The notes beneath the pieces are model-generated. The model saw only the letters and a program-made list of their open reading frames with translations, ran no database searches and had not been told where the DNA came from. From assembly GCA_003024785.1 (NCBI GenBank), contig PUQB01000251.1, positions 287,261-351,260 on the forward strand: a stretch of DNA of 64,000 nucleotides, given 5' to 3'. This stretch comes from Selaginella tamariscina (lineage: Eukaryota > Streptophyta > Lycopodiopsida > Selaginellales > Selaginellaceae). Each line of letters begins with the position of its first letter. Within the stretch, counting starts at the first letter, position 1. The position numbers and the translations under genes were made by a program. Of the stretch, positions 1-64,000 are shown one piece after another.

Positions 1-1816
1 TGTCGTCTCCACTAGAGTCTGATTCATTCTCTCCGCCACTCCATTTTGTTGAGCTAAGTATGGGGTTGTAAACTGCTGCTGAATCCCAGATTCTTCGCAC
101 AATTTCTTAAGCACACTTGCTTGATACTCTCCACCTTTATCACTCTTAAGTACGTGGATTTTCAAATTCTGCCACACGTTTTCTGCAGCAATCTTATATA
201 GCCAAAACATTTTTACTACTTCTGATTTGTTAATCAAGAATTTCACCACTGTGTAACGAGTATAATCATTTATAAACATCACAAAATACCTCCTTCTGTT
301 CAATGACTGAACATGCATTGGTCCACACACGTCTGTGTGCACTAATTCTAAAGGTTGAGTGGTCTTACAGCAATGCCCTTATTGGGGAACGGCTGCCTAT
401 GTTGTCTTCCAAAACAACATGCCTCACAGAACTCAAGGTTGTCTCTAAGTACCTGAAAGTCTGAAAGCTAGTCCTGGTCCCGAGCTACAACTCGAATCGC
501 TGCATGTCCCAATCGTTGATGTCATCGTTGAAGAGTTGTGGAGAAGATCTTCTTCTTGGGTATCACCAATGTGGCGTCTAGCCTATAGTTCCCAGCATGT
601 CTCTGGCCATGTGCTACTATGGTTCCTTGCTTGTCAGTGTAGGTATCTTGTCCTTATCGATTTGACCTTTCCAACCGGCATTTGTTATCTTCCCAACTGA
701 GATAAGAGTTTCGCTGAGTGTGGGGACATAGTGAACCTGTTGAAGGTCGACAATCTCACCGTTCTGGAGTTGAATCTCTATTGTCCCGACTTTTGCAATG
801 CTCAATGGTCGATGATCTCCCGTGTAGACTCCTTCTCTCACTGGGATTGCCTGATATGTCTTAAAAGCGGCAAATACTGGAGTACAGTGAACATTGGCAC
901 AACTGTTCAACCAAAGGATATTTTCTTCCTCGAAAGGACTGAGGTTAGTGGTTACCATGAGGGCCATTCGCTGATTACCCTTGTTCTTCAGTTCGCTTGC
1001 TCGTGGTTTTCCTGCTGCCTTGTCCGGATAGCTCTTGGCAAAATGCCCCATCTTCTTGCAATAGTTGCACGGTCCAAGCTTTGATGGTGGAATGTCCTGC
1101 CTATTTGTGCTACTTCTACTTTTATAGTGTGAAGCACTGCTCCCACTCCTCACTATGGATTGAAGTTGGTTTTCTTTTCAAATTGGCTCGAAGTGAAGAG
1201 GACTTGAGAATGTCCCACTGTACCGCTGGTTATGTCTGCTTGAGGATTTGGATCATGGTTGATGACTGCAACTTGAATCTCCTGATAAGACATCCCTGAT
1301 GTATTCTCCAGTGTCGTCTTGAGAGTCACGTGGTCTGGCCTAGTCAAGGCCCCGAGAAGCACCGTGGTTTTGTCTATATTTGAAATGGTCTGTCCGAGAG
1401 CAGTGAGCTGAACAAGAATGGACTTCATTCTTCCGAGGAACACAGATGCTGGTTTCTGTGGGACCAAACTCGAGCTTAAAAAACTTTCCTTTCAGCGATA
1501 CCACGGATCTCTCCTTCCGTGCCTGATTACCAAAAATCGCCTTAACTCTGTCCAATTCTGGGAAGCTGACTTGCTTAGATCCAGATGATGGTGGTGATGT
1601 CTACCAAGCCCAATCCCATTAGTGACAACGTCAAACTTGCCAATCTTCTGGGTTCGTTTGAGGTTTCACCTCATTACCATCTGCAATTCGTAGACAATTG
1701 TCACGCATCATAACAAACGAGATTTCCCGCTGCCAATTCTCAAAGTCGTGCTCATCAAAGACCGGAATTGGGATTGATTTGTGGCTTGTCGTCATGTTCT
1801 CAAGTATGTCTGTCAC
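1..1816 (-). pseudogene. copia gag-protease-integrase polyprotein, frameshifted
   Basis: Gag starts near 1816 (MTDILENMTTSHKSIPIPVF..., the UBN2/DUF4219-like N-terminus). It continues in other frames to a CCHC zinc knuckle, CNYCKKMGHFAKSYPDK, near 1080-1030. The protease follows near 910 as WLNSCANVH, where functional copia proteases have a D-S/T-G core, so the catalytic Asp is Asn and the Gly is Cys. The segment below 620 gives a pre-integrase CxxC (EFCEACCFG), then LVHTDVCGPM, a DYTRY block, SDKGGEY and QQNGVAERMNQTLVE, the integrase core. At least three frame changes are needed between 1816 and 600. It would have made virus-like particles and integrated cDNA. Confidence 0.88.
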
Positions 1817-1896
1817 TGACTAACTGTTCTTGAGGATATAACGCTCCACAAACTGCACTTGCTACTTCATATGACCCTTGAACTGCTGTTGTTCTT

Positions 1897-1909
1897 GCCT
1901 CCGATACCA
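1897..1909 (-). other. Primer binding site of the copia element (initiator tRNA-Met type)
   Basis: On the minus strand the bases directly after the LTR read TGGTATCGGAGGC, one substitution from the TGGTATCAGAGC block used by most plant copia elements for tRNA-iMet priming. It fixes the inner LTR boundary. Confidence 0.85.
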
Positions 1910-2109
1910 TGTTGTAAAAAGGTGTTAAAGCACGAGCCGAGCCGAATGTCAACTAACCTATGTTTTTGTATTTCTGGATCCTATTTATATAGTTTTCTTT
2001 ATAACTATATATGGTAGTTCTCCATAAGTATATACAGCCTAAACTATATATGGTCTAAACCATATATAATTGTTCTTCCAGCTTGGACTCCATGCTGGAT
2101 ATCTCAACA
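1910..2109 (-). repeat. 5' LTR of the copia element (200 bp)
   Basis: The sequence begins TGTTG and ends CAACA on the plus strand, a perfect 5-bp terminal inverted repeat with the TG...CA ends of an LTR. It abuts the primer binding site. It is AT-rich with TATA-like tracts around 1975-2020, which would serve as promoter on the minus strand. Confidence 0.85.
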
Positions 2110-2371
2110 CATACTTCAGAGTTAGACTCTTGGTATGAAATGAGGTACAACGAAATGGGCTGAGGGACAATATAACCGGTTGGGAATGTCAGTTCGTACA
2201 ATTGGATCATAAAAAGGAACATGAAATTCATTCACAATCAAACAAGGGTTTCATCACAATTAGTTGTCATGGAGTCCTTTCAGCATCCCCTTACTGCTAC
2301 CGGTTTTAACAGCTTTGAAAAACTCCCCTTAAGTTAGAAATAGCTGGGCTGAAGACCTGGTCACAAGCTAG
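2110..2371. other. Intergenic, no gene seen
   Basis: The stretch between the copia LTR and the PPR relic shows no coding pattern, RNA gene or clear repeat by eye. Confidence 0.5.
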
Positions 2372-2830
2372 TTGTGGTCGTTTGTAACTCATGGCTACCT
2401 ACTGCAAGGCAAGCTTCAAATCCAATATAGTCTTGACACCACCACAAATGGTATATCGTATTGTGGATGCTCTTGTTTTCCATGGAAGAACGAGAGGATG
2501 TACTGGCTTGGAACGCGGGGCATCTGCCAGAAGCGAGGAAACGCTTTTAACAATGCAATATTGAAAAGTGATGTTTTCTCGTGGACTCCTCTCTAGTAGT
2601 AATCCCAAGTACAAAGAGTTCAGCTTATCTGAAGGGCTTTTTGAAAAAATCCAGGTCAGGGATTTAAGAGAAATTCTCTAGGAATCAGCATAGCGAATGT
2701 TGTGGTTTTGATTGCAGCAATCAATACGCTGATTCCTAGAGCGGTATTTCAACATATGGTCCTACGGTGGACGCATATGCTCAAAATGGGCATCTTGAGG
2801 AAGCGGTTTGCTATTTGATGTGGTGCATAT
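2372..2830 (+). pseudogene. Relic of a PPR (PLS-class) gene
   Basis: Two short stretches in different frames resemble PPR repeats. Near 2530-2595 the frame gives ...NAILKSDVFSWTPL, the end of one repeat and the start of the next (compare 'RDVFSWT' in lycophyte PPRs). Near 2768-2815 it gives VDAYAQNGHLEEAV, close to the widespread 'AYAQNGHLEEA' repeat core. Between them the frame is lost and a small hairpin sits at 2676-2741. No intact repeat array survives. Similarity is by eye only and the limits are approximate. Confidence 0.5.
2676..2741. repeat. 14-bp perfect inverted repeat (hairpin)
   Basis: CTCTAGGAATCAGC at 2676-2689 is the exact reverse complement of 2728-2741, with a 38-base loop. 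It lies inside the PPR relic and could be the footprint of a small inserted element. Confidence 0.6.
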
Positions 2831-3252
2831 GGCCAGTTTGGGCCTGGTATGCCCAGCTGGAGTCTACGTCTTGATCTTTCCAATGGTTCAAATCAGATCT
2901 GTGAAGCTCTTGAAGCTGCTGCTCCAGAGTGACTCCAGAGCAATTCTACAGGCTAGATTTGGATTCTAGAAGGCTTGAGGTTGGGTACTAGTATCTAGAA
3001 CGCTTTCCAGGAATTAGTGAATGGATTGGCGTTGAAGCAGTGTATACTTATTTTCCTTCGATCATGCTATTGAGCTTGACCTGGCATCTTTTGCTCGTTA
3101 CGTGCTCCGGTCTAGAATTTGCGCTGGCAGAGAAATTTCAAACTGTGATTTCATTGATTTCCATCGCTCTCGAGTGACATCGACTTGATATTATTTTCCT
3201 TCCCCTGTTTTGGTTAAGCAATAAAAACTAAACTCAGGATTTTGGCATTATA

Positions 3253-3259
3253 TTTTATT
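3253..3259 (-). other. Candidate polyadenylation signal of the spherulin-4-like gene
   Basis: AATAAAA on the minus strand, about 52 bases past the stop codon at 3311-3313. It is the usual plant near-upstream element type; position is the only support. Confidence 0.4.
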
Positions 3260-3310
3260 ATTGAGCTCAGGCAGCGATTATCAGTTCTGAGAGTACATTA
3301 CAATGATTTT

Positions 3311-4125
3311 TTACTTAGCACTGAGATTATTTTTGATATAGTTGACCTCTCGAGAGAAGTAGCTGGCTATGGTGTCCCACGGATTTGAATCATTGTCATT
3401 GGTGACATAAACCCACCCTACATTCTGCTGATAAGCACGAGCAATGACATCCCCATAGCTGGAACTGCTACCATCCGTGACATTGTAGAACAAGGCGTAG
3501 AAGTTATCCCTGGAATACTTGCTAGTCCACGGACTCTGAGTCCAAGAGAGGCCACCAACACCATTCTCAAATATACAAATCACATCGGCTACTCGAGATC
3601 CATTGTAGAAGAGGTATGTCTCCAAAGTTGAAGCTCCAGGATTATTAACCACTAGAGAATTCGAGCTCTTGGACTTCACATAGTTGTAGAGGCTCTGGTA
3701 GTAAGGCTGCTTCCCGTCGGTGTTGCTAACCTCGTCAAAGAAAATTCCATTGATAGTTGGATAGAAGCGATACCAGCTATCAACATCGGCTTTCACCAAG
3801 TTAGAATCTCGGTTGCTGTAAGTAGTCGACACATAGCCGATTGCTCGGCCTGTTTGGTTTTGGAAAGCTGCAATAGCACTCTGATAGCTTGACTGAGCTG
3901 CAGATCCTGGACCGCTGGCCGGGTTGGGAATTGCTACGACCCTGTTTGGTAAGATGCTTGCAGCGGAGTTGAGAGATGACCACGCTTGGGAATTTGTAGT
4001 TGGATCAAAGTAGGCTGGAACCATGATGTTCATTTGCTGACAGCTTTGGGATTTCACTAACTGGATTACAAGGCCGAGCTGCACCAGGAAAACAACAGCG
4101 CACAAGACGACATTTTCCTATTCAT
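3311..4125 (-). CDS. Secreted spherulation-specific family 4 (spherulin-4-like) protein, start region frame-broken
   Basis: The conserved frame runs from about 4105 to the TAA at 3311, about 264 residues. It begins with a hydrophobic signal peptide (CAVVFLVQLGLVIQLVKSQ), then NIMVPAYFDP, IPNPASGPGS, IGYVSTTY and NGIFFDEVS. These blocks in this order are typical of the spherulin-4 family of fungi, slime moulds, bacteria and some plants, whose biochemical role is not settled. The only good upstream ATG codons (4123-4125 and 4111-4113) are one frame off. The conserved frame itself opens on a non-ATG codon right after an in-frame stop, so one base appears lost between about 4105 and 4113, or a tiny upstream exon exists. 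Several N-x-S/T sites fit secretion. Intronless over the visible part. The family call is firm; the state of the start is not. Confidence 0.8.
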
Positions 4126-5045
4126 GATTTTGATTTATGAGAACGACAACAATGAGCCGAGAGATTGATGTCTGTTAACTTATACTCTGAAGAATTCAAA
4201 TCCCAAAAGATAACGATCATCTTAAGCTGGAACAGCTGTTCTTGGACTTTAATGCCTAAATCATCACACACTTCACCATCTGTTCAAACACCGGCTTTTC
4301 TTGTTCTGGACTACCACGCAATCAGATCTAGAGGCAATTTCTCCAATGTGAGCCTGACTATATTATATTTAAAATCTTGCCTTGCCATGAAGTGGCATGA
4401 TCAAGCGGATTAGCTCGTGTCACTGTTCCAGTAAGAAAAATATAAATAAATAAATTGTTGTGCTATGCATAACACACAATTTTCTTTAGAATTTTATACT
4501 AATTAAAATTATATTTAATAATTTTTATAGTTTTTAAATTTTATTTTGAAATTTTATTAATTTTAATTTCTTAATATATTTATCAAACAACTAATCTAGA
4601 AAGTTCTAGGGTTAGAATTATATTAATATTAAATCTGAAACGATCTAGCATACAGATTAATGCTGAAATTAGAAGCATTCTCATTCTTTGTTTTTGTTTT
4701 GTTTTTTTTATGTATTCTACTATTTTTTTTCTACTATGTTTTTCTGCAGGCTAATCTGATATTAGTATTTGTTAGCTGAATTAAAGTGAATTAAAAGCGT
4801 TTTGTCAGGGAGAATATTCTTAACATATTTTAGTATATGCTAGTATATGCTAACATATTCCTCAAATCAGATCTAGCATAAACAAATACCTAAAATTTGA
4901 GTAATAATGAAATGGCAATAGCAGATTAACCTGCTGCATGGTGTCAAAATAATAGCATTAATCTGTATGAATCAGAATCCAGCCATTGTAACTGCTTTTA
5001 ATATAATGCTAAATATATCAAAGTTTTCATTAATGTTGAACAATA
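4126..5045. other. AT-rich intergenic DNA, no gene seen
   Basis: From about 4440 the stretch is strongly AT-rich with T/A runs. No coding pattern, tRNA or clear repeat was seen. It is the left flank of the insertion site of the large transposon. Confidence 0.55.
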
Positions 5046-5054
5046 GTTTTACTG
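5046..5054. repeat. Left target-site duplication of the 14.5-kb transposon
   Basis: GTTTTACTG here recurs exactly at 19560-19568. Directly inside each copy the element ends begin GAG on both strands. A 9-bp duplication is the usual length for Mutator-like elements. Confidence 0.8.
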
Positions 5055-5155
5055 GAGTCCCGACAAAAAGAGGGCTTCCGGGCTTGGACCCGGAATATTC
5101 TAAAGAATCTACCAGAATATTCTTAGAATATTCCTAAATATTCTTAGAATTTAGG
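5055..5155. repeat. Left terminal repeat region with GAA/TTC clusters
   Basis: The end begins GAGTCCCGACAAAAAGAGGG, then a GGGCTT pair and several AGAATATTC(T/C) units at 5092-5150. The reversed right end has the same order: GAG start, CAAAAA, GGGCTT twice, then AGAATATTC units. The inverted repeat is degenerate beyond short blocks. GAATATTC units are alternating GAA/TTC, as in heat-shock elements. Confidence 0.7.
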
Positions 5156-5262
5156 ATTTTGGCTCAGTCGACAATTAACAACAAAAAATTTAAATCATAG
5201 CCATGTTTATACTGTATTATTAAAGTTTTATTTCAACACCAAAGAGTACAATTCAACACTTG

Positions 5263-8200
5263 TCACTTCTTCTTACGATTGAGCAATGTTGCAATTCGTG
5301 AACCACCAGTCCTACTTGACGTCGCTATTGCTTGGGTTGGGATTTCCTCTGGCTGGATGTTCTCTTTAATCCTGTTCATAGGAATTCTCCTGAGCTCAGG
5401 GTTCTTCTCAGTCCCAATAATGTTTCTCCCCAGCTCGATAGCTGCAAGCATTGAGGACCCCGTACCACTGCCTATATCCCAGATAAGATCACCTGGCCGG
5501 GTGAGTCGTTCTATCACGAGCTGCATCAATCGAGTGCTCTTCGATTGGTAGTCCATCCTGCATGTGAAGATAATGGTAAATACTTAATTTATTGAAATGA
5601 AATGCCTACCATGCTTCTTGGAACCGCTCAGGATTATCAACAAGAATTGTTGATGACAAACGCAGCGGATTATCGCGCAATCCTCTAGATGCATCTTGGA
5701 AGACAAGAAGGAGCAGGATGCTCTCCTGTTAAAACATCAAAAATCATTAATGAACTTCATGAATAAAGAAAAAAGTACCTTCATCTTGTTGCGGTAGCCC
5801 CAACCACACCCTCTGTAGATGTAGTACGTTGCAGCAAGTTGAAGGTCCACCACACTTGCAGCTCGGACAACTTGATCCCAGGTGTTTGCTGCAGCAAACA
5901 CAACCAACCAACCATTTGCAGCCATATGCATACCTGCAAACTGGAGTGCTTCATCGAACTTCACTGGATCAAGGTAGAGGTATGGCGTATCACTCGTTGT
6001 ATTTCCTGGCAAGGTCCCATTTGGAAGGTCGAAGATCACCAAGTTGAAACCATATTCTCCCGCAATATGCTGGTAGCGAGTCTGGCTGTCAGCTGTATGG
6101 TACTTGGCCACCTGTGTCTGAACTTTTCTATAAGGAACCAGTCTAGCGTCAGGAACCTCCTCTTCCTTCTCATCCGTGAGCACGGCCTATTGCATCTCCT
6201 CGATGTCATCAATCGCCAAGAAATTATCACCTCGAGTTGTAGCAAGTGAAGGGACGAATGTGACCAAGTCATCCTTGATGTCCATGGTTCCCTGCGATGG
6301 TAGCACTTCAGATAAATTGAATAAGGCAGTTGGATCGCGAGTAGTGGAGGTGCCAGCTACTGTATCTGAGGTCTTCTTTGACTGCTGCACAGGCTGACGC
6401 CGCTTTGCCTTGGCCTTTGTCTTCTTAATGAAGTCGACCTCTGCCGGATCCCATGAGATGCATGGGAGATCTTTTGAGTGTTCATTGTAGAGATCCTTCT
6501 CCCATGTTGGTGGTTGCCCAGGTGGATAATCAAGCCAGAACGGTACGTTTACACGTTCGAACTCTGTCAGGCCAGATCTTGTCTTCGACCACATGTGTGG
6601 TTCTTCCATGTAATCTGACCAGAATACCATAGTCTGTGTGTGAGGCACCTTTCTCGCTGCGACATACCTGTAATGAACATATAGTAGTGTCAGAATGTAA
6701 CAATGTCAAGAAGATCATCCTTACCTCCAAATCATCCTTCTTGCTGTCTCTTCGTGTTCGAGGAACTCTTTCGGCTCTATGGAGTAAGTGAACTTCACAC
6801 ACTCATGGAATGGCTGGAACATCACGTTCTTGCATTTTACCCGCACTTCATCGTACCAAGTCGTGAAATCTGTAACCGGCTTGCTCCACTCGCCATCCTC
6901 TGAGTCCCGTGAGAATCTGTACTGCCTCCTCTCTGATCGCTCGCCAATACAAATCGATAGTAAACCACCTTATCCACTCCTTATCCTGAACACCGGTAAT
7001 CCAAGTGTCTCTTGCTCTCTCTTTAGATTGAGACGTACCAGTTTAATGAAGTACATGATTCTCGTCTCGTTTGGAATTCTCGCCCTTGAAAGCGCGTACA
7101 GCTTTTCCAACCCCATCCATCTGCATTGTTTCCATGTGATTTGGGTCACCTTGTCGAACCACTCTTCACCCAATGCAAGATCGATGATGGCTAAGATCTT
7201 CATCATGCGCTTGTCATGCTTATGTAGACCTGTTGTTGCTCCTGGTATTTGTTGCCTTTGGATGCCCTTGCAGCCTTCTCAAGATCATCCTCAATCTCAC
7301 TCTGTAATTCACAGACGTAATCAACTAAGTAATATAAGTGTGAGACGTGGTACCTCAAAAAAATCTTTGCACAGATCAAATTCGGAAGTGGATGCCAAGC
7401 TTGTTGTCCAGTTGCGCTTTCCTTCCACTTTCTTATGTCATCTCGTTCCTTGTCACTGAGCTTGGCCAAGATCTTCGTTGTGCCCTCCTCACTGGTGCAA
7501 CATGTCTTCACAGATAGCAGAAGATGTGGCAGTGTGGTTTGCACTGCCGTTGCGGAGGAACTGCATATTTGAAAATCTCAAAGTTAGTTAATCCTATGAT
7601 CTAGAGGTCACTATGTTTACCTATTAATTTGCTGAAACATTATCACAAGCTGAAGATTATCCATGACCCCAGCACGGATGAAGCCTGAACGCACTCTCAC
7701 TGCCCACTGATTCTTATCTTCCGTGTCTTCTATGTACAGCTTCTGAAGCACCTTTAGCCTGTGATTACCATCCCAACAGATGAACTTCTTCATCGAAAGC
7801 ATTGGTGCCCATTGCCGAAACATGTCAGACTGAAGCTCCTCCTCAAAAGCCAAATGCTGAGCATACATCGCTTCATCGCTTCTCAATGCTACCAGATTTG
7901 CATCTGTCATGGGGTCCCCAACTTGAAGGATGAACTGAGTGGTGTTGCGCAAATAACCAACTGCCTTCTTGAAACTCCTAGTCAAAGATTCCAGATCCGC
8001 TGGATTGACTCTCCGCACCTGCTCATTTCCCAGAATTCGGCAAATAGGGACATCCGGTGCCTCTCCATATTCTCGGATTGTGATCTTCGCGAGAAGACGC
8101 ACTGCACTCTCTGAATGCATGTTGGCTGCAATGTTGTAAACTTCCTCATTATCTGGCACTTCTGCTTTACCTTCTTCTTCTTCTTAGCAGCCTCTGAATC

Positions 8201-8540
8201 TCCAGCAGCTTTGCGTCGTCTCTTCTTGTTCTTGGGTTCATCCCTCTTCGTCACTCGACAAAGTCACTGCGCATGAGGCTTGTGTGCCTTCTGTCTGCTC
8301 ATGTGTCTCCTATGGTAAGACATCATCCTCAACTTCTTCAACAAAGTCTGATTGTTCTTGTTGGGGTTGAACTACATCCTCTTGCTCTCCTGACCAGTCC
8401 TGCTGGCTTGCCTGTTCAACTGGTATCACTTGAAGGTCCTTGTTCCTGAACCACAGCCAGCTTCCTACTTCCTCTCCCACGACCCGATGCCCTCTCTGAA
8501 TTGCAGCTCTAGCTTCTGCTTCTCTCTCAGTAGGCTCCTT
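5263..8540 (-). pseudogene. Transposon gene A: ParB-like domain plus beta-class DNA N4/N6 methyltransferase, frame-broken
   Basis: Likely start is the ATG at 8540 (MKEPTERE...), followed by an acidic and then Lys/Arg-rich leader. The segment 8159-7621 holds a ParB/Srx-like core: EQVRRVNPADLESLTRSFK and the WDGNHRLKVLQKL box. Exons near 6183-5779, 5725-5610 and 5557-5263 give a methyltransferase with motif IV as FDLPNG, then motif I as WDIGSGTGS after a PGD lead-in and an ending GRNIIGTEKNPE. Motif IV before motif I marks the beta class, which methylates amino groups of adenine or cytosine in DNA. Clear introns are 7561-7620, 6668-6724, 5726-5778 and 5558-5609. In-frame TAGs at 8310-8312 and 6187-6189 and several frame shifts (about 8255, 8170, 7250, 7030, 6880) break it. 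DLPNG instead of the usual (D/N/S)PPY is a variant active site. It diverges from gene B. Confidence 0.72.
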
Positions 8541-8909
8541 CATCTTCTTTTTTGTAAACGTTGTGAAGAGCGCATCTACAAAAGCAATAAGGTTTAACAA
8601 AAAACTGTAATAAATGTTCAAAGATGTTTATGGGAAAGGAAAAGGTCAGCCCAAAGTTAAAAGTGTTACAATATTATACTTTAAAACTTCTGACGAGAAA
8701 TAATCATGGTTTTGTCATAACTTTACCACCATTTTCTGCAAAAGTGTGACTTAGGGTTTCAGTTACTAGGGATTGATGTTAATTAGAGTTAAACCATGCC
8801 TTATGGCCATAATGCAGCATCATGTAGCATTCTCATACATGTGCATGTTTATGGTCATGCATGTACATTTGTATGCTTTTGTTCTAGATCTAGGGTTTCA
8901 TTCTAGGGT
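8541..8909. promoter_or_regulatory. Divergent promoter region between transposon genes A and B
   Basis: The 369-bp gap separates the minus-strand start of gene A from the plus-strand start of gene B. On the minus strand a splice acceptor (TTTTGTAG) ends near 8579, so gene A may have a 5' untranslated exon with an intron here. Positions 8633-8772 are repeated in inverted orientation at 15122-15258, in the other divergent promoter of the element. Confidence 0.65.
8633..8772. repeat. Shared promoter module, copy 1
   Basis: About 137 bp match the reverse complement of 15122-15258 with few differences, including GGTCAGCCCAAAGTTAAAAG and GTCATAACTTTACCACCATT. Both copies lie in divergent intergenic regions of the same transposon. 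Confidence 0.85.
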
Positions 8910-10437
8910 ATGATGAATGGAATGTATCGCTTGGAGTCGGCAATCCTTGAAAGAACTCGCTTCAATAGGTTAGAGGATTTGATTCAATGGCTTGATATGC
9001 AGATGGCTCGTGGCTGCTCAATGAAGGATTTGGCACAGGTGCTAGGCTACAATCCTAAGTATTTATCTTTTGCTCTCCGGAAGTTGGGCTGGAAGGGTCA
9101 ATTCTCACAACTAACCATGCAACAAATTCGGTCAACAATCCAAGAAGCTATTCCACTAGATCGATTTGGAAGCAACTGGGGTGTGAAGGTTGTAAAGGGG
9201 TATCTTGCATCTCAGGGTTGTCGCGTTTCAGAGTTAAGAATTTTTATATATATATTTTTTTGGTGATTTTCATAGATGTTTTTCCAGGAAAAGAGTGGGG
9301 CGTGCATTACAGTCCATAGATCCTTCTAAAACTGAACGCAGGAAAACAAGAGTCATTGTACGAAGGACTTATGACATTATGGAGCCAATGCTATTGTGGC
9401 ATATGGATTGTAAGTTGTCTTAGTTTGTTAAGTTATTGATATGTTTTTTTTTGTAGCTTATGATAAGTTGGAGGGCTACGGGATGCGAGTCCATGGATTT
9501 ATTGATGGTGGTACTCATTACCTTCTTTGTTGTGTGGTGTCTCGGAACAAACGTGCTGCAACTATATACAATGTCTATGCTGAAGCAATTCGACAATTTG
9601 GACGGCCGAAGAGAATCCGCTCTGATTTTGCATGTGAGCACTCTCTCGTTGAGCTAGATATGCAACTCACATTTCCGGGTCATCAACAATGCTTCCTAAG
9701 AGGTAAATCAACTCGAAACCAGGTAAGTCATTTGTTTTAAACATTTTTGGAAACTTGTTTTATTTTTTTTTCCACTATAGAGAATAGAACGGTTTTGGCG
9801 GGGTTTATTTGAGAAGGTTTTCTGGTACTACAAGTACCTAGTCAACCTCATGGAGGACGTTGGACTGTTGGATATTTCAAATCCTTGGCACAAGGAGTCA
9901 TTATGCCTTTCTTGGATGCCTGAGATCCAAAGTGCTGTTGACGAGTATATCAGTGCATGGAACTATCACATAGTGCGGGCTACACATGATCGTAAGTCTC
10001 ATGTTCCTGTGAAAGAATTCCAGCCCGAGGAGCGGAGAACAAAGTAAGCATATTTTTTTTTTCTATAAATGTTTAACACTTCCTCATTACAGTGTCATTC
10101 CTCCTTTAACGTCTAAGGAGATTATGGTCATTGAGGATGAACAGAATGATAATGAACCAGGTGCTTTCTTGCCAAACGTAAGCTCATTTTCAGTGTCATT
10201 TGATGTAACTAATCACTATCCTAACAGGAGTTCCGTATTGTTCGAGATGCTGCATATAAAGCTAACAAAACAGGTTTGAAGGAGGACGTGTTGTTTTTGT
10301 TACATCTTGATCTGACTTTGGAGTGTGCATCTGCATTCCAACAGAACTTACCATTGCAAGATCATGTCGCTCAAGTACTTGAAGGTGGAGATGATCACCG
10401 GAAAAATGTTGTCAACATGATAGTGCCGTTCTTATGA
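8910..10437 (+). CDS. Transposon gene B: integrase-type DDE recombinase, six exons, intact
   Basis: Exons 8910-9232, 9288-9409, 9457-9722, 9781-10043, 10093-10177 and 10228-10437 sum to 1269 bases with GT-AG introns and one open frame of 422 codons. Residues about 35-65 (MKDLAQVLGYNPKYLSFALR) look like a helix-turn-helix. The RNase-H-like core follows: WHMDSYDKLEGYGMRVHGFI with Asp148, IRSDFACEH with Asp205, and RIERFWRGLFEKV with Glu240. This gives a D-D-E triad with 34 residues between the last two. It matches the integrase-core proteins of unplaced mobile elements in fungi and animals (typical motifs WHIDGYHKL...HG.IDG and RIERLW). Its role is probably DNA strand transfer, but its place beside a MULE transposase is unexplained. 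Convergent with gene C. Confidence 0.85.
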
Positions 10438-11446
10438 ATATATGCTTTATTTCTTTATATGGAAAGCTTTCATTTTATTTCTAGCTTTATTTTTATTTCT
10501 AAGCAGCTCCTATGTTGTTTACAAACAGTATCCCATACATGATCTTGTATAGACTCACAAGTCATTAGATATAGAAGTTAGAAGCCACTGTTGACATATA
10601 TGTCATGCCGCAGCCTCTAGCTGTTCAACATATTTTTCTGGAAGCTTTACGAACAGTATCCCATGCATGATCTTGTATTGACTCACAACACCAAGTCACT
10701 AGGCTATAAAGTGAGCCTTTGAAGCTTTACAAATAATATTCCATGCATGACTCGTTCATGTGAAGACTCATTACCTTAGATACTTGAGGTTTAGGAGCAC
10801 TCCTGTTGAAACAAGATAGGGTGGTAAAAGCTTTAGGATGCTTCAAGGTAGCCATGGAGTATGTTTATACGAGGATGAGGTTTGAAATCCAAGCCGTTTG
10901 ATTTCATTGGCTAGACCAATCTCGACCCTTAGAAATGTGGTTTGAAATTGCAGGTTTTAGGTTTCCTGGATCCTTTGCACAAACAAATAAGAAATGGCAT
11001 CTATGGAAGCAATGGCAATGAGCATGGCATCTCTCAGCAGCGATTCATTGTTTATGTGCAACAAATGCAGCAAATGGACAGCTTTATGTGGGAATAACAT
11101 ATGTGGAGAGTGCTAAATCGTCTGGTGTAGGTATATATACTCTTGTGTGTGTGTGTGTGCACGTGCGTGCGTGCATGCGTGTGTGCATGAGTTTGTAGTG
11201 AAAATTCAAAATTGTCTCCAATGCTAATATTATCAAAGCTAAAGACACATCTTCACTAGAGAACAATGCTATGTATGATCTTGCATATAACAATATAGAC
11301 TCACAGCACCAAGTTAGACTAGGCTATAAAGTGAGTCCCTAAAGCTTGGCTAGAAGTATCTAAGGACTTACATTTCAATTAACATGAAATAAATATAAAG
11401 GAAGTGATTCATTAATAAAATGGCAAAAAAAAAACATAGACTTAGT
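10438..11446. other. Convergent intergenic region with diverged repeats and a GT microsatellite
   Basis: No gene is seen between the stops of genes B and C. A roughly 60-bp theme (TGATCTTGTAT..GACTCACA..CCAAGT..CTAGGCTATAAAGTGAG) recurs near 10535-10580, 10665-10725 and 11275-11340. A (GT)n/GTGC microsatellite occupies about 11143-11190. It probably holds both 3' untranslated ends. Confidence 0.6.
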
Positions 11447-14400
11447 TCAGGCATAGCCATAGTCCTTGTAGGCAATAGAGAAAAGCAGCTTGTTTTGGAG
11501 AACTTTAAAGCTTGAGTATGTGTTGTGAATACACAGGCTCCTAGAACACGTTCGTCCAACGGGAAGGTACTCTTCGGACTTCACAATTCCAGGTTCGAAC
11601 TTGATGCTTAAACTGATGTTCTTTTTGAAGTAGCTCCTATCAGTCACAAACCTGTAGAACTGCCACAACTCCTTTGGTGTCATCTTTTGAATAACAGTTT
11701 TGAACATTTCGTAAGTCATTCTTGGGAGGTTCACGTTGACACACTCACGTAGTAGTGGCTCAGCTTCAACTCCAAATGAGGCAGAGAAGGTCCGTTCAAG
11801 GAAGTCGACTCCTATGTTGTCAAGGACAAAATGAAGCTCTGCTTTCCTCGTGCTTCCAGCATTTTGTGCAAAATTCTCAATGGTGAATCGAAAGCCATCT
11901 CGCAATGCAGTTGCAGTAACGTTACACTCCTTGAAAAGCCGATTGTATACAACTTGCCTCATGACTTTGTTCACCTCATCCAAGAACGTCTCTCCAACCT
12001 TGATTTGCATCCACAAAAGTGTGTAAGGTTCCAAAGCTTTGACATTTGGAAGATGTTCAATTCCCGCTTGCTGAGCCTCATGAGTTGTGAAGGTTCGTAA
12101 ATGGTTCAACGGATCCCACAGGTCAGGTGCAGATGCTTCAAGGTCTTGTTCAAAACGGCCCCCTGGATTGAACCTCGGATCATTAATTGCTGGCATATTG
12201 TCCACGAGCAAATGAAAGGTAGCATAAGTACATTTCCGAGGCACACAAGCTTTTAGCCGCACAAGGTGGAACATAATTTGTCCCATGATCATGCACTAAA
12301 AAATAATGTAAGCTCATATATCACAGAACTCTTTTTATGTTACCTGTCGATGTGCTTCCTCTTCTAGCTCCTCATCTTCCATGACGAGAGGATGCCAAAC
12401 ATGCCCGTTTTTACTATGGCCAAAGTATTCTCTCAACTGGAAAATAAAAAAGTACAACTATTAGAAAAACAAAAAAAAAAAAAGCTTACATGTGACGAAG
12501 CTTGCTCCCATCCTGCCGCAAAAACACGTATACTAGGACCTCCTGTGTCAATGGTGCCATGTTCGATGATGCCTTTTCCCTTGTAACCATACTGGAATGT
12601 TGGTCTTGGAAATTGTTTAAACATGTCCGGATGAAAAGAGCTATCAAAGTAGAAGTACTCGCTATCTTCAAGTACCTAGTAAATACAATATTAGAAGAAT
12701 ATGAACTTGAAGAAAAAAAAAAGTACAAACCACTTGCCGAGCCACAGGAACATCCTTCCTATATAGCTGAGAGAATGTCTTCATGATAACTTCATCAAAT
12801 ATAAAGTCCTGCATATCCGCAAATATCTCTTCTGCAGCCTTTAGTAATTTCCAACTTGTTTCTCCATGGTTCTTTTCTTTTGCATGGGTTTCACTCTCCA
12901 ACTGTAACTTCTCCTTTTCCACCTGTTTTTTGAGCTTTTGCTGAGCCTCAAGCCACCTAGACTCCATGTTGTTGTACTTCTCATGATAAGCAACAGCAAG
13001 TGTGATGTGGTTTTGTCCAGTATTACAAATGCTGCTTGAAGTTGTAGAAAAGCCCTCCACAATATCACAAATGGAGGTGCCAAAGTTATCAAAAGGTGGA
13101 AAGAGTATCCCTGCACATTGATAGAAGTGAGGAATTGCTTGTACAAAAAAGAACATTACCTCTAGTTGCCCTCGGCACTAATTCATTAGCATGATCATGA
13201 GGTGAGACTAATTCTTCCCCAAGAGGAAATGAAGGAGTAGCCTCTTCAGGAAGTCCATGTGCAGTTGACAAACTACATTGTGGAACTTCTGAAGATCCAA
13301 AACATGAACCATGCATGCAAATAGTAAGAATAAACATATAAATAAGTGCACCTTTTGACTTGCTAAGAGGTGTTCCATTTGCCGTCGACGTCTCTAAGTT
13401 GGAGAATTCATCAATGTCTTCGTTTTCCATGTTGAAATCTTCAGTTGCATCTTCCACTAGCTCAACTTCTTCGTGGATAGTGGCTGGATCATCCTCCTCA
13501 AGTACATGCTCTTCCACAAGCTCATCGGGATCCTCATAAGTTGCATGATTCTCAACTTCTATCTCTAGCTGTTCCTTAACAATCTTTTTGGGACGAGGAT
13601 GTTGAAGTCTTCTTTCCTTCTGCACAAGCTCACGCTCAGCAGTTTGAAAATAAAACTTTTGCTGCCAAGGTTGTAGGTGCTCTTCCTTCCACAATAGCAC
13701 GACTGAAGGCTGTCCTTTTGTAATGTAGCCTGTTCGGTGAACTGGTGTGTCCGGACTATACACAGCAGGGAAGTAGCTTGCCTCTCCAACTGATCGTGGA
13801 CGAACACTAATGCCGGCTCTCTTGACCCAATAACCTTTTGGCCTCCGCTTCTCTTGTTCATCTATCTTGAGCTTCGCAAGTAGCTGGACTGCAACAGCTT
13901 TTTGAGCTGTCCCAGGAGGGAACTCTTCAAAACACTTGTAACCATCTCCCCATTTTAAATCTGCTAGAACATTCACCTCCACTGGCAATAACTTCTTGTG
14001 TTTAGTATAGGTACGGTTCTTGTCCACAACAACAGCACATGCCACACTCACGCTAAACCAACGAGAAATCATCTTCAAGTTAACAGCAGCCAAGGTTGAA
14101 CTGTTCAGATGTGTACGTCGTTTGCTATTGACTCTGGCAGTGTCATCCACCATTTTGGTAACCGCTTCACTTAGCAACGTAGATGATCCATATGTATTCT
14201 ACAAACACAAAATTATTGGACCATTTACATTTAAACCAAGAAAAATTACCCTTGCTGCAGTTGTCATCTCCTGCATTTGACTTGGTGAAGGTGTTGAATG
14301 CTCTAGAAGTTTCAAACCTCGTTTGACATCCTAAAAGTACATCTCAGTAATTACAAAAAAAAAAAATGGCAAACACAAAGTAAAAAAGCATACCGTTCTA

Positions 14401-14881
14401 GGTAGCACTTCAGCTAGAAGTCCTTGTCTAGAGCATTCTCTTGTTGAGAAGTCATTGCATTTCTGTAATGGAAGAGCAAGCTTCAGCAAAAATGTGAAAA
14501 AAATTACCTCTCGATTTGTAGTCTTAGATGGAATGAAAGCTGAACGTGCATTGTCCTCATCAATATCCTGCAAGTTTAGAGAAACTAAATGGACTTCAAG
14601 TGCTTGAACATACCTCTGAGCTATCATCTTCTACTACAATGGGTTTATGTTGATGTATAGAAGCTTGTAAAACTCGCCGTGAAACACCAACCTCATCTAG
14701 ATGAGCATTTAGTGCATCAATTGAAGGAACATCTGCTCGAGGTGCAATTTTCCTTCTTCTTGGAGATGTCTTCAATGGAGAAACAATGTCCAAACCCACT
14801 GCTTTCCTCTTTTGCCGAGTCATCTGCATTGGAATGTGAGAAAACAAAAAACAGGGATGAAAAAAATCTTACCGGTGCCAT
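11447..14881 (-). CDS. Transposon gene C: HECT-domain E3 ubiquitin ligase, 11 exons, intact
   Basis: Exons (high to low) are 14881-14873, 14823-14614, 14567-14508, 14462-14394, 14330-14250, 14198-13352, 13288-13160, 13110-12731, 12675-12490, 12436-12344 and 12295-11447. They join with GT-AG introns to 2913 bases, 970 residues and a TGA. The N-terminus is basic (TRQKRKAVG). The middle is acidic, followed by a coiled coil at about residues 505-560. The C-terminal ~350 residues are a HECT domain: GTIDTGGPSIRVFAAGWEQA in the N-lobe and ELWQFYRFVTD. The C-lobe ends EYLPVGRTCSRSLCI...LQNKLLFSIAYKDYGYA, with the catalytic Cys near residue 938. HECT enzymes form a ubiquitin thioester and pass ubiquitin to a substrate. 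The substrate may be a host silencing factor or the transposase, which is inference. Convergent with B, divergent from D. Confidence 0.88.
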
Positions 14882-14977
14882 GAAGCTTGGCTCCTAGGGC
14901 TCGCACCGCCTAAGTCAATTAAATGCCTATCTAATTTTGGATTCAATCTAGGCCATTGAGGCAATCAACGGTCAGCC

Positions 14978-15098
14978 ATGCATAGATGAGATCATCATAT
15001 GCTTGGATGAATATGTTAGATTCCATACATAGCCATGGATGACTATGCTAGATTCCACATATATTCTTGAATGAATATACTAGATTCTATGATACCCA
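14978..15098 (+). repeat. Threefold degenerate repeat, about 40 bp
   Basis: Near 15002, 15032 and 15070 the theme GGATGAATATGTTAGATTCC recurs with changes (CATGGATGACTATGCTAGATTCC, TGAATGAATATACTAGATTC). Confidence 0.6.
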
Positions 15099-15121
15099 TC
15101 CATGCCTATTTAACCATGTAT

Positions 15122-15258
15122 CCTAGAAATTGAAACCCTAAATCACACTTTGCAGAAAATGGTGGTAAAGTTATGACAAAACCATGGTTTTTTCTCGTCG
15201 GAAGTTTTGGAGTATAGTATGCTGCACTTTTAACTTTGGGCTGACCTTTTCCTTTCCT
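15122..15258. repeat. Shared promoter module, copy 2 (inverted relative to copy 1)
   Basis: Reverse complement of 8633-8772 over its full length with scattered substitutions. Relative to genes B and C the module has the same orientation, 140-380 bp upstream of each start. Relative to A and D it likewise has one shared orientation. Confidence 0.85.
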
Positions 15259-15297
15259 TAGATGTTTAATAAAAATTAAAAAACTACTAGCCCTCAC

Positions 15298-15722
15298 AGT
15301 CGGCGTGCCGACTAAGAGAGTAGTTGCTGTAAGTCCCAGTCGGCATGCCGACTGGACTGGCATCAAAGGGAGTCCCAGTCGGCACCGACTGGGCCTGGCA
15401 AAAAGGGAGGCCCAGTCGACATGCCGACTGGGACTGGCATCAAAGAGTCCCAGTCGCATGCCGACTGGGCCTGCCATCAAAGGGAGGCCCAGTCGGCATG
15501 CGACTGGGACTGGCAACAAAGGGAGGCCCAGTCTGGGACTGGGAACGAAGCAAGGCCCAGTCAAATGCTAGGTGGGACTAGAACAGTCAACCCTAGTCAA
15601 AATGCTGACTGGGGCTGGAAAGTCAACCCTGGTCAAAATGTTGACTGGATCTGGAACAGTCCACCCAGTCGGCTTGCCGACTGGGACGGACAACGAAGTC
15701 AATCCGAGTCGGCTTGCCGACT
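15298..15722. repeat. Array of eight 16-bp palindromes (AGTCGGCATGCCGACT type)
   Basis: Perfect or near-perfect palindromes lie at 15298-15313, 15338-15353, 15377-15390, 15414-15429, 15452-15466, 15491-15505, 15667-15682 and 15707-15722. The first six recur every 37-40 bases with spacer text such as GGGACTGGCATCAAAGGGAG. Sites 7 and 8 follow a stretch with decayed half-sites (CCTGGTCAAAATG..GACTGG). Site centres vary (CATG, CGTG, CTTG), while the AGTCGG/CCGACT arms are kept. This suggests binding sites for a dimeric DNA-binding protein rather than a neutral satellite. Confidence 0.85.
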
Positions 15723-16211
15723 CGGATTTCTGCAACTGTGAAGAGATGTAAAAGATGAACAAATCATGAAAAGATCATGAGCAGATCATGAAGAAATCAG
15801 AAAAATACTCACCCCTCAATGGAAGCCTATTGTGATTAATCCCTGGAGCCACACTTGCCTCCACACTATGCCCCAATGAGCCCCTGCTCCACGAAAACCT
15901 AGCCGCCCTAGCTGCCCTAGCCGCCCTAATTGTAAAACCCTAGCCGCCTAAATCAATTAAAAACCAACCTAATTTCTGTAAACATATTGCATGCATAATC
16001 GCCACTTGTACATAGTAAAACTTTTTAAATTTACAAAAAAAACCTACCCAGACGCAGTAAATTAATTTACTCTTCTACCCAACGCACACAAAATATTATT
16101 TTAATATTTGTTAATGAAATGATTGCCTCACGACTAACAAACACATTAACCATCGTGTGTAATATGTTCATTGTCTTTGAATTTAACTTTTGTTTGTTCC
16201 ATTTTTGCTAC

Positions 16212-19200
16212 ATGGCAAGAATCAGCTACAATGGTGTTGACAAGGACTTCCCTGCAGATGAAGATGGTATTGCATTTGTCTTTGAAACAGATCTCAGGTC
16301 TGCATTTGACATTCCACCTTGGCAATCTTTTAAAGTGCTGCATTTGATGTCTGTTGTTGGTGGAGATGCTGCGAATGTTGAGGTAGAACCAGAAGGGGCA
16401 AGAGCTAGCAGTTTTGTGTATTACACACTTCTTCCTTCCAAAGGACCGCTATTCCGGTTGGAGACAACAGATCGGGACAATTCTATGGTAACAATACTTC
16501 GCAATAGTCAGAGATGTAGGATTGGGAAGCAACTGGTGGTCTCGTCATCGATTCAGCAAGTTGCTGAGGTCCCAGAAGATTGCAACGGAAATGTGATTTA
16601 CGAGTTGCCAGCACACGAAACAATGAAGGACAAGTACAAAGGGATGAATAGGAAGGATGGGTGTGATTACTGGACTCAACGCTGCACAACACATTGGAAT
16701 GTTCCAGCTCGTGTTAGTCGCAGTTCATGTATTGGCCACATGAAATGCGTAAAGGAAACATGTCCGTTCATCAGCTTCAGTAAGAAAGCAAATGACTGCC
16801 AATTTAAGGGCACCATTGATAAAGTCCAGTTATCTTCAGATGGTAGAGTGCTTGGAATGAAGTGTGTGCATTGCAACAATGAGCCCCTTCTAGTGCAGAC
16901 ATGCTCCGTTGTTGCATATTACATAATTCCAGATGATATCACATGCACGAGGCTTTTCATCCATCTTGGAGAACATCAACACCCACGTAGACCACCCGAA
17001 TCCATGGTCTCTAAAGACAGAGCTAAGGAGACAATCAACAAAGCAGTCGCTGCAACCCCAAGAACTAATCAACGTGTCATAGAGTTTCAAGCAGCACGCA
17101 ATATAATTTTGGAAAAACTGGTAACAGATTCTGGAGATGTATCATACGACAAGGTTCTGTCAGATCTACTACCACTCACAAATCACCGCCGGTAAGCAAA
17201 AAAATTATTATTTCCTTTTGGAGATGCTTAACCTTTCCAATGTAGAACAAGAGAATGGATATCTCAGGCTAGAACAAAGAGTTTCGAAGGACTTCTGCAG
17301 TTAAAGAAGAAGCTATCAATCCCATTCATACATGTTATCCACATACCCGGAATGGACCTCAACGGAGCTGAAGAGCAGCCTTTAATCTTCAAAATGACGG
17401 TTGCCGGCCCAGGATCCGGAATAGACTACATTAGAAGGTGTCAATCTGGAGGTGATCTCGAACAGCAGTGGGTGGTGCTAGACCACACATATCGTATTGA
17501 TGATTGGTGTACACTGGGAATACATCTCTATGATCCATTGTAAGTATTAACATATCTATGTTTTAAAATACTTACTAATATAATGCACTTATGTTTGTGT
17601 AGTTTAAGGTCGATGGTGACACTTGCTTATGGTGACATGATCAGGGAGGATAGTGTGGCGGTGATCAAATTTTTGAACACTATGCTTCAAGTGTGCAGCA
17701 AGCAAGGACTTCATAATGTGAACTTTGCGGGGTTCATGTCAGATGAGTCAGGTGCAATTTGGTTAGCATTGCGTCAAGTTTTCAACAATGGGTCAAAGAT
17801 GAGAGGAAGAGAAAGGAGTTGTTTGTTCCATTACATGCAGTCAGTGCGTCAAGTTACAAAGAAGTGGATACTTGAGGAACACAGGGAGGAGCACATGAAC
17901 CTTGCACGCTCATGGCCTGCAGCACTAACCAACCAAGATAAGTTGGAACGACGAGTAATGTTGGAGTCATTTTGGGAAGGCAGGTCCAGTAACGTTAGCG
18001 CTTTGCAAACATGGCTGTCATGGTGGGCAAGACATGAAGATCATATTTCCATGACAGAGATAATTGACTTGACAGAAGATGGTGTTGCGAATGTGCCTAC
18101 CACTAACAACTCCGAAGTTGTTCATGCAAGAGCACGAAGAGCAAGGCTGACGAAGCGTGTTCCTTTGTTGGAGGCAACAATGTTAGATTTAACAGATGCT
18201 GTTTTCCAAAGTGCAAAGGTCAAGGCATCATTTGAAGGGAGATATTCAGGCACAGGTCCTTCCATGGAAACTCTTCTGAAACGTGCACAGCAGAAACTTT
18301 CAGCGGGAAAATCAGTGTCTCCAACAACTTTTGCAAATCTTGTTAGTGATGAAGAGCATCTTGCAAGTCCAGAGTTTGCCTCTACAACAAATGTTCGTGT
18401 TCGAACCGTTCGTCAACCGTCAACTGGGGACCATGGGATTGATGCACTTCGTACACATAGACATGACACACAATATGCAGAACAAGTCATCCCAAATGCA
18501 CGCAGGAAAAAACTCAAGTTTCAAGATGTCAATGTCACTGAAAGAGAGACGTTGATGACTCAGTGGGCCATCAGACGCATTGGGGAGGCAAGTCAGGTGA
18601 AATGTCTAGGTCTCACTCAGGACGGTAACAGCAAGTGTGGCAGACCCATAGGATATCCACATCGTGTACCGGCACCAGGATTTCACGGTAGACGGCAATA
18701 TACAAATGCATTTGGGAACATTGAGTTCACTCATCAGATGTATGGTTCTGCCCACGCGATTCTTGTTGCTTCAGACGACCATATGCAGGGATTCCTCCTG
18801 AGAGTATTCCAGAAGTTCCAGAGGTTTGGCCAGTTCAAAAAGGAACAAACTTGAATGCAAATGAGGTTGAAGCTCTTCTGAAAGCAGGATTCAAGTTGGA
18901 GGGATTTGAAGAAATGGTAGACGACAGTAGTAGCCGAATGGATCGAACACCATCACCACCAAGAGGAGAGGGAGCACATAGAGTACCAACATACCATGGA
19001 CGGAGTGTGCGAACACCAACAAGAATGTCCAAGGAACATGAGAAACATTACAACCAGGCAAAGATTCTTCAAGGTCGGATCAACAACGTGGAGGTGGTTC
19101 AAAGAGGGAAGACTGAGGCCTTCATTGTCTCTGCAGGCATGCAATCTGCTAAGGTAACAATTTCTCTGTTCCGTCATGCACTTGTGCAACTTTTCAGAAA

Positions 19201-19388
19201 GCCAAGAACTGGAGCCCCTGCCAACACATGTATTTTGTGTACACTCATGTTCTTGGATTGACCCAACGATTACTTACTTCTTACAGAGGCGGACCCTTAC
19301 TCCAGCAGAAGTGCATCGGTTATTGGTTGATTGCAAGCGCAATGTCGAACCTGCGACTTTTAAGTTTAGTCGGTATAGTAAAGTCTAG
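16212..19388 (+). CDS. Transposon gene D: Mutator-like (MULE) transposase with WRKY/GCM1-type zinc finger, one frame break
   Basis: Exons 16212-17191, 17246-17539, 17603-19153, 19198-19236 and 19287-19388. The start is the ATG opening MARISYNGVDKDF; the upstream extension is AT-rich and unlikely. Residues about 170-260 carry CIGHMKCVKETCPF...CVHCNNE...HLGEHQHP, a Cys-Cys...H-x-H finger of the WRKY/GCM1/FLYWCH type. The MULE core follows: VVLDHTYRI (first Asp, ~404), GFMSDESGAI (second Asp, ~470), the CLFHYMQSV C-x2-H box and TTNNSEVVHA (Glu, ~595). It would bind the element ends and cut them. The frame breaks near 18788, where a GGG run would restore the frame if it were GGGG. Beyond it the coding pattern continues (IPPESIPEVPEVW, then RMDRTPSPPRGEG) through two short introns to the TAG at 19386-19388. 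Without a repair the protein stops at 18854. Confidence 0.8.
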
Positions 19389-19454
19389 TCGGCAAATAAT
19401 TAGCGTTTTTCACTTGTTGGTCGGCATTTTATATTGAAAGTTAAAGATAATCTA

Positions 19455-19559
19455 CTTGGCAGAATATTCTAGAATATTCCCGTTTATTTGACAGAATATT
19501 CCTGGATATTCGGGAATATGCAAAAGCCCGTTGTACAAGCCCGGTTTTTGCTAATCCTC
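19455..19559. repeat. Right terminal repeat region with GAA/TTC clusters
   Basis: Positions 19461-19480 read AGAATATTCTAGAATATTCC, four perfectly phased GAA/TTC units. A second cluster lies at 19493-19520. Outward of these come GGGCTT-type blocks (as AAGCCCG) and the CTC end at 19559. It mirrors the left end in order but with much divergence. Confidence 0.7.
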
Positions 19560-19568
19560 GTTTTACTG
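19560..19568. repeat. Right target-site duplication of the 14.5-kb transposon
   Basis: GTTTTACTG, identical to 5046-5054 and immediately outside the right element end. Confidence 0.8.
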
Positions 19569-20165
19569 TGTATAAAATCAATTTTCAAATTCGAAACGAC
19601 CTCAACTTAACCTAATAAATAACATTTTTTAATTATATTTGAATATTAAAGCATAATTTTTAAGTACTTTTTAATTCATTTAAAATTATTAATTTTTTCT
19701 TTTAATGTACATAAATATAGAGAAACAATATTATAATTAACTGTTCTTTTTAAGAAATAAATTTTTAAAAATCTTTACTAATTAGAAAAACCTCAAAAAT
19801 GCAAGTCAAGAAGTCAAGAGGGAGTCTGATGTGTTTCCTAGTCAATAGACTTTGATGATGAATCACCTATTTTTAATTTAATCAAATTATTTAACGTCTT
19901 TATTAAATTAAATAAGATATTTTACAATTTTTTAAAGAAAATTAAATCATTTTATATTATAAACATGTTAATTTAATTGGACTAATAGCCATTGATACCT
20001 TACTTCAGAAGAAGGATACAACTGATGGAAAAAAATCATAGTTAAACAAAAATACTTATATATTAAGAATACACTGACCTCACCGGGAACAGACCCGTAA
20101 CTAAAACCTTTGGATTGAAACCTTCTCACTTTTTCATCTGGTTGGCATACTTGCAAAGAGTAAGT
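19569..20165. other. AT-rich intergenic DNA, no gene seen
   Basis: Right flank of the transposon, AT-rich like the left flank. No coding pattern or repeat was recognised apart from homopolymer tracts. Confidence 0.5.
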
Positions 20166-20228
20166 GTTGAGATGGCCAGATTAAGGTTCTGGTCCGCAAG
20201 GGCGTGGGTTTAAATCCCATTCTTAACA
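20166..20228 (+). pseudogene. tRNA-Leu(AAG) relic lacking the D arm
   Basis: The acceptor strands GTTGAGA (20166-20172) and TCTTAAC (20221-20227) pair. The anticodon arm CCAGA-TTAAGGT-TCTGG gives anticodon AAG. A class-II variable arm (TCCGCAAGGGCG type) and a T arm with GGTTTAAATCC follow. After TGGCC the sequence jumps straight to the anticodon stem. About 18 bases forming the D arm are missing, apparently lost between two GGCC/GCC repeats. It should not fold as a normal tRNA. Confidence 0.75.
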
Positions 20229-20636
20229 CTTCTAAAACTTTTAAAACCATCCATTTGCTGCAGTAGATAGATAGCTTCAGGTAGAAAAGTTGTGTTTCTG
20301 CCGTTCCGCCATTTTGGATGGTCTAATATCGCAAAATCATATACGACAGGCAAACATCGTGGTCAGAAAATTCATTCTGTTGTGCAGATCAAGGTGTATA
20401 TAAACTGAAAGTTGATATCGCCATGATGTCCGCTGTAACATAACAATTCCGGGTTTTGTCTCTGTAACAAATCAAGGGGAAGATAACATAAATACAGATC
20501 AAAGAGTATTGGAAAATGCTGACTTGTTAGAAAGAAAACATAAAAGAATGTTTACAGTAACTAAACCCCCACCCTCCTCCACTGCAGCCGGGTATCCACC
20601 AGTCAGTTAGTCCGCAGGATCCTGTTCCCATGTGGT
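20229..20636. other. Intergenic, no gene seen
   Basis: Nothing recognisable between the tRNA relic and the spherulin fragment. Confidence 0.45.
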
Positions 20637-20829
20637 AGCCGATGTGATTTGTACATTTGAGAACGGTGTTGGTGGCCTCAGAGTCCGTGGACTATGGGGA
20701 TGCCATTGATCGTTCTTATCAGCAGAATGTAGACTGGGTTTATGTCACTGATGACAATCTTCACCATAGCCAGCTACTTTTCTGGAGAGTTAAACTACAT
20801 CAAAAATAATAAATTTCAGTGCTAAGTAG
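20637..20829 (+). pseudogene. C-terminal fragment of a second spherulin-4-like gene
   Basis: The translation begins VADVIC.FENGVGGL, matching the 3.3-kb gene. It then loses frame and about 25 codons, and resumes with SYQQNVDWVYVTDDN and IASYFSGELNYIKNN before a TAA-type stop near 20826. All blocks are in the same order as the C-terminal third of the intact homologue. It lies on the opposite strand, with the 14.5-kb transposon between the two. Two frame breaks and the lost N-terminal two thirds make it a clear pseudogene. Confidence 0.85.
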
Positions 20830-21540
20830 TGTAATGCAGAACTAATAATAAAATATACATGGAAGGAGGTGAATCCAAAATGCTGAGTGGTGAGAGCAAC
20901 AATACTTCTTTCTGAAAAATAAAAAGCATTAAATAAAACAAAAGTAAAGGGATCCTCCCTGTACTTTTGTTTTTCAAAATGTTTTGTTGCTTTTTGTAGA
21001 TGTGGTAAGGAGTTGGAGCTAATTAATCCTTTAAGAGCATCTAAAGTTATACATGAGGTAAAATGCCAACTTAAAATTAAATGCTTGCAGTTTATAATCA
21101 AAGTGTGTATTGACTCTCGAGACTAGTTTTTTGTTTTCTGTTTTTGATTGTTTTCTATGGGAATCGATGAGCAGTCCAACTTTCAGCAGTCAAGCCATTT
21201 GACTACTAGTTCAACGTCAAATATGGAATATCCGGTCTAGTCGTATGTAGTCAACCTTAGTCTTGACACTCGTGCACTGGATCAGACTTATTATTACTGT
21301 GAATCCAATGTTTCTCCAACAAACCTGGAATTTGATCAAGGAGATTTGGAGCAACAGAGCTAGGAAAGTTTCAAAGGCACAGGAAGCTTGTCGATTCAGA
21401 TGAAACTATTAAATAAAAAACCCCCTCCGGAACGGAGATGGCCTTGAACCTTAAAAAAAGGGTGAATCTGAGCGGCTGCTACATGGGCGGGGCAAAAGTT
21501 TAAATGGCGTTGTTGAAACATGATCTCCATTCCTGCTTCA
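20830..21540. other. Intergenic, no gene seen
   Basis: No coding pattern beyond short chance frames; an AATAAAA at about 20848 could be the poly(A) site of the fragment before it. Confidence 0.4.
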
Positions 21541-21593
21541 CAGACATGAAGAAGAGGTCCTAACTTGCGAGCATTCGACCGAGATTATTCAGC

Positions 21594-21856
21594 ATGTCTC
21601 GGAGTTGGTTGCCGAGTGGCAAATTGATCGACACTCACAGGTTCGTGGATTACAAGCAGGACTTCGTGTTCCTGAGCAGAAATGCGAGTGCCGGAAGTCC
21701 TGTTCAAGATGCCACGACCACCCTGACCCGATCATGGGTGTGTGCTAAGGCTACAACGAGCTGAGGAAGAAGGCAGAGAAGGAACTATCAAGTTTTGTCC
21801 CAGGTGATTGTTTCAAGGTGGTCAAGGGGAAGCGTTCTTCCCAACCTCGTAAAAAA
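21594..21856 (+). pseudogene. Unidentified coding relic
   Basis: GC content rises above its surroundings. Two frames look protein-like: MSRSWLPSGKLIDTHRFVDY from 21594, ending at a TGA near 21763, and an overlapping frame near 21750-21850 giving ELRKKAEKELSSFVPGDCFK. I do not recognise the family. It may be a broken exon of a host gene. Function unknown. Confidence 0.3.
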
Positions 21857-21869
21857 AGACTCCAAATAT

Positions 21870-24800
21870 ATTGTTGCCAGTGGTTCTAATTTGTGAATAC
21901 AGTTTGTACATACAATGTAATAGTGAGATATTATTAAATCTCTAGCATTCCAGTGGTTTTACTTACAAAAAACTACAAAGTAGTCATCTGGCTGGCAATA
22001 ATATCATGTATAAGAATGTAATAAATAAGGGCTTAGTTTGTAACCTTAAAAATAATAATTTAATACCATGTGGTATTTCTTCATGATATATCCTACATGT
22101 CTTTGTGCATGGTCATTTTCCATTTTCCCACCTCAATATATAATTTATGGGATCCCATGCAGTATGGTGCTAACATCCATCTTTATGCCACTAATGCTTT
22201 AAGGTATATGTCATGGCCTATATTTCGGTTTATGTTAAGTTCTTTCATATAGATGCAATTTTGTTTGTGATTCTGTTGCCATCAGGCTTGAAGCAACCAT
22301 TCCTCCTTGAACTCACCATTTTTCAGTATTTTATTTGCGAAGCTACCCATCAATTTTACCACATCATTCCACTAGCCCAATCATTTGCTTTTCCTAGTTT
22401 TTTTTTTATGGATTCTCTTATTGCTTGTTTGGCTTGTATATAGAAGCTTTTAAAAGTTAAAAAAGCTGTGTAAATATAGTGTATATACAATCGTATATAT
22501 TATCTATATATGCCCTTTCATGCATTGATCAATTAATCATGCAATTTGTTTGAATGCACCATCCTCGACGTTCGTGATGGTGAGGTTCAAACTACAAGTG
22601 TGTACTTACAATAGTCAATATTTTTGTTAATATAAGAAAACTACAATTTAATGTCTTTTAAAATAGAAGACCCTCAATATAATAATGTGTATGTGTGTGT
22701 GTTCAGTGTGTAAAATTATATCTACATACATAATCATTGTCAAAGTTTTAACTTAGAGGGTTAACAAGTGGTCGCCAAGTGGTCTTTCGGTTTCAATTCC
22801 TTAGGTGAGCAACGCTAAGTCTTCCAAGATGACCCCAAGAGTCTGACTCAGATGCCTAGTTAAACAGAAGACTTAAAGTTCTACCCTAAGACCATCTCGA
22901 ACCCTAGAGGATATCTCGAGTAAACTTTAGGATCCATCCTAGTTAGGCTCATGTTCTAACCCCACAAAGGGCGCTCCATGCTACCAAAAACCCTAGATAA
23001 ACCAAAATTTCAAAATGATACTGCCAAAACCCTAAATGAACTACACCAATTTTGGGTTCTACATGCTCTCATGACAGAGCTAAAGCATCATCACTTACCC
23101 CTTAAGGAATCACCCTCATCCGAGAGTACAACCCCATTAGGGTACCCTGAACCACGACTAACCCCTAAGGATTTGAGTGGCCAAGTCATACTCTAGACCT
23201 AGGGCTAGTTAGGACAAGTGTGCGCCGTAGGTGGACACGAGTGTTTTGCTAAGTAAAATCCTTAAGGTTAGGCTTGGATAACTCTAAGTACATTAACCTT
23301 ACGAGTGCCTTGCAAAAGGGCTCATGTTAACAAGTTTAGGTTGTTCAACCCCTGGTTTCTAAGGAGAACACTCCCCTAGCCAAATGTGCCAAAGCACATC
23401 TAGTTACGAACCTAAGCTCCCTTAAGCGGATGCTCAAGGCTAACACCCTAGTGTGAACACAAACATGCATGTTTGCTAAAGTATCAAACCCCCTGCAACA
23501 AATCCATGACAACCCCAAAAGGCGTGTCCGGGTGTTGTATCATATGACGTCTAGCATACTGTCACATCTCTATATGACACTGCCTTTCACGATGTGGATT
23601 ATCATGCCATAACCCTTAGATTCAAGAGTTACACCAAGTACCACAAACATGACTCTTAAATGCCAACTCTAGAACCCCTTAGTAAACCCTTAGGATAGTT
23701 GGGTAATGTGAACATGTCAAACAAGATCCCACACCCACAGTTGGACAAGGACATGAATGTACCTTGCTTGGCCATGAGTGCTACACCTAGCTTGACATGG
23801 AGGAGGACAAGCTTCAACCTCTGCCTCTTAGAACATGCATTCTGACAAGACCTCCCAGGCATGACGTTTAAGGGTAAGCTACCCTGAAGGTGGGACATAC
23901 CCCTATCATTTAAAAGTTAGGGTGGCACAATAAAGGGTTGTACCTAACGACATAAGTTAAAGCTTGCACCAACAAAAAGAGCAACGAACTTAATCATGAA
24001 CCCATGAGCTCTCCTATATGTACTACTAAATAATGTGACAGATGTTTTCTTATTTACATAAGTGGGCTGGCTCTCAAGAGAATATACTTGGTGAGTTAAT
24101 TAATGACCCATTAACCCATAAATCCTAACCTGAGGGTTTAGGGCAACCGTAGAGTTAGGTCAACCCTAAGGGTGTTTATACCCCAAACTCACCAGAACCA
24201 TCCAAAAACTTAACTGGGACATGAAAAACCATGGTAATAGTTTTCTAAATGGAAGTGCTAGCTTCGCTCAATGTTTTTTGCAAATACCTGACCACCTAAA
24301 TATTAATTTATTAATTTATTAGTTTATTAATGTTCATGCATTAAAGTTATTAATGTTAATTTATTAGTTTATTAATGTTCATGCATTAAAGTTTCGTACT
24401 ATCATTACATGTGCTTCCACTACCCATGTAGCCACCAATTCACCCAAGTCATTGAATAGAGAGGCTTGGGTTCTTCTCCACTTTGGTTGGAAGTAACACA
24501 CACCTAATATTACATCGTGACTTTAGTACCCTTTGATTCTTTGTCTTAGAGGGTATCTTATCCATTGCCTAAAGTGAAACTAAGGCCTGCTATGCTATCT
24601 CTAATGTAGATAGTTACTCCTTCATTCCCTCTTCTCAGTGACTTAGGGAACTAATGCCATGTGGAGTACAAAGTTCGTCCACCATATTTTGGGAACCTTA
24701 TCTCTTGGTATCCCATGTTTTTACAATACACATAATGTTATATTCACTAAATCTGAAAAGTCTAAGTCCTGTTCGCCACAGGAATTGTCTAATGTTCTAA

Positions 24801-26115
24801 TATGCTACCCTTACACTATCTTGCTTGCCATATTCCACTCATTTCCGACCATTGAAGTTCTCATGGCTTATTGTGGAGTTCTTTGCTCTCTTGATGCGCT
24901 CATTGCTCCATTTTCAAGGGAATGTTTAGATTTGTTTGCATTTTAAGTTTTGTTTGTTATTAAGATCTAAAGGTTTATGTATTGGGCTTCCATGTTTAGT
25001 CTAAGGTGGATCTAGTTGCATATTGTGGGTGATTTCTAATGCATTTGACATTAGGAAAGAGTTTGACATGGAATTTGGATGACATGCCTTTTGAAGGCAT
25101 CCCTCATAACTGGAGCCACTGGTTTATATCATGTGGCAAGTTTGAACTAAGAGCTTTAGCACAATGGTTGGCATGGTGTTTCTCCTTGTATCATTTTTTG
25201 CTTTTGCTTGTAAGTTCAACTATCTATGTAGATTTCGTGTGTATTGTGTGTTATGTATATGTTTATCAACATAAATTGCATTGCGTTGATATTTAATATA
25301 AAATATGCAATTTATATGCTAAGACAGCAAGAGTAAGTATCTCTTGTAAACATCTCTCAAGCTTTGATATTGGTTGGTTCATTCCCATTCCCTTGGTTGC
25401 TCACACTTGGTCCTTTGTACCTTGTTGAGTCGTTTCCCTACTAGGTCCTAGATGATTGGATTCCATGGATACATGAGAGTTCTTCATGATGAGTGGGTGT
25501 TTTGAAGTGTATCCATGGTGTCACACAAATGGGAGTTACCCTTTTGTTCGCTAGCCTAGGTGATGCAAAGCAATTCAAACAACTCTAAGTACTTAAGTGG
25601 GTGTTGGTGCTTTCCATTATCTCCTTGATTGGAATAGATGGCTCGGACAACAATTGCATCTCATTCCCTTTAAGGGTTGTGAGTGAAATATAGTCTTATG
25701 ACAATTGTGCTCTTGTTTGCCGAATCCTAGTCCAAACTTTATGTGGTTGGCTTGCCCCACCATGTCAATATTCTGATGGTCACCACATCTACCATATCTT
25801 GGATATGTTTCACATGGGAGAGTCCTTTTTTTCATTGCCTAGAGCCTTGTTGCTTGCTCCATCGTTGTACCTTGCTAGCCTTGTTCCTAGTTTGTTCCCA
25901 TAACCTCTTAGGTGGTTCACTATTATTCTCCACACTGGCTCATTTTTACACTTATGTTTGTCTCTACTAAGGTTTGTGGCTTTGTTGGTTGCTCCTTTAT
26001 CTTGCGGTTCTTACTTCTTGATGGCATGCCTTACTTGTCTCTTTTTGTTCTTGGTGGCATGCCTTTACTTGTCTCTTTGTTGTTGTGATGATGTTACTCA
26101 TTGTCACAACCTTTC
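21870..26115. other. Repeat-like non-coding DNA, no gene seen
   Basis: AT-rich up to about 22740 with a (GT)n tract near 22688-22705. A long stretch with mixed composition, short words such as AACCCTA, and no coding frame of note follows. A short tandem duplication lies at 24300-24395. It may be decayed retrotransposon DNA, but no LTR, primer site or protein motif was found. Confidence 0.4.
24300..24395 (+). repeat. Short tandem duplication
   Basis: TTAGTTTATTAATGTTCATG followed by CATTAAAGTT occurs twice, about 49 bases apart. Confidence 0.7.
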
Positions 26116-28515
26116 CCTCTTTAGGCAAAGGGCCAATTGGTGTTTATGAGAGGGCCCCTGGTCACGATAACACTATAACACTCTCCACCCATTTGAGAAA
26201 GTGGATGCCCTCATCCACAGATCAAGGGGTTGTTTACTATGCCTTCCTCTAGAAGGTGCAATCATAGGTGTTTCTTGGTCCTTTGCCTAGAAAGGCCCCT
26301 GGTCATGATGACACTATGACACTTCCACCCATTTGAGAAAGTGAATGCCCTCATCCATAAACTCAAGGAGTTGCTATTATGCCTTCCTCCAGAAGGTGCA
26401 ATCAGAGGCGTTTCTACTCATGCCTTCCTCTTAGAAGGTGCAACTAGAGGCATTCTACTCATGCCCTTCCTCCTGGAAGGTGCAACTAGAGGCATTTTTA
26501 CTCACGCTTTGACTCGCACTCAGCTCAGAGGCAATCCCCACATTGTGGGACCGCTTGGCTGTACTCACAATCACATGTCAATTGGGCCAGATGCCTTCCT
26601 CCAGAAGGTGCAATTAGAGGCGTTTCTACTCATGCCCTTCCTCCTAGAAGGTGCAACCAGAGGCATTCTACTCACGCTTGACTCGAACCCAGCTTAGAGG
26701 CAATACCCACATTGTGGGACCGCTTGGCTGTACTCACATCACATGTCAATTGGGCCAGAGGCGACAGAACCGCTTGTCTACACATATGATCGAGGGGTTT
26801 AGTTAAGCAAGGCAAGGTGATCGAGGGGTTTAGTTAGGCGCACTGTGGGACCGCTTGGCTGTACTCACATGTCAATTGGGCCAGAGGCGATCACAGAGCC
26901 ACTTGTCTTCACATGTCAATCGGGCCAGAAGCGAACACAGAGGCGATCACAGAGCCACTTGTCTTCACATGTCAATCGGGCCAGAAGCGAACACAGAGGC
27001 GATCACAGAGCCACTTGTCTTCACATGTCAATCGCGGCCAGAAGCGAACACAGAGGCGATCACAGGCCACTTGTCTTCACATGTCGATCGGCCAGAGGCG
27101 AACACATAACCGCTTGTTTACACATGTGATCGAGGGGTTTAGTTAAGCAAGGCAAGGTGATCGAGGGGTGGTGATCACATAACCGCTTGTCTACACATGT
27201 GATCGAGGGGTTTAGTTAGGCAGGCAAGGTGATCGAGGGGTTTAGTTAGGCGCACTGTGGGACCGCTTGGCTGTGATCGAGGGGTTTAGTTAGGCGCACT
27301 TGGGACCACTTGGCTTGTACTCACATCACATGTCAATTGGGCCAAAGGCGATCATAGAGCCACTTGTCTTCACATGTCAATCAGGCCAAAGGCGAACACA
27401 GAACCGCTTGTTTACACATGTGATCGAGGGGTTTAGTTAGGCAAGGCAAGGTGATCGAGGGGTGGCGATCATAGAACCGCTTGTCTACACATGTGATCGA
27501 GGGTTTAGTTAGGCAAGGCAGGTGATCGAGGGGTTTAGTTAGGCGCACTGTGGGACTACTTGGCTATCTCACATCACATGTCAATTGGGCCAGAGGCAAT
27601 CACAGAGCCGCTTGTCTTCACATGTCAATCGGGCCAGAGGCGAACACAGAACCGCTTGTCTACACGTGATCGAGGGGTTTTAGTTAGGCAAGGCCAGAGG
27701 CAATCACAGAGCCGCTTGTGGGACTACTTGGCTGTACTCACATCACATGTCAATTGGGCCAGAGGCAATCACAGAGCCGCTTGTCTTCACATGTCAATCG
27801 GGCCAGAGGTGATCACAGAACCACTTATCTATACATGTTGATCGAGGGGTTTAGTTAGGCGAGGGCAATCACAAAACCACTTATCTATACATGTGATCGA
27901 GGGGTTTAGTTAGGCAAGGCAAGTGCACCAACCTATACATGTGATCGAGGGGTTTATTAGGCAAGGCAAGTGCACCAACCTATACATGTGATCGAGGGGT
28001 TTAGTTAGGCAAGGCAAGTGCACCAACCTTAATGACATGAGGGTTACTCAAGTTCATTCCCTGATGAGAATTGAACTCGGTATCTATACATGTGATCGAG
28101 GGGTTTAGTTAGGCAAGGCAATCACAAAACCACTTATCTATACATGTGATCGAGGGGTTTAGTTAGGCAAGGCAAGTACACCAACCTTAATGACATGAGG
28201 GTTACTCAAGTTCATTCCCTGATGAGAATTGAACTCAGGGTTACTCAAGTTCATTCCCTGATGATAATTGAACTCGGGGTTTAGTTAGGCAAGACAAGTG
28301 CTCCAACCTTAATGACATGAGCTTTACTCAAGTTCATTCCCTGATGAAAATTGAACCAACCTTAATGACATGAGCTTTACTTAAGTTCATTCCCTGATGA
28401 AAATTGAACTCGGGACCGCTCTAATGCCAAATGTCAGACACTTTTTGTTTCCCCTTATGCCAACTAGGCAAAGGGCCAATTGATATTTATGAGAGGGCCC
28501 CTGGTCATGATGATT
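26116..28515. repeat. Complex minisatellite of several interleaved repeat types
   Basis: The array starts and ends with copies of AGGCAAAGGGCCAATTG followed by TTTATGAGAGGGCCCCTGGT (26123-26164 and 28467-28508). Inside are at least four themes. CCTTCCTCCAGAAGGTGCAA (26230-26660) comes first. CACATGTCAATTGGGCCAGA with AGCCACTTGTCTTCACATGT spans about 26570-27820. GTGATCGAGGGGTTTAGTTA with GGCAAGGCAAG spans about 26790-28160. GAGGGTTACTCAAGTTCATT with GATGAGAATTGAACTCGG spans about 28020-28420. The last looks tRNA-derived (GAGTTCAATTCTC resembles a B box). Open frames across the array are by-products of the repeats. Confidence 0.8.
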
Positions 28516-28962
28516 CAGTTACGCTTGAGTCTTTTTGTCCACATATGCCACATATCCCACATTATTTACCCAGGTAGTCAACCCACCAAGTTAGAACTAT
28601 GACACTCATGCCGGGAGCGAGACAGACTTGTTGTAATTGTGCCTCTTGTGGGTTGCATGTCCATGTCTAGGAGGTTGCTTGTGTTACCAAGGTCCAATGT
28701 TCTCATTGGACCAAAGCTCAATATGAATCCATGAAGGTCTTAGTGCTTGATTTGCATTGTTGCTTGTGTGATCATTAGTTTCCAAGCTGCTTCTATTGTC
28801 TTGCATTGTGGTGTTGCATATAGTGGGTTGGCTTCCTCTCCCTCTGAGTGTGTTGTGAGGTTGTTGTCCAACAAGATATACTCAGTTGGGGTGTTTTTGA
28901 CTGGGGTTGAATTTTTCTTTCTCCTTGTTATCTTTATCTTTTGCATGTTATACACTTCACAT
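28516..28962. other. Intergenic, no gene seen
   Basis: The short open frames here lack any recognisable motif. It is the left flank of the Ty3/gypsy insertion. Confidence 0.45.
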
Positions 28963-29572
28963 TGTTAACCCGTAATTTCTACCCTCAGTATATCGATAGG
29001 ATTGACATCGATAAACTCGTACTAAGGGTCTACCAGATTGAGTTGAGGACGTAATCAAACATCAGAAAGTCAGGGAAAGGGTAAGGATGGCTAAGGTGTA
29101 TAGCAGGTAGCAGTGCTATGGATCCCGTCACAGTACTAGAAAATAAGAACAGTATACTACATCACAGAAATATGAGTAAGAGATAAACGTATTGAGAGAG
29201 AAAGGAACTTATATTATGTCCGCTCACGGCACATAGTACAAAACAACAGTATACTCGGGATGCCCTTCTAGTCCTAATCTGGTCTATTTATACCCGTACT
29301 CTAGATCCCGTACTAGCAGTTATCACAACTACCTCCTAGCCTTATCCGTTCAGTTATTGTAACTCCTTCTTATCCTTATTCATAAATGCCGTACTCCGCT
29401 GCTATCGTATTGCGGTGACGCCCCGTATTGCGGTGGTGTGCATCAGTAACTTGTACTCCGATATATCCTTTTCACTCTCGATTTTCCACAATATATATGT
29501 TTTGATATTTTCCCAATATATTGCCCATGAAATAATAAGAAATTCTACTAATGTCTAACTATGCTCCTAACA
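28963..29572 (-). repeat. 3' LTR of the Ty3/gypsy element
   Basis: Plus-strand ends TGTTAACCCG...GCTCCTAACA match those of 37518-38115. The minus-strand polypurine tract lies just inside, at about 29573-29585. Confidence 0.92.
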
Positions 29573-29585
29573 TCCCCCCAAACTA
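29573..29585 (-). other. Polypurine tract of the Ty3/gypsy element
   Basis: The minus strand reads AGTTTGGGGGGA directly before the 3' LTR start, the expected plus-strand primer for reverse transcription. Confidence 0.75.
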
Positions 29586-29612
29586 GAAGTGTTGCATCAC
29601 CCCGATGCAACC

Positions 29613-31371
29613 TTACGATGTGCCCGCATGTGCGCACATAGAACTGATGAAGCTCTTTAACTTTAGATTCTCTTCATGCAACTTCCGTACTTCGTCCGCG
29701 TCATCCGATGTTGGTGTTGCTGCCGGGTTGAAATCACTGATCTTCTCATGGATACGACGGACTTGATCAACTAGTGTATGCACTATGTCCATAAGTACCT
29801 TGTTTTGATCGTACAATCGGCGTATGATATTCGACTGCTCCAAATACTGCTTGTCAAGCGTGTTGCAACGATCATGAAGCTGCTGACTAAAAGTAGCTTC
29901 TGCGCGTTGGAGTGCTATCTGTTGCGTAATACCCTCAAAGACACTACGAAGATGAGAAAGCTGACCTTCTACAGTTGTATCCTGCGGTGGGTCTTGTGGT
30001 GGGAGTCCGGGTGAAGTTGTCTGGTCACGAGTGCGCTTGGAACTCCTAGAGATATCGCGCTCCTGTCGATCCGAAGTGTGATGACCCATCTGTTGTATCG
30101 GTGAATAGGGCTGTTGCGGGTGCTCTTCTTTATCGTAATCATTGTTGTTCTTGGCAGATAGTCCAGGTGTCGTTCTGCCGAATCCGATTCTTGTCCTCAA
30201 TGTCGTACGTGGACTCCCATACATGATGCGCTGGAGGTTCTACCTGAGGAGGTATGACATGAGTAAATTGACCTGCCGTACTTTGATGGTGTACCGATGG
30301 TGGCGATGGAACTACAGGAGGATCCGTACTGGTGAATGGCACAGAATCCTCACACTCCATGGGTTGTGTGAAAGTCGGTCTGTAGCCGTATTGTGGTCTG
30401 GTAGCACTGTACCATCGCCTATCGTATGTGGTACAGAAGTTGATGCTGTCGGCTTATTTCGCATTCTCCGTTGATCTCCTCGTGGTGCAATACTTGATCA
30501 TCACCTTCGTCCTCGTCCAAAAACTGTATTACGATCTCGGGCTCCTTTTTTTGTGGCTCCTCTAGCTTCTTCGATTGCGTACGTTGTCGCTTCTTTGCCT
30601 TTGTTGGTAGTGGCGCATCCAAATTACGGACATCAAACACATTATCAGGATATTGATTCATTAGACCTAACCAAAAACCTATTCGCGACGTAATTACCGG
30701 TGTACTTGCAGGTGCTAAGTCCGCATACGTAATGTTGAGACTTGTAAGAATATGATGTAGCACTAGAAATACCGTCGTTTCCTTGTCCTTGCTTTTCGGG
30801 TTGTGCAACGTGTTCAACTCCCGTAGTAGCCCTACTACGACTAGTTCTCCCCAATTCGGTGTCTATCCTTGCTCAGATTGGTGATAAATATACCCGATTT
30901 CCTTGTTGAATCCTGCTGGCGTTTTGTAGAAAGCAAAGGCAGTTGTAATAGCCTTAATTCGTCCCTTATGCGGTTCTCGCAGGATTGATGTTGGTGACTT
31001 GAGGGGTCAGATCATAAGAAATATCTGGTTCTGGAAATTGAAACAGATTGCGAATGAGCTTACTGAAAACGCAAATGCTCCACCCTGTAGTTGCAAAGCC
31101 TTGTATTGTGGTAGATACGCCTTAATCGCCTGATTGACTAATGTTCCCCTTGTTGGTCCAATCGCTTATGCACGAATATTTCGAAATATCGCTCCAGTTG
31201 CATCCTCTCGATCCATTCACGAATATCCGAAATCAATGTGGGTGCTGGACAAACAATCCGATAGAGCACTAGCGCAAGTGGAATTGAAATTGCTGGCTTC
31301 GATTGGGACTCCGCATTGACCCCTGTTGCCGAAGTGCTTGTCGTATCTGTATACTCATCCATGGATTCCAT
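29613..31371 (-). pseudogene. Extra 3' open region of the Ty3/gypsy element, product unknown
   Basis: Between pol and the 3' LTR a coding-like stretch on the minus strand starts about 31371 (MESMDEYTDTTSTSATGVNA). It passes through several frames and ends at 29613. The middle is Lys/Glu-rich (TKAKKRQRTQSKKLEEPQKK). The last 200 residues include a likely coiled coil (QYLEQSNIIRRLYDQNKVLM). No membrane segment or known domain is visible, so an envelope role is not supported although the position is that of env-like genes in Athila elements. A capsid accessory or regulatory protein is as likely. Confidence 0.5.
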
Positions 31372-31686
31372 ATGCGCCCTTGAAATAGAAGAAGAAAAAG
31401 AAGAAAGAAAAGAAAAATTCGAAGTTGGAAATGATGAAGAAGAAACTAAGGAAGAATTTTGAAACCCTAATGAGTGTTGGCGGCGGCTGAGTACCCTTAA
31501 CTTATACTCCGAGAATTTATGGTTTGTCAGTTTTTGTGCAGCTGTCCACGTGTCAAAATCGGATTGGTTGTGTGTATAATTTCCTTGGTTTTCGATAGAT
31601 TTGACAGGAAATATCTCATCATTGGATTTTGCATTCCTTAGACTTGTCGCTTTCTTGGATTCTGTCCTTCGCTCGTGTGACTTATC

Positions 31687-34600
31687 CTATTGATGTTTCG
31701 AGAAGATTCTGCTGACGTTGACTCTCCAGCTGGCCACACATTTTTCCTTGTCGTCTTCCAAGTTACGATTTTGATCGTATTCCGTGTTAGTATTTAATAC
31801 CGATATTTCTGTGTCCGTCGTATCGTGCCGTTCGTATTCCGGATCATTGTCAAGATCTTGCTCTGGCTTGTTAGTTGTATATTTTTGTATTCGATTTGTA
31901 TTCGTAGTAAGTATGACTTTTGTTGTAGCATCCATCAATATGACCGTGTTGTTCCCTCGTATGTCGGTAATTATACGGTCCATGCCATTTGGACTTGAAT
32001 TTATGACCAATCGGTCGAAGATTCCCTTGATAATGCCATACCATGTCTCCGACTCAGAATATGGGTCGCCGTTGTACTCGTCGTAATCGATCATGCCATG
32101 CCTTAATATGCATTTGTATAGCTCGTATATTAAAAACTGCTTGTTGTCGTTTTTTCATTCAAGTTTTTTCGAGTTGTAATAGTCGTTGCTTAACTTGTTC
32201 TGCCTCTCCAATGCCATATTCAAGCGACATCCGTAATGATGGTATAATATACTCTATTAGGCGTAATTGCTTCCAATCCATATGTAAGTTGAAATGGAGT
32301 AAACTTACGATATGCCCATAATGCTGATGGAAGTTTTCATCCCAGTTTTACGATTAGTGTTTACTATCTTGGTTAGTACGTCTTCAATATATTTTGTTGG
32401 TAGCCTCTGCATGTCCGTTCCTTGTGGATAATACGCAGAGAGGTGTAATGTTTTACCAAAGGTGCCCCGGGGAAACGCGCAGCGGGAAGAAGTAAGTGGC
32501 GGTTGTTCGAGAATGAGATGGGGAAAGACCTATTCGTTGCAAAGTACTTTATGACGTTGTTGACAAATGAGTTCCTTGATCACTATAAGTTCCATTGGAG
32601 CGCCAAATCGTACTACGATATTCTCGTAGATAAACTTAGCTACCCGTATTGCGCGAATCCCGTAATGCGATAGCCTCTGCCCATTTAGTAACATAATCCG
32701 TGAGTACCAATATATATTGATTCCGCTTGCTACTTTTAGGATTGATTGGTCCCATGAAATCCATTCCCCATTTCATAAATGGAGCTAATGGTTCCGTTGG
32801 ATGCAATGGTTGTACTTGATGATGTGGAGCTGGTTGGTGTTCATTGCACTTCAAACACTTTTGACAATAGTCGATAGCGTCCTTGAATAACGTGGGCCAC
32901 CATAATCCAGACTGTAATATTTTTCGTGCGTTAATGTTCCTGCAAAATGTCCGCCATGTTCTCCAGAATGAGCTTCCCGTAATACGGTCTGCACTTCCTC
33001 CATTGGTACACACCTCCTTAACACTTCATCTTTGCCTTTCTTATATAGTATACCTGACACCATGCAGTATGGCTTACATCGTAATACGAGTTGCTTGCGC
33101 TGCTGCGTTGTTGCGTACTTAACCGGTGCTGTTCCAGTAGTTAAGAAATATTCAATATCTTGCAGATATCCTTCGTAATTTCCATGCTTTGGTGGTTGTT
33201 CCTGTTGTACCTGGAATAAGTTAGCATCTGGTAATTCATCATTCACGCCAACACCTTCTTCATATTCGTAATACGACTTAGGAAATCTGCTTGTTGGTGT
33301 AATTTGCCTGGTTTGTGAATGATTTGAAAATCGAACTCCTGTAATAATAAAAACCAGCGTACTAATCTTCCTTCTAGCTTAGTCTTGCTTAGCAAATGTG
33401 TCAAAGCTTGATGATCAACAATGAACTTGACTTTGTTTGCAAGTAAATAATGTCGAAATTTCTTTGCTGCATATACCATTCCGAGAGCTTCTTTTTCCGT
33501 AGTCGTGTAATTTTCTTTGCAGGTGCTAACCGTCGACTTGCGTAATATAATGGTCGATCTTTCCCATCCTCCTGGGTTTGCGTTAATATGCATCCGATAG
33601 CGTATGACGATGCGTCCACTTGTACATGAAACTCCTGTTGCCAATTTGGACTCGCTAAAATAGGAGCCTTCATTAATGCCTTTTCAGTGTATTGAAACTC
33701 TGTTCGCATTCCGCATCCCATTTGAATGGTTGTGTTTTCCTCAACAGCATTGTTAATGGCTTCGCTATTGCTGCATAATTTTTGATAAACCTTCGATGAT
33801 ATCCCATCTTCCCTAAAAGCCGTCGTACTCCACTTACGTCTTTAGGTGGTTGCATTGTTTGTATGACTTTGATTTTATCTTGATCCACCATTATTCCGTC
33901 CTTGCAGATAATGTGTCCAAGCAAAATCCCTGATCTCACGGAAAACACGCACTTCTCCGGATTAAGAGCTATATTGTTCAATCGGCATTTCCCAAACACT
34001 TCGTAAACAGTCCAGTGTATATCTTGTGCTCCATAAATACTGAAATCATCCAAGAAAACTTTCATAAACGTGGTCAAATAATCCCGGAATGTTTCGCTAA
34101 CCAAACGTTGAAAGGTAAATGGTGCATTACATAGCCCAAAAGGCATCACGCGATACGCATATGTACCCCAAGGACTGATGAATGCCGTTTTCGGTTGATC
34201 CTCAGGATCTACTTGAACTTGGTTGTATCCTGAAAATCCATCCAGAAAAGAATACATTTCATGTCCTGCTACTGTATCCAACAATTCTTCGGTGAATGGT
34301 ATTGGGTACGTATCTGCCTCGTTACATCATTCAACTTCTTATAATTGACACAGATACGTAATTTGCCATTCTTCTTTGGGACTACGACTATTGGTGATAA
34401 CCATTGCGGTTTTCAATTGGATATATGAATCCAGCCTGTAATAATTGTCCACTTCTTCTCTCACTTTCGCTAAAAATGTTGGATTCATTCGATATGCTTG
34501 CTGTTTCCTCGGAACTGCTGTGGTAATAATTCTATCTTATGAGTACAAATCGTAGGTGGAACTCCCTTAAGATCTTCGTAGCTCCATGCAAAAACATCTG

Positions 34601-35543
34601 CATTTTGACGTAGTACTGCTATCAATTGTCTTCGGTATTCCGGCTCGAGATCAACTGCTATTCGTACACTTTTCGTGGTCCATATTCACTTGTTTTAATT
34701 TCAACTTCTTCAGTCTTCTCATTCGTAGTAATTTCCAGTTTTTGTTGAGTACGTATCTTTGTTCATGCTCCGTCTCGAATTGTAACTGCTGCTGCACAGG
34801 TTGTTTAAACTTATCCGTTAGTCCAAGAGTATTCATGTGTTGGTGTTGTTGATCACTAGTTACTACGTCATCTGGTATAAATCCGCTTGTGCTATCTCTA
34901 TGAGGTCTGGATTACTTTCGAATAGGAGTTTTTCTTCTTCCTTCAAACCGTAATGCCAGTCGAAATCCTCCATTTGCAATGGTCGGGTCGGTCGTCCTAT
35001 TGGTTTCTTCTGCTGCGTTCGAACAACCGCTTCTCGTCCACTCTTATAGAGTACCATTTCGTCATGCTCCCAATTGTGTCGTACTTTTGCATCCCTTAAC
35101 CATGGTCTTCCAACAATATTTGGTATGGTTTACTAGTCTGCTCGATACGTAATACGACTAAAGACACCTTAAACTTGATTCCTGCAATTTCCATACACAC
35201 AGATCTGATTATACCAATGGGTCTTACTTTCCTCTGATCAAGCATTTTCAATAGGCCCAAGTCCCAATTGTTTGCAAGTCTGTTCTTCAATTATGTTGAC
35301 TCCTGAACCTCCATCAATAGGTATATTCTGAATATTGTTTTTACCAATTCGAGCCGTAATCATTGGCACCTCCTCATCCCAGTCCTTCTCATCTGTAAGA
35401 ACTTCCGTGGTATTCACTCCTACCTGACTTGTATCGCCTTGAATATTACTGACGTCCAAAGCATTTGTTATCTGTGTTCGTAAAAATGGTGCTAATGTCA
35501 GTAACTCCCTTATAGTTAACTGTACAGGTTGTTGCAGAATCAC
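31687..35543 (-). pseudogene. Ty3/gypsy pol: protease, reverse transcriptase, RNase H, integrase; frameshifted
   Basis: Protease near 35400-35240 has IPIDGGSGVNIIEEQ. Reverse transcriptase near 34460-33700 has FSGYNQVQVDPEDQPKTAFI, YRVMPFGLCNAPFTFQR and KVFLDDFSIYG, with the catalytic Asp pair intact. RNase H near 33720-33300 gives HVQVDASSYAIG, EKEALGMVYA and DHQALTHLL. Integrase near 33050-32100 shows a decayed H2C2 finger (CLKCNEHQ), WGMDFMGPINPKS and a later YYPQG block. Its C-terminal region runs on to about 31690. Frame breaks at roughly 34300, 33650, 33245, 32640 and 32440 prevent translation of one polyprotein. Confidence 0.88.
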
Positions 35544-35748
35544 CGCAACAATACGATCTCCAAGTGGTACTGTTGATGTAGATTGCTGTGAATGCGTGCT
35601 ATTTCATTAATCATCGAGTCTTGATTTTCCCCTTGTTGCATTTTCTGAATTTGATCAGTTACTCGTTGTACTGTAGCCTTTTCTTTCTCCCAATTCTTGC
35701 GTATTGGTTCCTCTTTGTTTGGCTCCATTCGTACTCGCTTGGCTCGTG

Positions 35749-37302
35749 TTACCGCATACGTCTCAGTTGAGGGTAATTCTGCATCTTGCTCCCATTTACA
35801 CTCGAAATTTTGTTCTTGATACTCATCTGGTAAGTCATCCTCTTGTTGAACTTCAATTCTCCGTGTTGCTGGTTCAGTGGATGATGTTCCGGTTTAATTT
35901 CACGTTGTGGACATTCTGGTGAATAATGTCCCAACTTCCCCATGTGTAACAGCGAATATTGTTAAGTCGATTACATTCAGTAGAATAATGTCCTTTTTCT
36001 CCACATCTAAAACATGTCACATTCGGATTCTGTCCTCGTAATGCTGGTGGAGGTGGTATTGGTGGTAATAACGGTGGTCCTGACTGTGCCGGAGCTGGTA
36101 ACAAAGGTTGTCCTCTGCGTGGTACATCCATATTATTACTTTGCCGGTAAAATGCTCCGGATTCACGGGGAAATCTCCTTCCATTTCCATTTCTGCGTTC
36201 CCCATTATACGATCTTTGTGGATAGTCGTATGAATTAGCATTCCGTGGTGGTGGATAATCGTATGATTAGCATTCCGATTGTTGTTCCATCTAGGTGGTG
36301 GTGGAAAATTGTCAGTACGTCCCATGTTCCGACATTGCCTCGCTTCATGACCTATTCCTCCACACATCTGACATTTGGGTATCTTACATTCAGAAGAATT
36401 ATGCCCTCATTCTTGCATGTTGTACAAAATATTGCTTTGGTTCTTGATCGTATTTCGCTATCCTTCCGGTATTGCCTTCTTGTTTCCCGTTCATCTCATC
36501 TACATATTTTGGGTATCACCACTTCAAGTTGTTCTGCTTCTTTAATTGCTTCAACTAAATCAGGCGGTTTGATCAGTCGTACTTGAAGCTGTAAATTGTC
36601 TCGTAGTCCGTTGATATACCATTTCTTTGCAATTTATCACTGATATCTCCGACCTCGCAACGATTATATAATCTCCGAAATCGTCGAGTGTAATCCTCCA
36701 CTGCCTCAGTAGGTCCTTGTCGTATTTCTTGCAACTGCACTGTCATCTCGCTTTTGATACTTTCGTACATAATAATTCCTGAATACTGTAAGTAGTACGC
36801 TGTACTTATCGATTGTGTTAGCATTTTTAATACCAATCGCTAGCATCTCCCTTCAACGTAAATGGAAATATTCGTAATTTCTCATCTTCATCCTTGATTT
36901 CATTGGCTATGCACGCCTTCTCAAACTGCTGAATATGCCGATTCGTATCTTCATTCTCAAGACCTGAAAAAGTAGCTGGTATTACCTTCCCCGTAATTGT
37001 TAATGTTCCCATCTCGTCCGGTAATTCTTCTAACAATAGTTCCCAGTTTCCTCGCGTTGATATTCGGGACTCGTGATTCACTCCTTTCTCTCTCTGTGGC
37101 TTCACCGCACTTTGTCGTTTGTTGCTCCTGTCCTCGAGCTTCGACTTGTTCCTTTCTTCTCTGTTCCTCACGTTCTTCAATCCTCTTCCGTGTCTATTAC
37201 TGCTTGTCGCCGTACATACCGCTCCTCGCGTTCTCTTTGTTGTCTCTGCTTAATTTCTTCATATCTTTGGCGTTCTGCAAGAATACGTCGATAATCATCC
37301 AT
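35749..37302 (-). pseudogene. Ty3/gypsy gag, frameshifted
   Basis: The likely start is the ATG at 37302 (MDDYRRILAERQRYEEIKQR), an Arg/Glu-rich coiled leader. Capsid-like blocks follow at about 37000-36600 (ATFSGLENED, FTLKGDASDWY, QEIRQGPTEAVEDYTRRFRR). Three CCHC zinc knuckles lie at about 36365 (CGGIGHEARQC), 36020 (CFRCGEKGHYSTEC) and 35935 (KLGHYSPECP, first half out of frame). The retrotransposon-gag family packages element RNA. At least four frame changes. Confidence 0.85.
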
Positions 37303-37494
37303 TCACCTACTATACCCACAGATCCATTCTCACGAGGTCTTCGGCTCACTTTGCTCCATTTCCGCCATAGCTACACCAATCGCATCCAAGACTCTCGCCT
37401 AGTCTCAATCTTTTTCCTTTCGTCACAACTCCTTTGAGTATCAATCCTCTCCTGTTACATATTACAAACACATTATCAATCACCTACTAACACG

Positions 37495-37516
37495 ACCATC
37501 CCTCCGTGGTCGCCAT
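37495..37516 (-). other. Primer binding site of the Ty3/gypsy element
   Basis: Two bases inside the 5' LTR the minus strand reads TGGCGACCACGGAGGGATGG, a PBS-like block starting with the required TGG. The priming tRNA is not certain; an Arg-type tRNA is possible. Confidence 0.6.
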
Positions 37517-37517
37517 A

Positions 37518-38115
37518 TGTTAACCCGTAATTTCCTACCCTCGTATCGATTGAAATCGATAAACCCGTACTAAGGGTCTACCGGATTGAGTTGGACGTAA
37601 TCAGACATCAGAAAGTCAGGAAAGGGTAAGGATGGCAAGGTGTATAGCAGGTAGCAGTACTATGGATCCCGTCACAGTACTGGAAAATAAGAAAGTATAC
37701 TACATCACAGAAATATGAGTAAGAGATAGACGTATTGAGAGAGAAAGGAAACTTATATTATGTCCGCTCACGGCACATAGTACAAATAACAGTATACTCG
37801 GGATGCCCTTCTAGTCCTAATCTGGTCTATTTATACCCGTACTCTAGATCCCGTACTAGCAGTTATCACAACTGCCTCCTAGCCTTATCCATTCGGTTAC
37901 TGTAACTCCTTCTTATCCTTATCCATAAATGCCGTACTCCGCTGCTACCGTATTGCGGTGACGCCCCGTATTGCGGTGGTGCATCAGTAACTCGTACTCC
38001 GATATATCCTTTCCACTCTCGGTTTTCCACAATATATATTGTTTTTGATATTTTCTCATTATATTGCCCATGAAATAATAAGAAATTCTACTAATGTCTA
38101 ACTATGCTCCTAACA
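37518..38115 (-). repeat. 5' LTR of the Ty3/gypsy element
   Basis: Same ends and sequence as 28963-29572, differing by scattered substitutions and 1-6 base indels. It carries the promoter for minus-strand transcription. Confidence 0.92.
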
Positions 38116-39202
38116 ACATTTCCCTTGGAGATGTCTTTATTGTAGTCTTGTATTGTGAAGTCCATGTCCCGTTCAATTGTGAGGTCTCCATTTGCTTAGA
38201 TTTTGTCTCATCATTATAATTTCTAGTCAGCATAGAATTCGAGAATCACTTCTTACTCTTTTGGCAAATTAAGGTAGTTTACATCCCATGTTTGGCCATC
38301 CTTTGTATCGATAATGATTTGTCCACCTTAACTTCCACCATTACTACACCATGCTATGTGTCATGGATGCTATGGTGCCCAAATCACACTAAAGGTCCTC
38401 AATGTTTTGTTCTTTCCATATGTTAAGAAGCTTTGTCTTTTCAAAGAGACTCAAACTGGGAAGTGTGTGAGTTCATAATGTCCATTTGCTAGTAGGCTTT
38501 TAGGCTAATAAAATACTTTGAAATCTGCAATGTCCTTATTAACATGGAAATTTTTTATGTGTGCAAAAATCTACACAATATAAGAAATGTTTCCTATTAA
38601 AGTTTAAAGATTTCATCTTTATAATAGTTTTATATATAATATTTATCTCATCAAGGATAACATTTTATTTTGGCCATTGCCATGATAACGATATTTTACT
38701 CATAAAACAATAATATATTCATTAAATAATAATCATAATTATACACTTGCATTACTAAAATGATTACTAAGAAATAATAAGTATGCATACTTATTTTTCT
38801 TTTAAAAATTCATTTTTTTTTATGCATTACCCTCCTCTGTATCTCTCTCCATAAATTTCTTTATTGTCCTCCATAGCTCTTCATCCCTAAGTAAATCATG
38901 TTCTCCTCTACCTCTTCCTACTAATCTCCTCCATAATTTCTTTATTGTCCTCCATAGCTCTTCATCCCTAAGTAAATCATGTCCTCCTCTACCTCTTCCT
39001 ATTAATCTTTCACTTGGGTGGATTCTTCCTACCACGTGTCAAATTCGAACCAGCGACCTACTGTCAATACTAAAAGCACTCAAATCCTAAACCTAAACTT
39101 GAGAAACGTGCTTTGTCACATATTGTGTGTGTGGGAGAAGACATCCACGTTCTCAGGTACGCAGGTTCTGCATATATAATGTAGTAATTCAAGCATGCGC
39201 AA
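38116..39202. other. Intergenic AT-rich DNA with one tandem duplication
   Basis: No gene seen. An 81-bp unit (CCATAGCTCTTCATCCCTAA and neighbours) is repeated directly at about 38848-39008. The rest is AT-rich. The last 100 bases before 39203 should hold the PPR promoter, but no clear TATA box stands out. Confidence 0.5.
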
Positions 39203-40978
39203 ATGGATAAGACATTTGGATTAGTTTCTGAGAGCCTGCAACTTTGGAGATACAGGGCAAGGTACAAAGGCTTGAAACAAGGAGAACAAGAGAGTGCGCT
39301 TAAGAGGTTTGTTTCTGCAGTGAAGCAATGTACTAAGACTAGAGACTTTGACCGAGGTAAACGATTACATTCGGATGCAGTGGCAGGTAGATTCCACAAT
39401 AACAAGTACGTAGCTGCAGCTTTTATCAGTATGTATGCGAAATGTGGGAGTATCCAACGCGCACGGGAAGTGTTCGATAACACGAGCGATCGGGACGTTG
39501 TGACATGGACTTCAGTCATTCTGGGATACGTGGAGAATGGGGAAAGCTCCCTAGCTATGGAGTTGTTTGAGAGGATGGACTGTGAACCCGACAGCTTTGC
39601 ATATTGTGCAGTATTGAAGGCGTGTGCAGCTGAGAAGAAGGTTTTTCTCGAGAAAGGGATGGCCATTCACGAGCAAGTAAGGATCCGAGGTCTCGATTCT
39701 GACCTAGTCGTGGCGACCGCGCTGGTAGACATGTACTGCAAAAGCGGCTGCATGCACCTGGCTCAGGAAGTCTTTGATAGAATGGCTCGTAAGGATGTTG
39801 TTACATGGACGTGTCTCATTATGGGATACGTGGAGAATGGTGAAAACCTCGTAGCGATGGAGTTGTTTGCCAAGATGGACTGCGACCCGACGTATGTATC
39901 ATATGTTGCCGTAGTGAAGGCATGTGCTCGTCTCGAGGAAGGGACTTCCATACACGAGCAAATCAAGCAGCGTGGGTTTGAATCTCAGATACGTGTGGCA
40001 AGCGCGTTGATAGACATGTACGGGAAGTGCGGCAGCATGTACCATGCAAGCGAGGTCTTCAAAGGGATGCCTCGTCAGGATTTGGTTGCATGGAATAGCC
40101 TCCTTATGGGATACGTGGAGAATAGGGAAAGCTCTAGAGCTCTAGATATGTTTGTGGAGATGGAATGTGAACCAGACTGTTACACATACGTTGCTGTACT
40201 GAAGGCGTGCGTCTGCTTAGCTGCATTACCGTATGGGAATTGGATTCATTCTCGACTCTGTGTGCATGGATACGAAGAAGATCAAGTAGTAGCGAACACC
40301 TTGGTCGACTTATATGGGAAGTGTGGGAGCATAGCTAAGGCTGAGTTGTTGTTGAACAGCATGTACTCCCCGGACACTGTATCTTGGAATGCATTGATAT
40401 CGGGATATACCTCACTCGGGGACTCCAAGCAGGTGTTTTTAAATGTAAAGAAGATGCAGCAAGCCGGTCTAGAAACAGATCGTGTCACATGCATCTGTTA
40501 CCTCACCGCCTGCAGTCACGCAGGGCTTGTAGAACAAGGTAAAAACTATTTCAAAAACATGTCTAAGTATGGTGTAAAACCGAGTTTAGAACACTATAAC
40601 TGCGTGGTAGACATGTTGGGGAGAGCTAACAGGTTAGAGGAGGCCTTACATATTATCAATAGCATGCCTTATGAAGGCAATTCATACACATGGACTAGTT
40701 TGCTAGGGGCTTGTAGAAAATGGAAGAACTTAGAAGTGGGGAAAGTTGCATTTGACGCCTTAGTTGATCTCGACAAGGAAAATGCAGCTGCTTACGTGTT
40801 GATGGGTGATATCCACTTAAACCCTAAACCTAAAACTCCCGTTGGGGAACGTATATATGTATTATATTTAACTATTGTTACTTTTTTTTTATATTATATG
40901 TATTCCTTTTTTATATATGTATTTTATTTAGATAAAAAAGACTTGTCTATTACCTTTTTTTTATATGTTAAAGGTTGA
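39203..40978 (+). CDS. PLS-class pentatricopeptide repeat protein, C-terminus lost
   Basis: A single intronless frame of 591 codons. From about residue 40 it is an array of P, L and S repeats with typical motifs: ISMYAKCGSIQRAREVF, RDVVTWTSVILGYVENGESS, CEPDSFAYCAVLKACA, then three more such blocks. An E-type region (LEHYNCVVDMLGRANRLEEA, WTSLLGACRKWKNLEVGKVA) ends near residue 535. PPR proteins of this class bind organelle transcripts and usually direct C-to-U editing. The protein would be imported into plastid or mitochondrion; the N-terminus is basic but short. After AAAYVLMGDIH the frame runs into AT-rich DNA coding a hydrophobic tail, where E+ and DYW domains would be expected. The join lies near a CCCTAAACC motif (40822-40830). 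It may need a partner DYW protein or be inactive. Confidence 0.85.
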   Translation: MDKTFGLVSESLQLWRYRARYKGLKQGEQESALKRFVSAVKQCTKTRDFDRGKRLHSDAVAGRFHNNKYVAAAFISMYAKCGSIQRAREVFDNTSDRDVVTWTSVILGYVENGESSLAMELFERMDCEPDSFAYCAVLKACAAEKKVFLEKGMAIHEQVRIRGLDSDLVVATALVDMYCKSGCMHLAQEVFDRMARKDVVTWTCLIMGYVENGENLVAMELFAKMDCDPTYVSYVAVVKACARLEEGTSIHEQIKQRGFESQIRVASALIDMYGKCGSMYHASEVFKGMPRQDLVAWNSLLMGYVENRESSRALDMFVEMECEPDCYTYVAVLKACVCLAALPYGNWIHSRLCVHGYEEDQVVANTLVDLYGKCGSIAKAELLLNSMYSPDTVSWNALISGYTSLGDSKQVFLNVKKMQQAGLETDRVTCICYLTACSHAGLVEQGKNYFKNMSKYGVKPSLEHYNCVVDMLGRANRLEEALHIINSMPYEGNSYTWTSLLGACRKWKNLEVGKVAFDALVDLDKENAAAYVLMGDIHLNPKPKTPVGERIYVLYLTIVTFFLYYMYSFFIYVFYLDKKDLSITFFLYVKG

Positions 40979-41066
40979 CATACATATATAAGGAGAGACT
41001 AAGGGTGTATACAACATGCTTATATAGGGAGGACTACACTGCCTTATAGGGAGAACTACACTCCAG

Positions 41067-42661
41067 ATGAATTCCTTTGCCAGATTATGTTTATGTTTTG
41101 CACTGGTTATCGTCCCTCTACTCCATGCTGGATGTGTAGATGCTGCACGCCCTTCTCACGATGCAGATGCTCCACTGGGAGTGAACTGGGGGAGGCGTAC
41201 ATCCCATAGCCTCCCACCAAAGTTGGTCGTAGATATGCTACTTGCAAATGGTATCACCAACGTGAAGATATTCGATACAGATCCCCAGATTCTAAACGCT
41301 GTCCGTGGAACTCCTATCGAGATCATGGTGGCTGTCCCAAACCATTTGCTCGAACCCCTTGCAACTGAGAACGGAGCTGCGGACCGGTGGTTGCATGAAA
41401 ATATCATCGGTTATCTTCCCAATGTAAATATCAAGTAAGTATATAGAAAATCTTTATAAAAAATTCACTAAATATATATGTGTTACAGATATATTGCAGT
41501 CGGGAATGAGCCTTTACTACTGAACTATGGAGGCCTTTTTAAGGACTCCATATATCTTGCTTTCAAAAACGTGGTGGATGCGGTTAAGAAAGCTGGGCTT
41601 ATAGACAAGATCAAGGTGACCGTCCCACTGACTTCGGACATGCTTGACAACGGAGGGAGCTGGCGGCCGTCCAATGCCGTTTTCCGGGACGATCTCATTA
41701 GGGACATTGAATCCATTGCAGATTTACTATCGGAAACGCGTGCGCCTTTCACCGTCAATATATACCCGTTCTACAGCATGATCCAGGACCAGAGCTTCCC
41801 GCTGGACTTTGCGTTCTGTGATGACATCGGAATCAGGAACGCCATGGTCGACGGAGACAAGGTGTACAGCAACTCTCTGGATGCCACCTACGACATGCTG
41901 CTGGCTGCCCTGAAGAAAATCGGACGATCAGACTTGGAAGTAGTCGTTGGTGAGATCGGCTGGCCGACCGAGGGGCATCCGGCCACAAACGTTTCACTCG
42001 CCCGCCGGTTTGTGCAGTCGCTTGTTAGGCACCTCCCCAACGGTTCCCCCGTTAGCAGGAAGCCGATCAAAGCGTACCTGTTTGGTCTGTTTGATGAGGA
42101 TGGTAAGGAGGTGATCAATGCTAACTTTGAGAGGCACTGGGGACTGTTTGCTTACGATGGTAAGGCAAAGTATCCTCTAGACCTATCGGGTTCGGGTACC
42201 GAGTTGGTGGAGGCCAAAGGGGTGACGTACTTACCACAGTCGTGGTGTGTCTATAATGGGCGTGCAAAGTCTGCAAGGGATCTCCATAAGCTGAGATTGA
42301 ACGTGAACCATGCTTGCGACCGTGCCGACTGCACCGCTATAGAAGACGGGGGATCGTGCAGCAACATTTCGGATCTAGACAAGGCTTCGTACGCGTTCAA
42401 TAGCTACTATCAGATGCACAACCAGGCTAAGGAGAGCTGCGAGTTCCACGGGTTTCTAACATCACTGCAACCAAGCCTTCGGTGGGTTCGTGTCCATTCA
42501 ATGTGCAGCTAGACAATGTGAAACTTGGGAACCCTTCTAGCATTCCCACCAGTGAAGGAACCCCCGATAATCCATCTATGGAATCGTCCGGAGTCACTTC
42601 CATATATGGATATGCTAACCTTCTAGTTATGTCCGCATTCTTAATCTTTCAGCTTTTGTAA
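41067..42661 (+). CDS. Glucan endo-1,3-beta-glucosidase (GH17) with X8 domain and GPI signal, frame break near the end
   Basis: Exons 41067-41434 and 41489-42512 (54-base GT-AG intron). A signal peptide (LCLCFALVIVPLLHAGCVDA) precedes the GH17 barrel (APLGVNWGR). The acid/base Glu is in YIAVGNEP and the nucleophile Glu in VVVGEIGWPTEG. The X8/CBM43 carbohydrate-binding domain begins WCVYNGRAK with its Cys pattern (NHACDRADCTAI, YAFNSYYQ). As read the frame stops at 42512. From GGG at 42450-42452, one extra G would give VSNITATKPSVGSCPFN (the expected X8 end). A Ser/Pro linker and a hydrophobic tail (GYANLLVMSAFLIFQLL, stop 42659-42661) would follow, typical of a GPI anchor signal. It acts on cell-wall or plasmodesmal callose. 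The single-base loss is either a mutation or an assembly error. Confidence 0.87.
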
Positions 42662-43129
42662 AACTCCAATAACTTTAATATTGTAACGTAATCATTTACA
42701 TCATAATATTTTTTAAATTAATAAATATTATAGTTTAAACTATATATATAGATATATTGATTTTATATAATTTCTAATATATAAATGTATTTTTATTTTA
42801 AATATTATGTATAATTACTATTGATATGTTAAGTATGAAGTATACTAAAAGTGATAATTAAATGAACTAAATCAAATTAAAAGGAAAAATTTAATTTAAT
42901 GAAATACTTCTCTATGGTTTATATCACAATAGTAATATCAACTAAGAAATAATTAATAATATTATTTATGCTAATACTTATAATTCTGGTAAATTAAATG
43001 AGATTTATCACATAAATTAATAAACAAGACTCAAATAACATAAAAAGTTTTATGTTTGCGAACAGAATATACGTTTTAATTTAAGGAACATACCAACTAT
43101 ATATCTTTCTAACGTCTTGTACACAAGAT
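42662..43129. other. AT-rich intergenic DNA, no gene seen
   Basis: Only A/T tracts are visible between the glucanase and the tRNA relic. Confidence 0.5.
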
Positions 43130-43213
43130 CCGACCTTAGTTCAGTTGGTAGAGCGAAAGACTGTGGTCTATACGGGTATCGTTAGGTCGCTGGTTCGATT
43201 TCGACAAGTCGGA
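43130..43213 (+). pseudogene. Intron-containing tRNA-Tyr relic with GTG instead of GTA anticodon
   Basis: The acceptor strands CCGACCT and AAGTCGG pair with one mismatch. The D arm TTAGTTCAGTTGGTAGAGCG and the GTTAGGTCGC..GGTTCGA segment are those of plant tRNA-Tyr. Exon 1 reads GACTGTGG where plant tRNA-Tyr has GACTGTAG, changing the anticodon to GTG (His). A short intron (about TCTATACGGGT) follows. The T stem (GCTGG/TCGAC) is mispaired. Probably not functional. Confidence 0.75.
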
Positions 43214-43759
43214 TTTTTTAAATTACTTTATTTTGCCTAGTTTACCTTATGACTAAGTAACATACATAAATGTACCTCAACGTGGACTGCAGAGAACCTC
43301 AAAACCGAACAGGCACAAGTAAGAGAAAGAATTGGACAGAAAAAGTATGCATCTTTATGCTAAATAGTATTAAATAATTTTAAACTCAAATGCTTAAGTA
43401 AACTAATAGAGTTAGACTACATTAATTATTTTTTCTTAATTAAAATAAATAATTGAATTAGCAAATAGTTAACTGTAAATTATTGGTTAATAATTAGCTA
43501 AATAAGTTCATATATTTAGAGTTCAATGTATTACATACATTACTAATACATTTATATTTGTATAATACAAGGAGAGGAAATTCACCACAAGCACCGTAGC
43601 TGGGGAGATGCTTCGCATATCCATCGTGGACGATGCGTGATTGACCGCGGACCAGATCTGGACCGTCGGGTACTCGTCGACGTGGCACGATCCCTGTGTC
43701 GTGATAAAATATATAACTCATTTCTCTGTGTGCCCTTAAATTTCAATTTCCCGTGTTGT
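43214..43759. other. Intergenic DNA, no gene seen
   Basis: AT-rich up to 43560. A less AT-rich stretch at 43570-43690 has short open frames on both strands but no motif I recognise. Confidence 0.45.
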
Positions 43760-45354
43760 GAACAATCACATATACACACTTCCTCTACAAGCTTGTGTAC
43801 ATGTGTTTTGATGGCTTTCTCTTCTCATGAACATTACATATTTGTAAGTTTAATTCACATATCTTATCTAATAGCACAATACACATTCTTGAATAAGGTT
43901 GAATGGTGTTGTGTGTACATGTGTGCATCATGTGATGCTTTCCTCTGTTAAGGACATGTTCATAATGAAGCATGGATCTCTCTCTATCTCTCTCAACATG
44001 GCCCAGACAAATGTCATTATTAAACTGCTAACATTTATATATATATAATAAATGATCAAAATTTGAGGAGCTTAAATAGTTAGAGCACTTGTTTAATAAG
44101 TGGTCTTGAGTTTGATTCCTAAAGATTCAAGAATGTTTCTACTTAAGTTTTAGTATTAATATTTTAATAAGGTTTAGAAATAAATAATTACATATTATTA
44201 AAGAATCTATATATGTTGTATTCTTTTAAGATATCAATAATCTAATTTATTATATATTTTAGGATAAATAAACAAATAAATAAAGGTGACATTAAAACAT
44301 GTACAAAACATAAATTATTAAAACTTTTTTAACTACATTATAATTTTGTAAATAATATGTTTTAATTTAGTCTCTCCTTTTGAATTTTAGATGAGAGAGT
44401 AAAAATAAAAGATATTTGAACATGTAGGCCTTACAACAAATATATAATGTATCATGTTCATATTTCCAAAGTTATTTAGGTTAATACTTTTATAAGGTTT
44501 AGAAATAAATATTTACATGTTATTATATATATTGTATTCTTTTGAGATATCAATAATATAATCTATTATAAATTTTAGAATAAAATAAACAAATAAATAA
44601 GTGTGACATTAAAACATGCATAAAACTGTAAACTTAAAATTTATTAAAATGTATTATATTTAGCTACATTATAATTTTCTAAATAATATATTTCAATTCA
44701 ATCTCTACTTTTGATTTTAAAATGAGAGAGTAAAAATAAAAGATATTTGAACCTATATGCCTTATAACAAATACATAATGTATGGGCATTATTAAAATTT
44801 TAAACTTTAGGGCTTATGAAAAAGTGACTAATAAAGTTATCAATTAATTAGTTAAGTTTGTGTAATATATAAAATCCTTTGCACCTCATTTTAGCCTTTT
44901 TCTAAGCATTTCACTAGCTTATACAGATTGTCAAAATTAGAAGCTGGTGTAAAAATTAGCCATTATGCTAACAGAGTCATCAAATGTTTTATGGTTACTG
45001 ACAGTGGTGGATGGCATCTCATACAACTGCAATAGAGCCACAAGACAAGTAATGTGTACGTGTGTGTGAGAGAGATGACTGTTATTTATAGGGATTTTCC
45101 ATGTTCTTCTGCTATATATGAAAGCAGAGTATGCCTTTTTGGATATGAATATGTATAAAAAAGCCAGTATAGATTGGTAAACACAATCACTAGCGCACAT
45201 GTCCATATAGTAAAATAATAAAAAACCTTATTTTAAATAAAGAGGGAGGAACAACGTGAGTAATATTTAAGAACAATGTTTTGTTTTGGTATATATGTAA
45301 AAACTATAGACCTTGCAACGTCACCGCCAACTGATGTATAGATAACTATAAAGG

Positions 45355-45580
45355 ATCCGATGGCCATGCTAATCCCAAGCATGATCCAATGGATGTGCCA
45401 AGCATGCAAGGAACACTATTGTCATCTACAACATTAATTTTTTTTCATTAGAATGTTTGATGTTCCATTATAGTATGCATGATCTAATGGTTGTGCTAAG
45501 CATGAAGGGAACACTATTGTCATTTACATCATTAATTTTTTTTCATTAGAATGTTTGATGTTGCATTATAGTATGAGATG
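45355..45580 (+). repeat. Direct duplication inside the left arm
   Basis: GGAACACTATTGTCAT followed by TTTTTTTTCATTAGAATG and GTTTGATGTT occurs at about 45410-45475 and again at about 45507-45570. The right arm keeps only one copy (58440-58505), so this duplication arose after the arms separated or was lost on the right. Confidence 0.7.
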
Positions 45581-46287
45581 AAGATGCCAATTTAATAGCA
45601 AGTAAAACTCTATATTTAAAACCAAGAATTGCAGTGAAAATCGTTTTGGAAAATTGTAGAATGGCTTTCTAGTTTAAGCCATAGAAGGTCAAAAAATTGA
45701 ATAATTAATTTTTAGTTATTCAAGTTACACATAAAATGTTAAAAATCACTACATTAATTATATACATTTTGGGTCTTTGAACCACTACTTTGAATTCTTC
45801 ATATCTGCCACATGTAAACCAAAATATCATTATATAATAATTTTACGGCTATATTTATTTCTACTTATGTAATTTAAATTATAAAGAAAATTATGTAATC
45901 TTAAACTTAGAAAGAGAGTGTATTTTTTTATTTTTAAACTATATGTCACATAGTTTATTTTAAAAGATTATCTTAAATATACTATATTTAATTAAAATCA
46001 CATTATTAATTTTTGGATTAAATTTATAAATTATAAACTTGAATATTTTAATTTTAAAATGAATTTTCATATTCAAATGTAAATCCCACTATTAATTCAA
46101 ACATTAAAATTAAAATTAGAAATTATAAACTTATATTTAAATGTTGTGAAGAATATAAACGTAAATGAATTTTCTAATTTGCTTTTGATCAATTCATTTT
46201 TCTTAATTATTCATATTTTCTCAATTCATTTTAATTTCTTAATTACCATACGGTATTTAGTTTAGACATTTTAAATTGCAGAATATT

Positions 46288-46520
46288 AATTTCGACATGA
46301 TAAATCCCACTCAACCATTCCGCCTCAACTTGGTGCATGCGGATTTATCCCACTGACGGCAAATTGCTCCACGTCAACTAGATTATCATGCGGATGCTCC
46401 TCATAAACCGGTGGGATAAATCCCAATGACACCAAAGTGTTCCGCATTGATTGGATTGATCCCAAGGACGCTCCTCGGAAAACGGCGGGATAAATCCCAC
46501 CGAAGCTACTTTCCCATCTC
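46288..46520. repeat. Cluster of GGGATAAATCCCA motifs (left arm)
   Basis: The partly palindromic motif GATAAATCCCA/TGGGATTTATC occurs at about 46298, 46345 (GGATTTATCCCAC), 46410 (GGTGGGATAAATCCCA) and 46488. The same cluster is at 57525-57730 in the right arm. Confidence 0.7.
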
Positions 46521-46615
46521 CATGTTATCCAATCGAATACATATGTAATAATGTCCAAACCCTGATGTTATTTATATTATAGGTTTAGGATTGAGGTAAC
46601 ACTAAAGACAAGACA

Positions 46616-46995
46616 ATGAGATATATTCTAGGCCGTGGTATCGTGGAATGGACATGGTATTTCAGAATAAAGGAGAAGCACCTAGGGTTCTCTTGTATTG
46701 CTGTAAAATTTATCGAAATTATTACAAGTGGACATACAAAACAATGGAGGGAGGGATCGCTTGTCAAGCATTCCAAGACATCTGTGAGCAAAGATGGTCA
46801 ACACTCGCCATATCCACATGGTCCCCTCAAAAGTGACGATTTCTACTATAAACAACGACTCAATTGATGGTCGGTCATGTTGGTTGATTGACAACGACGT
46901 TCACGTATTTATCAATGATGTTCACCATGGCGTTCTACTCCTGAGGATTGAGTATTCTTTTAGTGATTTTTAAACATGTGTTTGAGCATGCTGAC
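46616..46995 (+). pseudogene. Unidentified coding-like stretch, left-arm copy
   Basis: An open frame of 83 codons (MRYILGRGIVEWTWYF...) follows TATA-free AT-rich DNA. A second frame, 46860-46970, reads on to DNDVHVFINDIHHG-like sequence. The right-arm copy (57407-57050) keeps a longer frame joining both parts. I do not recognise the family. GC content is above the surroundings, which suggests a captured or decayed gene fragment. Confidence 0.35.
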
Positions 46996-47189
46996 GACTA
47001 CGATGATGCTAATCTAGTTGAGAGTATACTACAAGGATCTCGTAATGTAATGGGTCAAAGTGCTTGTAACTGACATTATGATGAAGTATGCAAAGATAGT
47101 CGTTGGTGCAATCATTACATCAAATAGTGCCAAGGTCCATGTTAAACTAAGAAAAATCCTAAAATTAAAACATAGTAGTTGCCACTGTC

Positions 47190-47505
47190 AACCCGTAATA
47201 AGGGTCAAGCTGAATAAGGAGATAGAATACATATTAGACTTCAGAAAGTCGGAACATGGTAAGGATGGATAGGTATGTAGCAGGTAGTAGTATTGCTGAT
47301 CCCATCACATTAATGAGAGAGAGAATAGTATACTATAGAACAGAGAAATAAGCAAGAGATACGTAGTGAGAGTAAGATGAAACTTATATTATGTCCATAC
47401 AAGGCATATAGTACAATATACAGTATACTCGGATACTTTCCTAATCCTATTCTAGTCTATTTATACCCGTATTCCCAGTCTCATATTAGCAATTATTATA
47501 ACCCC
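47190..47505. repeat. LTR fragment related to the 29-38 kb Ty3/gypsy element (copy 1)
   Basis: Shared blocks in order: CAACCCGTAATAAGGGTCAA, CAGAAAGTCGGAACATGGTAAGGATGG, GTAGCAGGTAGTAGTA, GATCCCATCACA, GAGAGAATAGTATACTA and AACTTATATTATGTCC, then GTATACTCGGATACTTTCCT. It is a solo or truncated LTR of a diverged relative. It ends abruptly at the join with RING-H2 coding sequence near 47505. Confidence 0.8.
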
Positions 47506-47708
47506 ATTCCCATTGTTTTCTTGACTAAAGATGACGATGTAATATCAAGTGAAGATTTATTAATGGTGCTGAAGGTGAGAAGTCCCACTCTGGGAACATT
47601 GTGGAATCCCTCCCAGTGTTCGCACCTAAAACAAGTGAAGATGCCATGGCTGTAGGAACATGCATTGTGTGCTTGAGCTACTTGAGCGAATTTGATATTG
47701 CCTTGTGA
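47505..47708 (+). pseudogene. Truncated RING-H2 gene copy 1 (left arm)
   Basis: The sequence joins directly to the LTR fragment, lacks the first ~15 codons and the TATA region, and stops within the ring (...GTCTVC-like CIVCLSYLSEFDIA then LP-C). It has lost a base in the TTTA run (DLLMV for DLFNG). Best read as a 5'- and 3'-truncated duplicate of the intact gene at 60415. Confidence 0.75.
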
Positions 47709-47799
47709 ACACTCTTGGATAAAACATGTGTGTGTGTGTGTGTGATTATATGCATATTATTCGAGTCAGTACATTACCATTTGTTTTGATTACAACATT

Positions 47800-48098
47800 A
47801 GATATTCTAACCCCATTCTCATTATTTTCTTGACTAAAGATGACGATGTAATACCAAGTGAAGATTTATTTAATGGTGCTGAAGGTGAGGAGTCCCACTT
47901 TGGGAATATTGTGGAATCCCTCCCAGTGTTCGCACCTAAAACAAGTGAAGATGCCAGGGTTGTAGGAACATGCATTGTGTGCTTTAGCTACTTGAGCGAG
48001 TTTGATATTGCCTTGTGAACATATGTTTCACAAGGAATGTGTAGAAGAATCACTACATGCCCCAAATGCAAGAGGGAGGTTAAAGTCAATTCTTAAAT
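47800..48098 (+). pseudogene. RING-H2 gene copy 2 (left arm), frame-broken
   Basis: The frame opens as DDDVIPSEDLFNGAEGEESHFGN and continues to CIVCFSYLSEFDIA. An 11-base deletion relative to the 60.4-kb gene shifts the frame inside the ring. A second deletion removes the codons around WLQDH. Remaining nucleotide similarity reaches past the last Cys pair (TGCCCCAAATGCAAGAGGGAG). Confidence 0.8.
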
Positions 48099-48235
48099 TG
48101 GAACAAATAACATTTTCATTTTCTTGCGCCTTGTCCAAATTATCATATTTATATATATTCTTAGAAATTTTAAATGTACATATATAAGTTTTAAATTTAT
48201 GATTAATTTATATTTTATTATTTATAATTTAAAAA

Positions 48236-49924
48236 TGTAGTCAATTAAATATATATATTGTAATATAATCTAATTATTTAAAGAATTTTGTCATATTTTT
48301 AATATTTATTATTAGCATTTTAACAATTATAAACTTTATTTTATTTCATTCTAAAAATGTTATAAATTAAATACATATTTTTATTAAGTATTATTATTTA
48401 AGTTTTAGAATATAAAGATTGAAGTGTATAAATATAAATTTAAAATTTTCACACAAGTATATATATAAATATGATAAATTTCAAGGGTATATATAAATTT
48501 TTCTGTAAGGTATCTTATAATATAATATGACAAATTTTAAAATATCAAAGAAGGATTATTTAAATGAATAGACTTGAAAATAAAATAATAAACTAGTGTA
48601 TAAAAAAGTTTGGTAGAAATGGAAGCATAACTATATGTATTCTAAAAAGTAGATATATTTGTATATAAATCTTTGACTTGTTTATGCTATGTACAATTTT
48701 TTTGAATATTTTAACACTCCAATGTGGTAGGAAAGAACCATGGCTATGGGGCGCTATTAGTGCAAGATTTTCTTAATTAGGTGCCACATCATCAAATATG
48801 CTTCATATATATTGTCAGCAAAGATGTTTCTTTTGCATTCATATATATTGTCAGCAAAGATGTTTCTTCTGCATTATGACATAATGTAACACGTTTAGGA
48901 CATGTGTATTAAATACCAACTTTTAATTCTCACTGAATACCGACTCACTCTCTAAAGAGGTACTATTAATTCTCAAATATCACATGAATGAAAGTAGTTA
49001 TATATACATATATATAATTATATGTATATTATACATGTGTGTCCATATATGTATATGCATGTATATATACATAGGCATGTATTCTTATATATAAGGATAT
49101 AAATGCTTTACTATGGTGAAGTTGTAGAAATAAATATATTATATTTTGCATTGTAAAATATGCAAATATAGCACACGAACACATGTAGTTTTTGTACATA
49201 CTGAATAATATGCATATAATCACATAGACACACACACACACACACATATATATACAATTACTTCCATTCAAGTAATATTTATGAATCAAAGATTGTACAT
49301 ATGTGTTTATATCTTGTTTAAGGGTGTGTATATGGTGTACATACATATAAATTTATATGTATATAAATTTGTGTTTATAAATTTGTAGGAGGTGTATGGA
49401 ATTCCATAAGCCTCCTGTGAACTTATAAACACAAATTTTAAATTCCATATTATTCACATGTTTGAGGTGTGTGTATGCGTGACATAGCCTCCACAAATTC
49501 TTATTCCTCTGTAAATATTGTATTTTTAGGTAGTGAATTAAACATTTTTGACCCAGTAGTTATTTAACCATGAAAAATTGAAAAAATAAATTGTTAGTAT
49601 GAATAATTTATTACAATTTAATTGATTGATGCAAATAACCTTAGAAAAAGATTAACAAGATAATAAATACTAATTAATATAATTAAGATAAATTAAGCTT
49701 CACAAGTGTGAAAAAATGTGTGTGTGTACATCTATGGCATATACTATGAAGATTTAATATGCTAATCATGCATTTTTATTTTTTATTTATACATTTGTGC
49801 TCAAAAAATTTATTTTAATATAAAAATGTTTCACTACAAGATGTCACTACATATTTTAAAAATATATATATATTTTTATATCTTAAGATCATTCTTATTC
49901 AAATTTAACACTTTAATAAGAAAT
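48236..49924. other. Spacer of the inverted repeat, AT-rich, no gene seen
   Basis: Long AT stretches and TATA/CA microsatellites (for example 49228-49246). A direct duplication of CATATATATTGTCAGCAAAG lies at 48804-48870. The stretch 48740-48930 resembles 63860-63990 downstream of the second tandem unit, so it is the original downstream flank of a RING unit. Confidence 0.55.
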
Positions 49925-49929
49925 TTTCT

Positions 49930-50847
49930 TTGCGCCAAGCAGTCACCGATCTGCAAGGTTCCACCAATGCGGCGCATGCAGCTGCTGATGCATCCTCCAA
50001 GGCTGCTGCGCAGGCTCTCTCTCAGGCATCGGTGGTTCCCTCTTCATCGAACTTTACTTCGGAGCCAAAGATCACCATGCCAGAAAAGTTCAATGGCAAT
50101 CGTGCCGATTTCCAAGGTTTCCTGAATCAAATCCGGCTCTTGATCTGCATGCAACCACGCCACTACTCGACTGATGCACAAAAGGTTGGCCTTTTGGCAT
50201 CCTTATTAGGTGGATCTCCACGGGCTTGGGTTGCCCCCTTGCTGGAGCGTGACAACCCATTGATGAAAGACTTTGAAGGTTTTGTGGCTGCCTTTGAAGC
50301 ATGCTTTGGAGATCCTGATAAGTACCGTTCTGCATGCACGAAGTTACGGAAGCTCACTCAAGGATCCCGACTAGCTTCCATTTATGCATCCGAATTTCAG
50401 CAACTTTGCACGAACATTCCATGGGACGAGACTACATTGATCGAACACTTCCGTTTTGGGTTGAGGGATGACGTGAAGGACATTCTCCTTACATTACCGG
50501 ATGCCCAAACATTAGCGGAGATCATGCAACAAGCTATTCATTGCGACAACCATTTATTCGAGCGTCATCAGGAAAGATCCCGTCAATAGTTCCTACAAAC
50601 CAATCCTGTAGTTGTGGTATATGTTCCTGCACCACCTTCTGAAGTAGTTCCTATGGAGGTTGAGAAATCCAAACATGGCTCTCTTTCCGCTGCTGAGAAG
50701 CAACGTCGCCGCAGTGAGAACCTATGCTTGTATTGTGGTGAAGTAGGACACAAGGTGGCAGAATGTCCTATTAAAGCCAGGAAGTTCAAAACACGTGAAG
50801 TTGAAGTTGAAGTTCAGTCGGAAAACTTCAATGTCCACTTCGTCTAG
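49930..50847 (+). pseudogene. Chromovirus gag, N-terminally truncated, one stop
   Basis: Residues from MPEKFNGNRADFQGFLNQIR through GLLASLLGGSPRAWV and FEACFGDPDKYRSA are a Tf1/chromovirus-type gag capsid. A TAG at 50587-50589 breaks it. The next frame segment holds the CCHC knuckle LCLYCGEVGHKVAECP near 50728-50775. Confidence 0.85.
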
Positions 50848-50849
50848 GA

Positions 50850-53800
50850 GCCGCAAAGTTGGACGTAGGTGCATGCTCCATTGGTGCTGCTCATACCATT
50901 TCATCACTTAAGTTTCTGTACACATTCATCTTAATAAACGAGAGCTCAAGGAGTTTGCCCTGTTAGACACTGGTGCAAATGCATGCTTCATAGATGACAC
51001 TTTTGCAACTCAACATGGCATTTTGGTGGTGAAGTTAAAGCGTGCAGTTCCTGTAGAGGTGGCCGATGGGCATCTGATTGCTTCTGGTGCAGTTACCCAT
51101 GCTACTAAACCTCTCTCTTGCAATCATGGCACATTCAACTTTTCAATTTCCTTCAACTTGATCAAGACTCGGTCGATTCCCATCATTTTGGGCATGCCAT
51201 GGTTCATTGTTGCAAATCCGCAGATCAACTGGAGGTTTAGGACGCTCACGTTTTCTTCTTCGGCAGCCAGGATCAATCTCGTACCTTCCTGCGTGTAGGA
51301 TACATCCTTAGTATCTGAGGCAGTACAAGCTACAAGATTGACCGTGCCTGTTCCTGTATCAGTGTTGGAGACTCCTCCTCGACAGGATTCAGCTCATGTA
51401 TGTTCCTCAGCACATCCGCTGGCTCTCTCCACTCCTGTAAGTTTGTGGTTTCCTATACAGGGTTTTTCCAATCATGTTTAGTGTCGAAGGTTCCTCAATA
51501 GGATTCACCTCCTGTTGGTTCGTTAGCACACTCGCAAGTTTTCCCACTCCTGCGCACACCACGGACTCCTGTACATGATTCTTCCAATCTTGTACACTTG
51601 TCAACATCCACACAGTTTTTTCCCAATCCTGTCTCTTTTATTACTCTGCTTCTGTTCCACCCCCAAGATCCTTCCTCTTTTTCAGTCACAACTCCCTCCT
51701 TCTCCTCTCCGAGTTCTTACCACTACATGCATGAACTTGCCACTATCCTGCTCCTTTCCACCTTTTTGCCTTTAAATAACTCTTACATCCTCTTTTACCT
51801 TTCCTGTGTCTGACTTTCCTGTTTTTCAATCTCCTTCTCTGCTCTCTCCTTCTCCTCCTTCTTCCCTACCATCCAAGTATCAATCCTTTCAGGACGTTTT
51901 TAACAAGCACAAGGCTGCAGTTCTTCCTGTTCACAGGTCCTACGACTGTCCTATTGATCTTGCGGAAGGAAAGACTCCACCGTTCGGACCGATTTATGCA
52001 CTTGTCACCCACAGAGTTGAGGTTCTTCGTCAGTACATCGAGGACAACTTGGCATCCGGCTTCATTCGTCACTCAAAGTCCCCTGTAGGAGCACCTATCT
52101 TCTTTGTCAAGAAGAAATGGGAGTTTACGTTTGGTTGTGGACTACAGGGGTTTAAATCAAGTCACCATTCAGAATCGGTACCGTTGCCATTAATCCTGGA
52201 ACTTCTCATCGGTTGCGAGGAGCAAAGGTGTTCACGAAGATTGACTTACGAGGGGCCTATAACCTTTACGGATTCGTCTAGGCGATGAGTGAAAGACTGC
52301 CTTTCGTACAAGGTATGGACACTTCGAGTACACGTGATGCCCTTCGGCCTTACAATGCCCCAGCCGTGTTCCAACACATGGTGAATGACATCTTTCGTGA
52401 CTTCTTGGACCAGTTTGTGGTGATTTACCTCGACGACATTTTGATTTTCTCAAAGAACCAGGCGGCATATGACAAGCACGTACAATTAGTTCTACAGCGG
52501 CTTTGCGAGCATGGCCTGTACGTGAAGTTGGAGAAGTGTTTTTTCGACATGGATTATGTGGAGTTCTTGGGCTACATCGTCTCTCCTGCTGGCGTTTCCA
52601 TGGACATGCACAAGGTGAAGACCATCGTGGAGTGGGAGAGGCCCAAGTCTGTACGAGATGTACAATGTTTCTTTGGCTTTGCAATCTTTTACAGGCGGTT
52701 CATACAGGACTTCTCCAAGCGTGTACTTCCACTCACGGAACTCACCAAGCGCACAGGGGTTTCTCTTGGTCCGACAAGGCGGAACATGCATTCACAACAC
52801 TCAAGGACACCTTCACGACAGCTTCAATTTTAGCACATCTGACCCTTCTTGTCCTTTCTTCGTTGAAGCAGATGCCTCGGATTTTCAAGGATCTGTCCTA
52901 TCACAAGTTGGAGAAGACAAGTTGCTTCATCCTGTAGCTTTTCATCTCGTAAGTTCCTTTCGCGGAGATCAATTACGAGATTCATGACAAGGAACTCAAG
53001 GCCATTGTGGATTCGTTCGAGGAGTGGCGGCATTTCCTGGAAGGTGCTGTGCATCCTGTACAAGTTCTTACGGATCACAAGAACCTGGAGTATTTCAAAC
53101 GGCTTGAGTTCTCAGTCGGCGACAGGCTAGGTGGGCGGAGTTCCTATCACGTTTTGATTTCGTCATCGTCTACAGGCCCGGTTTTGGAATGGCAAGGCGG
53201 ACGCATTGTCTAGGCGCTCTTACCTTGCACCATCCTAGGCGATCCTGCATATGACTGTCAAAGACAAGTGTTGTTGGGTCCTGATCGTTTCCGGCTTGCG
53301 GCACTACAGGTTCATCAGGCTCCAGCAAATTCAACACTCCTACAGGACATCCGTTCGCAGTTGGCTACAGACGACTTGGCAAAGAATGTGTTCTCACACA
53401 TTCATCCTGACATTGCAAGTTCCTCTTCCTCCAGTTCCCGTTCAGACTACAAGTTGTTCGCCATACAGGATGGACTCCTGTACCGGGAAGGTCTCCTGTA
53501 CGTTCCTGTTGGTATTTCCAGGACTCGTGTGGTACAGGATTGTCATGATACCCCGGCTACAGGACATTTTGGTGTGGCCAAGACAGTGGAGTTGGTGACT
53601 CGCAACTATTGGTGGCCTGGGTTGCGAGGTTTTGTGGAAAGGTTTGTACGGAGCTGTGACACTTGTAACAGGTCGAAGATGCCTCATCATGCACCCTCTG
53701 GTCTTCTTCGTCCTCTTCCTGTTCCTTCTGCTCCTTGGAGATCCATTTTATGGATTTCCTCACAGATCTTCCTCCTTCTCGTGGATTCGATGCAGTTCTT

Positions 53801-54680
53801 GTGGTGGTTGACCGTTTCACCAAGCAGGCTCATTTCCTACCCTGCAACAAGACAGCTACAGGTCAGACAACTACTGAGTTGGTGATCCGTGAAGTGTTCC
53901 GACATCATGGTCTTCCTGAGAACATTGTTTCTGATCGAGGTCCACAATTCATGTCCAAGTTTTGGCGAGAGCTTCTTCGGAGTCTACAGGTTAAAGCGGA
54001 TCTTTCTTCAGGATATCATCCGCAAACTGATGGGCAGTCCGAACGCACAATTCAGACCTTGAACAGTATCTTCGTTGCTTCATCAGTTACCAGCAGGACA
54101 ACTGGTTGGACCTTCTTTCAATGGCGAGTTTGCCTACAACAACTCCGTTCACATCTACATGACAGACACCTTTCTTTGCTCTTACAGGCCACCATCCACG
54201 TTTTGACTTTGCTCCTCCGCTTCTCCTTCTTCCGCTCCTAGTACAGGATCGTCTCCAGCATCTTCGTCAGGTACAGGATGATCTCGGTTCATTTCAACAG
54301 GCACAGAACGATACAAGCATCATGCTGATGCTCACCGTCAGCCGGCACCTATACAAGATTGGTGATCTCATGTGGCTTCTTCGTCGACATATTCGCACCA
54401 ACAGCCTTCTTCTAAGTTGGATTTTCAACATTGGCCCTTACAGGATTGTGGCGGAGGTCAATCATGTAACTTTCTGACTCGAGTTACCATCTAAGGTGAA
54501 ACTTCATCCTGTGTTTCACACCTCTTATTGGAGCCGTATCATCCTTCTTCTTTTCCTGGTCATGCTTTTTCCTCCCCCTCCTGTGGTCATTGACAATGAA
54601 CCTGAGTACGAAGTTGTAGCCATCCTTGATTCTCGTCTTCATCGCCGCCAACTCCAATACTTGGTGGATTGGAAATAGGG
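50850..54680 (+). pseudogene. Chromovirus pol: protease, RT, RNase H, integrase, chromodomain; frameshifted
   Basis: Protease near 50950-51298 has LLDTGANACFID and IPIILGMPWF. A Ser/Pro-rich degraded linker follows (51300-51800). Reverse transcriptase at 51870-52740 gives YDCPIDLAEGKTPPFGPIY, VVIYLDDILIFSKN and LEKCFF...VEFLGYIVSP. RNase H is broken (52800-53220; DHKNLEYFK survives). Integrase has the HFGVAKTVE...CDTCNRSK H2C2 finger, MDFLTDLPPSRGFDAVLVVV, SDRGPQF and GYHPQTDGQSERT. The chromodomain start [20 protein letters not shown] ends at a TAG at 54676-54678. Several frame changes rule out activity. Confidence 0.87.
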
Positions 54681-54787
54681 ACCTGCATCCAACTTACTCC
54701 ATGCTTCTTCCAAGTTGCTGCTTTCTTCGGCATTATCCTGCTAAACCAGGTCCAAGACTCGTGGAACTCGTCTTTAGGGAGAGGTGC

Positions 54788-55388
54788 TGTCATGACCCGA
54801 TACAGGATACAGATTCTGGATACAAGATACGGGTTGCAGGATATTCCTACAGGGATTCCGGATACAGGATACGGTTGCAGGATATTCCTACAGGATATGC
54901 CACAGGATATGCCTAGAGATAAGGGACATGTGGACTCATCTTAGCCTCTGCATGCATGCAGCCTTTACATGCATGCAACCACTTTTAGCACTCATGCCTA
55001 GATTAGCTCTTGGAGTTGTGAGCATAAAAGCTCCACCTAATTGTTGTACAATCAATTATTACAACACTAGTCTTACTATGATCAATCTTGTCTTATCTTG
55101 TTCTTGTCTTGCTTCTTGTTCTTTCCTTGTCTCGCTTATGAATCCTGTCCTGCTCCTGTCTTGCTCTCGGATCCTGTCATGTTCCTGTCTTGTTCCTGGA
55201 TCTTGTCTTACGCCTTCCTGTCTTGCTCCCAGATCCTATCCTGTTCCTGTTTACTCCTGGATCCTGTCATGCGCTTGGTTTGCTCCTGAGTTCCTAGTTC
55301 CTGTCCTACTCTCTGTCCTGCTCCTGAGTCAAGCCTTTTTATTCTTGGAATCCTGCTCTCTTCCTGGTTCCTAGATCGTGGCTTGACA
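54788..55388 (+). repeat. 3' LTR of the chromovirus
   Basis: Starts TGTCATGACCCG and ends GGCTTGACA, with a purine-rich tract (GGGAGAGG) just upstream. A TATA-type AGCATAAAAGC is at about 55020. The right half is built of degenerate TCCTGTCTTGCTCC repeats (55090-55350). The left half has repeated GGATACAGGATAC and AGGATATTCCTACAGG words. Confidence 0.85.
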
Positions 55389-55615
55389 GTAGCAGGTAGT
55401 AGTATTGCTGATCCCATCACATTAGTGAGAGAGAGAATAGTATACTATAGAACAGAGAAATAAGCAAGAGAGACGTAGTGAGAGTAAGATGAAACTTATA
55501 TTATGTCCATACAAGGCATATAGTACAATATACAGTATACTCGGATACTTTCCTAATCCTATTCTAGTCTATTTATACCCATACTCCCAGTCTCGTATTA
55601 GCAATTATCATAACC
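55389..55615. repeat. LTR fragment related to the 29-38 kb element (copy 2, direct)
   Basis: Near-identical to 47265-47505 and in the same orientation. It starts abruptly at GTAGCAGGTAG after the chromovirus LTR and joins to RING-H2 sequence at about 55615, exactly as copy 1 does. Confidence 0.85.
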
Positions 55616-55738
55616 CCATTCCCATTGTTTTCTTGACTAAAAATGACAATGTAATATCAAGTGAAGATTTATTAAATGGTTCTGAAGGTGAGGAGTCCCA
55701 CTCTGGGAACATTGTGGAATCCCTCCCAGTGTTTGCAT
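55615..55738 (+). pseudogene. RING-H2 gene fragment in the spacer
   Basis: Codes for a LTKNDNVISSEDLLNGSEGE-type N-terminal piece with the GNIVESLPVFA block. It breaks off into AT-rich DNA before the ring. Direct duplicate of the left-arm copy 1. Confidence 0.8.
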
Positions 55739-55929
55739 TTAATTTATATATTTTATATTTTATTATCTATACATTTTTAATAAACTAATAATAATAATAC
55801 ATTTTTAGAATATAAATAATAAAATATAAATTAATCATAAATTTAAAACATTTATATGTACATTTAAATTTCTAAGAATATATATAAATATGATAAATTT
55901 GGACAAGGCGCAAGAAAATGAAAATGTTA

Positions 55930-56240
55930 CTTGTTCCAATTTAAAAATTGACTTTAACCTCCCTCTTGCAATTGGGGCATGTAGTGATCTTGGACACATT
56001 CTTCTACACATTCCTTGTGAAACATATGTTCACAAGGCAATATCAAACTCGCTCAAGTAGCTAAAGCACACAATGCATGTTCCTACAGCCTTGGCATCTT
56101 CACTTGTTTTAGGTGCGAACACTGGGAGGGATTCCACAATATTCCCAACGTGGGACTCCTCACCTTCAGCACCATTAAATAAATCTTCACTTGGTATTAC
56201 ATCATCATCTTTAATCAAGAAAACAATGAAAATGGGGTTA
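55930..56240 (-). pseudogene. RING-H2 gene copy (right arm), frame-broken
   Basis: Partner of 47800-48098. It keeps the codons for the last CPNC pair (TGCCCCAATTGC on the minus strand) that the left copy has partly lost. It shares the 11-base deletion after SEFDIA, showing that the deletion predates the inverted duplication. Confidence 0.8.
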
Positions 56241-56335
56241 GAATATCTAATGTTGTAATCGAAACAAATGGTAATGTACTAACTCGAATAATATGCATAT
56301 AATCACACACACACACATGTTTTATCCAAGAGTGT

Positions 56336-56560
56336 TCACAAGGCAATATCAAACTCGCTCAAGTAGCTCAAGCACACAATGCATGTTCCTACAGCCCTAG
56401 CATCTTCACTTGTTTTAGGTGCAAACACTGGGAGGGATTCCACAATGTTCCTAGAGTGGGACTCCTCACCTTCAGCACCATTTAATAAATCTTCACTTGA
56501 TATTACATCGTCATCTTTAGTCAAGAAAACAATGGGAATGGGGTTATGATAATTGCTAAT
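56336..56560 (-). pseudogene. Truncated RING-H2 gene copy (right arm)
   Basis: Partner of 47505-47708. The frame SEDLLNGAEGEESHSRN to CIVCLSYLSEFDIAL stops at the ring and is joined upstream to the LTR fragment at 56560-56830. Confidence 0.8.
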
Positions 56561-56835
56561 ACGAGATACTAAAATAGAACTAGGAAAGTATCTGAATATA
56601 CTGTATATTGTACTATATGCCTTGTATAGACATAATATAAGTTTCATCTTACTCTCACTACGTCTCTCTTGCTTATTTCTCTATTCTATACTATACTATT
56701 CTCTGTCTCATTAATGTGATGGGATCCACAATACTGCTACCTGCTACATACCTATCCATCCTTACCATGTTCCGACTTTCTGAAGTCTAATCTGTATTCT
56801 ATCTCCTTATTCAGCTTGACCTTATTATGGGTTGA
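56560..56835. repeat. LTR fragment related to the 29-38 kb element (copy 3, inverted)
   Basis: Reverse complement of 47190-47505, part of the right arm. It ends GCTTGACCTTATTATGGGTTG, matching the CAACCCGTAATAAGG start of copy 1. Confidence 0.85.
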
Positions 56836-57049
56836 CAGTGGTAACTGCTATGTTTTAGTTTTAGGATTTTTCTTAGTTTAACATGGACCTTGGCACTATT
56901 TGATGTAATGATTGCACCAACGATTGTCTTTGCATACTTCATTGTAATGTCAGTTATAAGCACTTTGACCCATTGCATTACGAGATCCTTGTAGTATACT
57001 CTCAACTAGATTAGCATCATCGTAGTCGTCAGCATGCCCAAACACATGT

Positions 57050-57407
57050 TTAAAAATCACTAAAAGAATACTCAATCTTTAGGAGTAGAACGCCATGATG
57101 AATATCATTGATAAATACGTGAACGTCATTATCAATCAACCAACATGACCAACCATCAATTGAGTCGTTGTTTATAGTAGAAATTGTCACTTTTGAGGGA
57201 CCATGTGGATATGGCGAGTGTTGACCATCTTTGCTCACAGATGTCTTGGAATGCTTGACAAGCGATCCCTCCCTCCATTGTTTTGTATGTCCACTTGTAA
57301 TAATTTCGATAAATTTTACAGCAATACAAGAGAACCCTAGGTGCTTCTCCTTTATTCTGAAAATACCATGTCCATTCCACGATACCACGGCCTAGAATAT
57401 ATCTCAT
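57050..57407 (-). pseudogene. Unidentified coding-like stretch, right-arm copy
   Basis: A frame of 112 codons (MVSWNGHGIFRIKEKHLGFS...) covers the same region as 46616-46995 reversed and ends HGVLLLKIEYSFSDF. Both copies share the KHSKTSVSKDGQHSPYPHGP segment in one frame. Whether the frame is real cannot be told; substitutions between copies are too few to judge selection by eye. Confidence 0.35.
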
Positions 57408-57524
57408 TGTCTTGTTACCTCAATCCTAAACCTATAATATAAATAACATCAGGGTTTTGGACATTATTACATATGTTCGGTTGGATAAATAAAAGAAAGC
57501 ATGGAGATGGGAAAGTAGCTTCGG

Positions 57525-57730
57525 CGGGATTTATCCCTCTGTTTTCCAAGGAGCGTCCTTGGGATCAATCCAATCAATGCGGAACACTTTGGCGTCATTG
57601 GGATTTATCCCACCGGTTTATGAGGAGCATCCGCATGATAATCTAGTTGATGTGGAGCAATTTGCCGTCAGTGGGATAAATCCGCATGTGCCAAGTTAAG
57701 GCGGAATGGTTGAGTGGGATTTATCATGTC
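57525..57730. repeat. Cluster of GGGATAAATCCCA motifs (right arm)
   Basis: Inverted counterpart of 46288-46520, with GCGGGATTTATCCC, GGGATTTATCCCACC, GTGGGATAAATCC and GTGGGATTTATC. Confidence 0.7.
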
Positions 57731-60358
57731 GAAATTAATATTCTGCAATTTAAAATGTCTAAATTAAATACCGTATGGTAATTAAGAAATTAAAATGAAT
57801 TGAGAAAATATGAATAATTGAGAAAAATGAATTGATCAAAAGCAAATTAGAAAATTCATTTACGTTTATATTCTTCACAACATTTAATATAAGTTTATAA
57901 TTTCTAATTTTAATTTTAATGTTTGAATAAATAGTGGGATTTACATTTGAATATGAAAATTCATTTTAAAATTAAAATATTCAAGTTTATAATTTAAATT
58001 TAATCCAAAAAATTAATTGTGATTTTAATTAAATATAGTATATTTAAGATAATCTTTTAAAATAAACTATGTGACATATAGTTTAAAAATAAAAAAAACA
58101 CTCTCTTTCTAAGTTTAAGATTACATAATTTTCTTTATAATTTAAATTACATAAGTAGAAATAATATAGCCGTAAAATTATTATATAATGATATTTTGGT
58201 TTACATGTGGCAGATATGAAGAATTCAAAGTAGTGGTTCAAAGACCCAAATGTATATAATAATGTAGTGGTTTTTTAACATTTTATGTGTAACTTGAATA
58301 ACTAAAATTAATTATTCAATTTTTTGACCTTCTATGGCTTAAACTAGAAAGCCATTCTACAATTTTTCCAAAACGATTTTCACTGCAATTCTTGATTTTA
58401 AATACAGAGTTTCACTTGCTGTTAAATTGGCATCTTCATCTCATACTATAATGCAACATTAACATTCTAATGAAAAATATTAATGTTGTAGATGACAATA
58501 GTGTACCTTGCATGCTTAGCACAGCCATTGGATCATGCTTGGGATTAGCATGGCCATCGGATCCTTTATAGTTATCTAACATCAGTTGGCGGTGGTGACG
58601 TTGCAAGGTCTATAGTTTTTACACATACCAAAACAAAACATTGTTATATAAATATTACTCACGTTGTTCCTCCCTCTTTATTTAAAATCAGGTTTTTTAT
58701 TATTTTACTATATGGACGTGTGCGCTAGTGATTATGTTTACCAATCTATACTGGCTTTTTTTATACATATCCATATCCAAAAAGACATACTCTGTTTCAT
58801 ATATAGCAGAAGAACATGGAAAATCCCTATAAATAACAGTCATCTCTCTCACACACACACGCACACATTACTTGTCTTGTGGCCCTATTGCAGTTGTATG
58901 AGATGCCATCCATCACTGTCAGTAACCATAAAACATTTGATGGCTCTGTTAGCATAATGGCTAATTTTTACACCAACTTCTAATTTTGACAATCTGTATA
59001 GCTAGTGAAATGCTTAGAAAAAAGCTAAAATGAGGTGCAAAGGATTCTATATATTACACAAACTTAACTAATTAATTGATAACTTCATAAGCCCTAAAGT
59101 TTAAAATTTTAATAATGCCCATACATTATGTATTTGTTATAAGGCATACAGGTTCAAATATCTTTTATTTTTACTCTCTTATTTTAAAATCAAAAGTAGA
59201 GACTGAATTAAAATATATTATTTAGAAAATTATAATGTAGCTAAATATAATAAATTTTAATAAATTATAAGTTTATAGTTTTATGCATGTTTAATGTCAC
59301 ACTTATTTATTTGTTTATTTTATTCTAAAATTTATAATAGATTAAATTATTGATATCTTTAAAGAATACAATATATATAATAACATGTAAATATTTATTT
59401 CTAAACCTTATAAAAGTATTAACCTAAATAACTCTGGAAATAGGAACATGATACATTAATATTTGTTGTAAGGCCTACATGTTCAAATATCTTTTATTTT
59501 TACTCTCTCATCTAAAATTCAAAAGGAGAGACTAAATTAAAACATATTATTTACAAAATTATAATGTAGTTAAAAAAGTTTAATAATTTATGTTCTATAT
59601 ATGTTTTAATGTCACCTTTTTATTATTTGTTTATTTTATCCTAAACTATATAATAAATTAAATTATTGATATCTTAAAAGAATACAACATATATAGATTC
59701 TTTAATAATATGTAATAATTTATTTCTAAACCTTATCAAAATATTAATACTAAAACTTAAGTAGAAACATTCTTGAATCTTTAGGAATCAAACTCAAGAC
59801 CACTTATTAAACAAGTGCTCTAACTATTTAAGCTCCTCAAATTTTGACCATTTATTATATATATAAATGTTAGCAGTTTAATAGACATTTGTCTGGGCCA
59901 TGTTGAGAGAGATAGAGAGAGATCCATGTTTCATTATGAACATGTCCTTAATAGAGGAAAGCATCACATGATGCACACATGTACACACAACACCATTCAA
60001 CCTTATTCAAGAGTGTGTATTGTGCTATAAGATAAGATATGTGAATTAAACTTACAAATATGTAATGTTCATGAGAAGAGAAGCCATCAAAACACATGTA
60101 CACAAGCTTAGAGGAAGTGTGTATATGAGATTGTATTATAAAAATTTTAAACTTTAAAATTAGTATTTAAAAATTGATTAAATAGAACAAACTTCTTACT
60201 TTATATTTAATTATAATTTTAAAAATTAATATTCTCCCTTAATTAATAGAAACTCTTTTTATCTGACACTTAGGTACTACAATATTTGATTATAAAGAAT
60301 GTTTTACATACATCCGATGGCTTTGAGAATACTATGTACGACCCAGTGGCTGCAACAA

Positions 60359-60364
60359 TATAAA
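60359..60364 (+). promoter_or_regulatory. TATA box of the intact RING-H2 gene
   Basis: TATAAA lies 51 bases upstream of the ATG at 60415, in a context (AACAATATAAAGGCAAC) conserved in the second unit. Confidence 0.65.
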
Positions 60365-60414
60365 GGCAACTCTATTCTCTAAAGACCTATAGGTTACCAT
60401 TTGTTTGGTTTGCA

Positions 60415-60759
60415 ATGCCTGATATGCCAATCCTGACCAATTATATTCTCATTATTTTCTTTAATGATATTTTAGCGAGTGAAGATTTATTTAATGGTCT
60501 TGAAGGTGAGGAACTACCAAAAGCATTGGACTCCCACTTTGGGAACATTGTAGAATCACTCCTAACGTTCGCACCTAAGATAAGTGAAGATGCCAAGTCT
60601 GTAGGACCATACACTGTGTGCTTGAGTAACTTTAATGAGTTTGATATGATAACAGTCTTGCCTTGTGAACATATGTTTCACAAGGAATGTGTAGGAGAAT
60701 GGCTTCAAGATCATTACACATGTCCCAATTGTAAGAAGGAGGTTCAAATCAATTTTTAA
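60415..60759 (+). CDS. Small RING-H2 finger protein, likely E3 ubiquitin ligase, intact
   Basis: Intronless, 114 residues, with a TATA box 51 bases upstream. The N-terminal half is acidic (SEDLFNGLEGEELPKALDSH). The C-terminal half is a RING-H2 finger: CLSNFNEFDMITVLPCEHMF preceded by the first Cys pair side (TVC), then HKECVGEWLQ and CPNCKKEV. The eight ligands fit C-x2-C-x14-C-x-H-x2-H-x2-C-x10-C-x2-C. Such proteins bind an E2 and pass ubiquitin to substrates. There is no transmembrane segment, unlike ATL-type RING-H2 proteins, so it is probably soluble. It is the only unbroken member among at least seven copies here, so it is the best candidate for a working gene. Confidence 0.85.
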   Translation: MPDMPILTNYILIIFFNDILASEDLFNGLEGEELPKALDSHFGNIVESLLTFAPKISEDAKSVGPYTVCLSNFNEFDMITVLPCEHMFHKECVGEWLQDHYTCPNCKKEVQINF

Positions 60760-62956
60760 GTTTTAATGAGTAGCATCTTCATTTTTTAGCACATGTGTCT
60801 AGGTCTGGAATTACATGTGGGTTTCTAAAAATCTATACATTTTAAGGATTATATTTAACTTAAGGGAAAATTTCATGTATACCTCTTAAATTTATCATAT
60901 TTACACACACACACATATATATCCTTAGAATTTTCTTCTCATCAAATACAACATCAGAAGTAACACTCATGAATAGATAATGATACGGCACTAAAAGTTA
61001 AAATATTATGTCTTTATGATTTTTAATTATTAAAAGTGTGAACACATTAACTTTTCTTGCTGTTAAATTGTCATCATCATCTCATACTATAATGCAACAT
61101 CAAATGTTCTAATGAAAAAAATTAATGTTGTAGATGTAGATGACAATAGTGTTCCTTGCATGCTACCTAGACATCGGAATGGCTAGCACAGCCATCGGAT
61201 CATGCACGGGATTAACGTGGCCATCAGATCCTTTATAGTTATATATACATAATTTGGCGTGTGACGTTGCAAGACCATAGCTTTTACACATATACCAGAA
61301 CAAATCATTGTTTTATAAATATTACTCATGTCGTTCCTCCCTCTTTTTTTTTAAATAAGGTTTTTCATTACTATATGGATGTGTGTGCTTGTGTGTTTAC
61401 ACTAGCTTTTTTGTACATATCCATAACCAAAAAGACATATATAGCAAAAGAACATGCAAAATCCCTATTCTCTCTCTCACACACACACTACTTGTCTTGT
61501 GGCTGTATTGTAGTTATATGAGAGGCCACCCCATCGTTGTTTGTAATCGTAAAACATTTTATGGCTCTGTTAGCATAATGGCTAATTTTTACACCATCTT
61601 CTAATTTTGATGATTTGTATAAGCTAGTGAAATTATTTTGTGCGTAGAAAATAGCTAAAATGAGGTGCAAAGGATTTTATATATTACATAGAATTAACTA
61701 ATTAATTGGTAACTTTATTAGTCACTTTTTCATAAGCCCTAAAGTTTAAAATTTTAATATATATATTTGTTGTAAGGCATATAGGTTCAAATATCTTTTA
61801 CTTTTACTCCCTCATTTTAAAATCAAAAGCAGAGATTGAATGAAGATATATTATTTGGAAAATTATAATGTAGCTAAATATAATAAATTTTAATAAAATT
61901 ATAAGTTTATAGTTTTATGCATCACCTTTATTGATTTGTTTATGTTATTCTCAAATTTATAATAGATTAAATATTGATATCTTAAAAGAATATGATATAT
62001 ATAGATTCTTTAATAATATGTAAATATTTATTTCTAAACCTTATAAAAATATTAACCTAATAACTTAGCTTAAAATAAGAACATGGCATAATATCTTTTA
62101 TGTTTACTCTCTCATTTAGAATTCAAAGGAGAAACTGAATTAAAACATATTATTTACAAAATTATAATGTAGTTAAATGTAATAAGTTTTAATAATTTAT
62201 GTTTTATGCATGTTTTAATGTCACCTTTATTTATTTCTTTATTTTATCCAAAAATACATAATAGATTAAATTATTGATATCTTAAAAGAATACAAAATAT
62301 ATAGATTTTTTAATAATATGTAAATATTTATTTCTAAACCTTATAAAAATATTAACTCTAAAACTTAAGTAGGTTCTTGAATCTTGAGGAATCAAACTCA
62401 AGACCACTTACTTATTAAACAAGTACTTTAACTATTTAAGATTCTTAAATTTTGACCATTTTATTATATATATACATATAACGTCAGCATTTAATAACGA
62501 CATTTGTCCGGCCCATGTTGAGAGAGATAGAGAGAGATCCATGCTTCAATGAACATGTCCTTAATAGAGGAAAGTAGCACATGATGCACATGTGTAACAC
62601 ACAACATTCAACCTTATCCAAGAGTGTGTATTGTACTATAAAATAAGACATGTACAAATTTGTATTGTTCACGAGAAGAAACCATCAAAACACATGTACA
62701 CAAGCTTGTATGTTGTCTATAGAGGAAGTGTGTATATGTGACTGTATTATAACAAATTTAAACTTCAAAAAAGTAATATTTACAAATTGATTAAATAAAC
62801 AAACCTCTTACTTTTTTATTCAATTATAATTTCTCCCTTAATTAATAAAAACTCTTTTTATTCGACACTTAGGTATTACAATATTTCATTCTAAAGAATG
62901 TTTTATATTTTGATGGCTTTGGAATATCTGTAAGATCCCATGGCTGCATTGGCAAA

Positions 62957-62963
62957 TATAAAA
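62957..62963 (+). promoter_or_regulatory. TATA box of the second tandem RING-H2 gene
   Basis: TATAAAA, 51 bases upstream of the ATG at 63014, in the same context as the first unit. Confidence 0.65.
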
Positions 62964-63013
62964 GGCAACCCTATTCTCTTAAGACCTATAGGTTACTATT
63001 TGTTTCGTTTGCA

Positions 63014-63376
63014 ATGTCAAATATTCCAACTCCAACCACCAATTATATTCCCATTGTTTTCTTGACTGAAGATGACAACATATTAGTGGGTGAAGATTTA
63101 TTTAATGGTCTTGAAGACAAGGAATTGCGAGAAGCATGGGAGTTCTACTTTGGGAACATTGTAGAATCACTCCTAGTGTTCGCACCTCAAACAAGTGAAG
63201 AGGCCAAAGCTGCAGGAACATGCACTGTGTGCTTGAGTGATTTCAACGAGTTTGATATGATAGCAATCTTGCCTTGTGAACATATGTTTCACAAGGAATG
63301 TGTAGGAGAATGGCTCCAAGATCATTACACATGCCCAATTGTAGGAAGGAAGTTACAATCAATTTTTAAGTTATAA
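63014..63376 (+). pseudogene. RING-H2 gene of tandem unit 2, frame-shifted in the last Cys pair
   Basis: 120 codons. The N-terminal half (EDLFNGLEDKELREAWEFYF) and the ring up to WLQDHYTCP match the 60.4-kb gene. Then ATTGTAGGAAGG reads as IVGRK instead of NCRKE because one C is missing: the neighbour copies have a C-C-C-A-A-T frame, here one base short. The last two zinc ligands are therefore affected (the final CPNC becomes CPIV). One base restores the normal ending. Either a recent loss or an assembly error; with that base the gene would be intact. Confidence 0.8.
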
Positions 63377-63610
63377 TGAGTAACATCTTCATTTTGTGGT
63401 GCATGTGTCTAGGTTTGGAATTAGATGTGGGCTTCTAGAAATCTATAAATGTTAAGGATTATATTTAACTTAAGGGAAAATTTCATGTATACCTCTTAAA
63501 TTTATCATATTTACATATATATATATATATCCCTAGAATTTTCTTCTCACCGAATACAACATCGGAAGTAACACTCAGGAATAGATACCTAAGATAGACG
63601 ATATGGGACT

Positions 63611-64000
63611 AATTCACTGCAAACTGTTGAGCTTATACATACACTAATACCTAAAGAAGTAGCTATAATGTATAGTAATATATATATATATATATATATA
63701 TACGAGATTAATAATATGTCATATTTCACATTAGTCATCACATGTCAAATGTCACATAGATATATATATTACTATGTACTTGAGATTTAAATATGATATT
63801 GTATACAAATATACACACACAAGAGTACACGCTGAGTATGGCAAATTAGGTTTTTTCTAGGGCAAATGCCTTAACAAGGGTGCCACAATTTATATATACT
63901 ATCAACAAAGACTTTTACCTTGTTTTTACCTCTGCATCACGACATGATGCAATATGTTTAAGGCATATGTGTCAAATGACGTCGTTTGATGGTGATAACA
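63611..64000. other. AT-rich DNA with a TA microsatellite, no gene seen
   Basis: A (TA)n tract lies at about 63680-63701. The end (63860-63990) resembles 48740-48930, the flank downstream of the left-arm copies. Confidence 0.55.

Follow-up and report, generated by a model that had tools for sequence, protein, structure and literature searches.

A GingerRoot/IS3EU-like transposon with a HECT gene nested in a two-gene transposon of Selaginella tamariscina

The inverted repeats of GingerRoot transposons are 100-150 bp long. GingerRoot is described, in excerpts of PMC10045372, from the clubmoss Selaginella lepidophylla, and the IS3EU elements of rust fungi, as presented in excerpts of PMC12730594, have ends of the form TAYGG..CCRTA and carry an alpha-kinase gene opposite to the transposase. 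Excerpts of the latter source also describe fungal DNA transposons with TET/JBP dioxygenases, which are proposed to help in escaping silencing by methylation (PMC12730594). For Mutator-like elements (MULEs), a target-site duplication of 9-11 bp and terminal inverted repeats of 100-500 bp are given in an excerpt of PMC3310237. For the VANDAL/VANC system of Arabidopsis, an excerpt of PMC5735166 reports a tandem short motif in non-coding DNA, the number of which varies between copies.

We analyzed a 64,000-nt stretch of Selaginella tamariscina DNA (the window) in which one locus is, virtually without doubt, a nested insertion, with an inner GingerRoot/IS3EU-like element lying inside an outer two-gene element. 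The outer element spans positions 5055-19559 (14.5 kb including the insert; duplication GTTTTACTG), and the inner transposon, 6,632 bp long with TA..TA ends, occupies 8629..15260, between both outer genes. Without the insert, the outer element measures ~7.87 kb and has two divergent genes, encoding a transposase and a methyltransferase-like protein. The inner element, with its DDE transposase and HECT gene, jumped into the intergenic region of this 7.87-kb element. We remain highly confident, if slightly less so, when nesting and the outer element as a two-gene unit are taken jointly. An earlier note on this DNA had described a single self-contained transposon with four genes; four gene-like regions do exist, but their domains are only partly as claimed.

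The termini of the outer element are GAGTCCCGACAAAAA... and ...TTTTTGCTAATCCTC, with the left end (GAGTCCCGACAAAAAGAGGGCTTCC...) at 5055..5123 on the + strand and the right end at 19490..19559 on the - strand. The inverted GAG ends reported earlier do recur, since a 25-mer from the left end, with <=2 mismatches allowed, matches the genome 140 times and its reversed control 0 times, but their inverted match is short and imperfect (~40 bp). MULEs without long repeats exist. The 9-bp direct repeat proved real, with GTTTTACTG at both 5046..5054 and 19560..19568, and besides the window, 15 of the 20 further copies that we fetched have flanking repeats of their own. These 20 copies, a non-random sample, are 20 of the 21 best-scoring matches after the window. 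With a 3-base shift of the ends permitted, a script found a perfect flanking repeat of 8-10 bp in 14/20, and in copy L020 a repeat was found by eye; L009 and L023 have no more than 8 bp. No flanking repeat was found in L018, L024 and L025, and the left end was not found in L017 and L028. That the 20 best copies are nearly identical while their flanking repeats differ points to recent spread by transposition.

Both outer genes are highly repeated, with 207 genome places for an exact transposase 30-mer and 201 for an exact methyltransferase 32-mer (controls, 0 for each), or ~200 matches per gene in a 300-Mb genome. Among the matches listed, which are exact and number at most 100 for each gene, 83 of the 97 methyltransferase sites are followed downstream, on the same strand, by a transposase site that is also listed; the 14/97 methyltransferase and 17/100 transposase sites without a listed partner are upper bounds. 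Spacing in the 83 linked pairs listed is 5.2-6.8 kb in 82 cases, the only exception being the window, at 12.4 kb. What survives of the earlier claim is a repeated, real transposon in which the transposase mostly occurs together with a DNA-methyltransferase-like gene, and we regard the outer family, with good confidence, as a two-gene autonomous element.

The outer family apparently was active recently, given a substitution divergence from the majority sequence of 0.04-0.29% in the 20 fetched copies, although choosing the best-scoring copies biases both youth and intactness upwards. The window copy is older than these; CG/CHG deamination is visible, and 34 private changes are spread across the whole outer element. 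In this copy, frame-shifting indels are present in both outer genes, along with two stops in the methyltransferase gene, so that the earlier count of two fully open genes fits both inner ones, as modelled, and neither outer one. Of the 21 outer copies, five have a transposase frame without indels; for the methyltransferase frame this is true of L023 alone, the comparison reference, where it is open by construction of the model. The indels look like assembly errors, having few neighbouring substitutions, but just 1-9 per copy fall inside homopolymers of 3 or more.

The methyltransferase-like gene (5263..8575, - strand, with the start at 8575 taken from the sister-copy model) encodes 1016 aa as modelled in L023. 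Its product matches Pfam PF01555 above the cut-off (2.9e-9, and 6.8e-9 in another scan) and PHROG phrog_67 (4.3e-12), and has MboIIA, DpnA and CcrM as relatives in the PDB (E 0.003-0.009). The identification as a DNA methyltransferase holds in that the AdoMet-binding motifs X-I of the beta-class N6A/N4C enzymes are present, but motif IV, for which the consensus of such methyltransferases is (D/N/S)PP(Y/F/W), is degenerate, reading DLPN where three phage enzymes have DPAY, DPPY and DPPY. Because of this motif, DNA methylation is left as a candidate activity only. The ParB domain assigned to one exon failed every profile test, with 0 families in Pfam, PHROGs and NCBIfam and 0 matches in the PDB; the exon presumably offers a WDGNHRL-like motif only. 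A single-sequence AlphaFold model of it was uninformative (pLDDT 41), phage tblastn gave one match at E = 9, and the three phage methyltransferases examined, among 85 matching records, are annotated without a ParB domain. In open-licence PMC papers, covered in part through titles and the beginnings of abstracts, we found no Mutator/ParB/methyltransferase transposon in Selaginella.

Conceivably, the element has captured the methyltransferase-like gene in the way of Pack-MULEs and carries it as a functionless passenger that hitch-hiked in a copy that happened to be amplified. The degenerate motif IV would fit this, as would the broken modelled frame in all fetched copies but L023, the existence of copies (L009 and L017) with most or all of the gene missing, and singleton variants that look neutral (n = 42, omega-like 1.18). 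Against it, the gene equals the transposase in abundance (201 versus 207), a long multi-exon frame is kept in one copy, both outer genes share a structured intergenic array, and the variants shared between copies (n = 16, omega-like 0.41, p = 0.08) lean synonymous, at 7/16 versus 3.9 expected. Constraint on the gene is only suggestive, since the copies hardly differ (13 variants in the transposase, 58 in the methyltransferase) and the tests are therefore weak. On balance, we find a passenger rather unlikely.

The outer transposase gene (16212..19363, + strand, with the end taken from the sister-copy model) has 3 exons and encodes 1018 aa in the models of intact copies. Its product, a putative DDE-type enzyme with a SWIM-like finger, would move the element by cut-and-paste. 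The label of MULE transposase given to it could not be upheld by profile, as Pfam returned no match to the MULE transposase domain PF10551 even at E<=10; the SWIM zinc finger PF04434 reached only E 0.026 (14.5 bits, below the cut-off of 19.6). It is thus possible, though we doubt it, that the outer element is unrelated to Mutator and represents another or a new DNA-transposon superfamily with 9-bp duplications. In favor of this, besides the missing PF10551, a visual comparison of the 77 PF10551 places of this genome with the listed outer copies showed none that coincide. Alignment to four same-genome MULEs was equalled by 40-198 of 500 shuffles, and hhalign against seven same-genome MULE stretches likewise gave nothing better than shuffles. 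A sequence search of the PDB with the transposase core yielded 0 matches. For both outer proteins, a protein search in which the 7,995 candidates with the most words in common were scored gave none at E<=0.01, and a search of 5.8 billion proteins (6,292 candidates) gave no relative at E<=0.1, both searches working through shared 5-residue words. On the other side, 9-bp duplications and GAG ends fit Mutator-like elements, and the motif order D..D..CxxH together with a possible SWIM-like finger, which we take to be a signature of Mutator-like transposases, also counts against a different superfamily.

Between both outer genes, at 15298..15722, lies a palindrome array with the unit CCCAGTCGGCATGCCGACTGGG and a period of ~39 bp. 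The 22-bp palindrome has 1,341 sites in the genome (reversed control, 0), and an array of 5-10 units was present in all 21 outer copies (16-bp core, <=2 mismatches), with 5 units in the window. In the three copies profiled, half sites beyond the intergenic region were single matches only, and all 50 of the array sites listed, spread over nine contigs, lie inside outer copies, as judged by eye. The methyltransferase-like protein would bind this array between the outer genes, and the bound protein may control a shared promoter and/or keep the element unsilenced, like VANC in VANDAL. We propose only tentatively, with rather more doubt than conviction, that the protein is an array-binding regulator, and infer that the outer element may have an anti-silencing role, in which the results do not implicate the HECT gene. 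A more far-reaching reading, which we rate as improbable in its entirety, would make the outer family a new lineage of DNA transposons, perhaps a superfamily, in which a protein with a methyltransferase fold recognizes the element-specific palindromes arrayed within its own divergent promoter and so keeps young copies expressed and unmethylated, while unprotected copies such as that in the window would become CHG/CG-methylated and decay.

The inner transposon is bounded by a 6-bp target-site duplication, GATGTT (8623..8628 and 15261..15266), and by terminal inverted repeats at 8629..8770 (+ strand) and 15122..15260 (- strand), which are ~140-155 bp long and 88% alike in the window. These ~140-bp repeats, bounding both middle genes, were overlooked in the first reading of the sequence. 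At least 14 other copies, nearly full length and 98-100% identical, occur elsewhere (25 of 93 candidates scored). TA..TA ends and 6-bp duplications are seen in all 10 other copies for which we fetched the ends; two of these have common flanks, which leaves 9 distinct cases. The termini are TATGG..CCATA in nine of the 10, the left end varies in C682 (TATGAAGG), and the window has TATGGG..CCTTA. A 9-bp duplication, AGATGTTTA, was considered and dropped, because in the remaining copies the duplication is 6 bp long and adjoined by TA termini. By these sequence characters, the inner element has the features of GingerRoot/IS3EU.

Both genes of the inner element are fully open as modelled by the gene finder. 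The DDE transposase gene, with an integrase core (8910..10437, + strand; 411 aa in 6 exons as modelled), bears out the assignment as an integrase-type DDE protein with a match to PF24764 at 1.4e-39 and the triad D137, D194 and E229. All 11 homologs have PF24764, and the D, D and E are invariant in the comparison with the 6 of the 11 that were aligned. The second gene (11447..14829, - strand; 1005 aa as modelled) was correctly named as HECT, with a match to PF00632 (1.4e-8) that covers positions 140-300 of the 306 in the profile and so reaches the C-terminal catalytic region, and its product presumably has an LP..TC pattern, read by eye at the C-terminus.

For the outer copies, an exact empty site was found in 16/20 of those fetched, the left and right parts joining with the expected 9-bp overlap. 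None of the 20 contained inner sequence of more than 150 bp, and the outer copies held no exact match to 22-mers taken at the ends of the flanking pieces fetched for inner copies. We came across no evidence against nesting. A single 14.5-kb Mutator-like element mobilising all four genes between GAG ends can draw on outer ends and a 9-bp repeat that are real, but we give it next to no chance: the DDE and HECT genes are in 0/20 fetched outer copies, so that at other loci the four genes lie apart, an outcome that the earlier note had itself named as refuting its model; the empty site is exact; the inner element is found elsewhere with its own ends and duplications; and in 82 of the 83 linked pairs listed, the spacing of the outer genes leaves no room for a 6.6-kb insert. 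The two divergent gene pairs noted earlier arose because the inner element inserted between the outer genes. An assembly artefact fusing unrelated stretches has some basis in the many small indels of the assembly but is just as improbable, since both inner junctions are clean, with the 6-bp duplication and the TA ends found in other inner copies, and a matching empty site is present in sister copies. With nesting, the false claim of a four-gene transposon is replaced by two separate, checkable objects.

Compared with described systems, the inner element shares with GingerRoot/IS3EU the 6-bp duplications, TA..TA ends, ~140-bp inverted repeats and an integrase-core (rva_4) DDE transposase with an intact triad, whereas its second gene is a HECT-domain gene. 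IS3EU and HECT were not found named together in open-licence PMC papers, which does not imply absence in print; if such a pairing is new, the inner family would extend the range of accessory genes in GingerRoot/IS3EU by a HECT gene.

In the outer family, a transposase for which no relatives were detected is combined with a methyltransferase-like protein and an array that resembles an operator. With MULEs it shares 9-bp duplications, GAG..CTC ends and, as we read the transposase, the spacing of a DDE enzyme, a CxxH motif and possibly a SWIM-like finger; it differs in having no PF10551 and imperfect inverted ends of ~40 bp instead of 100-500 bp, and its similarity to the MULEs of the same genome is not significant. 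Like VANDAL, the outer element has a second element-encoded protein and a tandem short non-coding motif of variable number, but in the outer element the protein is methyltransferase-like and the motif a 22-bp palindrome; a Pfam scan of both outer proteins showed no further domain of a kind known from VANC. Like the fungal TET/JBP transposons, the outer element is a DNA transposon carrying a gene for an enzyme of DNA-modification type, the activity being predicted only, whereas the enzyme fold, the host and the transposon lineages all differ.

The earlier note had read window positions 5055-19559 as a single 14.5-kb Mutator-like transposon uniting genes for mobility, DNA methylation and ubiquitin functions. 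Instead, we find two DNA transposon families, one inside the other, with the inner gene pair belonging to a separate element that has its own ends and duplication. A repeat search of the window detected inverted arms within 8633-8770 and 15122-15257, which align as ~140-bp inverted repeats. In the genome (300.7 Mb, 1,391 contigs), the inner block has at least 14 other nearly full-length copies with 98-100% identity, besides a copy in two pieces on contig C1043 and fragments (best 25 of 93 candidates scored). All 10 inner copies with fetched ends (nine distinct) run from TA to TA and have a 6-bp flanking repeat, and on this pattern the inner element of the window spans 8629-15260, with the duplication GATGTT. 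The inner copies at C1041:110681 and C147:157546 of the assembly (G000) have identical flanks, suggesting that the locus was segmentally duplicated or that the assembly retains both haplotypes.

The insert is missing from sister copies of the outer element. We fetched 20 further outer copies, a non-random sample of 20 of the 21 best-scoring after the window (C1320 omitted), and none held an inner match >150 bp. Empty sites, a check proposed by the earlier note, were found in 16 of the 20, where left and right parts join with the exact expected 9-bp overlap; in the remaining four the aligned right part begins later, within a variable array. No outer copy contains an exact 22-mer drawn from either end of a fetched inner-flank piece. 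The four genes also are not kept together at the other loci listed. Of the methyltransferase sites listed (97, on contigs up to C639), 83 have a listed transposase site downstream on the same strand, at 5.2-6.8 kb in 82 of these pairs and at 12.4 kb in the window alone. Each list comprises up to 100 exact matches, so the numbers lacking a listed partner (at most 14 of 97 for the methyltransferase and 17 of 100 for the transposase) are upper bounds. At C512:147334 and C515:238440, the outer left end is 7.3 and 8.2 kb from the transposase site, compared with the usual ~6.1 kb, making other insertions likely there.

The ends and duplication previously described for the outer element were borne out: GAG ends, GAGTCCCGACAAAAAGAGGGCTT on the left and the inverse GAGGATTAGCAAAAACCGGGCTT on the right, are flanked by the 9-bp direct repeat GTTTTACTG at 5046-5054 and 19560-19568. 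Using the right part as a query, we obtained at least 41 genomic matches, of which 39, window counted, are nearly full length with 99-100% identity (best 40 of 913 candidates scored). Flanking repeats recur in 15 of the 20 fetched copies, perfect and 8-10 bp long in 14 (script, end slide up to 3 bases) and identified by eye in copy L020. They were absent from L018, L024 and L025, and the left end was not located in L017 and L028; L028 and L010 have a common right flank and thus are non-independent. The outer element without its insert is ~7.87 kb (7.81-7.99 kb in the 13 fetched copies measured that keep both ends and lack large deletions), while L009 is an internally deleted copy of 5.17 kb. 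Most of the methyltransferase gene is gone from L009 and all of it from L017; L009 keeps a matching flanking repeat, which is only 8 bp in this copy and in L023. Genome-wide, we counted 140 left ends, 207 transposase matches and 201 methyltransferase matches. Around the outer element, the window holds retrotransposon remnants at 617-1177, 33673-34326 and 49909-52833 (Pol_BBD, reverse transcriptase and Ty3-type gag), host-like genes at 3311-4117, 39188-40978 and 41472-42512 (Spherulin4 family, PPR protein, GH17 and X8 protein) and two weak tRNA matches barely over the Rfam gathering score (20166-20228 and 43130-43213).

The outer element comprises two divergent genes. The right gene, modeled from intact copies, has three exons and encodes a 1,018-aa protein with the motifs LDHTYR, MSDESGA and CLFH, which we take to resemble the succession of D, D and CxxH in Mutator-like transposases, and a weak SWIM match (0.026) near the C-terminus. 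PF10551 gave no match to this protein at E ≤ 10, and none of the 77 PF10551 places in the genome overlaps, by eye, any of the outer copies listed. When the protein was aligned to four MULEs from the same genome, the scores were equalled by 40-198 of 500 shuffles. We therefore call the element Mutator-like on account of its ends and its 9-bp duplication, without assignment to a superfamily, and the profile tests do not bear out a MULE transposase.

For the left gene (METHYLTRANSFERASE-like, ~1,016 aa as modeled), the profiles support a methyltransferase-like protein, but not the ParB half of the earlier designation as a ParB-DNA methyltransferase. DNA methylase profiles (PF01555, 2.9e-9; phrog_67, 4.3e-12) match its C-terminal part, with the motif order IV-X-I typical of beta-class DNA methyltransferases. 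The ParB domain is unproven, with no match to Pfam, PHROGs or NCBIfam profiles or to PDB sequences and an uninformative predicted fold of the putative region, made without an alignment. Catalytic activity appears doubtful, given that motif IV is DLPN, compared to DPAY, DPPY and DPPY in three phage enzymes.

The region between the two genes holds an array of perfect 22-bp palindromes, CCCAGTCGGCATGCCGACTGGG, with a period of ~39 bp. All 21 outer copies examined have 5-10 units, the window five (16-bp core, ≤2 mismatches). In three copies scanned end to end, half sites beyond the array were no more than single matches. Genome-wide, we counted 1,341 palindrome sites (≤1 mismatch; reversed control, 0), and each of the 50 listed, from nine contigs, lies within an outer copy, as judged by eye against left-end, transposase and methyltransferase positions. 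We suggest that the transposase of each family moves its own family. Given that the methyltransferase-like gene equals the transposase in abundance and that the intergenic array is common to both, its protein may serve the outer element, a proposal to which we give moderate weight, and the array would be its most natural candidate binding site. The best alternative is that the gene is a captured hitch-hiker. Shared variants lean synonymous in both genes (transposase, 5/8 vs 2.2 expected, p = 0.04; methyltransferase, 7/16 vs 3.9 expected, p = 0.08), which is only suggestive of constraint, and singletons look neutral (2/5 vs 1.1 expected; 10/42 vs 11.3 expected, p = 0.73, respectively).

Substitutions separating the 20 fetched outer copies from the majority amount to 0.04-0.29%. 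Relative to the reference copy L023, each of them (L023 itself excepted) has 8-23 small indels, only 1-9 per copy being in homopolymers. The many 1-2 bp indels alongside few substitutions suggest leftover long-read errors; frameshift-based pseudogene calls are unreliable in this assembly, and broken frames should not be over-read. The transposase frame is indel-free in 5 of 21 copies and the methyltransferase frame in L023 alone, which is open by construction of the model; L010 and L028 each have one indel in the latter. The window copy has 0.67% substitutions and is older than the fetched copies. Counted on both strands (5055-8621 and 15267-19559), it has 27 C-to-T changes of its own, at 16 CHG, 6 CG and 5 CHH sites, with 606, 412 and 2,145 such positions available, a CG plus CHG excess (p = 2e-7) not seen in the other 20 copies pooled (7/18, p = 0.35). 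This load reads as a mark of past, apparently long, cytosine methylation, and the window copy has probably undergone silencing.

The first inner gene encodes an integrase-core protein (Pfam rva_4, 1.4e-39). Among 5.8 billion proteins it had 11 relatives, all with the rva_4 domain; by their names eight come from fish and one comes from a fungus, while two have no organism given. D137, D194 and E229 are invariant across six aligned relatives. The HECT domain reported earlier was found in the second inner gene (1.4e-8); all 14 nearly full-length inner matches span this gene, which is thus a property of the inner family and not of the window copy alone. For the two outer proteins, no relatives were found among the candidates scored from a protein database including eukaryotic records, and the outer family would be new, at least as a variant, relative to the open-licence papers covered.

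The six-base duplications, TA..TA ends and integrase-type transposase of the inner element are those given for IS3EU/GingerRoot in PMC10045372, and on these features we assign it, with reservation, as a new member. Its HECT gene lies opposite to the transposase, much as an alpha-kinase gene does in rust IS3EU elements (PMC12730594). The outer array is akin, in arrangement only, to the short tandem non-coding motif, variable in number, that is bound in Arabidopsis by the VANC proteins of VANDAL elements (PMC5735166).
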